Source: Escallonia rubra (taxonomy: Eukaryota; Streptophyta; Magnoliopsida; Escalloniales; Escalloniaceae). From it: a stretch of DNA of 64,000 bases. Shown one piece after another: positions 1 to 64,000 of the stretch (positions are counted from its first letter, which is position 1; the number at the start of each line of letters is the position of its first letter). The notes under the pieces were generated by a model. That model saw nothing but the letters and a program-made list of their open reading frames with translations, ran no database searches and was not told where the DNA came from. The translations under genes were made by a program, and so were the position numbers. The stretch lies in assembly GCA_033065855.1 (NCBI GenBank), contig JAVXUO010000684.1, positions 310,001 to 374,000 of the forward strand, in the 5' to 3' direction.

Positions 1-142
1 AACAATTTTGCTAGCTAGACGGTGTCTTGCCTCAGTAGCAGCTGGGTCTACAACCCACAGCTGAGAGCTGGACCGCCATTAGGGAGGAGCCTCACCCGTA
101 TCTTTTTTCATTTTGGCCTGCAAACAAAAAGAATATATATGT

Positions 143-271
143 GGGTTAATTTTACGCTACACCCTGTACTTAGGGTCAGTCAGCACCAGGGTTTTAAAAT
201 TGGCACCCAACACCAAATGACAGTCAAACTATCTGTTGACTAGACGGCTGTTAGTTTTTCAGGGGCAAAAT
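143..271 (+). repeat. Left terminal inverted repeat of the COBRA Pack-MULE
   Basis: It pairs with the reverse complement of about 1072-1244. Shared blocks include the first 30 bases, the stretch around TTTTAAAATTGGCACCCAACACCAAA and the TTAGTTTTTYAGGGGCAAAA region. It is AT-richer than the captured interior. Confidence 0.88.
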
Positions 272-556
272 GGGATTATTGAGCGGTCAGAGCAACTCTT
301 GAGTGGTCAGAGCAATGGCCGCAATCACCACCTCACTCTACTCCGTTCATTCACTCTTTATCTCCCTATCCCTCGTCTGCACCCTTTCACTCTCCCTCTT
401 CTTCCTCTCCTACAGGCCCCACCCACCTTTTGTTTTCCAAAACACCTCTCACTCCCCCACAAATTCCATCGCCGACATCGGGGTCAAATCGCCGACATCT
501 GGGTCAAATCGCCAAAATGCAGCTTGGTATGGCCAAGGGGATGTTTGACCGTCAGA

Positions 557-1000
557 TCAACCCTCGCCGACTCTAAACTGGGTACCCAACAGATCAACCC
601 TCGCCGACATCTGGGTCAAATCGCCGGCGGTCTCGATACCAGTCTTCAGATCGCCACTGGGGTACCCGGCAAAAACCGTCCCATTCCCTACCAGACCTGG
701 AACACTTGACCCGTCTGCGAGAACGACATTGGAAGTGAATACCGAGTACTCGTCGTGCTGGAACCCGACGAAGACCCGCCAGGATTTTAGCTCCTCGAGG
801 CCGTTGTTGAGCACAGTGAGGGTGGACTCGAACCGGTATGGCTGGGCCTTGGGGTCGGACCTCAGGTCCGGGGGGATCTTGGATCCGGACGTGTGGGCGT
901 AGGAGAGGAAAATGCCGTTGCAGGCGTCGGAGGCCGGGGCCGGAGCCTGGGCCGCTGTCGCGTTCTGGGCCTTCTTCCTGGGTTGTCCATCGTTCTAGCG
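557..1000 (-). pseudogene. Captured COBRA-like (COBL7/COBL10-type) gene fragment
   Basis: COBRA-like proteins are GPI-anchored cell-wall proteins that guide cellulose deposition. Read on the minus strand, the piece starts with an Ala/Pro-rich linker, then [13 protein letters not shown], then [13 protein letters not shown] running into [19 protein letters not shown], then [20 protein letters not shown], and ends near [11 protein letters not shown]. This matches the N-terminal half of the long COBRA-like subfamily as I remember it. The frame is open over about 140 codons and then ends in a stop close to 557. The CCVS motif region and the omega site of the parent gene are absent. Pieces of the same sequence (the GDLTQMSA codons) recur at 460-512, so the capture was partly reshuffled. 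Assignment to COBRA-like is firm; the subgroup is inferred. Confidence 0.85.
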
Positions 1001-1071
1001 TACTTTATGCAAGAAGGTCCACAGTAGCAGCCATGACATTTTCCCATTTTAGTCATTGAGTTGCTTGATAA

Positions 1072-1244
1072 GACCTTTTTGCCCCTAAAAAACTAATAGT
1101 CGTTTGGTCAACATATATTTTGACCGTCATTTGGTGATGAAAGTCAAGATTTTTGAATTGTTTGGTGTTGGGTGCCAATTTTAAAATCCTGGGGTGCTGG
1201 GTGCAACTGACCCCTAAGTACAGGGTGTAGCGTAAAATTAACCC
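1072..1244 (-). repeat. Right terminal inverted repeat of the COBRA Pack-MULE
   Basis: Inverted copy of 143-271. It is longer because of a short insertion near 1135-1160. It ends exactly at the second copy of the 9-bp target duplication. Confidence 0.88.
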
Positions 1245-1253
1245 TATATATGT

Positions 1254-2746
1254 AGCATTTGCTTGACAAATCATTTTCTAATAGTCAGATGTGTGGTGAA
1301 TGGTAACTCTAAGTCGTTAATCTGGGTGATAGAGGTACTTATTATGCATTTTGCTGAGTTTTCATATTTTGAACGTTTAATAGGTTCAATGATCATATTC
1401 GTACGTTGTGGAAAGGCCACACTTCTGCTAAGAAGAAGTCATTTTTACAAGTAGCAAAAATGGTATATTTTCTTAAAAAGGGGAGTAATTACACGCAGAG
1501 TTGCCCATCTTAAACCGGAGAATGATTTCGTAGAGTATAAATGAGTAAAGAGCTAATCATGAGGCAGCAGTTGTTCCAGATGTTGGTTTTGTTTAGTCCA
1601 AACTTCTAGACAGAGAGAGAGAGCCATTAACACATTGAAGATCCACCAAACCCTTATTATCGACACATGCCCTTATGTGGCAGAGAATCGACCAACAATA
1701 GGATAAGTTCAGGCCGACAATAATACAAAACAATTGTTTTACAATCGAACCACATGCTTCGCTGAAAATGTTTCCTGCGACGTACGCACTTCATATGGTA
1801 TAGGCATATTAAGTTTACTGCTGGAGATGGTGAGTCTTCATTGCTGTGGTGACTTTAACAAGAGCGTCCATATCGTATTTGGATCCTCGATGCCTTCATT
1901 CAGCTTCTCATATTTAAAAAAGTTCATGTCACCATGTTGTTCTCATTATTGGTGTCAACATGAAGAGTGACAATGAAGCTCTGGTATAGCTCTAAGAGAT
2001 TTCCTTCAATCACCTTGTACACCCCTGTCTTGTGTTCTTTATCAATGGATATTGGATACTATTCTTTGTTTCAGGACTTGCGCTTTCCCACCTACGCATG
2101 GTATAACGAGAGATTAGAAAAGAAAAAAGATTACCATGTGAAAATATTGTTCGAAGAGAGACTGTAAGAAAATGACAGTGTGAAACTAGTTTTGGATACA
2201 ATACGTATGTCGTATAAATTAAGAGCTAAACCCCTTTCATAATGAAATCAACTTAAGGGTCAGCAACTTTTTTTATAGGCAACTTCAACGACAATTGAAG
2301 CTCTGTCGTTAACTTAAAGCACAGGAGATGATACGTCATAAAACACCAACAATGAATAAGGTAGCTTTTGTGACAAAATGAAGTTGTTACGAATTTTTGT
2401 TGTATGGCAAATTGTCCTCTCCAAAATTGGCATCACTTAGTATATTCTCATTATCCTCCGAAGACTTTTTGTCTTGCAATTTGCAAATGCCAGTGTATTT
2501 CTATATCTTTGTTCTCTGTGCCATGCAATGTAAGTTATTTGTCTCCATTAGGTACCATCTTCATGTGCAGCAAATAAGACTAACGTTATATCAACCTTAA
2601 AAAAGGTGGAGATTGTCTCAATAATTCGGAACCAATAAAGTAAGGTGGCAAAAGTGCATGCATTCAGAAAGCGTAACTTGGTTCCAAAAAGAAAGAAGAT
2701 AGAAATAGTGAAATGGGCTAGATATATAATCATTGGACTTAGAAAT
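1254..2746. other. AT-rich stretch, no gene recognised
   Basis: All frames are short (longest about 78 codons) and none resembles a known family. The stretch lies beyond the truncated MLP-like exon on that gene's downstream side, so remains of its intron or later exons could be here, but I could not identify any. Confidence 0.5.
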
Positions 2747-2749
2747 GTA

Positions 2750-3354
2750 GGGTTCGTTTGACAAATTTTTTTTTTTGGTTTTCAGTTTTTAAAGAGCAGC
2801 TTAATTTTTTTTTTTTATAAAAACAAGTGGGTGTTTGATAACCCCTTTTTTTTTTGAGGTTTTTTTTTTTGGTGTTTGGTAACCCTTTTTATTTTGACTT
2901 TTTTTTTTTTGTGGTTTGCGGTGGCGGTGGTGGGGTGTAGCGGTGGTGGCCGGTGGTGGTGGTGGTGGCCGGTGGCCGGAGGTGGCTGTCGGTGGTCGCC
3001 GGCGGCCGGAGGTGGCTGCCGCCGGCCGGAGGTGGCTACCGCCGGCGGCCGGAGGTGGTCGCCGGCGGCCGGAGGTGGCTGCCGGCAGTCTCCAGCAGTG
3101 GTCGCCGGCGGCCGGCAGTCTCCGGCGGTGGTCGCCTGAGGTGGCTGCCGGCGGTGGGAGGGTGGTGGTGGTGGTCTAAGAAAAAAAAACCAAAACTGAA
3201 AAAAAAAAACCAGTTTCTGGAGTTTTCTTTTTTACTCTTCAGTTAAAAAACTGGTTTTTAAACTGAAAAAAAAATGGTTACCAAACGCCCCTTTTTTTTT
3301 TCAGTTTTTAAAAACTGAAAAAAAAAAAGGAAATTTTTTTTCTCAAACCTAGCC
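2750..3354. mobile_element. PIF/Harbinger-like non-autonomous element, GC-rich core (copy 1)
   Basis: The ends are GGGTTCGTTTGACA on the left and, reverse-complemented, GGCTAGGTTTGAGA on the right. Each is followed inward by T-rich and A-rich tracts. The bases GTA flank both sides, a possible 3-bp target duplication. The core (about 2915-3175) is a degenerate repeat of GGTGGC/CGGAGGTGGC units that leaves several frames open by composition only. A second copy at 54100-54695 has an identifiable empty site and a TAA duplication, which supports the Harbinger assignment. The element lies in the MLP-like gene remnant. No transposase is present. Confidence 0.7.
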
Positions 3355-3362
3355 GTAGTGTT

Positions 3363-3505
3363 CCCACACCAAGGAAATAGCTCCAAAGGATGACAGAGCC
3401 AACGGTTCCCTGTTCGCCTTCATGTAAATCACAGCCCTTGATTATCTCAGAGCTTATGCCGGAGACCTGGTGTGATTTGCTTCCCCAAAGTCCATGGACC
3501 CCTAC
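3363..3505 (-). pseudogene. MLP-like (major latex protein, Bet v 1 fold) gene, distal part of exon 1
   Basis: Read on the minus strand from the edge of the MULE, the codons give a W-rich start, then SHQVSGISSEIIKGC, then DLHEGEQGTVGSVI. This corresponds to the conserved first-exon segment of MLP-like proteins, where the family has HHISxMSP and DLHEGEWGTVGSVIFWN. The start of the same exon lies 17 kb away at 20382-20444, on the other side of a MULE that itself contains a gypsy element. The exon therefore was cut by transposition. Beyond GSVI the sequence diverges and is soon interrupted by the Harbinger-like element. MLP-like proteins bind hydrophobic ligands and are linked to stress responses; this copy cannot make one. 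Confidence 0.8.
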
Positions 3506-3655
3506 GAGAAAATATTTAGTGGTTGTCTAACACTACGTCATCAGCTTACATGATTTTAGACTATCACTAAAAATTTGCCAACTAGGCAAGATGATCAGTC
3601 GGTGGGACAAGTATCAAACTGGATATTAACCTTAACCATGATTTAAAGCTTACCA
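3506..3655 (+). repeat. Left inverted arm of the MLP-interrupting MULE
   Basis: It matches the reverse complement of about 20225-20381 over roughly 150 bp, through the block AACCTTAACCATG. The arm itself contains a short palindrome: TTTAGTGGTTGTCTAACAC is answered about 60 bases on by TAGACTATCACTAAA. Confidence 0.8.
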
Positions 3656-3757
3656 TAATGAATATAAAACAAATGCAAAATACAAAAGCCACAGTTTCAA
3701 CCCTAAAACACACAAGCCGATCCCGATCACCACTTCAACACGACCACTTTGCTAACG

Positions 3758-3955
3758 TCAATCTACCATAGCTACGGTAATTGCCGTCTTCTTGCTTTGT
3801 ATAGAGATCGAAGCAGATCGAGACATCCTCGTGGGCACGTCAATTTCTTGTGAGGAAGAAGGAACCGGTTTGCGGTCCCTGAATTCCTTGTAAGGGGGAA
3901 CAAAATGGCTTGAGGGTGACATGATTCTCTCCAGGCTCAGTTCCTGCTTTTCAAC
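3758..3955 (-). pseudogene. Captured C-terminal coding fragment, parent gene unknown
   Basis: An open minus-strand frame of about 65 codons ends at TGA (3758-3760). It is polar and Ser/Pro/Lys-rich, with segments SLERIMSPSSHFVPPYKEF, RDRKPVPSSSQEIDVP and SASISIQSKKTAITVAMVD. It reads like the tail of a real plant protein rather than random sequence, has normal codon composition and sits inside the MULE arms, so capture is the natural explanation. Upstream of it the frame meets a stop and no clear splice acceptor is visible. I do not recognise the parent family. Confidence 0.5.
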
Positions 3956-4373
3956 CGTCAGGAGTCAGGACAAGATCTTGGAAGGACGGAGGCATTTTTA
4001 TGATATTATTATTATTACTGGTATTAGATGCCCATAGTTTAGTAACTCTTTATGATATTTAGGACCCCATGTATATTGGTCTTCTTTTGTTCAAAAATTT
4101 GTGTAATTTTTATGTGAGTACATGAAATTATTCTTTATAGCTTTTTTATTGCCTCTTCTTTCTGCATTCCAACTATTTGAGTTTACTTGAATCTGATTAT
4201 AACCACTTCTTGCATTCATGTTGGATATAAAATCTAAGCAAATAATTGTAGAGATTGTGGAAATCAAATAAAAATTGACAGTGATTGCATTCAGTTTTCA
4301 CTTGAACTGATTTGTGAATTTTCTTTTGAATTCTGAAAATGTTATTTATTCAAGAGCTTTACAATCATCCAAG
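3956..4373. other. MULE interior left of the gypsy insertion, no gene seen
   Basis: AT-rich sequence with no frame of note. It ends in GTTTG (4374-4378), the left copy of the gypsy target duplication. Confidence 0.5.
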
Positions 4374-5189
4374 GTTTGTGTTGCCGAGGAAAGTTGGTTC
4401 GCGTGCCACGTGAGGTGCCACAAAGGATGCAGTCTGCGTTGGCTTCCAGGTAGACGAAGTGGGAGACAGCAAGGATGGAGTAAGGGCTGAGAGCAAGGCT
4501 CCCCAGACGAACAGGGGCGACAGTCAGCAGTCGACAGTCCGGATCAAGGGTGCAGCGTCGATGGTCCAACGTCAAGAGGTGGAATGTCTTTCTCTCACTA
4601 GAAATCCAGAGAGAATAAGTTTTAGAGAGAGAAAGTGAAATGTTGAAAATGAGAGAGAGGTCCTGAATAAGCTCCAGAATCCACTATATATAGGCCCAAA
4701 TATGCGCGTGTCATCAGCCGACACGTGTCGTCCTCCGGGAGTGACACGTTGTCGTAGGGGTCCCACAGTATTGATTGTCCGCCGGATATGTCGGTTCATG
4801 CCGCCCTGCCCTTGCAGCGTCCCTCTGCCTGTCTGAGGAGACTGACCACACCGCGGTAGCATGGTCAGAGCAGCCTGTTGCCCCAGCCTCCAGTCCAAGC
4901 CCTTACTGAATCCCATGAGATGCATCATTAGACGCGTAGAGATCCTGGCAGCGGTGAAGGTTGCCCCAGCAGCCAACTGTCAGGCGTGCCGGATGCGATG
5001 CCCTCCGAGGACCTGCTCCCGTCCCGGAGTGACCCGCGGTCCATTACCTTCACGACGTCGGTGATTGATGGTGATATGAGCGCTCATGTTCATGGCTTGA
5101 TGCTCGGAGTCCGTAGCGGGGGTTCTTGTGCTGAAGCGCTACCCCAAGAGCCCGTCGATTGGTCGCGCGGGCGAGGGCCGGAGCCCCCC

Positions 5190-5785
5190 GGTTGATTGGG
5201 CGGACAAAGGCCGGAGCCCGTCGCTTTGATTGAGGCGGCGATGGCTTCAAGGTTGCGAGCCCATCCCGGTGCGAGGGCTGGAGCCCCATCGCTTTGATTG
5301 AGACGGCGACGGCTTAAAGGTTGAGAGCCCATCCCGGTGCGAGGACAGGAGCCCCGTCGCTTTGATTGAGACAGCGATGGCTTCAAGGTTGCGAGCCCAT
5401 CCCGGTGCAAGGGCCGGAGCCCCGTCGCTTTGATTGAGACGGCGATGGCTTCAAGGTTGCGTGCCCATCCCGGTGCGAGGGCCGGAGCCCCGTCACTTTG
5501 ATTGAGACGGCGATGGCTTCAAGGTTGCGAGCCCATCCCGGTGCGAGGGGCGGAGCCCCGTCGCTTTGATTGAGACGGTGATGGCTTCAAGGTTGCGAGC
5601 CCATCCCGGTGCGAGGGCCGGAGCCCCGTCACTTTGATTGAGACGGCGATGGCTTCAAGGTTGCGAGCCCATCCCGGTGCGAGGGGCGGAGCCCCGTCGC
5701 TTTGATTGAGACGGTGATGGCTTCAAGGTTGCGAGCCCATCCCGGTGCGAGGGCCGGAGCCCCGTCGCTTTGATTGAGACGGCGA
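5190..5785. repeat. 68-bp tandem array in the 3' LTR of copy A
   Basis: About nine units with the core GTCGCTTTGATTGAGACGGC; the unit also contains GGCTTCAAGGTTGCGAGCC. Matching arrays lie at 18655-19250 (about nine units) and 46495-46830 (about five units). Confidence 0.85.
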
Positions 5786-5899
5786 TAATGAATGTCGCGC
5801 TACTGAAGATAGCGGGTGAGTACCGCGGGAGTGAGAAACCAGTCATATGGCAAGTACCCTTCACAAGGCCATGGAGGCCGAGCTTCATCTTCACCAAGG

Positions 5900-6130
5900 C
5901 AGGAGGTGGCCGACCCCTTAAGGGTGGCCGACCCCTCCTTCACCAAGGAAGGGGGAGGCCGACCCCCTAGGAGTGGCTGACCCCTCCTTCACCAAGGAAG
6001 GGGGAGGCCGAAACCCTAGGGGTGGCCGACCCTTCTCTGACCAAGGAAGGGGGAGGCCGACCCCCTATGGGTGGCCGAGCCCTCCTTCACCAAGGAAGGG
6101 GGAGGCCGACCCCCTAGGGCTGGCTGACCC
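5900..6130. repeat. 48-bp tandem array in the 3' LTR of copy A
   Basis: Units contain GGTGGCCGACCCCTCCTTC followed by ACCAAGGAAGGGGGAGGCCG. Counterparts with other unit numbers lie at 19372-19650 and 46955-47330. Confidence 0.85.
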
Positions 6131-6300
6131 TTCGGGGGGGCACACCTGATCGCCGTCCGTCCGTCCGGGGCATTGCGCTCTGACCGAGCAAAGATGTTGA
6201 GCGATGTTGACCGTCAAACGGGTGACGTGTCATGCTTCCATGTCATGCCACTGGGATCTCTTAGCGGGCCCCGGGGTACGGTCCAAATAGGTTATGAACA

Positions 6301-6312
6301 TAAGCCCCCTGC
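6301..6312 (-). other. Polypurine tract of gypsy copy A
   Basis: Read on the minus strand, GCAGGGGGCTTA stands directly before the 3' LTR. The same tract precedes the second LTR of the related element at 63901-63912, which supports its role as the plus-strand primer. Confidence 0.75.
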
Positions 6313-6463
6313 GTGTGGGGTGCGCGGAGGGGCAACCCAAGCGGGCGCCGCACGCATAAACGATGTTGGGAGGTGCTTGAGAAGCGAAAGAAATAGGGGG
6401 GGGGGGCGAAACAACAAAGGTGGGAACGATATTGGTGGCGGAGAAAGAAGAAGAAAAATGGAG

Positions 6464-6470
6464 TATATAA
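6464..6470 (+). promoter_or_regulatory. TATA box of the antisense mobile-domain gene
   Basis: TATATAA lies 126 bases before the ATG at 6596, followed by a purine-rich leader (AGAGAGAGAGAAG). It faces away from the retrotransposon transcript, so the gene appears to have its own promoter next to the 3' LTR. Confidence 0.55.
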
Positions 6471-6595
6471 AAAAGAATGGAGCGCGAAAAGGAAAAGAAG
6501 AAAAGTTAAGATGGACGGTTGAGATTGGGAGGGAAAAGAGCTCATTTGTATTTTAACTAAGAGAGAGAGAAGAAAGAGAGAGAAAAAAAAGAAAA

Positions 6596-9500
6596 ATGGT
6601 GAGAGAAGGGAAGCAGACGGCCGAGGGGTCGGCGGGTGAAGGGGGTCGGCGTCTGCAGGGGGTCGGCGGAGATGGGGAGAAGGAAAGAATGGAAGGGAGG
6701 AGGGAAGAAAGGGGAGGGACCATTGCGGGGAAAGGGGGCTCGTCAGGGGGAGAGGGGTCGGCCGCAAGGGGGTCGGCCACCCCAGGTGGATCGGCCAGTA
6801 CGGTGGAGAGAAGGGGAGATCGGAGGGAGGAAAGGGAAGAGAGAGGGGGGTCGGCCGCACGAAGTGTGTCGGCCACCCGTGGTGGTTCGGTGGTGCATCC
6901 AAGTTCGGGGGGTGGTGTGGGGGGAAGAGAGAGGGAAGGTCGCCGGGAGGAGAGGCGCTCGGTAGTGAACAGGGGGTCGGCGGGGGAAGGGGGGTCGGCG
7001 GCGGTAGGGGGGTCGGCGGGGCCAAGGGCCAAGGCCAAGACCGCGCCTGCCGAGCCGGCGCCCGCATCAAAAAAGTTGAAGCAAAAGGTGGTAGCGAAGC
7101 CACGAGGTGGTGCGGCGAGGACAGGGCGAACGCTTTGAGTTGTGACGACAGAGCCAGTGCCGGCACCGCTTACGGATGATGAGGTCACAGCGACGGGTGG
7201 TGGGACTGGGTTGCCATTGGAGTTCGACGACGGGCTGGTGAGAACATTTGATGCAGAGCCGAACAAGTCGAACACAGTGCTGGGAGTGAAGGGGGTAGTA
7301 CCGGCCATACCAGACCGTGAATTGTGGAGGGAGTTGGCTATCCGGGTGGCTGATGGCACGTTCACAGTGCCTTGGAGTGGCGTGTCGATGGGCGAGGAGC
7401 CGCGAGTGCCGTCGCCATACGTGCGAGCGCCGAGTTGGGAGGAGGCGCCCGTGCCGTCACCCAGGTATGTGCCGAGGCTGTTGGTGAAGCGGGAGGATAT
7501 ACCTTGGGCACCGATAGTGTTCAAGGGCCATGGTGCGATGCCGTTGGGATGGGACTACTGGTGTTGGCACATGTTAGATACACCGCGGTGGGATGCATTG
7601 CTGCATACGTTGGGGTTGTGGCCGGTGGTGGACATGTCCGGGAGGGGACTGGAGCTGTACAGGGATACGCTGGGGATGACCCTATTGTCGAGGTGAAGTG
7701 CCCAGACGCACACATTCATGACGGAGTTTGGAGAGATCGGGCCCACGCTACTAGATGTGATGATGCTGACGGGGCTGCCGATGAGCGGAGAGCTGGATGC
7801 TCGTGTGACGCGACTCACCGGGGAGGAACGTGTGTTGCAGACGCAGTTGCTTGACATGCTGTCGGGGACGAGGAATCATCGGAAGGGGACGTATGGTGGG
7901 TGGCTGCGGTTGTTTTATGGCATCGCACAGTCGAGGTCGAGTCACAGATCGAACGGTGGCACATATTTCGTGATGGGTCCGTACCACAACGACGAGCGAT
8001 ACGAGATGGTGGCCTTCCTGACGATGTTGCTGTCAAGGTAGATCTTTGCACTTTCATGGCTTGTAAGTAATATTCGTGTAACCGCATTGTATGCCTAACA
8101 TAAGAAATTACTGTATTTGCAGATATGTGTTTGAGGGGACACCGGAGGATGGCATTTCCCCGAGGGTGATCCCGTTGGCGATTCGGATGGCGCAGGGGAA
8201 GCGCGTTGGGTTAGCTCCAGTTTATCTGGGCACCATGTTTTCGCGTCTGGACCAGTTCGTAAATGACGTGAAGCGGTCGCATGGGCGGTACCAGGTGGCG
8301 ACATATGTGGACTGGATGTTCTTACAGAGATACTTGTATGAGTGCTTCCCGGATTATCGGCCGGCGGACTACCCGCGTGAGCACCTGCTTCCGACGATGA
8401 GGACGGTGACGCATGGTGGCAAGCCACGAGAGATGGCGATGTGGACTGCTGGGTGTCGGACATTTGCCTGGGCGGGGATCAAGAGGCCTGATTGCCCGCT
8501 ATCACGGTTGTTAGACTCACGCGAGGCATATCTGGTGCGGGCCGTACAGCGATATGCACCCCTCATATGGAGTACCTCCCTGGTTGCACGGACAGGAGGT
8601 GTCAAGGGACTTAACCCGGAGGGGTGGCTTGGCACCGTCAGATGTTGCGCTGCTGGTGGCGTATTTCCCGGGGTGGCTGCCAGTGATGACAGATGACGGT
8701 GGGAAGCCCGCGGAGAACTTGTACTACGTGGCCCGCTATTGTCCAGACCGGCTATCATGGACATTCGGCTATGACTTAGAGCCGCCGTGTGGGTACCGCG
8801 ACCCGTGGAGCGTGGCGACTGCATTTGGGTATACGCGGTTTGACAGAGTTCGTGACTGGCCAACACCGGTGACGGAGTGGAGGTGGCCGGGGATAGCGGC
8901 TGTGGGGGCAATGACCGCGGAGTATGCCCAGTGGTGGGAGCGACTGCGGGGGAGCTGGTGGAGTGGCTAGCGCAGCTAGCCGGGTCACGTCGCGTGGTAG
9001 ACATGTTTGCGTGCGACCAGGCTTTGAGCTTGATATCGATGACGGCTGCGAGGAAGGCTGGCATGTTGGCGTTGGTGACGGGGAATGCAGCGGCAGCCAC
9101 TGAGAGAGGTTCAGATGCGGAACAGGAAGAAGAGGGCGAGGGATCCGAGGGGTACGTCCTGGAGGAGGAGCATGAGGAGGAACCGGCAGCAGCGGCACCA
9201 CGTGTACCAGGGGCCGGCAAGGGGTCGCTTTCGGCACTTCGGTTGGGCATGATGGAGAGTGTGCGGGAGGCGAGTGCAGGCGCGTCGAGCTCACGGTTGG
9301 CAGGGTCGAAGAGGCCACGAGAGGCATTGGACGATCCAGCGATCGAGGTAAGCTTTGTGATAGTCATGTCTTGAGTCGTATTTGTTGACATTAAACATAA
9401 AACGAAGTTTATATACTGACAATTCTTTATTAACAGGAACATGAGCAGATAGTGGAGGAAGTCGGGGATGTCGGCCTGATGGTTGCCGCAGATGAGGCAG

Positions 9501-10588
9501 AGGTAGTTGAGGTGAGCGAGCCGGCAAGCGGGGATGGACCGGCGGTGGCTGGTACGTCAGGTGTTGATGCGAGCGATAGGGTGAGTCCGCCGCCGAGCGC
9601 CAAGGAAAGAGTGGAGGATGTGTTTGGCGGTCCGATTGACGAGTCGCTGATGTTTGACGCGAGCGGCTTTTGGTGGCCAGAGGCAGCGACAGAGACTACC
9701 GTGGTCGGGTGGGAGGGGCCGGTGGCGTTGGAGTCTGCAGTGGTGGCCCCGGTTTCGGTTCAGGAGGTGGAGGTGCCGGTACAGCCAGTGCAGTTGGTCG
9801 CTGGTACGTCGTCGGGGTCAGCTGCAGAGGCGAGTGCGACACTGATGGTGATGTACTCGGTGGATGTCGGTGTTCAGATTGCAGGGGGAGTGCGGGAGGG
9901 GCCGGCGGTAGCGGTGAGTGGCACAGTTGGAGAGGCGAGTAGGGGATCGTCAAGTGGCCAGGCTGACGTGGTAGTGTGGGAGAGCCTCCAGCTGCCGTCT
10001 GAGACAGTGCGTCGGTTGGAGTTGGTGAAGGCGGCGTACCCGCAGACGTTCGAGGGAGTGAATGTGACGAACCCGGTTCTGCAGAGATGGGTGTATTCAG
10101 GGTTTATAGAGTGGTTGCTGCCTCTTGCGAGTGTGCCCGCGGCGGGTTGGACGACAGAGCTTGTCGAGCGATCGGTGAAAGAGTTTGCACCATTCACCTC
10201 GTTGGGCGTGCAGCTGGATTGGTTGGCCGAGTTTTTGAGATCGTGGATCGATGGCGGAGGCGTGGGAGAGAAGATGGCCTTGGTGCACATGGAGGAGGTT
10301 TTGCTCGAGAGGCGCCCGGAAGGGTTGGAGGCAGAGCAGTCAGAGATCAACGGAGAGTTGGTCGTGATTGATAGAGAGGTGGCGGAGATTGAGAGGCAGC
10401 TGTCTAACCTGCAGAGACGTCTGAGCGATCTCCAGAGGCGGCATACGGATGTGGAGGTACGAGAGGCCGAGCGGCTGAGGCGGTATGCTGAGTTCGAGGC
10501 AGGATGGTCAGCATTGCAGGTCCAGCGCCAATCACTACAGGCATTGAGCTCTCACCCAGTAGCAGTGCTGTTATCGAGTTTTCTGTAG
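6596..10588 (+). CDS. Plant mobile domain (PMD) protein gene carried antisense in the gypsy element; degraded
   Basis: The start ATG at 6596 is in good context (A at -3, G at +4). The first 180 codons are Gly/Arg/Ser-rich. The PMD core follows: FKGHGAMPLGWDYWCW, AQTHTFMTEFGEIGPTLLDV, MMLTGLPMSGE, then after an intron YVFEGTPEDGISPRVIPLAI, LAPVYLGTMFSRLDQF and WAGIKRPDCP. An acidic Glu-rich stretch and a heptad-rich coiled coil (about 10330-10540, IDREVAEIERQLSNLQRRL) complete it. Introns are 8038-8122 and 9348-9436, both GT-AG, and the joined frames match. Damage: TGA at 7136-7138, TGA at 7694-7696, and frameshifts near 8550 and 8950. PMD proteins of the MAIN/MAIL1 group act in nuclear silencing with PP7-type phosphatases; PMDs are also known from transposable elements. 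The function here is unknown. Confidence 0.82.
8038..8122 (+). other. Intron 1 of the PMD gene
   Basis: GT at 8038, AG at 8121-8122, 85 bases, T-rich before the acceptor. Splicing joins an Arg codon and changes the frame in just the way needed to continue the PMD at YVFEGTPEDG. Confidence 0.8.
9348..9436 (+). other. Intron 2 of the PMD gene
   Basis: GTAAGC donor at 9348 and TTAACAG acceptor ending at 9436, 89 bases, AT-rich. It is phase 0 between GAG and GAA, and the downstream frame is open to 10588. Confidence 0.82.
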
Positions 10589-10648
10589 GTTGACCATAGA
10601 TTTGATGTTTAGGTAGGGCCCGATAGCGGCCGCCGACTTCTTATGCAG

Positions 10649-10683
<35 letters not shown>

Positions 10684-11099
10684 GTACACAAAGTGTGATT
10701 GCATGCTGTATTGTTAATATCTGTCGTCAAAGTGTGATATGTGTGTTGTATGCTGCGAGTGTGTGTTGCGTTTGTTGATGGTCTCCCCCCCCCCATTCTC
10801 TTTGGTTTCTCCTTCTTGATTTTTATTGTTAATAAGAAAACCCGTCAAGAGCAAACACGTGATAATCATAAATGAATGCAAAAGCATAAGTTAAGCGGAG
10901 ACGCATGGAGTGAAAAGACTGTACATTGATAGTGCTTGGATCAAAGAAACGTCATTTACATGAAATGGTCCTTGTAATAAGCAACAGAAAGTACAGGCAA
11001 GTACACGTGGGGATATACACAAAATGCCACGTTGAGTATGCTGAACTACAAGCAGCGGACCGCAGGGTGGGGGGGGGGGGGAAACAAGCTACGAACTGA
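10589..11099. other. Spacer between integrase and the antisense mobile-domain gene
   Basis: The two genes converge here. The stretch holds a (TA)n tract at 10651-10678 and C- and G-runs at 10788 and 11067. No frame of interest. Confidence 0.6.
10651..10678. repeat. (TA)n microsatellite
   Basis: Fourteen consecutive AT dinucleotides. Confidence 0.95.
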
Positions 11100-12221
11100 T
11101 CATGCATAGTATTTCTTCAGGTAGCGGCCGTTGACATGCGCGATAAGCTGTCCGTCTTCCGGGTTGATCAGGAGGTAGGAGCTGTTGCTTCTGGCCGTAT
11201 GTATTTCAAATGGCCCCTCCCAATTGGGTGTGAATTTGGGAGCCGACTGGTTGGCCCGTACATGTTTGGCGGCTTGGAGGACAAGATCTCCTTCTGTGAA
11301 CGAGCGAGGTTCGACAGTCTTTCCGTAGGCACTGACAAGCTTTTCATGATATTTCTTCATTCGACGCAAGGCGTTGGCCCTTTTTTCATCAAGGCCTTCG
11401 AGTGCCGCCATTCTGGTTTCTTCCTCCTCGAGACCGCTGTTGAGGGATAGTCGTGCCGAGGCGACTGCAACCTCGGCAGGCACTACACATTCATCTCCGT
11501 ATACAAGAGAGAAGGGCGTGGCCTTTGTAGCGGTGTGTCTAGAAGTTCTGTAAGCCCAAAAGGCATGACTTAGCTTTTCGGACCAGGAGTTGTTCGCGTC
11601 ATGGACCATGCGTGGTAAGACGCGCAGTAGAGTTTTGTTGGAGGCTTCAGCTTGACCGTTGCCTTGCGGGTAATATGGAGTTGATGTGGCATGATTGATG
11701 TCATCCGCTTCGGTGAGAGTCCGAACATCCCGATTGATGAATGGTGTGCCATTGTCAGAGATAATACACCGCGGGATGCCGAAGCGACATACGATGTGAT
11801 CGCGTAAGAAGTTGGCGATGGCACCCCCCATGGCTTTGCGTAAAGGTATGGCTTCGACCCACTTCTTGAAGCACTCCGTCGCGACCATGATCCAAATGTG
11901 ACCCTTCGATGGCAGATGTATAGGACCGATAAGGTCAAGAGCCCAAGAATGAAATGGCCAAGGGGCCACGATCATACGAAGGTCGGATGCTGGCATGTGC
12001 ATTCTGTTAGCGTGCCGCTGGCACGGTTGGCAGTGTCGTACATGAGAGATGGCGTCAGATTCCATAGTCGGCCAGTAGTATCCCAACCTGAGCAGTTCTG
12101 TATACAACTTTTGAGAGCCTTGGTGTTCGCCACAAGCACCGTTGTGCACTTCATTGAGTACCTCTGTCGCTTGGGCACCCTGCAAGCATCGTAGGGTGCC
12201 TGTCCCGAAAATCCCTTGCAA
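11100..12221 (-). CDS. Integrase of gypsy copy A
   Basis: 373 residues in an open frame. The N-terminal zinc-binding domain shows H...H and HVRHCQPCQRH. The catalytic core has D in ALDLIGPIHLPSKG, D in IISDNGTPF and E in GNGQAEASNKT, the intact D,D,E triad. The C-terminal part (SFTEGDLVLQ, NWEGPFEI) is the usual GPY/F-like region. The natural start is not here: integrase is cleaved from the polyprotein, and a single-base frameshift near 12225 separates it from the upstream frame. It ends at a stop at 11100. This is the best-preserved enzyme of the element. Confidence 0.88.
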   Translation of the reverse strand: MQGIFGTGTLRCLQGAQATEVLNEVHNGACGEHQGSQKLYTELLRLGYYWPTMESDAISHVRHCQPCQRHANRMHMPASDLRMIVAPWPFHSWALDLIGPIHLPSKGHIWIMVATECFKKWVEAIPLRKAMGGAIANFLRDHIVCRFGIPRCIISDNGTPFINRDVRTLTEADDINHATSTPYYPQGNGQAEASNKTLLRVLPRMVHDANNSWSEKLSHAFWAYRTSRHTATKATPFSLVYGDECVVPAEVAVASARLSLNSGLEEEETRMAALEGLDEKRANALRRMKKYHEKLVSAYGKTVEPRSFTEGDLVLQAAKHVRANQSAPKFTPNWEGPFEIHTARSNSSYLLINPEDGQLIAHVNGRYLKKYYA

Positions 12222-13558
12222 AATAACTCGCCTTCTGTTTCGAAATACTTGACCGATTTATGCTTGATGGATCGTGTCGTACCGCGGTCAGGTGGCAGCA
12301 GTCCATGGGATAGATATTGCAGGAAAGGCTGGCGCCAGTCACCCCCGACATCGACCACAAGAGCTTCCGTATTGTCTGGTGCATATAGGCATTCCGAGCA
12401 ACTCTGCTGTATATCTGAAGCATCCTTGGCCATGGATGGCCAAAAGAGACCCATCCGCTGAAGACGACGGTAGAGTGGTGGTCCGTCAAGGCCACAACAC
12501 TTCTGATGTCCGTTTTGCAACTTGTGTTTTGCCTCTGCTGGTGCCAAACATCGGGCCAGAGTTCCTCCGGGACATCGCCTGTATAAGACGTCTCCCAACA
12601 TTAAGAAATTTGTGAGGGTGAAGACGGAAGCGAGTGACGATGCCCTAAGCTGGTCGGTGATTGGCTGCCTCCAGTCGTCGATCGTGGTGTCCTTTGGCAC
12701 TAAGTTCAATGCTATGCATGGCGCTGTTCTCTTGATAACGGTTAACATGCGCTGTTCACCATCAATGTCTATCTTAGACGCAATCATGGCTAAGTTGTCC
12801 TCATGTCGATTGTGGCATCTATTGTGATGTTCATATTGGACATGGCCAAGTTGTCCCTCCAAGTGTTGTACCAGAGCACGGTAGGGTGCCAAGGCTGGCT
12901 CTTTGACCGCGAACTCCCCATCGGCCTGCTTCATGATCAAGTTGGAGTCCCCTTTTATACGTAATGATCTAGCCCCCATGCTGATGGCCAGCATGAGGCC
13001 GATAACGAGGGCCTCGTACTCAGCTTCATTATTAGACACCGGGAATGCAAGTTTGAAGGATATGGATGTAGTGACACCTTCTGGATTTCGCAAGACAATA
13101 CCGGCACCTCCTTGCCGGAGAGGAGCTCCATCGGGCCCTTTGCTAGTGGCTAAGTCGTCGAACTCGAGCATCCACATTTCACCGATGTCAGAAAATAGGG
13201 CTGTCTCTTCCCCTGGCAGTCGATATGAGGTTGGCTCATATTGTTGGCGCGGGAAGAAAGCCAGGAGGTCCGCGAGTGCCTGGCTTCGTAAAGCCGTAGG
13301 ATTCTTGATGGAAAGTCCGAACTCGGCTAATAGCAGTAACCAACGAGTAAGTCGTCCTGATAGGGCGGGGCGCATAAGCATATACCGCAGCGGGTCAGCC
13401 TTGGTAACAAGTGTAATCTGGTACGACAGAAAATAGTGCCTGAATTTCTGCGAGGCATAGACCAAGGCGAAGCAGTGTTTTTCGAGCTCGGAGTAATTGG
13501 CCTCGGGGCCCCTGATCGATCGACTGAGATAATAAACTGGGCGCTCCACCCCATCCAC
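12222..13558 (-). pseudogene. RNase H, second (archaeal-like) RNase H and first zinc-binding module
   Basis: The frame begins in RNase H (VERPVYYLSRSIRGPEANYS, SELEKHCFALVYA). It continues with a second RNase H of the type found in Tat elements: MLEFDD, GAGIVLRNPEGV, NNEAEYEALVIGL, RIKGDSNLIM. It then shows DWRQPITDQL, LYRRCPGG, ARCLAPAEA and a His/Cys region ending SCSEC. A second DWRQP...LFCKGFSG segment follows before a frameshift near 12225 leads into integrase. The module from DWRQP to the His/Cys motif thus occurs twice. Confidence 0.82.
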
Positions 13559-14870
13559 CTCTTGGGCGAGTAACGCCCCTATGGACCTGGTCGTGGAGGT
13601 CAGATAAAGTAGGAGTGGGATACCCCGCTACGGTACTACCATGGTCCGTGGCGACATGAGAACTGCCTTGATCTGTTCGAATGCTTGTTGTTGGGGCGCA
13701 CCCCAACTCCACGGTGCGCTCTTGCTTGTCAAGTGCTGAAAGGGCGCGATGAGTTCGGCCAAGGCAGGGATGAATCGGCGGAGGTAAGAGACCTTGCCGA
13801 GGAAGCTCTTCAATTGTTTGGTGCTCTTGGGAGGGGACATCTCTTGGATGGAGGCGGCTTTAGAAGGGTCAATGTCAATGCCCTGTTGACTGACCAAAAA
13901 GCCGAGGAATTTGCCGGAAGAGACTCCAAAGGCGCATTTCAACGGATTCATCCGCGTGTTGTATTGTCGACAACGATCGAAGACTACCCGAAGGTCTGTG
14001 AGATGTTCACTTTCCTTTTTAGACTTGATGATAAGATCGTCGACATAGTCCTCCACTGTGCGGTGTATCATGTCGTGGAATATAGCTGTCATGGCCCTCT
14101 GATAAGTGGCACCCGTATTCTTGAGACCGAAGGGCATGACCTTCCAACAAAAGTTGCCCATTGAGGTTCGGAAAGCTGTCTTAGCATAATCATCTGGGTT
14201 CATCCGAATCTAGTTGTAGCTGGCAAAGCCGTCCATGAAAGACAAAGTCTCATGTCCAGCGGCAGCTTCCGTGAGCATGTCAATATTGGGCAGTGGAAAT
14301 TCATCTTTAGGGCAAGCCTTGTTCAGATCGCGAAAATCAATACAGACGCGGATCTGTCCATTTTTCTTCTGCACAGGAACAACATTGACCAACCAGATAG
14401 GATGGGTGATGGGTTCGATGAAGCCAGCCTGGAGAAGTCGTTCGATCTCTTACTTGATCTTTATTTCAAGTTCGGGGAGGAAGGACCGCGAATGCTATCA
14501 AACTGGGCTAAACCCGTTGGCAATGTTGAGATGGTGGGCTACCAAGTTAGGATCTAGTCCGGGCATTTCGTTGTAACTCCATGCCAGCACATCGCGATAT
14601 TCGCGGAGAAGGGCAACCAGTCCTTCTCTTCGGCCCGGTGCGAGTTTCGTGCCGATGTAGGTCTGTCGAGGTTCCTCGCCCGGATCAGCCAGGTTAATTT
14701 CTTCAAGATCTTCAGCCTGCGGTCGAGGGCCGTCTTCGTAGCAAGGCGGGGCAGCGCCCGGAGTGAGCTCGTGATCTGGCGGACAATGCTCAGCAGTACA
14801 ACACCATTCTGTCTTTGTAGGTACGTCGTGGTGGAAGGGGCCAGGAAGCGAACCCCCCGGAGCCCCCAGA
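13559..14870 (-). pseudogene. Reverse transcriptase and RNase H, gypsy copy A
   Basis: Order of motifs: LAWSYNEMPGLDPNLVAHHLN, VPVQKKNGQIRVCIDFRDLN, LSFMDGFASYN, the catalytic YVDDLIIKSK (near 14045), FLGFLVSQQGID, then the connection and the start of RNase H. These are the Ty3/gypsy RT fingers, palm and thumb in the right order. TAG at 14210-14212 interrupts the palm right after the first catalytic Asp motif, and another TAG lies near 13625. Both aspartates of YVDD remain. Confidence 0.9.
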
Positions 14871-14875
14871 CACCG

Positions 14876-15697
14876 TCATAATTGGTAGATCGTTCTTCCG
14901 TCCTTAAAGACGCGCTGGAAGGTGGTTTCATGCTTGTGCTTCTTGGACTTGGGAGATGAGGGTGGCGAAACGGCAGTGGTAGCAGGCGGCGCTGTCGAAG
15001 TTGATGCTTTGCCTCGGCTGTTTTTCTTGGATTTAGGTTTGGTCTTGGCGGGCTTGTTCCCACACAGCTCAGCCCAATCAGGGAGTTTGGTGGAGTGGAT
15101 GTGAGTAGCATTCTCACTATCTGCAGCCAATTCGGTGTAGAAGGAGGCCTCGACAAAGTAAGACTCGACACATTCAAAAGGGGCCCTGGTGGCGGGGATG
15201 GTTACTGCTACCTCATGTCCCGCGGGACCGGCCACTAGTTTCACACACTGGTGGTACGTCGAGGGAACAGCCTTGTTGAAATGAATCCAAGGTCGCCCAA
15301 GTAGGAGGTGGAATGAGGACTCGCTGTCAATCACATGAAAGGTGGTGTCACGACGGACGGTTCCGACCATAAGGTCGACGGTGATGTGGCCAAGGGTAGA
15401 CTGAGGGCCCTGCCCGAAACCAGTGATCTTGATGGGGTCATGGATGATCCTTCTTGGCGGTATGCCGGCCTGCTGCAGAGTGATGAGTGGGATGATGTTG
15501 ATCGAGGCGTCGTAATCTACCAAGGCGCGACGGAAGCCGGTGCCGTTAACAGTGCACTCAAGGTACAGTGGCCGGTTATGGTGCTCAACTGTTGGTGAGT
15601 CCTCGTCCGAAAATATGAATGCAGTTGAAGGGACATGTCTGAGTTCGGCCTGGGCAGCGAAGCACTCGTGCCTGAGGCCCGTCGTGACCTCGATCAA
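14876..15697 (-). pseudogene. Retropepsin-like protease domain, gypsy copy A
   Basis: The aspartic protease that would cut the polyprotein is recognised by the flap and core region: RPLYLECTVNGTGFRRALVD, then SINIIPLITLQQAGI, KITGFGQ and FHLLLGRPWIH. The catalytic triplet expected as D-[ST]-G reads D-Y-D here, which would abolish activity. In copy B the same site reads D-C-G. The frame runs on through a Lys/Ser-rich linker (KTKPKSKKNSRGK) and stops at 14876 before the RT part. Confidence 0.85.
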
Positions 15698-15721
15698 ACA
15701 ATCTGAGAGGTAAGTTCATGC

Positions 15722-17729
15722 TGCGGATGAAAACCCCATTTCATCCAAGAAAGCCTTGATCTTCGTCATTTGTCCAGCCGAGGACACTGGCTGGGGAGCA
15801 GATGGCACATAAGTTGTAACCGTTGGCGGGACTTCCGTGAAGGCTTCGGGGACAAACAGCTCGACATGGTCGGTGGCCACCATGAGCACCTGATGCTCGT
15901 GGTTACTGTCATCGTGGTTTGGGTACGGCTCTTTCCGTACATCGCGGTTCTTTCGCAACTGTAAGTCGCCCGACGCGATCTTCCTTGCAAAGATGGATAG
16001 AAATGCATTGCAATTCTGAAGCGAGTGGCCCAGGGCTTGGTGGTAGGCGCAATAGTTGGGCCTGGTCCTTTCTTCGTCTGTGATGGGGACTCACACAGGC
16101 GGCAATCGGAAGTTGTTGTCATTGGCAACCCATTCAATCAAGAGTTGTTTCACCGTGTTCAAATCGCATGGAAAAGCAGGCGGCGTCTCCCTCTGTCGCC
16201 GTTTGTCGGGGCGTTGATCCCTATCCGGGAACTGACGTTTAAAGCCGGAGTAGCTGCTAACGTTGCTGTTGTTAGTGCTTGCGCTGTTGTGTTGAGTACT
16301 GGTCGTGTCTGCTGAGGCCAGCAATGCATTATGTGGTCGAGGCCTCCATGGTTTGACAAGCCCAACTGTCTCGTAAGTACGTCGGGCTGCTTCTTTAAGA
16401 TGTCCCCACGACTTCAACTGCAAATTCTCGAGGTGCACCCGATAGACATCATTCATGTTCTTAACGCATACGGGCACCAACGTCTCATCTTTACTGAAGT
16501 CTGTGCACTCGAGACACTTAAGATGGAAACGGTGCACATATTTGGTCAAGTCTTCGCCAGGAGCCTGGCGGATGCTGGCGATATCTACTATGGTGATACG
16601 CTCAGCTTCGTAGTGGAATTTGTCCATGAAGAGTTGGACCATCTCATTCCAGGAATGGACCATCCCCACAGGGATCTGATGGTACCAAGTATAGGCCAAG
16701 CCTGTGAGGGACTTGTGAAATTCTCTCAGTTTCAAACTATCGCCCGGTCCGTACTGCTCTAACAAACCGGCGAATCTGGTTAGGTGCTCACGGGCGTTGC
16801 CTTCACGTCCGTTGAAGAGCACGAAAGTGGGTTGCTTGTACTTGAGCGGGTAGGGGATGATGGCTATTTCGTCACCATACGGCGCGTGGCCTGTCAATTG
16901 ATCCGATGAGCTATGAGCGGATTTGTGTGACATGCGTCTAAGGAGTGCATCAAAGTCAACCTTGGAGACATAGCGGGAGGGTGGCTCTTCCTGGCTGGTT
17001 AAAGGTTGATGGCCGGTAGGTGCTCCGCGTGCCCCGGAGCACCCAGATGGCACAACTTGGTGGGCAGGAGCGGTTGAAGGATGACACACGGCAGGCGCTG
17101 ATGTGAGTAGATGAAGGGCGGCATGGGTGGACGGGCGAGACATTTCCATCACTTGGCCTGTCATCTAATGCTGCTCCATCGGGTAAGGGTTAGGCTCCAG
17201 CTCAATGGACTCATGAGTCTCAGAAGAGCTCCTGGCTGGCACGTACTGAGGCACAACAGCAGGGGGGACTTGTTGTAACACTGGCCCAAGGTCTGGCTGT
17301 AATTTGTGTGGCGGCATCGCGGGGCGCAGCGTGTCAGCTATGAGCAGGGGAGGTGTCGCGAGTCCTGCCACCAAGGATCTGGAAGGCTGAGGCGGCGGTG
17401 GTCACGACACTGGGGCTTGGGCGACATCAGCGGACAGCCCAAGCCCTACGGGCTGAATCGGTGCACTCTGCTGCGAGGCCATTGCTTTTATCGATTTCTG
17501 CATCTCCAATATGGCAGCCATGAGTGAAGCTTGAGAATCTTGTCTACTGGCTATGGTGGGAGTAAACTGCTGGATGGCCATGCTGACCGCCACTTGCAGG
17601 TCGGGTGCGGGAGGATCTTGGGTGCGTACATCACTAGTCTCTTCTTGGTCGCCGACGTCATGCTCCTCTCGGATGGTGGGGTCGAGAAACTTGGCTTACT
17701 GTCTTGGTAAGTCCTCGTCGTACAGGCAT
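15722..17729 (-). pseudogene. gag: gag region of gypsy copy A, broken
   Basis: Gag forms the retrotransposon particle. The likely start is ATG at 17729 (MPVRRGLTK), just after the primer site. The protein has a Pro/Gln-rich N-terminal part, then the retrotransposon gag core around FNGREGNAREHLTRF and LTGLAYTWYHQIPVG, then a Lys/Arg-rich end and a degenerate zinc knuckle (YAYHQALGHSLQNC in copy B). Damage in copy A: a frameshift near 17690, TAG at 17165-17167 where copy B has CAG, and TGA at 16091-16093 where copy B has CGA. Copy B is intact at each of these positions but broken elsewhere. Confidence 0.85.
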
Positions 17730-17770
17730 GGTCGCTTGTGTGTGGCGGACTGCAACGCGATGCTCACCTC

Positions 17771-17788
17771 CCCAGCAGAGTCGCCAAA
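17771..17788 (-). other. Primer-binding site of gypsy copy A
   Basis: Next to the 5' LTR the minus strand reads TTTGGCGACTCTGCTGGG. The TGG start fits pairing with the CCA end of a tRNA. I could not assign the tRNA. The site recurs in copy B (45624-45641) and in the plus-strand relative (60749-60766, one base different). Confidence 0.7.
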
Positions 17789-18135
17789 TGTTGCCAAGGA
17801 AAGTTGGTTCGCGTGCCACGTGAGGTGCCACAAAGGATGCATTCTGCGTTGGCTTCCAGGTAGACGAAGTGGAAGACAGTAAGGATGGAGTAAGGGCTGA
17901 GAGCAAAGCTCCCCAGACAGGTCGCGAGGGCTGGCAGCGCCGCGTCAGCAAGGGGACGACGAACAGGGGCGACAGTCAGCAGTTGGCAGTCTGGATCAAG
18001 GGTGCAACGTCGATGGTCCAACGTCAGGAGGTGGAATGTCTTTCTCTCACTAGAAATCCAGAGAGAATAAGTTTTAGAGAGAGAAAGTGAAATGTTCAAA
18101 ATGAGAGAGAGATCCTGAATAAGCTCCAGAATCCA

Positions 18136-18180
18136 CTATATATAGGCCCAAATATGCCCATGTCATCAGCCGACACGTGT
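18136..18180 (-). promoter_or_regulatory. LTR core promoter: TATA box and G-box
   Basis: On the minus strand CTATATATAGTGG is preceded about 30 bases upstream by a CACGTG core. The same arrangement occurs in the other LTRs (4684-4730, 45990-46035 and, in plus orientation, 60355-60400), so it is conserved across the family. The transcript would start about 30 bases downstream, close to the TCTCTCTC tract. Confidence 0.6.
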
Positions 18181-18654
18181 CGTCCTCCGGGAGTGACACG
18201 TTGCCGTAAGGGTCCCACAGTATTGATTGTCCGTCGGATATGCCAGTCCCCGAGTTCATGCCGCCCTGCCCTTACAGCGTCCCTCTGCCTGTTTGAGGAC
18301 ACTGACCACACCGTGGTAGCATGGTCAGAGCAGCCCGTTGCCCCAGCCTCCAGTCCAAGCCCTTACTGAATCCCACGAGATGCGTCATGAGACGCGCAGA
18401 GATCCTGGCAGCGGTGAAGGTTGCCCCTGCAGCCAACTGCCATGCGTGCCGGATACGATGCCCTCCGAGGACCTGCTCCCATCCCGGAGTGACCCGCCGT
18501 CCATTACCTTGACGACGTCGGTGATCGATGGTGATATGAGCGCGCATGTTCATGGCTTAATGCTCGGAGTCCGTAGCGGGGGTTCTCGTGCTGAAGCGCT
18601 ACGAGCGGAGCCCTCAAGAGCCCGTTGATTGGTCGCGCGGGCGAGGGCTGGAGC

Positions 18655-19250
18655 CCCCCGGTTGATTGGGCGGACAAAGGCCGGAGCCCCGTCGCTTTGA
18701 TTGATGCGGCAATGGCTTCAAGGTTGCAAGCCTATCTCGGTGCGAGGGCCAGAGCCCCGTCGCTTTGATTGAAACGGCAACGGCTTCAAGGTTGCGAGCC
18801 CATCCCGGTGCGAGGGCCGGAGCCCCGTCGCTTTGATTGAGACGGCGATGGCTTCAAGGTTGCGAGCCCATCCCGGTGCGAGGGCCGGAGCCCCGTCGCT
18901 TTGATTGAGACGGCGATGGCTTCAAGGTTGCGAGCCCATCCCGGTGCGAGGGCCGGAGCCCCGTCGCTTTGATTGAGACGGCGATGGCTTCAAGGTTGCG
19001 AGCCCATCCCGGTGCGAGGGCCGGAGCCCCGTCGCTTTGATTGAGACGGCGATGGCTTCAAGGTTGCGAGCCCATCCCGGTGCGAGGGCCGGAGCCCCGT
19101 CGCTTTGATTGAGACGGCGATGGCTTCAAGGTTGCGAGCCCATCCCGGTGCGAGGGCCGGAGCCCCGTCGCTTTGATTGAGACGGCGATGGCTTCAAGGT
19201 TGCGAGCCCATCCTGGTGCGAGGGCCGGAGCCCCGTCGCTTTGATTGAGA
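18655..19250. repeat. 68-bp tandem array in the 5' LTR of copy A
   Basis: About nine units. Five consecutive inner units (18830-19200) are virtually identical, whereas the outer ones diverge, which suggests recent amplification inside the array. Confidence 0.85.
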
Positions 19251-19371
19251 TGGCAATAATGAATGCCGCGCTACTGAAGATAGCGGGTGAGTGCCGCGGG
19301 AGTGAGAAACCAGTCATACGGCAAGTACCCTTCACAAGGCCATGGAGGCCGAGCTTCCTCTTCACCAAGGC

Positions 19372-19650
19372 AGGAGGTGGCCGACCCCCTGAGGGTGGCC
19401 GACCCCTCCTTCACCAAGGAAGGGGGAGGTCGACCCCCTAGGAGTGGCCGACCCGTCCTTCACCAAGGAAGGGGGAGGCCGACCTCCTAGGAGTGGCCGA
19501 CCCCTCCTTCACCAAGGAAGGGGGAGGCCGACCCCTAGGGGTGGCCGACCCCTCCTTGACCAAGGAAGGGGGAGGCCGACCCCCTAGGGGTGGCCGAGCC
19601 CTCCTTCACCAAGGAAGGGGGAGGCCGACCCCTATGGGTGGCCGACCCCT
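19372..19650. repeat. 48-bp tandem array in the 5' LTR of copy A
   Basis: About six units of the GGTGGCCGACC...CCTTCACCAAGGAAGGGGGA repeat. Units differ mainly in the count of C residues and in GGAGTGG versus GGGGTGG. Confidence 0.85.
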
Positions 19651-19823
19651 CGGGGGGGCACACCTGATCTCCGTTCGTCCGTCCGGGGCATTGCGCTCTG
19701 ACCGAGCAAAGATTTTGAGCGATGTTGACCGTCAAATGGGTGACGTGTCATGCTTCCGTGTCATGCCACTGGGATCTCTTTGCGGGCCCCGGGGTACGGT
19801 CCAAATAGGTTGTGAACAGTTTG

Positions 19824-20224
19824 TATATTAAATCTACTTTTATATTGGCATTAACAAACAAAGTATTCAAGATTTACATATTAGCTTTACTAAACACATT
19901 AACTATGTGTTCATCTATGTTCACATGTTGGTTTGTAATTGAGAGATGAAAGAAAAGTCAAAGGAGATACGAAAGAGAAAGATAAATGGAGGTGGGTTTG
20001 TGACGGTAGAAGATGTTCAGGGATGGAAGCTGCCCATTTTTATTGGATATGTGGCGATGGTGGTTCAAGTGAGAATAAATCGGGGATGGCGGCAATGGTG
20101 GGTTTCGTGAAAATGAAAGAGAAAATAGAGAGGGGAGGGCAATGAGAACGATGAGAAATGAATATATTTTAGGTTGAAAAATGATGGGCGGGATCTTCAA
20201 ATATTTGGTGAAGGTTTGAATTTG
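19824..20224. other. MULE interior right of the gypsy insertion, no gene seen
   Basis: AT-rich sequence shared at high identity with 47515-47930. No frame could be assigned. Confidence 0.55.
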
Positions 20225-20381
20225 AATTTTTTATTTCACAAGGTTGACCATGGTTAAGGTTTGTTATCAATTTAGATACTTGCCCTACTTAAACATCCTG
20301 CTTAGTTGGCAACTTTTTAGTGGTAGTCTAGCATCACATAAGCTGATAACGTGGTGTTAGACAACCACTAAATATTTTCTC
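20225..20381 (-). repeat. Right inverted arm of the MLP-interrupting MULE
   Basis: Inverted counterpart of 3506-3655. It ends GAGAAAATATTT (minus strand) against the MLP codons. It is duplicated at about 47930-48072. Confidence 0.8.
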
Positions 20382-20444
20382 ATGAACTACATTCCCATCA
20401 CTCTTAATTTCAGTTTGGGATACAACCTTACCAGTTATACCCAT
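20382..20444 (-). pseudogene. MLP-like gene, start of exon 1 (copy A)
   Basis: ATG at 20444 opens MGITGKVVSQTEIKSDG followed by N-V-V-H. This is the highly conserved N-terminus of MLP-like proteins (family form xxLxGKxxxxxEIKSDGDVFHE). The frame is cut after 21 codons by the MULE. The rest of the exon is at 3363-3505. A TATA box at about 20519-20525 (minus strand) lies 75 bases upstream of the ATG, so the promoter of the former gene is still here. Confidence 0.82.
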
Positions 20445-20515
20445 CTCTTGCCTGATATGCCCCCGAGCTATTAACAAACAATGCAGAATATAATTGAGAA
20501 AACACTTGGCCCGTC

Positions 20516-20530
20516 GGCCTTTTATATTTT
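20516..20530 (-). promoter_or_regulatory. TATA box of the interrupted MLP-like gene
   Basis: AAAATATAAAAGGCC on the minus strand, about 75-85 bases upstream of the MLP start codon, which leaves room for a leader of roughly 45 bases. Copy B retains the same box about 80 bases above 48135. Confidence 0.5.
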
Positions 20531-20950
20531 CTCGGTTTGCTACGAACCGATAGCTATACTTATTCACTTCATGTTTCTCAAGAAACAATTGAAGGCGGAT
20601 AAATTCTTTTTTTTTCCTTTTGGTTCGTTTTTTTGGGTAAGTTATCAACTGCTAAGTAGGGTAACACTGTAAATGGAGGTGGAAAAGCCGTCACAATCGG
20701 CAAAACGTGAATCGCGTTATGAAAAGAAAGAGGGCTCTCTGTCCTTTGAACATATATCAAGCATCAAAATGGACTCTGGAGGTTCACAGTAGACACGTGG
20801 TGGATGGCAGCAAGCGGAAAAATTGAGGGGAAAGATATGGAACTGTTTGTTGTGTTGTGTTGGTTTTTGAGGTAAGAATAGGCATGACAAGATTTACAAC
20901 GGGGTGGAGATGTCAGCTTTAGACTTGAACACTCGTGGAATGCAATAACT

Positions 20951-21689
20951 GAGGACAACTGTTGTCTTTGCTCTAACCATCAAGAAAGTACGGAAAATCT
21001 ATTCATGACCTATCTTTGCACTCAAATTCTATAGAAAGAAATTGTTCACAAGCTGTAGATTACTCAAGTTTGTGCTAATTGGGCTCAATTGCTTCATAAT
21101 GATATCTGTAAATTCGGAAGTAAAAGCTTTAGAGTAGTTTTAAGCAAGTTAACACTGGCAGTGACTTTTTATGGAATCTGGAAGGATAGAACTGATAGAT
21201 ATTTAACTGTCCCACATCGAGAGGTCAATGAGGTTCTTACAAAAATTGAGCTTTCGATAAAAAAATCGTTTACTGAGCTGGAAGAAAGCTGTTGCCTCTT
21301 CAGTAAACAAGAAATTATGCCAGATCTGGAATCTTCCTTACAAAGTGCTGACCCCTGACTTGCTGTGTACATAGTTTTATACGTGCATTGTTTTACCCGT
21401 GAGATGATAAATTTGTACCAATGATCGTCTGATTTCATTGATAATAAAGGACCTGTTAACAAATATTTTTTTTTTACGCAGCTCTGTACATGGATTCTGA
21501 AGCTATGTGAGTATTTTTTTTGTTGGAATGTCCAAGAAATGCCGTGGAATAATACACCCAGAACATGAGGATGCTCTTGCAGCTTATGCCGCGGTGCGGT
21601 TCGCATTGGAAGCTGGTTTTTTTAAGGTACAGGTTGTTTCAGCACTGTCAAAGGATGATGATGATTTTTTAGCCACAAGTAAATTGTAA
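20951..21689 (+). pseudogene. LINE (L1-like) relic: zinc-binding RT tail and RNase H-like piece (copy A)
   Basis: The first piece begins DNCCLCSNHQESTENLF, the Cys-x2-Cys...His pattern of the zinc-binding region after LINE reverse transcriptase, in which a typical member reads CxLCxxxxETxxHLFFxC. It continues with FRVVLSKLTLAVTFYGIWKD, the usual LAWxAxxYxxWxERN segment. After stops, the stretch at 21525-21689 gives HEDALAAYAAVRFALEAGF, like the plant RNase H (RVT_3) domain that assigns EALAxRxALxxA. Stops at about 21030 and 21356 break it. Copy B is at 48646-49375. Confidence 0.6.
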
Positions 21690-22380
21690 AAGATGTACGA
21701 GGGTGCTCGTTTGTTTCACTGATGTGAATTTGTTTTCGTGCGATGGTACTGATCATGTAGCGGCCATGATTGAGATGGCACGAAAAAGGTGCAATTTTGT
21801 AAATGATTTTGTTATTTGAATACATCAGGCGCTCCTGCTCATTACGTGGTCTATCGAAAAGACATGAACTTTACCTAATTTTTCAAATAAACAGCTTTTA
21901 TGTCAAGAAATAATAAAAATAAGAAAACAATGATAGCTAAAGCTACCAACTAAATTGTCACGGCTGGGCCTTGATATCGGCAGTAATGTCAGTGATCCTG
22001 TAAAATAATATGAAAGGATCTAGAAGAAAATAGAATTGTTATTCTTATCCCTGCCTGCCTGGGGCAATCATCCACTTGACTGCTTTTTTTACTCTTATGA
22101 AAAGATTTTGTGTCGGATTTAGTAGGAAAAACGAAAACTAATAGAATAGAATATGTCATTTCATTCTTTGACGAGTCCCATCGCTTTTAATTTGAGAAAA
22201 ATTCTCATCTAGTAGACCCATCTCTTCCCAGAGCACACAAGAAATAAATGCATAAATAGCTAGGTAAACTTAAAACTTTAAGTACTTCTCAACCCTAATT
22301 ACTATCTTGTTGTACTCTATTTATTATTTAATCATCAACAATAATATGTAACCTATATAGTATGTTCAATGAATAGGGTC
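21690..22380. other. AT-rich stretch, no gene recognised
   Basis: Shared with 49376-51360 apart from the MULE inserted in copy B. It contains the empty site of that MULE at about 21995-22010 (AAATAATAT once). Confidence 0.6.
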
Positions 22381-22790
22381 TCATTAACTTAAAAAAAATT
22401 GAATAGGCTCTCTGTGACTGGTCATCATGAATGTTGTAAAGGCCCAATTATCAGTGACAAGTTTCGTCGGTCCAAATCAATTCGATTCGTACAAGTCGCT
22501 AAAACTAAACTATTTAATTATGATTTTTTTAAGAGCCGAATCAATCGAATTGTACTCACCTTTAATCCCAAAAGTAGTCTTACCGGTTCATGTGACGGAA
22601 AAAACAATAGAAGCTTCATGCGATTTTTTAAAAAAATTGTGAAAGGACAGCCCTGTGGACAAGCTTACTAGAAGATTAGAAATATTGTATTCCCTATCAC
22701 AAAAGGTAGTAAATCCTTTTCACAAAGAACAAATTTAATAAAACAACCGAATCGATGCAGCTCTTACGGAATAGCATGTCATTGCACTAA
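22381..22790. repeat. Old duplicate of 32380-32830
   Basis: Weak collinear similarity: AAAGTAGTCTTACCGGTTCA here versus AGAGTAGCCTCACCAATTCA there, followed by similar GTGxCxGAAxxAACAATAGAA, a CCTxGTGGAxAAGCTT block and a TTGTATTCCCT block. Both versions are also present in copy B. The origin is unknown. Confidence 0.55.
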
Positions 22791-23879
22791 CTTTATTACG
22801 TGTTCATTTTACATTATACTTGCATGAATCCCAACAAATCTGTGGAAGACTTTTTTCCCAGAGAAGAAGAATAATAAATAAGTAAAGCAATCGAGTGGAT
22901 GAAGGTTCCACACAACTAACACATTTCTCTATTATGTAATGTTTTCTGTTACTCTACTAAAGAAAAAATATGTCCAAATTTCTCTTAGCTATCCACTTAA
23001 CTCGTTGCTGGATTTGGAAAGGGTCAAAAGTAGGCAGCTTATTTTAACATTGTAAAAAACATGTTTTGCTCGATATGATATCAGAGTTAGATCCTCAATG
23101 GTCTTTTGATCTCACATTGTTATAATATGTTCCGATACCATGTTTATCATGATGTACAATCCAAAAGCATGATCATAAGGAATGATAAATTCAGTATATA
23201 GATAAACTAGTCCCAATTTCATGTATAACTAAGGTAAGACTTTCACATTTTTTATGTCCAAAGTTATAACTCGATGGCAAATTTACTTTTCTTACATACG
23301 ACAAACAATTACTTAAAGTTAAGAAATAAAATAGGAAAAATTAGAAAAAAGTGGGTTTTGGGGTTAGAAGTTAGTGGAAGGTGGTTTTTTGTGGTAAACT
23401 TAAGAAAAAGTGAATTGTGTTATGAATGTTTATGAACAATGGGGTGGCTTAAACAAAATTGGGTTTTTTAAAAAGTTAATTTTTATCTATAGCCAAACTA
23501 AACCTGCCCCATCTTCGCCTCCAAATCACACACACACACACACACACACACAGAAACATGTACAAATCAGATTTCCTCCATCTGTTACACCCCCCAACAC
23601 ATACATGGAGACATTGAGGATTGATTTGTTGGATGAAATTGAGAATTATGTGAGGGGATTTGTGGAGGTTGAAAAGGACGGTGGAGATTAACGGAGGGGT
23701 GAGAGTCGCCCGCCAAAGTGTTTGATGAAATGCCACTGTGAAGATTTGATGGGTGAGTTGTGTGTGGCTTTAGGGTTAGAAGGGTGTGGTGGTCGTAATA
23801 TAAGTCTTACTCTGCAAAAATGCAAGTAATTAGATGCAACTGTTCCGTCCGTTTGTATCAATATTGAACTACTCTACAA
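22791..23879. other. AT-rich stretch with a CA microsatellite; PPR-like snippet
   Basis: The repeat (CA)n is at 23525-23552, shorter in copy B (about 52389-52402). On the plus strand at about 23712-23740 the codons read AKVFDEMPL and then stop, a PPR-like phrase; copy B reads AKMFDEMPLRKFDG before its stop. The rest is not assignable. Confidence 0.4.
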
Positions 23880-24068
23880 ACACTTGCCACCAATTGAACA
23901 AGTGAAGTTTCTCTAACTTTTTTGTTAACCATTTGACTGTAAAGGTAAAGAACTTTTGCTTGGAAACTCATTTCGCCTATACCAAGAAATTAGTATGTTC
24001 CGTGTGACTGTGTCTCGTTCGGGCATTTCGTCAAACGGTTTGTGGGCAGAGTTTAAAGATCCGAATTT
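23880..24068 (-). pseudogene. PPR-protein relic, distal part (copy A), split by copia
   Basis: Pentatricopeptide-repeat proteins bind organellar RNA. The uninterrupted copy at 52703-52990 reads AIDKLIKSGSLNS, then HKPFDEMPKRDTVTWNILIS, then YLYSQMV. Here the same sequence carries the copia insertion after the codons for the SGS region, and the upstream part resumes at 31436-31520. In copy A a codon TGC of copy B is TGA near 31490. Confidence 0.7.
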
Positions 24069-24073
24069 GATTA

Positions 24074-24529
24074 TGTTAATAAATTGGGTCAATGGACCCA
24101 TTATCCGCCCACTAACAGATAATGTGTATTTGTTAGTCTGGATAATTACAGTTAATTAGAGGATATTTATCTCCTAAGTGTTTGAGATAAATACATCTTT
24201 ATCTCTTAAGAGTTTGAGGTAAAGTCAGTCTCTAATTGTATCTCTATATAAAGGCTAGAGATATCCCAATAAATTATAAGTGACAGACAATAAGTCACAA
24301 GACAACCCCTCTCTCTATAGCACTCTCTCTAGAGCAATCACTAAGCTCTAAGATTTGGTTCGTGGATGAAGAACTCGACTCTAGTAGCCGTTTTCGTACC
24401 TGCGAAAAAGATCAATTGTGTTGGAGGCTCTTAACAACAAGGATCCTATGTCGGAATTTTCGGAGACTTCGTACGGTATGTTTCTGAACCCATTACGTTA
24501 TGTGATAAGCGCATTAAATCGTTTCAACA
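24074..24529 (+). repeat. 5' LTR of the copia element
   Basis: Begins TGTTAATAAATTGGGTC and ends CGTTTCAACA. TATA-like TCTATATAAAGGC is at about 24242-24253, so transcription should start near 24275. Confidence 0.93.
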
Positions 24530-24530
24530 T

Positions 24531-24546
24531 TGGTATCAGAGCATGA
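24531..24546 (+). other. Primer-binding site of the copia element (initiator tRNA-Met type)
   Basis: TGGTATCAGAGCATG, two bases after the LTR, is the standard plant Ty1/copia site complementary to initiator tRNA-Met. Confidence 0.9.
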
Positions 24547-26325
24547 TTACTTGTTGATTCGTCTTTAACATGCTAGAATGAGTAATGTGCATGTTGCGAT
24601 TTTTTCCGGATACATGAACGAGACCCATTACAAAAATTTGAAATTTATTGAGCATGTTTTCTGAAAAAATAATTATATGTTTTTGTTCTCCTATGGTTGA
24701 GGATGAACTCCGTAAAATTTCATGATTATTGGATGCATGATTTATGAGAAATCACGATTTTATTTTTCAAGAAAATTAAACGGTGTTTTTTTCAAGTTTT
24801 GGGACTCAAATTCGGAGCATGATATACAGCTTTTATCATGATCGGTTGGTACATAATTAATCTATGTCGCATAAGCTTTCCAACGATATATCGTACGCAT
24901 TATTTGGCATCGCTTCATTACGGCGGCTGAAAAATTAGGGTTTTTCACGAAGAAGATGAACAGTATTACACGCGTGCCACGCTCTCAAGCCGAGTCGCAG
25001 AAGCGCGCCACGAGCCAAGACAGCTATCCTCGCGCCACACACGCGTCAAGCCGCGCTATCACGCTGCTGCAACGCGCCCACTCGCCACGCGCCAGGCTTC
25101 ATCCACGCGCTCCACGCGCGCGTGCTTCTCATGCGCCTGCCAGAGAACACAGATGCTGCCCCACACGCATGGCGGCGCGTGAAGGCTGTTTCCAGCCTTT
25201 TTTTTTTTACCCACATCAGGCGCGTGGAGCTTTGTAGTGGCTTTTTTAAGTTTGTTGTGGTGTTAAATTTACTTATATACCTTATATGAGTGTTATGTTT
25301 AATTTTTAACTGACTTTTTTTTTAGAGAAATTAGTTTTAAAAATTTATTTTATACACACATAATTTTTTCTTTAAATCCAGAGGGTATATTAGGATCAAA
25401 TTTATTGTTTGTCATCTTTTAAGAATTTATCTCTCGATTTTTTGGTCATTTGTGAGTATTTTTCTGGTACTTTTGTGGTTCCCAAAACTACGAATAATAC
25501 GTAAATATTATTGTTTGCACTTCGTGAGCAGAAATAAGTATTTTGGAGAGTTATATGAAATAGATAAATTATGTTTAATTTATTTGCCTTGATTAGAGTT
25601 ATGGTTTAAATATTTTTGTTAAAGTATGGTTGTTGAGATTTCGTGAGCCCACACTTTTAAACCATTTATTTTTCAAGGCCTTATCACCCGTTTTCCTTGG
25701 AAGGAGAATGTGGTCTATTCATCCATTTTATTACCCTTTAACTTGTTATTTGGGCATGCTAGTTTTAGGTTAAATGGATGGATATTAGATTGACATTCTA
25801 AAGAAACTTATGTTTAATGTGTTTACTCTTATTTTAAGAAAATTCTTTTGAGAATCATGTGTTGTGCGGCATCTCCATTTGTTTTATTGGATTAGTTTGT
25901 TGTAGGATTTTCAAAGATGTTGAATTATATTATTTTCCTGTATATTTCAAGAAAGCCTTGTACGTGGATGTAATTTGGCACGCACATTATTCAAGCCAGA
26001 ATTTTCTTATTATAAGTTATTAGAATGCCAATAGGGCTCAATGGAGTCCTTGCACACTTAATTGCATGGTGCAATTTTATATTATTCTAAATTATCATGT
26101 GGATGATTTATTATATTGTGGCTTATATGATGATGAAATTTATTACGAAAAAATACTTGAAAAATATTTTCCCAACTCACATACATGTGAGATGATTACG
26201 AGCTTAGCAAATTTTCGATTTCATGATGTGAGAAAGGATTATGTTTTTCATTTGAATGTTTTGAAATAAATAGAAGGATGTATAATTAATGTCTTTTCCT
26301 TGCGCAATCTAATGTAGTAATTATA
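24547..26325 (+). other. Long leader of the copia element with a GC-rich island
   Basis: 1.8 kb before gag, mostly AT-rich. Between about 24957 and 25235 it turns GC-rich and Arg/Ala-coding (short upstream frame starting ATG at 24956, rich in CGCGCC motifs). I find no protein family; it may be leader structure, an upstream frame or captured DNA. Confidence 0.55.
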
Positions 26326-27048
26326 ATGGTCACCAAGAATGTCATAGCTGATCTCGTTAAGGGTGAGAAACTTAACGGAGATAATTATGATGTTTGGCAC
26401 AAAAAGATGAAATTCGTGTTGAACGAACAAGAGCTTGAGGAGCACTTGACCAAGGAGATAGTCGCGCCAACTGAGGCGCAACCCCTAAGAGACCACACTG
26501 CCTACCAGAAGTGGAATCAGAAAGATCGTAGTGCGCACTACACCTTGTTGAGAAGCTTGGAAAATGATCTAATTGGGCAGTATGATGAACTTCCAACTTG
26601 TAAAGCTTTATGGAACCTCAACTACGCGGCTTCATAGCCTTGTGATCAAGTTTGAGGAGTACACAAAAGACCCTAAGCATACCATGAGTGAGCATCTAAG
26701 GGTGATGTCCAATATGATTGGTAAGCTGAGGGACGCTGGACATGCGCTCACAGATGAACAGCAAGTCAGAGTTGTCATAAGGTCCCTTCTTGCCTCATGG
26801 GCCAATACGAAACAGATATTGACCCACAGTGAAAACATCAAGAACTTTTCTGATGTTTCACAGCATGTCATCCTTGAGGCCAAAACTCGAGACGTTGATA
26901 AGACCCTAACTTATGTCGCCCAAGAGGGATCGCGCAATGCAAATGGCAAGTGCGGAAGACAAAGTAAGAAAGGCGAGGCTAGCACTTCTGCGCCAAAGGA
27001 AGGGAAAATAAAGAAACGCAAGGGGGTTCGCGCAATGCAAATGGCAAG
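26326..27048 (+). pseudogene. gag: gag of the copia element, frameshifted
   Basis: ATG at 26326 opens a gag with LVKGEKLNGDNYDVWHKKM, a copia-type gag N-terminus, and ENDLIGQYDELPTCKALWN. A frameshift near 26615 moves the frame. It goes on with LVIKFEEYTKDPKHTMSEHL and LTDEQQVRVVIRSLLASW. A Lys-rich tail follows, but no CX2CX4HX4C knuckle. The 21-bp phrase TCGCGCAATGCAAATGGCAAG occurs at about 26930 and 27028, and just after the second copy the sequence jumps to the integrase side. Confidence 0.85.
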
Positions 27049-27074
27049 CGCTAATGTTTTCTTTTGTTATTAGG

Positions 27075-27986
27075 GGTAATAAGTTGGACATCTTTTTGGA
27101 TGATGTTTTGTTCGGACGTGGTTTTTGCATGGATAGTATTTTTCAATTGGATTTAATTGATTCTCAGTCCTCTTATTCTTATATTGTGAATGATTCTACC
27201 ACCTGGCATGCAAGATTGGGCCACATAGGCCAAGATAGAATGACTCGTTTGGCTAGAGAAGGCCTTTTAGGCCCATTCGCAAAAGTCAATCTACAAACTT
27301 GTGAGGCTTGTTTCGCTGGTAAAGCGTGCAGGAAGCCTTTTGGAAAGGCTGTGAGAGCAACTCAACCACTTGAGCTAGTTCACTCTGACATATGTGGACC
27401 TATGAGTGTAAAGGCACGCCATGGCGCCTCTTATTTTCTTACACTAATAGACGATTAAACGCGATATGGTTATGTGTATCTGATATCTCACCGCTATGAA
27501 GCTTTGGACTGTTTCCAACGCTTTGTACCAGAGGTTGAGAATCAGAAAGAGAAGAATTTAAAAACTCTTCACACTGACCGGGGACGCGAATATTTGTCAG
27601 ATCACTTCAAGAAGTTTTGTGAGGAAAAAGGGATACGCATGCAACTTACTATTCCTAACACTCCACAACAAAATGGTGTTGCGGAAAGAAGGAATAGAAC
27701 ATTGTTAGACATGGTTAGGTCTATGATGGAGCAAGCAAACCTTCCAATATCTTTTTAGGGGGATGCATTTTTTATTGCAGCCTATATACTTAATCGTGTG
27801 CCTTCACGGTCAGTCAAATCCACCCCTTATGAGCTTTGGAATGGCCAAAAGCAAAATTTGGATAACTTGCGCCCATGGGGCTCAGCAGGTTATGTTCACA
27901 GTACTTCTCATAAGTATGGGAAACCCGGCCTAAAGCAAAGAATAGTATCTTTCTATGGTATTCTAAAAACTCTAAAGGCTATGTGA
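27075..27986 (+). pseudogene. Integrase of the copia element, with stops
   Basis: N-terminal zinc-binding domain: WHARLGHIGQDRM...CEACFAGK (H,H,C,C). Core: D in LVHSDICGPM, D in LHTDRGREYL, E in NGVAERRNRT. The triad residues are all present. TAA after the LTLIDD motif (27456-27458), TAG at 27756-27758 (probably from TGG) and a frame change near 27960 break it. The C-terminal part is short. Confidence 0.88.
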
Positions 27987-28255
27987 TGTATGGTGAACAT
28001 TTAAATGGTGGAAGGACTGAAATAGAGTCTCGTGATGTCGATTTCATAAAGAGTAATTTTCCTAGCATTGGAGACACGAGTAAGAATCTTGACCTTTATG
28101 AATTAGAGGAGGTTGAACCCACTTTACCATCTCCAAGCGAAGGTGGGGAATTAGTTCCTCATCCGGTTGTCGCTGAAGATAGTGTAAGTGACCTTCAACC
28201 TGGTGGGAGTATCCCAGAAAGTGGGAGCACACCACAAGAACCATTAGGTTAACAA

Positions 28256-29365
28256 GATTCTCAACTGCGTAGAGGTGCACGAGGAAGAGTTCCACGTCGT
28301 CGTTTTGAGATTGACGGATAAATTCTTATGTGCACTCTAACTGATGAAGATGAGCCCACTTCTGTGGAAGAAGTCTTATCTTCGTCTACTAGTAATAAGT
28401 GGATGGCTGCAATGAAAGATGAGTTGAGCTCAATGGAGAACAATCAGGTCTGGGAATTGGTTGACCTTCTGCCAGGGCGCAAAACTATTGGAAACAAGTG
28501 GGTTTTAAAAGTCAAGCGCAAGGCAAATGGGTCAATTGACAAATATAAAGCACGTCTTGTGGCGAAAGGCTATACCCAACTGCGAGGTGTGGACTATGAA
28601 GACACTTTCTCCCCAGTGGTGAGATTTGCTTCAATTCGCTTGATCCTAGCTATTGTCGCCCAGCAGGATTTAGAACTTTTTCATATGGATGTTAAGACTG
28701 CGTTTCTCAATGGAGAACTAGACGAAGAGATTTATATGGCTCAACCCGAGGGTTTTGAAGTCAAAGGACATGAGAGCAAATTTTGCCGTCTCAAACGTTC
28801 TATATATGGTCTCAAACAATCGTCTAGGCAGTGGTGCTTTAGGTTTCATCATGTCATTACCTCTATAGGTTTTGAAATGATTGAACAAGACCATTGCGTT
28901 TACGAAAAACGATCCAAGAAAAATATTCTAATCCTTTCTTTGTATGTGGATGACATTCTTTTAGCTGGGAATGACATGAGTTCCATTGTCGCCATTAAGC
29001 AGTGGCTGTCCTCAACTTTTGAGATGAAGGACATGGGAGAAGCTAATTATGTGCTCGGGGTTAAAATCGTACGTGATCGTCCAAAGAGACTTCTCGATTT
29101 GTCTCAAGAGACATACATCAAGAAAGTCATTGAACGATTTCGTATGCATAACTCAAAACCCATAGACACTCCAATGGACAAGGCGTGTACTTTAACAATA
29201 GACCAATGCCCAAAGAATGATGAGAAAAAGAATCAGATGTCCAAAGTGCCTTACACGGCTGCAAAAGGGAGTCTGATGTACGCTATGCTGTGTACGCGTC
29301 CAGACATCTGCTATGCTGTTGAAATGGTGAGTTGTTATCAGAGTAATCCTAGACCCGCTCATTAG
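28256..29365 (+). pseudogene. Reverse transcriptase of the copia element
   Basis: Open over about 345 codons. Motifs: WMAAMKDELSSMENNQVWEL, KARLVAKGYTQ, FHMDVKTAFLNGELDEEIYM, RSIYGLKQSSRQW, and catalytic LSLYVDDILLAG. This is a nearly complete copia RT. It ends at TAG 29363-29365, where the family normally has Trp (PAHWNAVKRIL). The link to integrase is interrupted by stops at 28250 and 28319. Confidence 0.92.
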
Positions 29366-29882
29366 AATGCGGTGAAGAGGATCCTTCAATACCTACGTGG
29401 AATCACTGATCTCGTCCTGTGTTATCATGGTGGAGACTTGAGACTGAGAGCATACAGTGATGCTGATTGGGGCGCTGATATAGATAATTGCAGATCCACT
29501 TCAGGTGGAGCTATCTATTGGTACAACAAGAAAAAGTCTTGCATCGCCCTATCCACGATGGAGTCGGAGTATGTTGCTTGAACAGCAGCAGTCCAGGAAG
29601 CTGTTTGATTGAGGTCATTCATACAGGCTCTAGGGGTTACAACTGATGTAGATGAGGTTGTCGCTGTTCACTGTGAAAATATAGTTGCCCTAGATATTGT
29701 AAAGGACCCCAAATATCATGCATAGGCCTTCGTTATCACTTCATTAGAACTTTAGTTGCGCAAGGAGAGGTGTCCATGAAGCATATACCTAGTGGCAGAA
29801 TGTTGGCTGATCCTTTGACCAAGCCTATTGCTAGAGATGTTTTCCTTTCTCACATTCGGAGTATGGGACTACGTAGGTTTTG
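29366..29882 (+). pseudogene. RNase H of the copia element
   Basis: MKRILQYLRGITDLVLCYHG, then AYSDADWG (first catalytic Asp) and STMESEYVA (Glu), and the family's final segment RMLADPLTKPI...MGLRRF ending TGA at 29882. Stops after EYVA and at two later points. Confidence 0.85.
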
Positions 29883-30974
29883 ATATGTTTATGACATCTT
29901 ATGTACTTGACATTATTTATTAAATTTTTCGTTCCTTGATTTGAGTTTATTTTGGAATGAATGGATAATCTTTGTGATTACATATACATCCTTATTGAGA
30001 GTGTCACCAGGCTCGAATTGACCCACTCACACGGGTAATTCACCTTAGCGCTATGATAGCGAGCAAGATGAGACATAATTGTCTTAGGTGCCAAGATGGC
30101 GAATAAGATGATACAGTTTGTAATGCAAACATGTCGCCTTAGTTGGAGCTAAGATGAGACCTAAAAAGGTAGGTCGATCATAGAGTATCTCTACAACTCT
30201 ATGTAGCCTGTTTACAGCCGAATGTGAGATTTCAGACAGGCACTATGAAAGTGACTGGGCTGAAAAACTCAGGTTAAGCATTTGTACGGCGACTAGACCC
30301 AGATTCGTATGGCGTATTTCATTATATATTTCTGTGACACGCCCTTGCGGGTTACGCCATAGCATGGAAATCATACTGCATGTGCTAAATGCAAACCAAC
30401 AGTGAGAGTGATGAATGAATCCCTGCTTCGTCATTGTGTGAGCCACTTGGATCGAAATACTTTTGACCTATGTAGTACCCTTCTCACCTTAGACTATGTC
30501 AGGAATAGGATACTCAATGTCGCTACTTTAGCATGTACCTTTGGATCATGGATGATGCGGTCTCGCGGGGCATGTCTAGGAAAACGGTTGGGTCTAATTG
30601 GATTGGAATGACATGAGGGCTTTGGGAAGAAAGTTCAATATTACATCATGTTGTGTGATTCATAGCCCGGGCGACTTTGTCGATTTTCGTTTCGATATGA
30701 GTCATGAATACATAACATATGAGAGGTTTAACATTGTTCACTATGAGGGATTTGAGAGTGTTTAATCTGGTGTAGTTGAACTATCTGGGGTACATACAAG
30801 ATTTTTTTAGAGTGATGTATTGTGTTAGTTTGGTGATAACTTAATATAATACTCCTCAACTGAATATCCTTTCTCGTAGGTCGCACGTTCCATTTCCTGT
30901 ATGAGGAGATGAGTAGACAAGAGATAAAGAGGGACTATACGATTTATTTGCTCTGTGTGTGGGCGAATGGGAGC
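29883..30974 (+). other. 3' untranslated part of the copia element
   Basis: About 1.1 kb with no gene. It contains repeated short phrases (AAGATGGCGAATAAGATGA and relatives near 30060-30120) and ends at a weak purine tract before the 3' LTR. Confidence 0.6.
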
Positions 30975-31430
30975 TATTAATAAATTGGGTCAATGGACCC
31001 ATTATCCGCCCACTAACAGATAATGTGTATTTGTTAGTCTGGATAATTACAGTTAATTAGAGGATATTTATCTCTTAAGTGTTTGAGATAAATACATCTT
31101 TATTTCCTAAGAGTTTGAGGTAAAGTCAGTCTCTAATTGTATCTCTATATAAAGGCTAGACATATCCCAATAAATTATAAGTGACAGACAATAAGTCACA
31201 AGACAATCTCTCTCTCTATAGCACTCTTTCTAGAGCAATTACCAAGCTCTAGGATTTGGTTCGTGGATGAAGAACTCAACTCTAGTAGCCGTTTTCGTAC
31301 CTACGAAAAAGATCAAGCGTGTTGGAGGCTCGTAACAACAAAGATCCTACGTCGGAATTTTCGGAGACTTCATACAGTATGTTTCCGAACCCATTACGTT
31401 ATGTGGTAAGCGCATTAAATCGTTTCAACA
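30975..31430 (+). repeat. 3' LTR of the copia element
   Basis: Same length as the 5' LTR with a handful of substitutions; its first two bases are TA rather than TG. Confidence 0.93.
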
Positions 31431-31435
31431 GATTA

Positions 31436-31660
31436 GTTTATCGATGGCTCTGTTGCATGAATAAACCGTGTCGCTAGTATTTGTTTCTCAATAAGAGTCC
31501 AAGTTCAGTAAGAGGGAAGAAGGCGGAGTAGTTATGAGTTTGTGCTTGGGAGTAAGAATTGTTATAGTTTGGACAAAGCATAACCATTTTCTGCTCTGCA
31601 TAGCTCGTGATTCGGAGTTTGCATAGACACTATGGTCCCTCCACCGAGCGCAGGGCGGCG
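31436..31660 (-). pseudogene. PPR-protein relic, N-terminal part (copy A)
   Basis: Minus strand: SRKWLCFVQTITILTPKHKL, then SLLLNLDSY, then a TGA, then ETNTSDTVYSCNRAIDKLIK up to the copia boundary. This is the N-terminus and first repeat of the PPR relic; the part after the insertion is at 23880-24068. Confidence 0.65.
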
Positions 31661-32803
31661 GGGAACGAGAGGGGGGGGGGGAGGGGTGTGGTGGTGGAAC
31701 CAGGACATGGGTCAATTGGTATTCAGATTAACAACTAAATATCTGAACAACCTGACAAGCAATTTTCGAATAAACGTACTTGCATTCTTGCATAACACAA
31801 CCTGTATTAATTCTTGTATAACACGAATTGAGGGGAGGGTTAATTTGAGAAGACCAAATTAAATGATTTAGAAAAATACTCCCTCTTTTTTTTAAGTCAA
31901 CCCCTTATTCAGAAATTTATAAAACTCACCACTTCTCTTAACTTTTCAAATTTAACCCGCCTTTTCACAAATATTTATTCCTAAAACCCCTCATTTCCTA
32001 ATTTTCTTAATAAAATATTGAGAAGATAGTGCGGGACTATTGATGGTGTCATGATATCATAATCTTTAATGGGTGACAATACATGATATATTTTTTATTA
32101 CACGATTCAGATTTTGGAGTTTTAATTATGTCACTTTCGTCGGCTTATATTTTCCAATCATCACGATTTATAATAACACACGCTGAATCCTTTAAAAAAT
32201 TAATTTATGTAGCTAGAAAACAAAAACCATTAAACACATATATCCCATCACTCATTTAACAATTTCATGTAACGCTACAAAGCCAAGCCGTACTTTACAT
32301 ATATAGAGTTACTAACTTGTATGCACCCAGTTATGATTGAACCACCAACATTAATAACTGTACACTACCTTTAATGAGTAGGCTCCAAACTGCTCGTGAC
32401 CGTCAGTGGTAAAACACCCAACTGTCAATGCATAGAACCAAAAATCTTCAAGAATTTTAAAAGAATATTCATCCAAACTGTATCATTTTATCCGTCAAGA
32501 CCATTGAAGTGGAACCGTTTAACCATGACTCGTTTTATTTTTAACCGATGGTAATAATCGGTTTACTTTTGTATTTACCTACAAGCTGAACCAACCGAAA
32601 TGTCCTTACCACAAACACTAAGAGTAGCCTCACCAATTCATGTGGCAGAAGTAACAATAGAAACTGTTACAAGACTTTCATTTTTTTTTTCAAGTATAGT
32701 GAATAGGTAACCTAGTGGAAAAGCTTCTTCGGAAGAATAGAAATGGTGTATTCCCTTTGTCACACATCATAGGAAATCCTCTTTACAAGAATATATAAAA
32801 CAA
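31661..32803. other. AT-rich stretch shared with 53100-54900, no gene seen
   Basis: Collinear with copy B but without the Harbinger-like element; the empty site (CACTAAGAGTAG with one TAA) is at about 32618. Confidence 0.6.
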
Positions 32804-33404
32804 GCCATCTGAATGGTTGGAGCTCTAATGGAAAAGTGTAACGTCCCAGAAATCCGGAACGTTAGACACTTAGTTTATTAGTTCAATACAAGGAATAGGC
32901 TTCTAGCGATGGAAAAATCCGTCGCTAAAACCCTTAAATCCGTCGCTAAAACTTTTAGCGACCGAAATTCCGTCGCTAAAAGTCCCTCGTAAAAAAGCCC
33001 GTAACTAAAAGTTTTGCAACGGAATTTTAAAATCCGTCGTCTAATATTGAACTTTTTGCGACGGAGTTTTTATAAATTAACAATGGAATTTCCGTCGTCT
33101 AAAAGCCATCTGAATGGTTGGAGCTCTAATAGAAAAGTGTAACGTCCCAGAAATCGGGAAAGTTAGACACTTAGTTTATTAGTTCGATACAAGGAATAAG
33201 GCTTTTAACGATGGGAAAATTCGTCGCTAAAAGCCTTAAATTCGTCGCAAAAACTTTTAGCGACAGAAATACCGTCGCTAAAAGTCCCTTGTATAAAAGC
33301 CCGTAACTAAAAGTTTTGCGACGGATTTTTTTTATAAATTAGCGACGGAATTTTCGTCGCTAATTCTATTTTACGTATTTTAATTTATTTTCTTTTTTGT
33401 AAAA
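32804..33404. repeat. 301-bp tandem duplication in the CACTA end of copy A
   Basis: GCCATCTGAATGGTTGGAGC occurs at 32804 and again at 33105; the following 250-300 bases are collinear, including the terminal repeat and the GTCGCTAAAA subterminal units. Copy B has the unit once (about 54881 onward). Confidence 0.85.
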
Positions 33405-34021
33405 TTTAAATATTTTAGCGACGGAATATAATTTTTAGCGACGGAATATTCCGTCGCTAAATGAGATTTTTAACGATGGAATATTCCGTTGCTAAAAATC
33501 TAGTATTAAGTACACTTTTAGCTACTGAATTAATCCGTCGCTAAAAGTCTATTTTTTTTTAAATATATTTTTTTATTTTTCTAATGCCCAAACCTGTAAT
33601 AAAAAATTCAATTCTCAACAACAACGTACAATTCCTAAGACACAAAAAACTATATATAATCAACTTTAAAAAATATTTATTATAAAAAAAACTCGTAATG
33701 TACAATCCGGGAACCGGATACAGCCGGTTAGGGGATGGGTGAAAAGTACAAGCCGGGCGGGGGGCACAAGCTGGGAATGGCCGGGGGGGGGGGGTGGGGA
33801 CAAGCTGGGACCGGGCACAAGAAGGTGCTCATCAGGGGTTGTTGAGTCAAGGATCTGGCTCCTGCTGATTCAGGGCCGGCTCGGCATGTCCAGTAGCAGT
33901 GCCCTGCTGATCATCCTCAACACCACCGTAGTAATGCGCTGGATCTCCTCCTCGTCCAACAGATGCCGAGGAGCCGGTATCTGTGGAGGGGCAGCGGGGG
34001 GGTGGGGACGCTCCTATCACT
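32884..34021 (-). mobile_element. CACTA element remnant (copy A), truncated
   Basis: The terminus reads CAATACAAGGAATAGGC, a decayed form of CACTACAAGAAAAAAGGC seen at 38027, preceded by GTT. Then come subterminal repeats of the GCGACGGAATWTTCCGTCGCTAA type (to about 33560). A coding remnant follows (33739-34015; minus strand gives a Gln/Arg-poor version of the PTTA C-terminal exon). The match to the full CACTA at 38027 stops at about 34020, as it does in copy B at about 55763. Confidence 0.75.
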
Positions 34022-34090
34022 ACAACAAAACCAATCTATAGTGACAAAATAGCCTACGGCTTACACGGAACCGTAGATACAAGTCCCCCT
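34022..34090 (+). mobile_element. Orphan terminus of a second CACTA family
   Basis: CACTACAACAAAACCAATCT followed by ATAGTGACAAAATAGCC and a CGGCTTACACGG block looks like a CACTA terminal inverted repeat of a family different from the one at 38027. I found no inverted partner (GTTGTAGTG) before 38027. It could be a truncated element or a chance likeness, since copy B has a partly similar AAAACCAATC at the same distance. Confidence 0.4.
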
Positions 34091-37000
34091 TAGACCGACG
34101 GTTAAGATTGAACAGTGGCCATTGCTTCTTCTTGAAATTAGAACCCAATTGCAACGGTGCTTACCGTGGGAATTGAGTGGAATATCTGGTTACGTTGGAG
34201 AGCTTTGGCGATCAGCAATCTCTCAACCGGAAACCCCACGGCTGATTACCGTGGGCATAAGAATTGACAATCAGGGGTGAGAAATTTGCGGGCATAATTT
34301 TTGCAATTGGAATTGCACAAAACCTATCTCGAATGAGATTTTGGGGCACAACAAGAACTTCAGTGAAGATCGACTTCTAGGTATGATGTTCTTCTTGCTT
34401 CTTTTTGTCGATCACTCACACCATGCCGATCTTATTCTCTCTTCTTCTATTGATCACAACGTATGGTGAAACAATTAGTTTTCTAACATGAAACAATTAG
34501 TTCTTCTATCGATCTCTCTTCTTCTTTTTATTTGGGTTTGATATTAGTTTGCTGATTACACAAAGTTTTCTAGCATGAACCAGAAATAGATTGTGGTTTG
34601 AAACAATCACAACATATGCTGATTACACAAACTTTTCTATGCGTTTTTTGAATGAACCAGAAATAGGTGGTTTGATATTAGTTTGCAAATTTTTTAGGCG
34701 AAATTGCTCGGATTGGCAATTTGATTGCCCATTTTGATTTGGGTTTGTTTTGCCTTGTCAGTTTTAAGCTGAAATTTCAGCTAGTTACCTGAGTAAGTAC
34801 CATGGTATTTTCCATTTTAGTCAATTGTTACTCAATCCCGAATACGCTTGGTCATCAGGAGACATGTAAGCCAAGAGAAGGGTGATTTCTTAGTGATACC
34901 GTAGTTACATGGCTTCTAGTGCAGCAGACTAGGGGATGCAGTGTGCGGCTTTATCGACCTGAAGGCCTAATCTAATTGTTGTACTTAACACTTTGAATAT
35001 AAGTAGAAGATTTGATTAACACACAGAGACAATTGGAATTGGCAATTTTAGAATAGTCGTCGTAGTTGGAGCTTTGGGTTAATAATACGTATCTTGTAGT
35101 TCATCTGGTTTGAGCTAGGCCATAGTAACTAGTACTCAACACCGAAATTCCATTTTTAGACTTGAAACCAAGAAGATATGATGATAGGAATTTTCTGTGC
35201 CAGAAGATACGTATCTTGTAGTTCATCTGGTTTGTTGTATTTAGGTTTTCTTGACATATAAATTTAGTTAGTGTAATGTTCATATTGCCAGTGTTAGCCA
35301 ATGTTTTGAAATGCGTAATTGCAGGCATACGCCACTGTTAACAGATGTTGAAGCTTGAATTTTAGATATCATGAGAGATGTTATGCTTATGAATCGAGAA
35401 TACATATTCTTCTGTATAGTTTCTTTCAAGGAAAAGCAAATCATGATCGTATATCCCTATATTTGTCCATGCCATGTTCCAATTGTATGACATGATCACA
35501 GCACATTCAGTTTCTTTCAGTATTGGCAACATTGCATGAATGAGGACTCTATGATTTGAGAAGAGGGCTCTCTAAGGAGTAACCAGTTGCATACAACTGC
35601 ATCCCTCCCTGTTTTCCATCAAAAACACCAATTCTTTTATATAGTTTCTTTCAAGGATACATAGTATGCAGGAAAAGCAAACCATGATTGTATATCCCTA
35701 TATTTGTCCACGCCATGTTCCAATTGTATGACATGATCACAGCACATTCAGTTTCTTTCAGTATTGGCAACATTGCATGAATGGTTTCGCTATGAATTGA
35801 CAAGAGGGCTCTCTAAGGAGTAACCAGTTGCATACAACTGCAGTCAGTTATAACCTTACAAGATCCAAGGTATCTCATAGAGTCTAGTAGGATTTTCAAA
35901 AAAGTCTTATTCGACTCTAGGTTTTTCCATAAAAGTCTTATTCGACTCTAGGTTTTTCCATAAAAGTCTTCTTAGCTGAAATTAGATCAACATTCTGGGG
36001 CAATGTTGGCCATTTTGATTGGTGTTACGTTGCAACTCTTGCAACAACTTAGGTTGTGCTTAGGCTTTGAAAAATTTTAATCAGCTTTCTAGCTTATTAG
36101 CTTAATGGCTCTGAAAGGTTGATGCTTACGCCTTCACACACACACACACACAAACACACACATTCACTCTCACTGTACTTTGATTTGTTTAGTTACACAC
36201 TGTGGTGTGCTTTAAGTTTGCAGGAATCTCACACACTGCTCAATTTTCTGAATTCTCACACACGTGGAGAGAGTTCAATTTGTTAAAATCTTACCCACAA
36301 AAATACGAACACACAGAGAGTTCAGTTTGCTGAAATCACACACACATGCACCCACACACACACAGTTCATTCTGCTGAAATCTCAGACATACATTGTTCA
36401 ATTTGCTGAAACCTCTCTTTCACACACATATATCGCTTAATTTTCTAAAATTTTCATGCAAAACAACGCTGAAATCACAGATACATACTCTGCTATTGGC
36501 TGAATCTGCACTTACACAGCTCAATTTGCTGAAATCACACACTCAAACACACATATACATAGCTTAATTTGCTGAAATCGGCTGAAGCTTGGGGTAGATT
36601 GATGGTTTGAGCTATCTTTCTGTCTCTCGATATGTATGTATGATTGGTTGGTGGTTGTGTTGATCGATCTCCACATATCTTGAGTGACATTGATACCATA
36701 TGAAGTTTTTTAGTTTGTAAATAGGCCCTTGAAATGATTTGCTGTAGTACATGTGGCTATCTTCTGGTGAAAAATTTTCTATCCTATGTCGTAGTTAATT
36801 TTCTTTTTGCCTTTCTCTAAGAAATGTTAGTTTGTAAGAAGCATGCCTCGCAAAATATCAAACTTTTTTTCTTCATAGATAGAGATTGTGCATCTTTAGA
36901 TTGGACTTTGAAAAAGTTCGGATGTTTTCTCTAATTTTTTATTTATTTATGATGTTTCATCTAATGGGATGCTTGTGTTTTATTTACGCTTATAATTTGC

Positions 37001-38026
37001 GAACGCTTTTGGTTTTCTTCTCTTCACCTTTCCTCCTTTTGCTGAGAACACTTAATTCAGGGTGCATGCTTGTTATGATGCTTGCATAAGGCTTAGGTTC
37101 TTTTTTTGTAGGGCTTGGCTTGATAGGGGAAAACACATTAGTGTGTTTGGAATTCGTTGAAAGTGGGGCTTCAAAACATTTAAAAGCAATTGAAGGTACT
37201 TTTAATTGACTTACTATTTTTTGCATGTACATCAATATCGATTAGAAAATGGATTTTTATGTTTGATGCCTCTTTCAGTTACAAATCTGATTTTTGATAT
37301 TTGATGCCAATTGATTATAGGCTTAGGTTCTTTTTTTTTATGCCACTTTCAGTTAGAAATCTGATTTTATGTGCATACTGGAATTTTTGCTTTGCGGAGA
37401 CTATATGATATTTATTTTTCGTTCTCGATCTTTATGTTTTTGGTGAGAGTGGGTTGTTACAAACTGTCTTCTGTCTTGAAGGATATTGAATCTTTTGGGT
37501 GGAAACTTTTCAGTTTAGCTCCACACTAGTGTGACCCCTCTGCACTTCTTAAGCTTTGGGTTAGAGAGATAGATGTGACCATTGCTAATGCTTGCATCTT
37601 TGTCTGACACATCTCAAAAGGGCAGCATTATTAGTAAATGACCAAGTGAACACAAACTCTTTTTTCTTAAAGTTAGGTCCTCTGACGAGTATGTAGTTGT
37701 GACTAGTCTTAACCTTTTAGAGAGGTTGGAGTTAAATAGATTATTAGCAGGTTTTGGATATAGGGCAGAGGACACTAATTAGTACGTGCACAGTAGTTGA
37801 CATTATCAGCTCGATGATCTTGTCCGTACAGTCTATCAGGGCCTCCCAAGAGCTCATTCAACTGCTTGTGGTGTGCTTGAAGGGTCAAGAAAATCAGAGG
37901 TTGATTGATGTTTGAGTCCTTGCTTTCCGTGGTTTTCCTTGTTCACAACATACACCAGGAGACAAGCAAGAGGTTAATCACTAAATTGGTACTTGAGCTG
38001 CAGCATAGCACATATGTGTGCAATCA
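34091..38026. other. AT-rich stretch with local duplications, no gene recognised
   Basis: About 3.9 kb. It contains a direct duplication of roughly 190-210 bp (35417-35602 and 35638-35849), a 31-bp doublet (about 35905-35966), CA-rich degenerate repeats (36130-36560, phrase CTCAATTTGCTGAAATC), and long T-tracts. Longest frames are about 80 codons with no family resemblance. GT/AG-like intronic texture suggests gene-derived non-coding sequence, but no exon could be proven. Confidence 0.45.
35417..35849. repeat. Direct duplication of about 200 bp
   Basis: Both units contain ATATCCCTATATTTGTCCA, CACAGCACATTCAGTTTC, TATTGGCAACATTGCATG and GAGTAACCAGTTGCATAC. The second unit has about 20 extra bases after TTTCTTTCAAGGA. 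Confidence 0.85.
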
Positions 38027-38370
38027 CTACAAGAAAAAAGGCTTTTAGCAACGGGTAAATCTGTCGCTAAAAGCCTAAAATCCGTCGCTAAAACAATTAG
38101 CGACGGATTTACCGTCGCTAAAAGTCCCTCGTATAAAAGCCCGTCACTAATAGTTTAGCGACGGAATTTTCAAATCCGTCGTCAAATATGTAATTTTTTG
38201 CGACGAATTTATTTTTAATTAGCGACGGAATATATGTCGCTAATTATATTTTAAGTATTTTAATTTATTTTCTTTTTTGTCAAATTAGCGACGGAATAAA
38301 TGTTTTAGCGACGGAATATTCCGTCGCTAATTAACTGATTGTAGGAACACTTTTAACGACGGAATTAATC
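38027..38370. repeat. CACTA terminal and subterminal repeats
   Basis: At least ten occurrences of GTCGCTAAAA or its inverse in 340 bases. Related arrays are at 32884-33560, 54961-55300 and 56640-56985. Such repeats are the binding sites of the TNPA-type protein in the En/Spm family. Confidence 0.85.
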
Positions 38371-38656
38371 CGTCGCCAAAAGTCAAAAAAAAATTTATTT
38401 TTTTTTTCAATTACCCAGACCGTTTACAATTTTCATTTCTCAACAACAACGCGCAATAATCAATACACAAAGAAATTTATATAATCAATCATAAAAAATG
38501 TTTATTATAAAAAAGACTATTACGTACAACCTGGGAACTGGATACAGCCGATTAGGGGAAGGGAGAAGAGTTCAAGCCGGGCGCCAGGCGGGGAAGCTAG
38601 GAACGGGCACGAGAAGGGGCTCATCAGGAGTTGTCGAGTCCCAGATCTGGATCCTG

Positions 38657-39720
38657 CTAATCCGGGGCCGGCTCGGCATGTCCAGCAGCGCCTTGCTCCC
38701 TGATCATCCTCACCACCACTGTAGCAATGCGCTGGATCTCCTCGTCGTCCAACTGACGCTGAGGAGCCGATGTCTGTGGAGGGGCAGCAGGGGGTGAGGA
38801 TGCTCCTATCACGGCACGAGCAGTCATGCTAGGCAGGCTGCGTATGCGGCCTTTCGGCCGATTGACGACCTCTGGCGTATTCAGCCATCGCTTCAACCCC
38901 CCAGTACTCGCAGCAGTACTAGTGGACGCTGATGGCTATCCGAACTGCTGCTCGGACCCCCTTAGCTATTCATATGAGGCCTGCAAAAACAGTGGTTTAA
39001 CGATATGTTAGGGCATTAATTAACGAAATGAACAATGAGGGTAGAAAGACAAAACATTAACAACTTAAACAAATTGACTCACATCGATCCGCCGGGCAAT
39101 ATCTAAAATATAGTCGCCCGCCCAGTGCGCCTCGTCCTTGTCCTTCTTCCGCACGTGTGTCTGACTATACGTCAGAGCTATGACCTCATCCTCCTCCAGA
39201 TTTGGGTGCTTGACCGCGTTCATGTGTCGGACGATGTCGTGTGGCATCGACCCCCCCGTGTGCGTCGGATCTCTGTTCTGTCTGTTTTCGGCCCCGCTCT
39301 TACTTTTGGCGTCCCAGCCTGGATCCGCAGCCCACCGATCTATCATCTCCACCCATACACGGTGAGATATCCAATGTGGGGGATATCCCGTCATCTCTGT
39401 CATCGGGGCACCCTCGGGCAGCATCTTCTTCGCCCGGTCCTGTGCGTCGTGAAGTCATCGGCGGTAATTCTTGCTAATGTAAGCTAAGAAGGCCTGCTGC
39501 CCCAGTGCCTACAGCTCAGGCGTGTCAAACGTGAACCCCTCCTGTAAGGCATTCAATAACACAAATTAACAACATAAAACAAACTCTAATTAAACAAATA
39601 CTAACGCTGAAAAAAATACTTCACCGTACCAGCCACTCCTCCCACAGGGCCTCCCTAGCAGCGGCATCCCAGTCCTTCCAGTACAAGCGTGGCTCGAAGA
39701 ATCGGCCCTTCATAAGAACG
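38657..39720 (-). pseudogene. PTTA/En-Spm-type plant transposase (TNP1/TNPA-like), degraded
   Basis: Minus-strand exons. One near 39640-39711 gives RFFEPRLYWKDWDAAAREAL. One at 39083-39530 has an AFLAYISKNYRR region, then GYPPHWISHRVWVEMIDRW and ALTYSQTHVRKKD. An intron runs 39082 to about 38980 (GTGAGT donor, TTTTTGCAG acceptor). The final exon to 38657 has VVNRPKGRIRSLPS and a hydrophilic end (RQLDDEEIQRIATVVVRMIR). This is the Transposase_24 (PTTA) architecture. Stops in the frames can mostly be read as CAG to TAG or CGA to TGA. In En/Spm the equivalent protein binds subterminal repeats. Confidence 0.75.
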
Positions 39721-40195
39721 CATGATAAGGCATGATGTGATATTTTTAGTACTTATAGGCCCTCCTGAGTGAGCGTAACTCTCTATTTACGTTGGGGGTC
39801 GATGCGTACCCCGCGTGTCGGACCACAGCCTCGTTGAGATCCTACAAAACACAAACATTAATACAATTCAAATATACTTTAAATATAAGGCTAGCAAAAA
39901 TGTACTAAACACCGTTATCAACTATACCTGAGGTAGAACCCACGGAAGATGGAGAATGTACGCACGTGTGGAATGAATCTGCGTTGAGCTGGGGCGACGG
40001 TTGGGGCTGGGGCAATGGCTGGGGCTGGGGCTGCTGTACGCGATCACTCTGTGCCTCGTCATCAGTAGGCAATGAGAGGAAGCAGCTCGACGTCTAGCCC
40101 AGCCACGAATAGCCCATATCCTATCCATATCTAACTTCATATAGATAAATTACAAAGACATTAACACGATAATTTGGCAGAAATCATCATCGGCA

Positions 40196-40219
40196 CTATA
40201 TATATATATATATATATAT
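40196..40219. repeat. (TA)n microsatellite
   Basis: Twelve AT dinucleotides between the two CACTA genes. Confidence 0.9.
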
Positions 40220-40305
40220 GAACGGATGTGCAAAAACACATCAATAAACACCAAGTTCTAAAATGTTACTACAACATTTTTCCCGTGATGTTACAACATT
40301 ACAAG

Positions 40306-42756
40306 TCAATCATTTTCAGTTTGCGAATCATCTTCATCGCTTTCCTCGTCGTCCTCTTCTTCGTGGGATTCGTCATCCTCTTCTTCGTGGGATTCGTCGT
40401 CTTCATTAGTAGACTCGGTCACATCATCTCCAACACTTTCCACGTCTTCCGCGTCATCATCTACGACTTCTTCTCTTACAAGAAGGGTTATTGGAAGAGG
40501 AAGATCGTCCTCCTCGTTATCGACCTCAACAGGGAACAAGACACGTGGTTGGTCAGCTTGAAAGGAGTCTAGCTCACTGTCATATGTCACGGGCAATTTT
40601 TTGGACTTGATAATTGTATACCAATGAGATTTGGGATTGGCGACGTCCTCCGCGTAAAAGACTTGTACAGCTTGACTAGCAAACACAAAAGGCTCGTCTG
40701 ATGCAAGTCTTGACTTGACATTGACATCTACAATCCCTTAAGAGCTAACACGGATTCCTCTACTGCATGTGACATAGAACCACGTACACTTGAACATTGC
40801 CAAGCGGTTTTAGGAACCCAGATATGTTAGCTCAACAATCTCATCTAGCTCTCCGTAAAAGTCCATGTAATTTTTGGCATAACAGTCGCCGTTGACCAAG
40901 ACTCCATTGTTTTGGGTTTGTTTTTTTCGGTCATCATCTTTTACGTTAAACCTTAACCCGTTGATGATATAGCCTCCGTAACAGGATGTTTGTTTGTTAG
41001 GGCCTTCAGTTAGTAATTTTAAGCAGGAGGCCACTGGTCTATCCATTGACTGAACCTATTGTAGATGACGGTAAAAATTAATGATAAATCAGTATACTAA
41101 TTGGCCACAGAACTGTATATAACACATAATATAATTTTGTTAAATAATCTTACACGGATTTTGAACCACTGTACAAATTGTGATTTCCGATGAGATTTAA
41201 GTCCAGCAGGATCAGTGATTAAAGATTCTGCATCGAACTCACTGTAAACCAATATAATTGACTCGCTTAACACATACTTTCAATTATGTACAACAATGTA
41301 AGTGAATTAAGACTTTAACTTACTCAACGAATGCCGAAACTTCATCGCAATTTAGATGGGCATATATTGTTGCGGCACTGTACTCTTCATCCGTTAGCCA
41401 TCGAGTATACGTTCGGCCGAACGGACTACCTGACTGCTTCAATATTGACAATTGGCCTTCCAAATTTGTGCTTGATCCGGGGTCATTTCGGCCTAGTTGA
41501 TTTAACCTTGTACCAGCATCAGGTTTGAAATATTGACTACAAAATTTTACAAGTTCTTCCATTACGTAAGCCTCCACAATTGAGCCCTCAAACCGAGCCT
41601 TATTACGGACTTTTTTCTTTAAATGGAACATGAACCTAGAAGTTTAAAAAATCGAATTAGGTGGAATATCAGTGATAACAGATGTCGCATTAAGCGTAAA
41701 CAAACAACTATAACAATTTAAGGATTACCTCTCGAAGGGATACATCCACCGATACTGCACGGGTCCACCCATCTTAGCTTCATATGCCAAGTGAACAGGC
41801 AGATGCTCCATTGAATCAAAGAACGAAGGTGGGAAGATTTTCTCCAGCTTGCAAATCGTCACCACAATGTTCTTCTCAAGCACTTCCATGTTACTCACCT
41901 AGATCGTAGAAGAGCATATATCTCGAAAGAAATGAGATAATTCAGTTAAAGTCTCGCAAACAACCCGTGGCAATAGTCCCCGGAAGGCAATAGGAATGAA
42001 TCTCTCCATGAATACGTGGCAGTCATGACTCTTCATCCATTGGAACTTGCATTCCGATACATTGCAACAACGAGATATGTTAGACGCAAACCCATCTGGA
42101 AGCTTCAAATTCTTAACCCACTGACATACCTTCTCCACTTGTTTCTTGTCTAGATAGTAAGGTGCTTTCGGAAGTATCGTCCTCCCACTGACTGTCCAAG
42201 GATGCAATTCACGGCGTACACCCAGCTGTTGTAGATCCCTTCTCGCTTTAAGGTGATATTTCGATTTTCCCTTTACATTCATCACTGTGTTGAACACATT
42301 ATCAAAAACGTTCTTCTCAATATGCATCAAATCCATGTTGTTTCGGATAATGAGCGTCCTTCAATAGGATAACTCCCAGAAGACACAAAATTTTCTCCAG
42401 TTGTGCTCTTTCCCGAACCTTGGAATCTTCTGATCCGGCACACCCTTGCCGTGTGGTATGTCAATATCAAGTGCCTCCACGTGTGAGAGAACTTCTTCAC
42501 CAGATGGGTAGTCCAGTGTGACAACCTCACGCTCGATTGTCCCATCAAATTTATCCTTCTGCCTACGAAACTGATGGTTCGGTGGCAAAAGCTTACGGTG
42601 ACATCCGAACCACGAGGCGTTTCCGCCGTGCTTTAATGTATGACCGGGGTTCACACCCATACAAGCAGGGCATGCTAGCTTCCCACGTGTGCTCCAGCCA
42701 CACGTCATTCCCAATGCGGGGAAATCATGTATAGTCCACATCAAATCATGCTTGTG
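40306..42756 (-). pseudogene. CACTA TNP2 transposase, N-terminally truncated
   Basis: The first part shows MWTIHDFPALG, GWSTRGKLACPACM, FGCHRKLLPPNHQFRR, KFDGTIEREV and FGKEHNWRK, then a TGA (42361-42363, family Trp), then MDLMHIEKNVFDNVF and KSHDCHVFMERFIPIAFRGL: the Tnp2 core. The DUF4218 part follows (SFFDSMEHLPVHLAYEAKM, RWMYPFER, intron 41729-41645, KKKVRNKARFEGSIVEAYV). Two small introns (about 41322-41244 and 41153-41056) surround an EFDAESLITDPAGLKSHRK exon. The DUF4216 part (GGYIINGLRFNV, LDEIVELTYLG, ASQAVQVFYAEDV) follows with two stops. It ends in a very acidic tail to 40306. Transposase activity is excluded. Confidence 0.88.
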
Positions 42757-43224
42757 CTTAAAGACGCGCTGGAAGGCGGCTTCATGCTTGTGTTTCTTGG
42801 ACTTGGGAGATGAGGGTGGCGAAACGGCCGTGGTAGCAGGCGGCGCTGTCGAAGTTGATGCTTTGCCTCGGCTATTTTTCTTGGATTTAGGTTTGGTCTT
42901 GGCAGGCTTGTTCCCACATAGCTCGGCCCAATCAGGGAGTTTGGTGGAGTGGATGTGAGTAGCATTCTCACTATCTGTAGCCAATTCGGTGAAGAAGGAG
43001 GCCTCGACAAAGTTAGACTCGGCACATTCAAAAGGGGCCCTGGTGACGGGGATGGTTACTGCTACCTCATGTCCCGCGGGACCGGCCACCAGTTTCACAC
43101 ACTGGTGGTACGTCGAGGGAACAGCCTTGTTGGCGTGAATCCAAGGTCGCCCAAGTAGGAGGTGGAATAAGGACTCGCTGTCAATCACATGAAAGGTGGT
43201 GTCACGACGGACGGTTCCGACCAT
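42361..43224 (-). CDS. Chimeric frame: gypsy protease tail joined to CACTA TNP2
   Basis: An open frame of 287 codons begins in the protease (RDTTFHVIDSES, LLLGRPWIH), runs through its Lys-rich linker (KTKPKSKKNSRGK, KHKHEAAFQRVFK), and then, after KHKHD, becomes TNP2 (LMWTIHDFPALG) to the TGA at 42361. The join is in frame. The junction carries the phrase TCATGCTTGTG twice (42746-42756 and 42782-42792). There is no sign that it is expressed; it is a product of a DNA rearrangement. Confidence 0.75.
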   Translation of the reverse strand: MVGTVRRDTTFHVIDSESLFHLLLGRPWIHANKAVPSTYHQCVKLVAGPAGHEVAVTIPVTRAPFECAESNFVEASFFTELATDSENATHIHSTKLPDWAELCGNKPAKTKPKSKKNSRGKASTSTAPPATTAVSPPSSPKSKKHKHEAAFQRVFKHKHDLMWTIHDFPALGMTCGWSTRGKLACPACMGVNPGHTLKHGGNASWFGCHRKLLPPNHQFRRQKDKFDGTIEREVVTLDYPSGEEVLSHVEALDIDIPHGKGVPDQKIPRFGKEHNWRKFCVFWELSY

Positions 43225-43326
43225 AAGGTCGACGGTGATGTGGCCAAGGGTAGACTGAGGGCCCTGCCCGAAACCAGTGATCTTGATGGGGTCACGGATG
43301 ATCCTTCTTGGCGGTATGTCGGCCTG

Positions 43327-44271
43327 CTACAGAGTGATGAGTGGGATGATGGTGATCGAGGTGCCACAATCTACCAAGGCGCGGCGGAAGCCGGTGCCGT
43401 TAACAGTGCACTCGAGGTACAGTGGCCGGTTATGGTGCTCAACTGTTGGTGAGTCCTCGTTCGAAAATATGAATGCAGTTGAAGGGACATGTCTGAGTTC
43501 GGCCTGGGCAGCGAAGCACTTGTGTCTGAGGCCCGTCGTGACCTCAATCAAACAATCTGAGAGGTAAGTTTGTGCTGCGGGTGAAAACCCTATTTCATCA
43601 AAGAAAGCCTTGATCTTCGTCATTTGTCCAGCCGAGGACACTGGCTGGGGAGCAGATGGCACACAAGTTGTAACCGTTGGCGGGACTTCCGTGAAGGCTT
43701 CGGGGACAAACGGCTCGACATGGTCGGTGGCCACTATGAGCACCTGATGCTCGTGGTTACTGTCGTCGTGGTTTGGGTACGGCTCTTTCCGTACATCGCG
43801 GTTCTTTCGCAACTGCAAGTCGCCCGACGCGATCTTCCTTGCAAAGATGGATCGTAATGCATTGCAATTTTGAAGCGAATGGCCCAGGGCTTGGTGGTAG
43901 GCGTAATAGTTGGGCCTGGTCCTTTCTTCGTCTGTGATGGGGACTCGCACAGGCGGCAGTCGGAAGTTGTTGTCATTGGCAACCCATTATATCAAGAGTT
44001 GTTTCACCGTGTTCAAATCGCATGGAAAAGCAGGCGGGGTCTCCCTCTGTCGCCGTTTGTCGGGGCGTTGATCCTTATCCGGGAACTGACGTTTAAAGTC
44101 GGAGTAGCTGCTAACGTTGCTGTTGTTAGTTCTTGCGCTGTTGTGTTGAGTACTGGTCGTGTCTGCTGAGGCCAGCAATGCATTATGTGGTCGAGGCCTC
44201 CATGGTTTGACAGGCCCAACCGTCTCGTAAGTACGTCGGGTTGCTTCTTTAAGATGTCCCCACGACTTCAA
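43327..44271 (-). pseudogene. gag C-terminus and protease start, gypsy copy B
   Basis: Contains the zinc-knuckle-like YAYHQALGHSLQNC and runs into protease (RPLYLECTVNGTGFRRALVD). The active triplet is D-C-G. It ends at TAG 43327-43329, where copy A has CAG. TAA at 43987-43989 breaks it where copy A has GAA. Confidence 0.85.
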
Positions 44272-45582
44272 CTACAAATTCTCGAGGTGCACCCGATAGA
44301 CATCATTCATGTTCTTAACGCATACGGGCACCAACGTCTCATCTTTACTGAAGTCTGTGCACTCGAGACACTTAAGATGGAAACGGTGCACATATTTGGT
44401 CAAGTCTTCGCCAGGAGCCTGGTGGATGCTGGCGATGTCTACTATGGTGATACGCTCAGCTTCGTGGTGGAATTCGTCCATGAAGAGTTGGACCATCTCA
44501 TTCCATGAATGGACCATCCCCACAGGGATCTGATGGTACCAAGTATAGGCCAAGCCTGTGAGGGACTTGTGAAATTCTCTCAGTTTCAAACTATCGCCCG
44601 GTCCGTACTGCTCTAACAAACCGGCGAATCTGGTTAGGTGCTCACGGGCGTTGCCTTCACGTCCGTTGAAGAGCATGAAAGTGGGTTGCTTGTACTTGAG
44701 CGGGTAGAGGATGATGGCTATTTCGTCACCATACGGCGCGTGGCCTGTCAATTGGTCCGATGAGCTATGAGCGGATTGGTGTGATAGGCGTCTAAGGAGT
44801 GCATCAAAGTCAACCTTGGAGACATAGCGGGAGGGTGGCTCTTCCTGGCTGGTTAAAGGTTGATGGCCGGTAGGTGCTCTGCATGCCCCGGAGCCCCCAG
44901 ATGGCACAACTTGGTGGGCAGGAACGGTTGAAGGATGACACATGGCGGGCGCTGATATGAGTAGATGAAGGGCGACATGGGTGGACGGGCGAGACATCTC
45001 CATCACTTGGCCTATCGTCTGATACTGCTCCATCGGGTAAGGGTTAGGCTCCATCTCAATGGACTCATGAGTCTCGGAAGAGCTCCTAGCTGGCACGTAC
45101 TGAGGCACAACAGCAGGGGGGACTTGTTGCAACACTGGCCCAAGGTCTGGCTGTAATTTGTGTGGCGGCATCACGGGGCGCAGCGTGTCAGCTATGGACA
45201 GGGGAGGTGTCGCGAGTCCTACCGCCAAGGATCTGGAAGGCTGAGGCGGCGGTGGTCGTGACACTGGGGCTTGGGCGATGTCGGCGGGCGGCCCAAGCCC
45301 TACGGGCTGGACCGGTGCACTCTGCTGCGAGGCCATTGCTTCTATCGATTTCTGCATCTCCAATATGGCAGCCATGAGTGAAGCTTGAGAATCTTGTATA
45401 CTGGCTATGGTGGGAGTAAACTGCTGGATGGCCATGCTGACCGCCACTTGCACGTCGGGTGCGGGAGGATCTTGGGTGCGTATAGCACTAGTCTCTTCTT
45501 GGTCGCCGACGTCATGCTCCTCTCGGATGGTGGGGTCGAGACCTTGGCTTACTGCCTTGGTAACTCCTCGTCGTACAGGCAT
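44272..45582 (-). pseudogene. gag: gag N-terminal part, gypsy copy B
   Basis: Open from ATG at about 45582 (MPVRRGVTKAVSQ) to TAG at 44272-44274, where copy A has CAG. The gag core (FNGREGNAREHLTRF, LTGLAYTWYHQIPVG, ITIVDIASIHQAPGEDLTKY) is complete. The same frame remains open upstream across the primer site into the LTR. Confidence 0.85.
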
Positions 45583-45641
45583 GGTCACTTGTGTGTGGCG
45601 GACTGCAACGCGATGCTCACCTCCCCAGCAGAGTCGCCAAA

Positions 45642-47509
45642 TGTTGCCGAGGAAAGATGTTTCGCGTGCCACGTGAGGTGCCACAAAGGATGCAGTCTGC
45701 GTTGGCTTCCAGGTAGACGAAGTGGAAGACAGCAAGGATGGAGTAAGGACTGAGAGCAAGGCTCCCCAGACAGGTCGCGAGGGCTGGCACCGCCGCGTCA
45801 GCAAGGGGACGACGAACAGGGGCGACATTCAGCAGTCGACAGTCCGGATCAAGGGTGCAGCGTCGATGGTCCAACGTCAGGAGGTGGAATGTCTTCCTCT
45901 CACTAGAAATCCAGAGAGAATACATTTTAGAGAGAGAAAGTGAAATGTTGAAAATGAGAGAGAGGTCCTGAATAAGCTCCAGAATCCACTATATATAGGC
46001 CCGAATATGCGCGTGTCATCAGCTGACACGTGTCGTCCTCCGAGAGTGATACGTTGCCGTAGGGGTCCCACAGTATTGATTGTCCGTCGGATATGTCGGT
46101 CCCCGAGTTCATGCCGCCCTGCCCTTGCAGCGTCCCTCTGCCTGTTTGAGGAGACTGACCACACCGCGGTAGCATGGTCAGAGCAGCCCGTTGCCCCAGC
46201 CTCCAGTCCAAGCCCTTACTGAATCTCACGAGATGCATCATGAGACGCGCAGAGATCCTGGCAGCGGTGAAGGTTGCCCCTGCAGCCAACTGCCAGGCGT
46301 GCCGGATGCGTGCCCTCCGAGGACCTGCTCCCGTCCCGGAGTGACCCGCTGTCCATTACCTTGACGACATGGGTGATCGATGGTGATATGAGCGCGCATG
46401 TTCATGGCTTGATGCTCGGAGTCCGTAGCGGGGGTTCTCGTGTTGAAGCGCTACGAGCGGAGCCCCCAAGAGCCCGTTGATTGGTCGCGCGGGCGAGGGC
46501 CGGAGCCCCCCGGTTGATTGGGCGGACAAAGGCCGGAGCCCGTCGCTTTGATTGAGGCGGCGATGGCTTCAAGGTTGCGAGCCCATCCCGGTGCGAGGGC
46601 CGGAGCCCCGTCGCTTTGATTGAGACGGCGATGGCTTCAAGGTTGCGAGCCCATCCCGGTGCGAGGGCCGGAGCCCTGTCGCTTTGATTGAGACGTCGAT
46701 GGCTTCAAGGTTGCGAGCCCATCCCGGTGCGAGGGCCGGAGCCCCGTCGCTTTGATTGAGACGTCGATGGCTTCAAGGTTGCGAGCCCATCCCGGTGCGA
46801 GGGCCGGAGCCCCGTCGCTTTGATTGAGACGGAAATAATGAATGCCGCGCTACTGAAGATAGCGGGTGAGTGCCGCGGGAATGAGAAACCAGTCATACGG
46901 CAAGTACCCTTCACAAGGCCATGGAGGCCGAGCTTCCTCTTCACCAAGGCAGGAAGTGGCCGACCCCCTAAAGGTGGCCGACCCCTCCTTCACCAAGGAA
47001 GGGGGAGGTCGACCCCCTAGGAGTGGCCGACCCCTCCTTCACCAAGGAAGGGGGAGGCCGACCCCCTAGGAGTGGCCGACCCCTCCTTCACCAAGGAAGG
47101 GGGAGGCCGACCCCTAGGGGTGGCCGACCCCTCCTTGACCAAGGAAGGGGGAGGCCGACCCCCTAGGGGTGGCCGACCCCTCCTTCACCAAGGAAGGGGG
47201 AGGCCGACCCCTAGGGGTGGCCGACCCCTCCTTGATCAAAGAAGAGGGAGGCCGACCCCCTAGGGGTGGCTGAGCCCTCCTTCACCAAGGAAGGGGGAGG
47301 CCAACCCCTAGGGGTGGCCGACCCCTCGGGGGGGGGCACACCTGATCGCCATTCGTCCGTCCGGGGCATTGCGCTCTGACCGAGCAAAGATGTTGAGCGA
47401 TGTTGACCGTCAAACGGGTGACGTGTCATGCTTCCGTGTCATGCTTCCGTGTCATGCCACTGGGATCTCTTTGCGGGCCCCGGGGTACGGTCCAAATAGG
47501 TTGTGAACA
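45642..47509 (-). repeat. 5' LTR of gypsy copy B
   Basis: 1868 bp, like 17789-19818 but with about five 68-bp units (46495-46830) and about eight 48-bp units (46955-47330). The TATA region is at about 45990. Confidence 0.93.
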
Positions 47510-48072
47510 GTTTGTATATTAAATCTACTCTTATATTGGCATTAACAAAGAAAGTATTCAAGATTTACATATTAGCTTTACTAAACACATTAACTATGTG
47601 TTCATCTATGTTCACATGTTGGTTTGTAATTGAGAGATGAAAGAAAGTCAAAGGAGATACGAAAGAGAAAGATAAATGGAGGTGGGTTTGTGACGGTAGA
47701 AGATGTTCAGGGATGGAAGCTGCCCATTTTTATTGGATATGTGGCGATGGTGGTTCAAGTGAGAATAAATCGGGGATGGCGGCAATGGTGGGTCTCGTGA
47801 AAATGAAAGAGAAAATAGAGAGGGGAGGGCAATGAGAACGATGAGAAATTAATATATTTTAGGTTGAAAAATGATGGGCGGGATCTTCAAATATTTGGTG
47901 AAAGTTTGAATTTGAATTTTTGTATTTCACAAGGTTGACCATGGTTAAGGTTTGTTATCAATTTAGATACTTGCCCTGCTTAAACATCTTGCTTAGTTGG
48001 CAACTTTTTAGTGGTAGTCTAGCATCACATAAGCTGATGACGTGGTGTTAGACAACCACTAAATATTTTCTC
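47510..48072 (-). repeat. Duplicate of the MULE interior and right arm (copy B)
   Basis: Matches 19819-20381 closely. The inverted arm is about 47930-48072. Confidence 0.85.
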
Positions 48073-48135
48073 ATGGACTACATTCCCATCACTCTTAATT
48101 TCAGTTTGGGATACAACCTTACCAGTTATACCCAT
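48073..48135 (-). pseudogene. MLP-like gene, start of exon 1 (copy B)
   Basis: ATG at 48135, MGITGKVVSQTEIKSDG, 21 codons to the MULE arm. The target-site bases read GTAGTCCAT here. The TATA box lies upstream as in copy A. Confidence 0.82.
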
Positions 48136-48645
48136 CTCTTGCCTGATATGCCCCCGAGCTATTAACAAAGAATGCAGAATATAATTGAGAAAACACTTGG
48201 CCCGTCGGCCTTTTATATTTTCTCGGTTTGCTACGAACCGATAGCTATACTTATTCACTTCATGTTTCTCAAGAAACAATTGAAGGCGGATAAATTCTTT
48301 TTTTTTTTTTTCCTTTTGGTTCGTTTTTTTGGGTAAGTTATCAACTGCTAAGTAGGGTAATACTGTAAATGGAGGTGGAAAAGCCGTCACAATCGGCAAA
48401 ACGTGAATCGCGTTATGAAAAGAAAGAGGGCTCTCTGTCCTTTGAACATATATCAAGCATCAAAATGGACTCTGGAGGTTCACAGTAGACACGTGGTGGA
48501 TGGCAGCAAGCGGAAAAGTTGAGGGGAAAGATATGGAACTGTTTGTTGTGTTGTGTTGGTTTTTGTGGTAAGAATAGGCATGACAAGATTTACAACGGGG
48601 TGGAGATGTCAGCTTTAGACTTGAACACTCGTGGAATGCAATAAC

Positions 48646-49375
48646 TGAGGACAACTGTTGTCTTTGCTCTAACCATCAAGAAAGTACGGAAAATCTATTC
48701 ATGACCTATCTTTGCACTCAAGTTCTATAGAAATAAATTGTTCACAAGCTGTAGATTAATCAAGTTTGTGCTAATTGGGCTCAATTGCTTCATAATGCTA
48801 TCTGTAAATTCGGAAGTAAAAGATTGAGAATAATTTTAAGCAAGTTAACACTGGCAGTGACTGTTTATGGAATCTAGAAGTATAGAAATGATAGATATTT
48901 AACTGGCCCACATCGAGAGGTCAATGAGGTTCTTACAAAAATTGAGCTTTCGTTAAAAAAATCGTGTACTGAGCTGGAAGAAAGCTACTGTCTCTTCAGT
49001 AAACAAGAAATTATGCCAGATCTGGAATCTTCCTTACAAAGTGCTGACCCCTGACTTGCTGTGTACATATACGTGCATTGTTTTACCTGTGAGATGATAA
49101 ATTTATACAAATGATTGTCTGATTTCATTGATAATAAAGGACCTGTTAACAATTTTTTTTTTACGCAGCTCTGTTCATGGATTCTGAAGCTATGGGAGTA
49201 TTTTTTTGTTGGAATGTCCAAGAAATGCCGTGGAATAATACACCCAGAACATGAGGATGGTCTTGCAGCTTACGCCGCGGTACAGTTCGCATTGGAAGCT
49301 GGTTTTTCGAAGGTACATGTTGTTTCAGCACTGTCAAAGGATGAGGATGATTTTTTAGCCACCGGTAAATTGTAA
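48646..49375 (+). pseudogene. LINE relic (copy B)
   Basis: Same DNCCLCSNHQESTENLF start and HEDGLAAYAAVQFALEAGFS RNase H-like end as copy A, with different additional stops. Confidence 0.58.
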
Positions 49376-49885
49376 AAGATGTACGAGGGTGCTCGTTTGT
49401 TTCACTGATGTGAATTTGTTTTGGTGCGATGGTACTGGTTAGGTAGCGGCCATGATTTTGTTATTTGAATACATAAGGCGCTCCTGCTCATTACGTGATG
49501 TATCAAAAAGATATGAACTTTATCTAATTTTTCAAATAAACAGCTTTTATATCAAGAATTAATAAAAATAAGAAAACAATGATAGCTAAAGCTACCTACT
49601 AAATTGTCACGGCTGGGCCTTGATATTGGCAGTGATGTCAGTGATCCTGTAAAATAATATGAGTTAATTACTCACGGCTCCTCTGAGATTTATCCTAAAT
49701 TACACACGGACCCCCTTATCTTTGAAAAATTACACTCCGCTCCCCCAGGTTTGTACCCGCATTTCACGCAGCCCCACAAAATTGACGGGGACCCTAACTT
49801 CGTCTAAAGATTCTCTGACACCTTACTTTTTGGATTTTTCATCCCCAAATTGCCCTCCCTTGAAAAATCATCAACCATTGCCCTC

Positions 49886-49954
49886 CCCATGGCCTTGCTC
49901 GAGATCCCTATGTCCGGGTGGACCTGCTTCAAGACCTTGAAGATGTAGATCTTT
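49886..49954 (-). pseudogene. Histone H2B core fragment (alpha-1 helix region)
   Basis: Minus strand gives [16 protein letters not shown] followed by ISSKAMG, the near-invariant plant H2B segment directly after the N-terminal tail. The sequence turns unrelated after KAMG. In the parent gene it would follow the tail found at 50390-50527, but 400 bases of other DNA separate the two here. Confidence 0.9.
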
Positions 49955-50099
49955 TAGGTCAGTTGTGCATTGACACCGAAGCCACACGGTCAACGGCGAT
50001 CAACCAGATCTGAACTAGATGATGAGGATCTGAAGTGGATCTAACACAAACACCGTGGTCACGGATTACCGATTGGAGATGGCCTTGGCGCTTGTCCGC

Positions 50100-50281
50100 C
50101 TAAAGCTGGGCAAGCTCGGCGAGGCGCTGTTCGAGGAAGGAGGCAAGCCGTGAGTGCTGTGATTGGAGAGCGGCGAACTCGGAAGAGAGGAAGGTGTGCT
50201 TCTGCTCGAAGAGGGAGCAGGTCTGCTCGGCGGTGATGGAGACAGCATGAGCCTGGGCCCTGACGGATCTGACACAAACAC
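50100..50281 (-). pseudogene. Captured helical (coiled-coil-like) fragment
   Basis: One minus-strand frame reads HAVSITAEQTCSLFEQKHTF, LSSEFAALQSQHSRLASFLE, QRLAELAQL and then stops. It has heptad spacing of Leu/Phe and few Pro/Gly. It lies between the two histone pieces and must come from a different gene. The parent family is not recognised with confidence. Confidence 0.5.
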
Positions 50282-50389
50282 CGTCTACACCAAGTCCATC
50301 TCTAATCGATATGGCATCGATTTTTTCTCGGAGGAGCTGCCGTGGTGGTGACTCTGATGGGGCGGGGTCGCGCTAGCGGCGCTGCTTGC

Positions 50390-50527
50390 CTTCTTCTTCT
50401 TTTTGTCTCCGGCAGCGGTGGAGCCAGCCTCCTTGGGGAGCTTCTTGCGAGCCTTGGGCTTCTTCTCGGCGGGGGCCTTCTCAGCGACGTTAGGCTTCTT
50501 CTCCTCTGGCAGCTTCTTCTCCGGCAT
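50390..50527 (-). pseudogene. Histone H2B N-terminal tail fragment
   Basis: From its own ATG (50527): MPEKKLPEEKKPNVA, then EKAPAEKKPKARKKLPKE, then a Gly-Asp-Lys5 stretch, as in plant H2B tails. After that the frame enters unrelated sequence. No H2B can be made. Confidence 0.88.
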
Positions 50528-50870
50528 CGCCTACAGTGTACACCACGACACAACAGCGGCGACCACCGCGCGAGATTTATCATCTGCGCCATCTTCGGTG
50601 CCATTTCGTGGTCAACCACCCCTCATTCTCCTGCCAGGCCCCTCATTGAAAGTACCGCCCAACACCCCCGCGCACCACTGCGACACCGAACACTGCACGA
50701 CTTCATCACCGGTGAACCCAAATCCGCATGCCTGACACCGTCTCCCTCCATTGGAAGCACCGCCCGCCGCAACCTCCAAAACAGTCCCTCCAAAATTCAA
50801 GACGATACTATGTAGTTAATATACAAGGGTAAAAACGTCTTTTTACGTCCCACCGTTAACATCGTCGAAG
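50528..50870. other. Right interior of the H2B Pack-MULE, unassigned
   Basis: GC-rich, open in more than one frame (for example 50612-50800 minus), possibly a further captured piece including 5' untranslated sequence. No family is recognised. Confidence 0.35.
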
Positions 50871-50966
50871 AAATGGAGCGGAGTGTAATTTTCAAAAGAT
50901 AAGGGGATCCGTGTGTAATTTAGAGTAAATCTCAGGAGTGTCGTGAATAATTAACCCAAATAATAT

Positions 50967-52700
50967 TAAAGGATCTAGAAGAAAATAGAATTGTTATTCT
51001 TTTCCCTGCCTGCCTGGGACAGTCATCCACTTGACTGCTTTTTTTACTCTTAAGAAAAGATTTTGTGTCGGATTTAGTAGGAAAAACGAAACTAATACTA
51101 ATAGAATATGTCATTTCATTCTTTGACGAGTCCCATCGCTTTTAATTTGAGAAAAATTCTCATCATCTCTTTCCAGAGCACACAAGAAATAAATGCACAA
51201 ATAGCTAGGTGAACTTAAAACTTTTAAGTACTTCTTAACCTTAATTACTATCTTGTTGTGCTCTATTTATTATTTAATCATCAACAATAATATGTAATCT
51301 ATAGAGTATGTTCAATGAACAGGGTCTCAATAACTTCAAAATAAATGAATAGGCTATCTGTGACTGATAATCGTGAAAGATGTAAAGACCCAATTATCAG
51401 TGACTAATTTCATTCGGTCCAAATCAATTTAATTCGTACAAGTCATTAAAACTAAACTATTTAATTATGATTTTTTTAAAAGCTGAATCAATCTAATTGT
51501 GCTCACCTTTAATATCAAAAGTAGTCTTGCCTGTTCATGTGACGGAAAAAACAATTGAAGCTTCAAGCGATTTTTTTTTTTAAAGAATTGTGAAAGGACA
51601 GCCCAATGGAAAAGCTCACTAGAAGATTAGAATGTTGTATTCCCTTTATCACACAAAGTAGGAAAGCCTTTACATAAAGAACAAATTTAATAAAACACCC
51701 GAATGGATGCAGCTCTTACGGAATAGCATGTCATTGCACTAACTTATTACGTGTTCATTTTACATTATACTTGCATGAATCCCAACAAATCTGTGGAAGA
51801 CTTTTTTCCCAGAGAAGAAGAATAATAAATAAGTAAAGCAATCGAGCAATTAGCTATCCACTTCACTCGTTGCTGGATTTGGAAAGGGTCAAAAGTAAGC
51901 AGCTTATTTTAACATCGTAAAAAACCTGTTTTGCTCAATGTGATATCAGAGTTAGATCCTCAATGATCTTTTGATCTCACCTTGTTATGATATGTTCCGA
52001 TACCGTGTTTATCATGATGTACAATCTAAAAGCATGATCATAAGGGATGATAAATTTAGTATATAGATGAACTAGTCCCAATTTTCATGTATAACTAAGG
52101 TAAGACTTTCACATTTTTTATGTCCAAAGTTATAACTCCATGGCAATTTTTCTTTTCTTACATACGACAAAAAATTACTTAAAGTTTAGAAATAAAATAG
52201 GAAAAAATAGAAAAAGTGGGTTTTGGGGTAAGAAGTTAGTGGAAGGTGATTTTTTGTGGTAAACTTAAGAAAAAGTGAATTATGTTATGAACGTTTATGA
52301 ACAATGGGGTGGCTTAAACAAAATTGGGTTTTTTAAAAAGTTCATTTTTATCTAGCCAAACTAAACCTGCCCCATCTTCGCCTCCAAATCACACACACAC
52401 ACATGTACAAATTAGATTTCCTCCATCTGCTACACCCCCCAACACATACATGGGGACATTGAGGATTGATTTGTTGGATGAAATTGAGAATTAGGTAAGG
52501 GGATTTGTAGAGGTTGAAGAGGACGGTGGAGATTAAGGGAGGGGTGAGAGTCGCCCGCCAAAATGTTTGATGAAATGCCACTGAGAAAATTTGATGGGTG
52601 AGTTGTGTGTGGCTTTAAGGTTAGAAGGGTATGGTGGTCGTAATATAAGTCTTACTCTGCAAAAATGCAAGTAATTAGATGCAACTGTTTCGTCCGTTTG
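50967..52700. other. AT-rich stretch, duplicate of 22010-23880
   Basis: Collinear with copy A apart from about 85 bases missing near 51847 and a shorter CA repeat. No gene is recognised. Confidence 0.6.
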
Positions 52701-52702
52701 TA

Positions 52703-53100
52703 TCAATATTGAACTACTCTGCAAACATCTGCCACCAATTCAACAAGTGAAGTTTCTCTAACTTTTTGGTTAACCATTTGACTGTAAAGGTAAAGAGCTT
52801 CACTTGGAAACCCATTTCGCCTATACCAAGAAATTAGTATGTTCCATGTGACTGTGTCTCGTTTGGGCATTTCGTCAAATGGTTTGTGGGTAGAGTTTAA
52901 AGATCCGGATTTGATTAGTTTATCGATGGCTCTATTGCATGAATAAACCTTGTCGCTAGTATTTGTTTCGCAATAAGAGTCCAAGTTCAATAAGAGGGAA
53001 GAAGGTGGAGTAGTTATGAGTTTGTGCTCGGGAGTAAGAACTGTTATAGTTTGGACAAAACATAACCATTTCTGCTCTGCATAGCTCGTGATTCAGAGTT
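52703..53100 (-). pseudogene. PPR-protein relic (copy B, uninterrupted)
   Basis: 95 open codons (52990-52703): NLDSYCETNTSDKVYSCN, then RAIDKLIKSGSLNS, then FDEMPKRDTVTWNILISW, YLYSQMVNQKVRETS. This is a signal-anchor-like start plus one and a half PPR motifs. Upstream to about 53100 the frame is shifted. It ends after VADVCRVVQY. PPR proteins usually have ten or more motifs, so only the N-terminal portion survives. It provides the empty site for the copia insertion. Confidence 0.75.
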
Positions 53101-54099
53101 TGCATAGACATTATGGTCCCTCTACCGAGTGCGGGGCGACAGGGGGCAGGGGGGGGGGTGATGGTGGGACCAGAACAGGGGTCAATTGGTATTCAGATTA
53201 ACAACTGAATATCTAAACAACCTCACAAGTGTTTTTCGCATAAATGTACTTGCATTCTTGCATAACACAACTTGTATCAATTCTTGTATAACACGAATTG
53301 GGGGAGGGTTAATTTGAGAAGACCAAATTAAATGATTTAGAAAAATACTCCCCCTTTTTTTTAAGTCAATCCCTTATTCAGAAATTTATAAAACTCACCC
53401 CACTTCTCTTAACTTTTCAAATTTAACCTGCCTTTTCACAAATATTTATTCTTAAAACCCCTTATTTCCTAATTTTCTTAATAAAATATTCAGAAGATAG
53501 TGCTGGACTATTAATGGTGTCATGATATCATAATCTTTAATGTGTGACAATACATGATATCTTTTTTATTACACGATTCAGATTGTGGAGTTTTAATTCT
53601 GTCACTTTCGTCGGCTGATATTTTCCAATCATCACGATTTATAATAACACTTGCTGAATCCTTTAAAAAATTAATTTACGTAGCTAGAAAAAAAAAACCA
53701 TTAAACACATCTTAATATATATCCCATCAGTCGTTTAACAATTTCATGTAACGCTACAAAGGCAAACCGTACTTTACATATATAGAGTTACTAACTTGTA
53801 TGCACCCTAGTTATGATTGAACCACCAACATTAATAACTGTACACTACCTTTAATGAGTAGGCTCCAAACAGCTCGTGACCGTCAGTGATAAAACACCCA
53901 ACTATCAATGCATAGAACCAAAAATCTTCAAGAATTTTAAAAGAATTTTCATCCAAACTGTTTCGTTTTATCCATCAAAACCATTGAATTGGAACCGTTA
54001 CACCATGACTCGTTTTTTTTTTTAACCGATGATAATCGGTTTACTTTTGTTTTAACCTACAAGCTGAACCAACCGAAATGTCCTTACCACAAACAATAA
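53101..54099. other. AT-rich stretch, duplicate of 31620-32620
   Basis: No gene is recognised. It includes a G-run near 53147. Confidence 0.55.
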
Positions 54100-54695
54100 G
54101 GGTTCGTTTGACAAAATTTCTTTTTTGGTTTTTAGTTTTTAAAGAGTAGTTTTTTAAAGAGCAGCTTAAATTTTTTTTATAAAAACAAGTGGGTGTTTGA
54201 TAACCTCTTTTTTTTAATTTTTTTTTTTTTGGTGTTAGGTAACCCTTTTTATTTTGACTTTTTCTTTTTTGGTGGTTTGCGGTGGCGGTGGTGGGGCGTA
54301 GCGGTGGTCGACGGTGGTGGTGGTGGTGGCCAGCGGCCGGAGGTGGCAGCCGGCAGTCTTTCGCGGTGGTGGCCGGCGGCCGGCAGTCGCCGGCGGTGGT
54401 GGTCGGCGGCCGGAGGTGGCTGCCGGCAGTCTCCGGTGGTGGTGGCCTGCGGCCAGAAGTGGCTGCCGGTAGTCTCCGGCGGTGGTCGCCGGCCGCCGGA
54501 GGTGGTCGCCTGAGGTGGCTGCCGGCGGTCGGAGGGTGGTGACTGAAAAAAAAAACTAGTTTTTGGAGTTTTTTTTTCTCTTCAGTTTAAAAACTGGTTT
54601 TTTAAATTAAAAAAAATGGTTACCAAACGTTCCCTTTTTTTTCAATTTTTAATACTGAAAAAAAAGGAAAAAAAAAAAGAGTGTCAAACCTACCC
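54100..54695. mobile_element. PIF/Harbinger-like non-autonomous element (copy 2)
   Basis: Ends GGGTTCGTTTGACA and, reverse-complemented, GGGTAGGTTTGACA. TAA flanks both sides (54097-54099 and 54696-54698) and occurs once in the empty site at about 32618. The 3-bp TAA target fits PIF/Harbinger. The core is the same GGTGGC/CGG minisatellite as at 2915-3175, with a different unit order. Confidence 0.85.
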
Positions 54696-55763
54696 TAAGA
54701 GTAGCCTCACCAATTCATGTGGCAGAGGTAACAATAGAAACTGTGACGAGACTTTCATTTTTTTTTCCAAGAATAGTGAAAAGGTAACCTAGTGGAAAAG
54801 CTTCTTCGAAAGAATAGAAATGGTGTATTCCCTTTATCACACATCATAGGAAATCCTCTTTACAAAAACATATAAAACAAGCCACCTGAATGGTTAGAGC
54901 TCTAATGGAAAAGTGTAACGTCCCAGAAATACAGAATGTTAGACACTTAGTTTATTAGTTCAATACAAGGAATAGACTTTTAGCGATGGGAAAATTCGTC
55001 GCTAAAACTTTTAGCGACCGAAATACCGTTGGTAAAAGTCCCTCATATAAAAGCCCGTAACTAAAAGTTTTGCGACGGAATTTTAAAATCCGTCGCCTAA
55101 TATTGGACTTTTTGCGACGGAATATTTTATAAATTAACGATGGAATTTCCGTCGCTAATTATATTTTACGTATTTAATTTTTTTTTGTGAAATTTAAATA
55201 TTTTAGCGACGGAATATAATTTTTAGCGACGGAATATTCTGTCGCTAAAAATCTAGAATTAAGTACACTTTTAGCGATGGAATTAATCCGTCACTAAAAG
55301 TCAATTTTTTTATTTTTCTAATGCCCAAACCTGTAATAAAAAAATTCAATCCTCAACAACAACGCACAATTCGCAAGACACAAACAACTATATATAATAA
55401 ACTTTAAAAAATATTTATTATAAAAAAAAACTCGTAATGTACAAGCCAGGAACCGAATATAGCCAGTTAGGGGAGGGGTGAAGAGTACAAGCTGGGCAGG
55501 AGGGACAAGCTGGGAAAGTACAGGGGGACAAGCTGGGACCGGGGACGAGAAAGGGCTCATCAGGGGATACCGAGTCCTGGATCTGGATCCTGCTGATTCG
55601 GGGCAGGCTCAGCATGTCCAGTAGCAGTGCTTTCCTTGCTGATCCTGCTCCCTGATCATCCTCAACACCACTGTAGCAATGCGCTGGATCTCCTCCTCAT
55701 CAATTGGACGCCGAGGAGCCGATGTCTGTGGAGGGGCAGCGGGGGGTGGGGACGCTCCTATCA

Positions 55764-56570
55764 CTCAACCATGTAAAACCAATCGTTTACACAGTAAGAA
55801 CCCAGAAAAGAAGAGCCAAAACTATGAACCTTATTATTTGCTACGAACCTTGAATTGTGAAGACACACAGCTTGGCTTTGGGATGTAGACATAGTCTCCC
55901 ACATGCAGCATGTGTATTAAGATTAGTCAATTGCACAAGTTTTGAGCTTAATCCAAGAACTTACTTTATTTTATCTAAGCTTACAAAAAATTATACAACG
56001 AACGTTTACCGAAGTAAAATTCCAAGAACATAGAGGTTCTTGAAACCCTTGGAGATTGCGTGGGCTGTGGGTCGAGCTGAGCTAGGCTAGGGACCATGAA
56101 CGGGCTAACAAGATCCTATATATCAAAGTAATTAACCAACATCCGATTCTTCAAGTAGAGCAAGCACAAACAGAAACTCACATTAAAGCATGTATAAGCT
56201 GAAGTTGGGAGGGAGTGAGATTAAGCAGAAGCCCTGACCTTGGGCTTTTTGCCATTGTTCCTCTGGACACAAATCTAGGTTAAGCCAAAAAGAACCTCAA
56301 ATTGCTAAACAAGTGGACACATTGTTGCATTGCATAGTTACAATTGCAAGTAAATTCGTTAAAAATGTGCAAATGGATATGAAAAACTGGTGCAAAACCT
56401 ACCTGAAAATCAAGAGACTGCAAGAGAGATCGGCAGCAGTGGCGGCGGTAGTCCTTCGGTTTTGAAGATCGACAGCAGTGGCGGCGGCGGTGGTGGTGGC
56501 AGGCTATATTGCGTCGAGGGGTGGGTTGCCAGGGTTGGCGACGGAGGAAATATCGCCAGTGAGAGTTAAT

Positions 56571-56601
<31 letters not shown>

Positions 56602-56640
56602 TGGGAGAAAGAAAAGCAGAAAGGGATCTATTTTTTTAAG
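55764..56640. other. Interior of the CACTA derivative, possible captured sequence
   Basis: AT-rich with one candidate exon on the minus strand at about 56225-56265 (AG acceptor, then codons NNGKKPKVRASA and TAA). A GGC-repeat and a (GA)n tract lie at 56455-56600. Parent gene unknown. Confidence 0.35.
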
Positions 56641-56985
56641 ACCTTTACCTACTGAACACACCCGTCAGTAAAAGTCTGTCGAAAAAACCCCACTTTCACT
56701 GACGGGTATTTTTACCGACAAAATTATTCCGCCGCCTCTATGTTTTTGAAAATCATCAAAAATTAAAAAACCCTATAAAATTTTTATCGACGGTACTTTT
56801 CGTCGGTAAAAAACTGTAGATGAAAATACCTCGATAAAACGTTTTAACGACGGAGTGTTCCATCGTTAAATATTTTTACCGACAGCTATTCATCGACGGT
56901 TTTTTCCGTCGCTGAAAGGACTTTTAGTGATAGAATTGCTTCCGTCGCTAAAAGTCCATCGCTAAATCCCTCTTTTCTTGTAGTG
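56640..56985. repeat. Subterminal repeats and terminus of the CACTA derivative
   Basis: Units such as CCGTCGGTAAAA and TTTTACCGACGG give way to CCGTCGCTAAAA towards the end; the terminus is CTTGTAGTG. Confidence 0.82.
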
Positions 56986-56988
56986 GTT

Positions 56989-59446
56989 ACACTAAGACAA
57001 CAATATCCTCAAACTCATACAAATGAACGACTACTATCAGAGTACTTAAACCAATAATCATACTCTCAGTAGATTATTATCGAGGACACATGAAATCTAA
57101 GTCTGAAAGAGTTTAATTAATAAATTTACCCATGTAGGGGTTCTAATGAGCAATATTAAACTTAAATTCTCTCGCTCGACTCTAATCCATATTCAGGCAA
57201 CTTAATTATCACCTGCCAAAAGAAAGTCAAACAAGAGTAAGCTTGTGAGAGCCAAGTAAGGTCGATCAAGTATTAAAAACATAACGATTCGAATGAGTTT
57301 CCATATACAGTCAAATGATAATTTTTAAAAGGATTTTGAAATCAAATCACACAATTTCGATATAAACATAAGGAAGTGCGTCAACTCTATCATTCAAAGT
57401 TAATAAACATTTCAGGTACAATAATTAAGTAACGGAAACATATAACATTGAACATGAGCAGCACACTATAGCAAAGCCACCTGTCAATGCTCAGATACGT
57501 TTTACAGATGCATATGTACACTAACTAGTCCATTTAGGTACTAGTTCAACCAAAACCAACAGACCATCCTTATAATGCCAACAATATACACCGATCCTTA
57601 TAACTCCTCAGATTTACTAACTCATATCAATATTCAAAGAAATAAACATAATTCAAAATATTGTATCATGATTGAATCAATAAAACATATGACCACTTAA
57701 AAGAATTTTAAACGATTGCTTTAAGGCTCAAGATAGGGTCTTATAGGCAATTAAAAAAAAATATGTCCATCATAAAATTGAAGTTCAAAGAAGTTTGAAA
57801 GCAAATCAGAATAAAACATACGGAAATAAAGATATCAAATTTTTACCAAGATAACTGGAAGCATAATGGCTGTAGACCCCCGAAGAAAAGACGTGTCTCT
57901 TTTTTCTTTTACAGTGAAAGAAGTTGGAGGTTTTGGGCCGATACAATAATATCTGCTTACTTATGTCATGATGGTAATTGGGTTGAGTATTGTCCAACAA
58001 ATTGTACGAAGTCAAAGCGATGAAATGGGGTTTCATATAGAATCTTTTACCTCGAACCAAGTAAACGGTTAAACAACCTCGATCAACAATCTTTTGAATT
58101 AACCTAAATGGGGAAAATTATTTGTAGAACACAATCTATGCTACTATACTATAAACCTAATATCAACTACACACAATGTGCTCAATTCTCAACCTGAAAT
58201 AACGCAACCAAGAGCGGGCCCCACCCCAAAACCCGACACACTCCTCGAGGCTCAACAATAACTCAAAATTGATGTTAATTCTCATAAAATTTTTATGGCT
58301 TAAAACAAGATATAGAATGAAAATATAAATTTTCTAAAATTTTAAGTATTTTGGAATTAAAAATAATTTCTTTAAATGCATAAAAGCCCATAAATAGCCA
58401 AATTGTTTCTAGCTGAAAATAAAGTCCCATAATTTTTGTAATAGCTTTAAAATATGTATAAAAATTATAAAAATTGAAATAAGAGTTGAAAAGGCATTAA
58501 AACTATTTTTAAATTATTTATTTTGCTAAATCCATTGCAATAATGATACTAAATCAACTTTAAAAAAATCACCAAACTTACACTAGGATTTATTTATACT
58601 ATAAAAACGTTACTGTAATTTTTTCAAAATTTATCATGAGTTTTAAAGACTCCAAAGAAGTTTACAAATCTGAACTTACAAAAAATATTAAAATACGTAT
58701 GATTTAAGAAAATTATAAAATTTTACCAGAAATTCTAATATAGGATAAGGTACCAATGCATGCACCGATCACTTTGAGCTAACGATCGCTTTGCGCTATC
58801 CAATGCACGCGCTGAAGCTAACGCGAACTTGTGGTACACCCGTGCAAGCACAGGGTACCACACAACTTGCTGTGACCCAATACCCACTTCCCTTCTTCTT
58901 CCCCTTTGTAATCTCTTACCAAATGTGCTCACAGACCCATAAACCCAACAACAGACACACACGCGTAGCAGGCGCGCGCGCGCAACTATTGCAGATAATA
59001 AAACACACACCCAGGCACATATTACATACACCATATGCACCCACACATACACACACCCCACACACAACGTGCGCACATAGCTGCCTTCTCGGTAGCCTCA
59101 CCACATAGACATAGCTGCATGCACACAACACATAAACAACGCTGTCTTCAGCCTTACGCACGCACACAGTACATACAAACATACACATAGGGTTGTCTTC
59201 AAGGCAGCCTCCCCTTTTTCATGCGACACACACACACATCACGCACTGTAACATCCCATTACCTGTTAGACACACACACACACACACACATACACTATAA
59301 CATCCCCAAATTTTCGGAACGTTAGTACTCGCTCGATCATATACACTAAGGTAATAGAACCTTCAAACTCAACCAATTTAGTATTACTAGCCAATCAGAG
59401 AAACTAAACCATAAATCAATGCATCACCTTCAGTGTACAGACATAA
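56989..59446. other. AT-rich stretch, then CA-rich stretch, no gene recognised
   Basis: 2.4 kb without a convincing frame. At 58930-59300 CA/AC repeats dominate. The phrases TAACATCCC near 59249 and 59296, followed by CGGAACGTTAG, resemble TAACGTCCCAGAAATCCGGA and the bases just outside the CACTA ends at 32838 and 54915, so an old dispersed repeat (perhaps LTR-derived) is likely. Confidence 0.4.
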
Positions 59447-60748
59447 TGTTCACAACCTATTCTGGACCCCAACCCGGGGCCCGCTAAGAGATCCTAGTGG
59501 CGCGACACCTCACCCATTTGGCGGTTAACATCGCTCAACATCATTGCTCGGTCAAAGTGCTCCGCGCCTCGAGCATCCGGACGGCGATCAAAAGTGTGCC
59601 CCCCCTAAGGGGTCAGCCACTCCAAGGGGGTCGGCAACCCCAAGGGGGTCAGTCACCCCAAGGGGGTCGGCCACCATTGCCCGGGGTGGAAACTGCTGTC
59701 GACACTGGAAACTCACGCCAACACTCACCTGCTATCTCCAGTAGCGCAACCCTCATCATCGCCGTCTCAATCAAAGCCACGGGGCTCCAGCCCTCGCACC
59801 GAGACAGACGCGCAACCATAATGCCCTCGCCGGCTCAATCAGCTGACGGGCTCCGGCCTTTGTCCGCCCAATCAACCGGGGGCTTCGGCCCTCGCCCGCG
59901 CGACCTACCGACAGGCTTCTGGGGGCTCCGCTCGTAGTGCTCCAGCACGAGGACGCCCTGCCACAGACTCTGAGTATCGAGCAGTGAGCATGTGCACTCA
60001 TATCACCATTGATCATCGACATCGCCAGGACAATGAACCGCGGGTCACTCCAGGACGGGAGCAGGTCCTCGGAAGGCATCGCGTCCGGCACCCCTGGCAG
60101 TTTGCTGCAGGGGCAACCCTCACCGCTGCCAGGATCTCTGCGCGTCTCATGACGCATCTCGTGGGATTCAGTAAGGGCTTGGACTGGAGGCTGGGGCAAC
60201 GGGCTACTCTGACCATGCTACCGCGGTGTGGTCAGTCTCCTCAGACAGGCAGAGGGACGCTGCAAGGGCAGGGCGACATGAACTCGGGGACTGGCATATC
60301 CGACGGACAATCAATACTGTGGGACACCTCTGACGACGTGTCACTCCCGGAGGACGACACATGTCGGCTGATGACACGCGCGTATTTGTGCCTATATATA
60401 GTTAATTTTGGAGCTTATTCAAGGACTTCTCTCTCATTTCGACATTTCACTTTCTCTCTCTAAAGCTCATTCTCTTTGGATTTCTAGTGAGAGAAAGACG
60501 TTTGGACTCCTGTCATCTGACTCTTGACGCTGCATCCTTGACGCGGACGGTCGGCTGTTGACTGTCGCCCCTGCTCGTCGTCTCCCTGCTTACACGGTGC
60601 TGCCAGCCCTCGTGACCTACCTGGGGAGCCTTGCTCTCAGCCCTTACTCCATCCTTGCTGTCTCCCACTTCGTCGACCTAGAAGCCAAAGCAGACTGCAT
60701 CCTTTGTGGCACCTCACGTGGCATGCGAACCAACTTTCCTCGGCAACA
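59447..60748 (+). repeat. 5' LTR of the gypsy relative
   Basis: Starts TGTTCACAACCTATT and ends TTTCCTCGGCAACA. It shares the promoter region (TATA at 60393-60400), but lacks the multi-unit 68-bp array and has only three to four short GGGGGTCGGC units. Confidence 0.85.
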
Positions 60749-60879
60749 TTTGGCGACTCCGCTGGGGAGGTGAGCATCGTGTTGCAGTCTGCCACACTCA
60801 AGCAACCTTGACTCAACAACGCAGGGCTATCAGGACTACCAGTCACAACCTCAACCCAGCCATCCAAGAGGCTGCCTTT

Positions 60880-61480
60880 TCCAGACTTAGAAAAATTTCT
60901 TCGTTTTTCGCGGTCGGGTCACCACCCCCGCGACTTCACCCCGCTCCATCTTCACTTTCCATACTTAGAAAAATTTTCTCCATTTTTCGCGGACGGGTCA
61001 TCACCCCCGCGGCTTCACTTGACACCCTCTTCACTTTTCTAGACTTAGAAAAAATTCTTCGTTTTTCGCGGTCGGGTCACCACCCCCGCGACTTCACTCC
61101 GCTCCCTCTTCACTTTTCCAGACTTAGAAAAATTTCTTCGTTTTTCGCGGTCAAGTCACCACCCCGTGACTTCACCCCGCTCCATCTTCACTTTTCCAGA
61201 CTTAGAAAAATTTTCTCCCTTTTTCGCGGACGGGTCATCACCCCCGCGGCTTCACTCGACACCCTCTTCATTTTTCCAGACTTAGAAAAATTTCTCCGTT
61301 TTTTGCGGACGGGTCATCACCCCCGCGGCTTCACTCGACACCCTCTTCATTTTTCCAGACTTAGAAAAATTTCTTTGTTTTTCGCAATCGGGTCACCACC
61401 CCCGCGACTTCACTCGGCGCCTTCCGCTTTTCAACACTTCGAAAATTTTCTTCATTTTTCGCGGTCGGGTCACCCTTTGC
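60880..61480. repeat. 79-bp tandem array
   Basis: About eight units starting CTTAGAAAAATTT (60886, 60964, 61044, 61123, 61201, 61281, 61360 and a last diverged one) with TTTTTCGCGGTCGGGTCA and CACCCCCGCGACTTCAC. The 78-80-base spacing is not a multiple of three throughout, so long frames here are fortuitous. Confidence 0.88.
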
Positions 61481-61823
61481 GGCTTCCCTCGGCACCCTTG
61501 CCCCAGCTCAACACTTAGCCAATTTTTTTTTCGACACTTGAAAATTTTCTCAACACTTAGATTTTTTTCGAACCTCCCTCGCACCCTACATGATCGTGGT
61601 CGGATCATCCCCCACTCATCCTCTTTCTACACGTAGAAAAATCTTCACCTTCTGGTGCTCTCTTCAACATTCAAAAACTTTCATCCCCTCTCATGCTCCT
61701 TTTATAGGCTCCGCAAAAAAACAATCTCATTTTATTTTCATTTGCTAAGTCAAACACAGCAAAAAGAAAGCAGTCCAATGGGCAGAACCCACCCGCCGTG
61801 CCCCGCCCCGTTTTCCCCTCTCT

Positions 61824-62369
61824 TCACACAGCTCCAGCGGGTCGCACCACCCGTCCGTTTCCCCGTAGCCCGACCCGACCCGCCCCAACCCTAACCCTAA
61901 CTCCCCATCTCTTTCTCCTGGCGCCGCAGCAACCCTTGCGCCGCACTTGCTTCGTACCGCCACCGCCCTTTCGGCCTTTCTGCCGACCAGGAAACCGCCG
62001 GCAGCCCCTCCCTGGCGTTGACCCTTCTCCCGCCGATCTCCCTCCTCCCGACCCCTCCACCCACCGACCTCCTTCCTCTCGCCGACCGCCCACGGCAGCA
62101 CCACGCCGAGCGGCCGCTGATCTCCCTTCCCATTCACCACCACGCGACCCACTCCCGCCGATCCCCACTGCTACCCCGACCCTCTCATCTCCGCCGACCT
62201 CCCCTACTACCCCGAGCCCCCTGACCAACCCCCCCCCCTCGGCCTCTCTCTCTCTCCCCCCTTCCCCGACTCCGTAAGCCCGCCGTCTAGCGGCCGAAGG
62301 TGCTGCACGGCCGACACCCACCACCCCACCGACCCCGTGGCCGACCCACCCACCCTCGGCCACCCTCAC
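61824..62369 (-). other. Gly/Arg-rich coding-like stretch, possible remnant of the PMD gene start
   Basis: The minus-strand frame of 181 codons has a composition like the first 180 codons of the PMD gene in copy A (GGTCGGCG-rich), at the corresponding end of the element and in the corresponding (antisense) orientation. No PMD core motif is present. Homology is only suggested by composition and position. Confidence 0.35.
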
Positions 62370-62479
62370 TCAAGGCCACCCTCTCGGCCATTCTCTTCTG
62401 CCGTTTCCCATCGCCCCAACACCACCATCTTCACAGCCACGTCCACTCGTGACGACCAAGCAACACCTCCGCGACACTC

Positions 62480-63780
62480 TTCGCCTATAGCCTGGGCGCC
62501 GTCTCCGCGACCCTCGTCGCCAACGCTCAGGCGCCGTCTGCGCGACCCTCAGTCGCCAGCGCCCGGGCGCCATCTCCGTGACCCTCGTCGCCCGTCGCGC
62601 CCGGACACCGTCTCCGCGACATTTGTCGCCAGCGCCCGGGCCCCGTCTTCGCAGCCTTCGTCGCCCGTCGCCTGGGCGCCGTCTGCGCGACCCTCGTCGC
62701 CAGCGCCCATGCGCCGTTTGCGCGATCCTCGTCGCCAGCGCCTGGGCGCCGTCTTCGCCTATCGTCCGGGCGCCGTCTCCGCGACCCTCGTTGCCAGCGC
62801 CTAAACGCCGTCTTCGCGACGCTCGTCGTTTAGCTCCTCAGCCTCGTGACCTTCGTCGCCTGTCGCCCAGGCGCCGTCTTCGCGACTTTCATCGCCAGCG
62901 CCCGTGCGCTCTCTCTTCGCGACCTTCGTCGCCCAGCGCCTGGGCGCCGTCTTTGCGACCTTCGTTGCCTGTCACCCGGGCGCCGTCTGCGCGACCCTCG
63001 TCGCCCGCGCCTATGTGCCATCTCCGTGACGCTCGTCGCCTATCGCCCGGGAAACGTCTGCGCGACCTTCGTCGCCGGTCGCCCGGGCGCCATCTTTGCG
63101 ACCCTCGTCGCCAGCACCCGTGCGCTCTCTCTTCGCGACCTTCGTCGCCTATCGCCCAGGCAACGTCTGCGCGACCTTCGTCGCCCGTCGCCAGGGCGCC
63201 ATCTTTGCGACCCTCGTCGCCAGCGCCCGTGCGCTCTCTCTTCGCGACCTTCGTCGTCTATCGCCCGGGCAACGTCTGCCTGACCTTCGTCGCCCCGGCG
63301 CCGTTTGCGCGACCCTCGTCGCCAGCGCCCGTGCGCTCTCTCTTAGCGACCTTCGTCGCCCAGCGCCTGGGCGCTGTCTTCGCGAGCTTCGTCGCCTGTC
63401 ACCCGGGCACCGTCTTCGCGACCCTCATTGTCCGCGCCTATGCGCCCTCTCCGCGACGCTCGTCGCCTATCGCCCAGGAAACGTCTGCGCGACCTTTGTC
63501 GCCCGTCGCCTGGGCGCCGTCTTCACGGCCTTCGTTGCCCTACGCTTGGGCGCCGTTTTCGCGACCTTTGTCGCCCGTCGCCTGGGCGCCGTCTTCACGG
63601 CCTTCGTTGCCCTACGCCTGGGCGCCGTTTTCGCGACCTTTGTCGCCCGCCGCCCGCCGCCGTCTTCGCGACCTTCGTCGCCTGTCGCCCGGGCGCCGTC
63701 TTCACGGCCTTCGTTGCCCTACACCCGGGCGCCGTCTTCGCGACCTTCGTCACTCGTCACCCGGACACCATCTCCGCGAC
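62480..63780. repeat. 36-bp tandem array
   Basis: More than 30 degenerate units around GCGACCTTCGTCGCC plus a GCCTGGGCGCCGTCTTC half. Because 36 is a multiple of three, frames stay open; the 423-codon frame at 62578-63849 is a 12-residue repeat (RDLRRLSPGRRL type), not a recognised protein. Confidence 0.88.
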
Positions 63781-63900
63781 CTTCGTCTCCGTCTCTCATA
63801 TGCCGACCCTCCACACCTCTTCGGCCAAACAACATCCACATCTTGCTAAGTGATTATGCGTACGGCGCCCAATCGGGTTGCCCCTTCGCGTATGCCCCAC

Positions 63901-63912
63901 GCAGGGGGCTTA
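63901..63912 (+). other. Polypurine tract of the gypsy relative
   Basis: GCAGGGGGCTTA directly before the TG of the second LTR, identical to the tract of copy A. Confidence 0.75.
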
Positions 63913-64000
63913 TGTTCCCACTCTATCTTGGCTACACCTATAGGCCCACTGGGGGTCCCAATTCTCATGACGCATCGGCATATTCAATGGTCAACTTCTC
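63913..64000 (+). repeat. Start of the 3' LTR of the gypsy relative (cut by window end)
   Basis: TGTTCCCACTCTATCTTGG and onward aligns only loosely with the start of the 5' LTR at 59447, so the two LTRs differ more than those of copy A. Confidence 0.6.

What the first reader, a model, noticed from the sequence alone, without database searches (positions are those of the whole stretch)
6464..10588. Intron-containing plant mobile domain gene carried antisense inside a Tat-type gypsy retrotransposon
Seen: between integrase and 3' LTR the opposite strand encodes a PMD core (for example AQTHTFMTEFGEIGPTLLDV), an acidic region and a C-terminal coiled coil. It has its own TATA box at 6464 and two GT-AG introns (8038-8122, 9348-9436) whose removal joins the frames exactly. 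Known: PMD proteins MAIN/MAIL1 take part in transposon silencing, and PMDs have been noted in transposable elements. Inference: because the genomic RNA of the element runs the other way, these introns are invisible to splicing and survive retrotransposition. The element may thus carry a separately expressed nuclear protein that could interfere with host silencing, and the antisense transcript could also pair with the genomic RNA.
Basis: partly seen in the sequence, partly recalled or inferred. Interest (0 to 1): 0.85.

Follow-up and report, generated by a model that had tools for sequence, protein, structure and literature searches.

The report
Antisense spliced gene inside a retrotransposon
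A plant jumping element carries, written backwards inside itself, a split gene that looks separately switched on and whose protein has been kept by selection, so it probably helps the element, although the copy in this window is itself dead.

Summary
The window holds a 15.4-kb Tat-group Ty3/gypsy element (minus strand, 4379-19818, 5-bp target duplication). Between integrase and 3' LTR, antisense to pol, lies a plant mobile domain (PMD) gene with two GT-AG introns (8038-8122, 9348-9436). In 29 relatives from the same genome both introns are present; 23 of 30 loci have integrase on the opposite strand at similar distance. Six relatives are open through all three exons; among them dN/dS is 0.11, 0.15 and 0.16 (exon 1 core, exon 2, end of exon 3) against 0.13 for integrase and 0.45-0.48 in broken pairs. 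Constraint behind each intron implies spliced antisense mRNA. PMDs in Ogre elements and antisense accessory ORFs are published; my searches found no intron-bearing antisense gene in an LTR retrotransposon. Counter-silencing is a hypothesis; the start codon is unresolved; no RNA data were available.

The parts
4374..4378 (.). target site duplication GTTTG
   Evidence: sequence
4379..6300 (-). 3' LTR of the element (1922 bp), with 68-bp and 49-bp tandem repeats
   Evidence: K2P to the 5' LTR 0.050
6464..6472 (+).
6596..6598 (+). conserved ATG, candidate start codon; in frame with the PMD core in 10 of 27 relatives of the first subfamily and 1 of 6 of the second
6599..7069 (+). G/C- and purine-rich low-complexity N-terminal stretch, length-variable between copies
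7070..7087 (+). basic stretch KKLKQK, possible nuclear localisation signal (inference); near the start of the conserved part of the protein
6596..8037 (+). exon 1 (5' end uncertain); in-frame TGA at 7136-7138 and 7694-7696 in this copy; N-terminal half of the PMD at about 7697-8037
8038..8122 (+). intron 1, 85 nt, GT-AG (GT in 29 of 30, AG in 30 of 30 aligned loci, window included)
8123..9347 (+). exon 2: rest of the PMD and an acidic region; a frame-shifted stretch between about 8.6 and 8.97 kb in this copy
9348..9436 (+). intron 2, 89 nt, GT-AG (GT in 29 of 30, AG in 29 of 30 aligned loci, window included)
9437..10588 (+). exon 3: variable first part (dN/dS 0.44) and conserved C-terminal part with predicted coiled coil (dN/dS 0.16); stop 10586-10588
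11100..12257 (-). integrase (H2C2 and rve domains)
11972..13627 (-). RNase H followed by a second RNase H (RVT_3), between RT and integrase
13628..14209 (-). reverse transcriptase (part)
14876..15715 (-). aspartic protease region (match below the Pfam cut-off)
16091..17164 (-). gag
17769..17786 (-). primer binding site TGGCGACTCTGCTGGGGA
17789..19818 (-). 5' LTR (2030 bp)
19819..19823 (.). target site duplication GTTTG

Best explanation
The element family carries a second transcription unit, antisense to gag-pol, in the space between integrase and 3' LTR. It has its own TATA box just inside the 3' LTR, three exons, and encodes a protein of about 1,090 residues plus an unsettled N-terminus: basic stretch, PMD, acidic region, C-terminal coiled coil. 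Because the RNA that is reverse transcribed is the other strand, where these introns read as CT...AC, splicing should not remove them and new copies inherit the introns. Shown here: the architecture, the conservation of introns and promoter box across the family, and purifying selection on the coding frame on both sides of each intron. Inferred: that spliced mRNA and protein are made. Hypothesis only: the protein works in the nucleus for the element, by interfering with the host PMD (MAIN/MAIL1) silencing complex or with chromatin at element copies. I give the counter-silencing step about 0.35. The copy in the window has lost both its reading frame and the conserved TATA box.
For: Integrase lies on the opposite strand at 3448-3964 bp in 23 of 30 PMD loci, window included. 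Introns: 30 of 30 aligned loci have both, with splice dinucleotides GT 29, AG 30, GT 29, AG 29 of 30, although intron sequence differs by 17-18% on average; 6 of 6 fetched copies of the second subfamily have them too. TATAAATA in 26 of 27 relatives; mononucleotide-shuffle chance 0.008 per copy. Open frames: 7 of 29 relatives in exon 1 core plus exon 2, 6 of these 7 also through exon 3 to the same stop. dN/dS among the six open copies: 0.11, 0.15, 0.44, 0.16 (exon 1 core, exon 2, exon 3 first 200 codons, exon 3 rest) against integrase 0.13. GY codon model: 0.201 over all 30 sequences (run, read) and 0.085 over ten open copies of two subfamilies. Control: seven pairs of broken copies pooled give 0.45 (transitions) and 0.48 (transversions) against 0.13 and 0.29 in open copies. 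Other frames of the open copies give 0.8 or more, apart from one reverse frame, and no reverse frame is open in exon 1 core or exon 2. The protein search scored 131 matches of 2324 first-look candidates, many without stops.
Against: No RNA evidence was available. The ATG at 6596 is in frame about as often as one in three; read from it, 5 of 6 copies of the second subfamily stop after 194-218 residues, and the sixth reads 1261 residues but its C-terminal end departs from the first subfamily's. 22 of 29 relatives are broken in exon 1 core or exon 2. By transversions alone the PMD exons (0.27, 0.30) are less constrained than integrase (0.17), and in two other pairs of copies PMD exons give 0.38 and 0.45 against 0.19 for integrase. 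One of the seven broken pairs gives 0.24 and 0.25, close to open copies. The closest pairs (dS under 0.05, 15 pairs) give 0.33. Synonymous sites are probably hypermutable (CpG), which lowers dN/dS. In the first part of exon 3 open copies (0.50, 0.36) hardly differ from broken ones (0.67, 0.59). Nothing here bears directly on silencing.
Confidence: 0.72

Rival explanations
1. The antisense unit encodes a protein needed for the element's own life cycle (nuclear import, chromatin targeting of integration, or regulation of its transcription) and not a silencing suppressor. Structure and splicing are as in the best explanation; only the function differs.
For: Selection of about the same strength as on integrase by all changes, as expected of a core function. 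Antisense proteins of Grande and Retand have been suggested to be nuclear or regulatory (PMC7264820, parts 1-2 of 3 read; PMC11963269, part 1 of 5 and passages). Basic stretch and weakly predicted coiled coil.
Against: Retand elements carry TRP28 or other antisense proteins (PMC11963269), so a PMD as such is not universally needed. Host PMD proteins MAIN and MAIL1 act in silencing (PMC5418596, passages).
Confidence: 0.4
2. The antisense transcript acts as RNA (pairing with genomic RNA, siRNA source) and the open frame is incidental.
For: Antisense transcripts of this region are proposed to do so (PMC7264820). PMD genes are phasiRNA sources in tea (PMC10673657, passages).
Against: Frame-specific constraint: 0.08-0.15 in the coding frame of exons 1 and 2, about 1 or more in four of the five other frames, low also in one reverse frame. 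An RNA function does not predict this.
Confidence: 0.07
3. A host PMD gene was recently captured by one element, and the introns are a leftover of capture.
For: Introns are typical of host genes. PMD capture by MULEs is published (PMC5418596, passages).
Against: 131 scored matches in the genome. The gypsy PMDs form their own long-branched clade apart from the tandem PMD genes and the MULE- or Ulp1-linked PMDs of the same genome. Intron 1 lies near model position 115-119, the gap in the MULE-type PMDs near 181, and L001-L004 have no intron in the PMD. An older capture is not excluded.
Confidence: 0.08
4. For this copy alone: a dead relic with no whole product.
For: Stops at 7136 and 7694, frame-shifted exon 2, conserved TATA box missing, LTR divergence 5%.
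Against: None found for the copy; it does not describe the family.
Confidence: 0.9

Closest known systems
Ogre-lineage Ty3/gypsy elements with a PMD-encoding extra ORF (Steinbauerova 2011, seen only as cited; Neumann 2019 PMC6317226; PMD-A1/A2 of Ikeda 2017 PMC5418596)
   Same: PMD in an extra gene of a Tat-group element with second RNase H before integrase; 57% of Ogre elements have a PMD in Neumann's survey (passage)
   Different: Neumann's survey scored uninterrupted ORFs of at least 250 codons; the passages I read mention an intron only between gag-protease and RT, none in extra ORFs, and no orientation for the PMD ORF. The word intron does not occur in the main text of PMC5418596
Antisense accessory genes of Grande (gene23), RIRE2 and Retand (aORF-3R, TRP28)
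   Same: Same place (between pol and 3' LTR), same orientation; Grande gene23 has its own promoter and a nuclear product (PMC7264820)
   Different: Other protein family (TRP28, Smc-like); the word intron does not occur in the main text of PMC11963269
Spliced antisense HBZ of HTLV-1 (sHBZ)
   Same: Works alike: a retroelement with an antisense, spliced mRNA (abstracts) for a nuclear protein (as stated in PMC11963269)
   Different: No sequence relation claimed or tested; analogy only
MAIN/MAIL1 host PMD proteins and MULE-linked PMDs
   Same: PMD domain
   Different: The gypsy PMDs form a separate clade from MULE- or Ulp1-linked and tandem PMD genes of this genome; MAIN/MAIL1 sequences themselves were not compared

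Membership tests
Ty3/gypsy, Tat group (Ogre/Retand type) | LTRs, 5-bp target duplication, gag-protease-RT-RNase H-integrase order | tested here: met
   the protease match is below its Pfam cut-off
Ty3/gypsy, Tat group (Ogre/Retand type) | second RNase H between RNase H and integrase | tested here: met
   RVT_3 at residues 171-280 of the 11972-13627 frame; criterion from PMC6317226
Ogre lineage | PBS complementary to tRNA-Arg | tested here: inconclusive
   PBS TGGCGACTCTGCTGGGGA looks of that type from recall; no tRNA gene was found in the four loci scanned; criterion from PMC9289625
Ogre lineage | RT phylogeny with Ogre; intron between gag-protease and RT frames | not tested
   no reference RT sequences were used
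PMD (PF10536) | match over the curated cut-off | tested here: met
   window piece 38 bits against 34.9; second piece 24.7 bits, below the cut-off
PMD-A clade (gypsy-encoded) of Ikeda 2017 | grouping with PMD-A1 or PMD-A2 in a tree | not testable with these tools
   no labelled references held; clade separate from MULE- or Ulp1-linked and tandem PMDs
Antisense accessory gene (aORF-3R) | coding region between pol and 3' LTR, antisense | tested here: met
Antisense accessory gene (aORF-3R) | own promoter and transcript | tested here: inconclusive
   conserved TATAAATA in 26 of 27 relatives; no transcript data
MAIN/MAIL1-type silencing factor | role in silencing, binding to PP7L | not testable with these tools
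   needs experiment

The most novel reading that the evidence does not exclude
A large lineage of plant LTR retrotransposons keeps a spliced, multi-exon, separately promoted antisense gene. It uses orientation to carry introns through reverse transcription, and its PMD protein counteracts the host's PMD-based silencing (MAIN/MAIL1), which makes this an arms race between two versions of one domain.
Probability: 0.3. Interest if true: 0.85.

Novelty: new variant of a known kind. Interest (0 to 1): 0.62.

Why it matters
Two published surveys of extra genes in plant retrotransposons scored uninterrupted ORFs (at least 250 codons in PMC6317226; mainly at least 600 bp in PMC11963269), so intron-bearing antisense genes could be cut up or missed. 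A gene under selection of about the strength seen on integrase, with introns that can persist because it is antisense, suggests that such elements keep a second, spliced gene. It also makes the open question whether element-encoded PMDs oppose the PMD silencing pathway directly testable.

Tried and rejected
Rejected: (a) constraint caused by a sense-strand (pol-strand) frame. Reverse frames of the six open copies hold stops in exon 1 core and exon 2; the one reverse frame with a low ratio (0.18-0.43) is, by my reasoning, the one that shares the wobble position. (b) dN/dS as an artefact of CpG decay alone. Broken pairs in the same sequence context give 0.45 and 0.48 pooled (single pairs 0.24-0.70 and 0.25-1.04), and transversions alone give 0.29 in open copies. 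(c) The 6464 TATA box as the family's promoter. (d) ATG 6596 as proven start. (e) Intron 1 shared with the MULE-type PMDs: their gap lies near model position 181, intron 1 here near 115-119.

Led nowhere: search of solved structures with the PMD piece, 0 hits up to E 1; tRNA scan of four PBS-motif loci, none; paper searches for antisense intron-bearing genes of LTR retrotransposons listed no plant paper that fits by title and abstract start. Steinbauerova 2011 and Gomez-Orte 2013 were seen only as cited. L047's context was not settled, and the integrase context of L065-L070 was not checked. One search aligned minus-strand loci unturned and was discarded; the stop counts began one base off and were replaced; one search stopped on an error and was redone. 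For distances and dN/dS over all copies, two truncated loci (L027, L034) were dropped. Of the 41 matches, loci were returned for 30 places (one is the window itself) and all 30 were aligned; the other matches were not checked for introns.
Full report
What is in the window. The element runs on the minus strand from 4379 to 19818: a 2030-bp 5' LTR (17789-19818), a 1922-bp 3' LTR (4379-6300) and GTTTG on both sides. The PBS reads TGGCGACTCTGCTGGGGA. Frames on the minus strand carry gag, a protease-like region, RT, RNase H, a second RNase H and integrase in that order. By the criteria in PMC6317226 (passages read) the second RNase H between RNase H and integrase places it in the Ogre/Retand part of the Tat group. 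The LTRs differ by K2P 0.050. With a recalled rate of 1.3e-8 per site per year that is about 2 million years.

The antisense gene. On the plus strand, between the 3' LTR and integrase, PF10536 matches in two pieces that meet at intron 1, the second below the family's cut-off. The introns 8038-8122 and 9348-9436 begin with GT and end with AG. In this copy the frame is broken by TGA at 7136 and 7694 and by a frame-shifted stretch in exon 2, so the window copy cannot make the whole protein.

The family. The window's own assembly (G000, 566 Mb, 3222 contigs) has many relatives. DNA searches with the gene, integrase and exon 3 gave 41, 40 and 41 matches, of 490, 526 and 233 first-look candidates, 40 scored in each. 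A protein search with one relative's exon 1 core gave 131 matches, 131 of 2324 candidates scored. I aligned the window and the 29 relatives whose loci were returned. In 23 of these 30 loci, the window included, an integrase match lies on the opposite strand 3448-3964 bp away; for the other seven no match was among the 40 scored.

Introns. Over the 30 aligned loci the donor of intron 1 is GT in 29 and the acceptor AG in 30; for intron 2 GT in 29 and AG in 29. Lengths are 84-89 and 72-114 nt. Mean pairwise differences over 28 of the 30 are 0.178 and 0.169 in the introns (two truncated loci left out). A second subfamily, whose six fetched copies are 76-77% identical in protein to the query, has GT-AG introns at the same two places in 6 of 6. 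Two of these copies are 98.8% identical over 5200 nt, with identical intron 1. If they are separate insertions, which I did not test, recent transposition carried the introns along.

Promoter. TATAAATA stands 77 to 104 nt before the ATG in 26 of 27 relatives that have the ATG site. The exception, L037, has unrelated sequence upstream. The window copy lacks the box. In the second subfamily 3 of 6 have TATAAATA exactly; the printed sequences show TATAAA in two more.

Selection. Seven of 29 relatives are open in exon 1 core and exon 2; six of these are open through exon 3 to the same stop, one has a stop in exon 3. Among the six, dN/dS by counting is 0.11 in exon 1 core, 0.15 in exon 2, 0.44 in the first 200 codons of exon 3 and 0.16 in the rest; integrase of the same six gives 0.13. 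Seven pairs of broken copies give 0.45 (transitions) and 0.48 (transversions) pooled, against 0.13 and 0.29 for open copies. Wrong frames give 0.8 or more except one reverse frame, 0.18 to 0.43, which I take to share the wobble position; none of the reverse frames is open in exon 1 core or exon 2. The GY codon model gives 0.201 over all 30 sequences and 0.085 over ten open copies of both subfamilies, with log-likelihood -6715.8 against -7352.6 when the ratio is held at 1 and kappa at 2 (kappa differs too, so this is not a clean one-parameter test). Four of the six second-subfamily copies were open in exon 1 core and exon 2 and were used there.

Results that weaken this. By transversions alone the PMD exons of the open copies give 0.27 and 0.30 against 0.17 for integrase, and in two other pairs of copies 0.38 and 0.45 against 0.19, so the constraint may be weaker than on integrase. 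One of the seven broken pairs gives 0.24 and 0.25. Pairs with dS under 0.05 give 0.33 (15 pairs). In the first part of exon 3 open copies (0.50, 0.36) hardly differ from broken ones (0.67, 0.59). Still, exon 2 and the end of exon 3 are constrained although they lie behind introns that would end or shift the frame; spliced mRNA is the simplest explanation.

What does not fit. The ATG at 6596 is in frame with the core in 10 of 27 relatives of the first subfamily, 3 of the 7 core-open ones among them, and in 1 of 6 of the second, as chance would give. Read from this ATG, five of the six second-subfamily copies stop after 194-218 residues; the sixth reads 1261 residues, with a C-terminal end unlike the first subfamily's. 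The region between the ATG and the core is low-complexity and varies in length. A further 5' intron, non-AUG start or local damage are all possible. Spliced HBZ mRNA of HTLV-1 uses internal initiation (abstract), which is an analogy only.

Relation to other PMDs. In a tree of 19 PMD rows from this genome the nine gypsy sequences form one clade (100/100) on a long branch, apart from a clade with MULE- or Ulp1-linked PMDs and from a tandem array of four PMD genes without introns in the domain. The tree has no labelled references, its root is arbitrary, and the program warns about long branches.

What is known. PMDs in Ogre elements (57% in Neumann 2019, passage), gypsy-only PMD-A clades and PMD capture by MULEs (Ikeda 2017, passages), PMD as the commonest non-canonical domain in a survey of LTR retrotransposons (PMC9289625, passages), antisense accessory genes, one with own promoter and nuclear product (PMC7264820, parts 1-2 of 3), and the counter-silencing idea (PMC8616336, passages) are all in print. 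My searches for an intron-bearing antisense gene in an LTR retrotransposon, and for PMD or antisense ORFs with gypsy, Ogre, Retand, gene23 or Steinbauerova, listed no paper that I could see reports one; most were seen as listings only, and the library lacks most subscription papers. I therefore call it a new variant of a known kind.

Mechanism. Shown: antisense gene, conserved introns, conserved promoter box, purifying selection. Inferred: a spliced antisense mRNA and a PMD protein. Hypothesis: the protein acts in the nucleus against PMD-based silencing (about 0.35) or in the element's own cycle (about 0.4).

Noticed in passing
14900-33102 and 42754-55158: Stretches of the two regions match at 89-96% over several kb, including part of the element's 5' half and its LTR: probably a segmental duplication in tandem.
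   Followed up: no
62464-63790 and 60876-61529: Two arrays of tandem repeats seen in the self-comparison.
   Followed up: no
59441-60821: LTR-like sequence in the opposite orientation, 83-87% identical to the element's LTRs in its main part and 69-74% in a shorter piece.
   Followed up: no
L046:1-9001 and L048:1-5406: Other PMD families of this genome sit next to a Ulp1-type protease domain (Peptidase_C48; over the cut-off in L048, just below it in L046), in L046 also a MULE transposase on the opposite strand; one search lists many copies with equal scores and open frames.
   Followed up: partly
L001-L004 (G000:C922): Tandem array of four PMD genes with full-length PMDs in one exon each, within about 19 kb.
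   Followed up: partly
L065-L070: A second subfamily with the same antisense gene, and repeated 11-residue units in the low-complexity N-terminal region.
   Followed up: partly
whole genome G000: The PBS-type motif occurs 876 times against 5 for the reversed control: elements with this primer site are probably very numerous.
   Followed up: no
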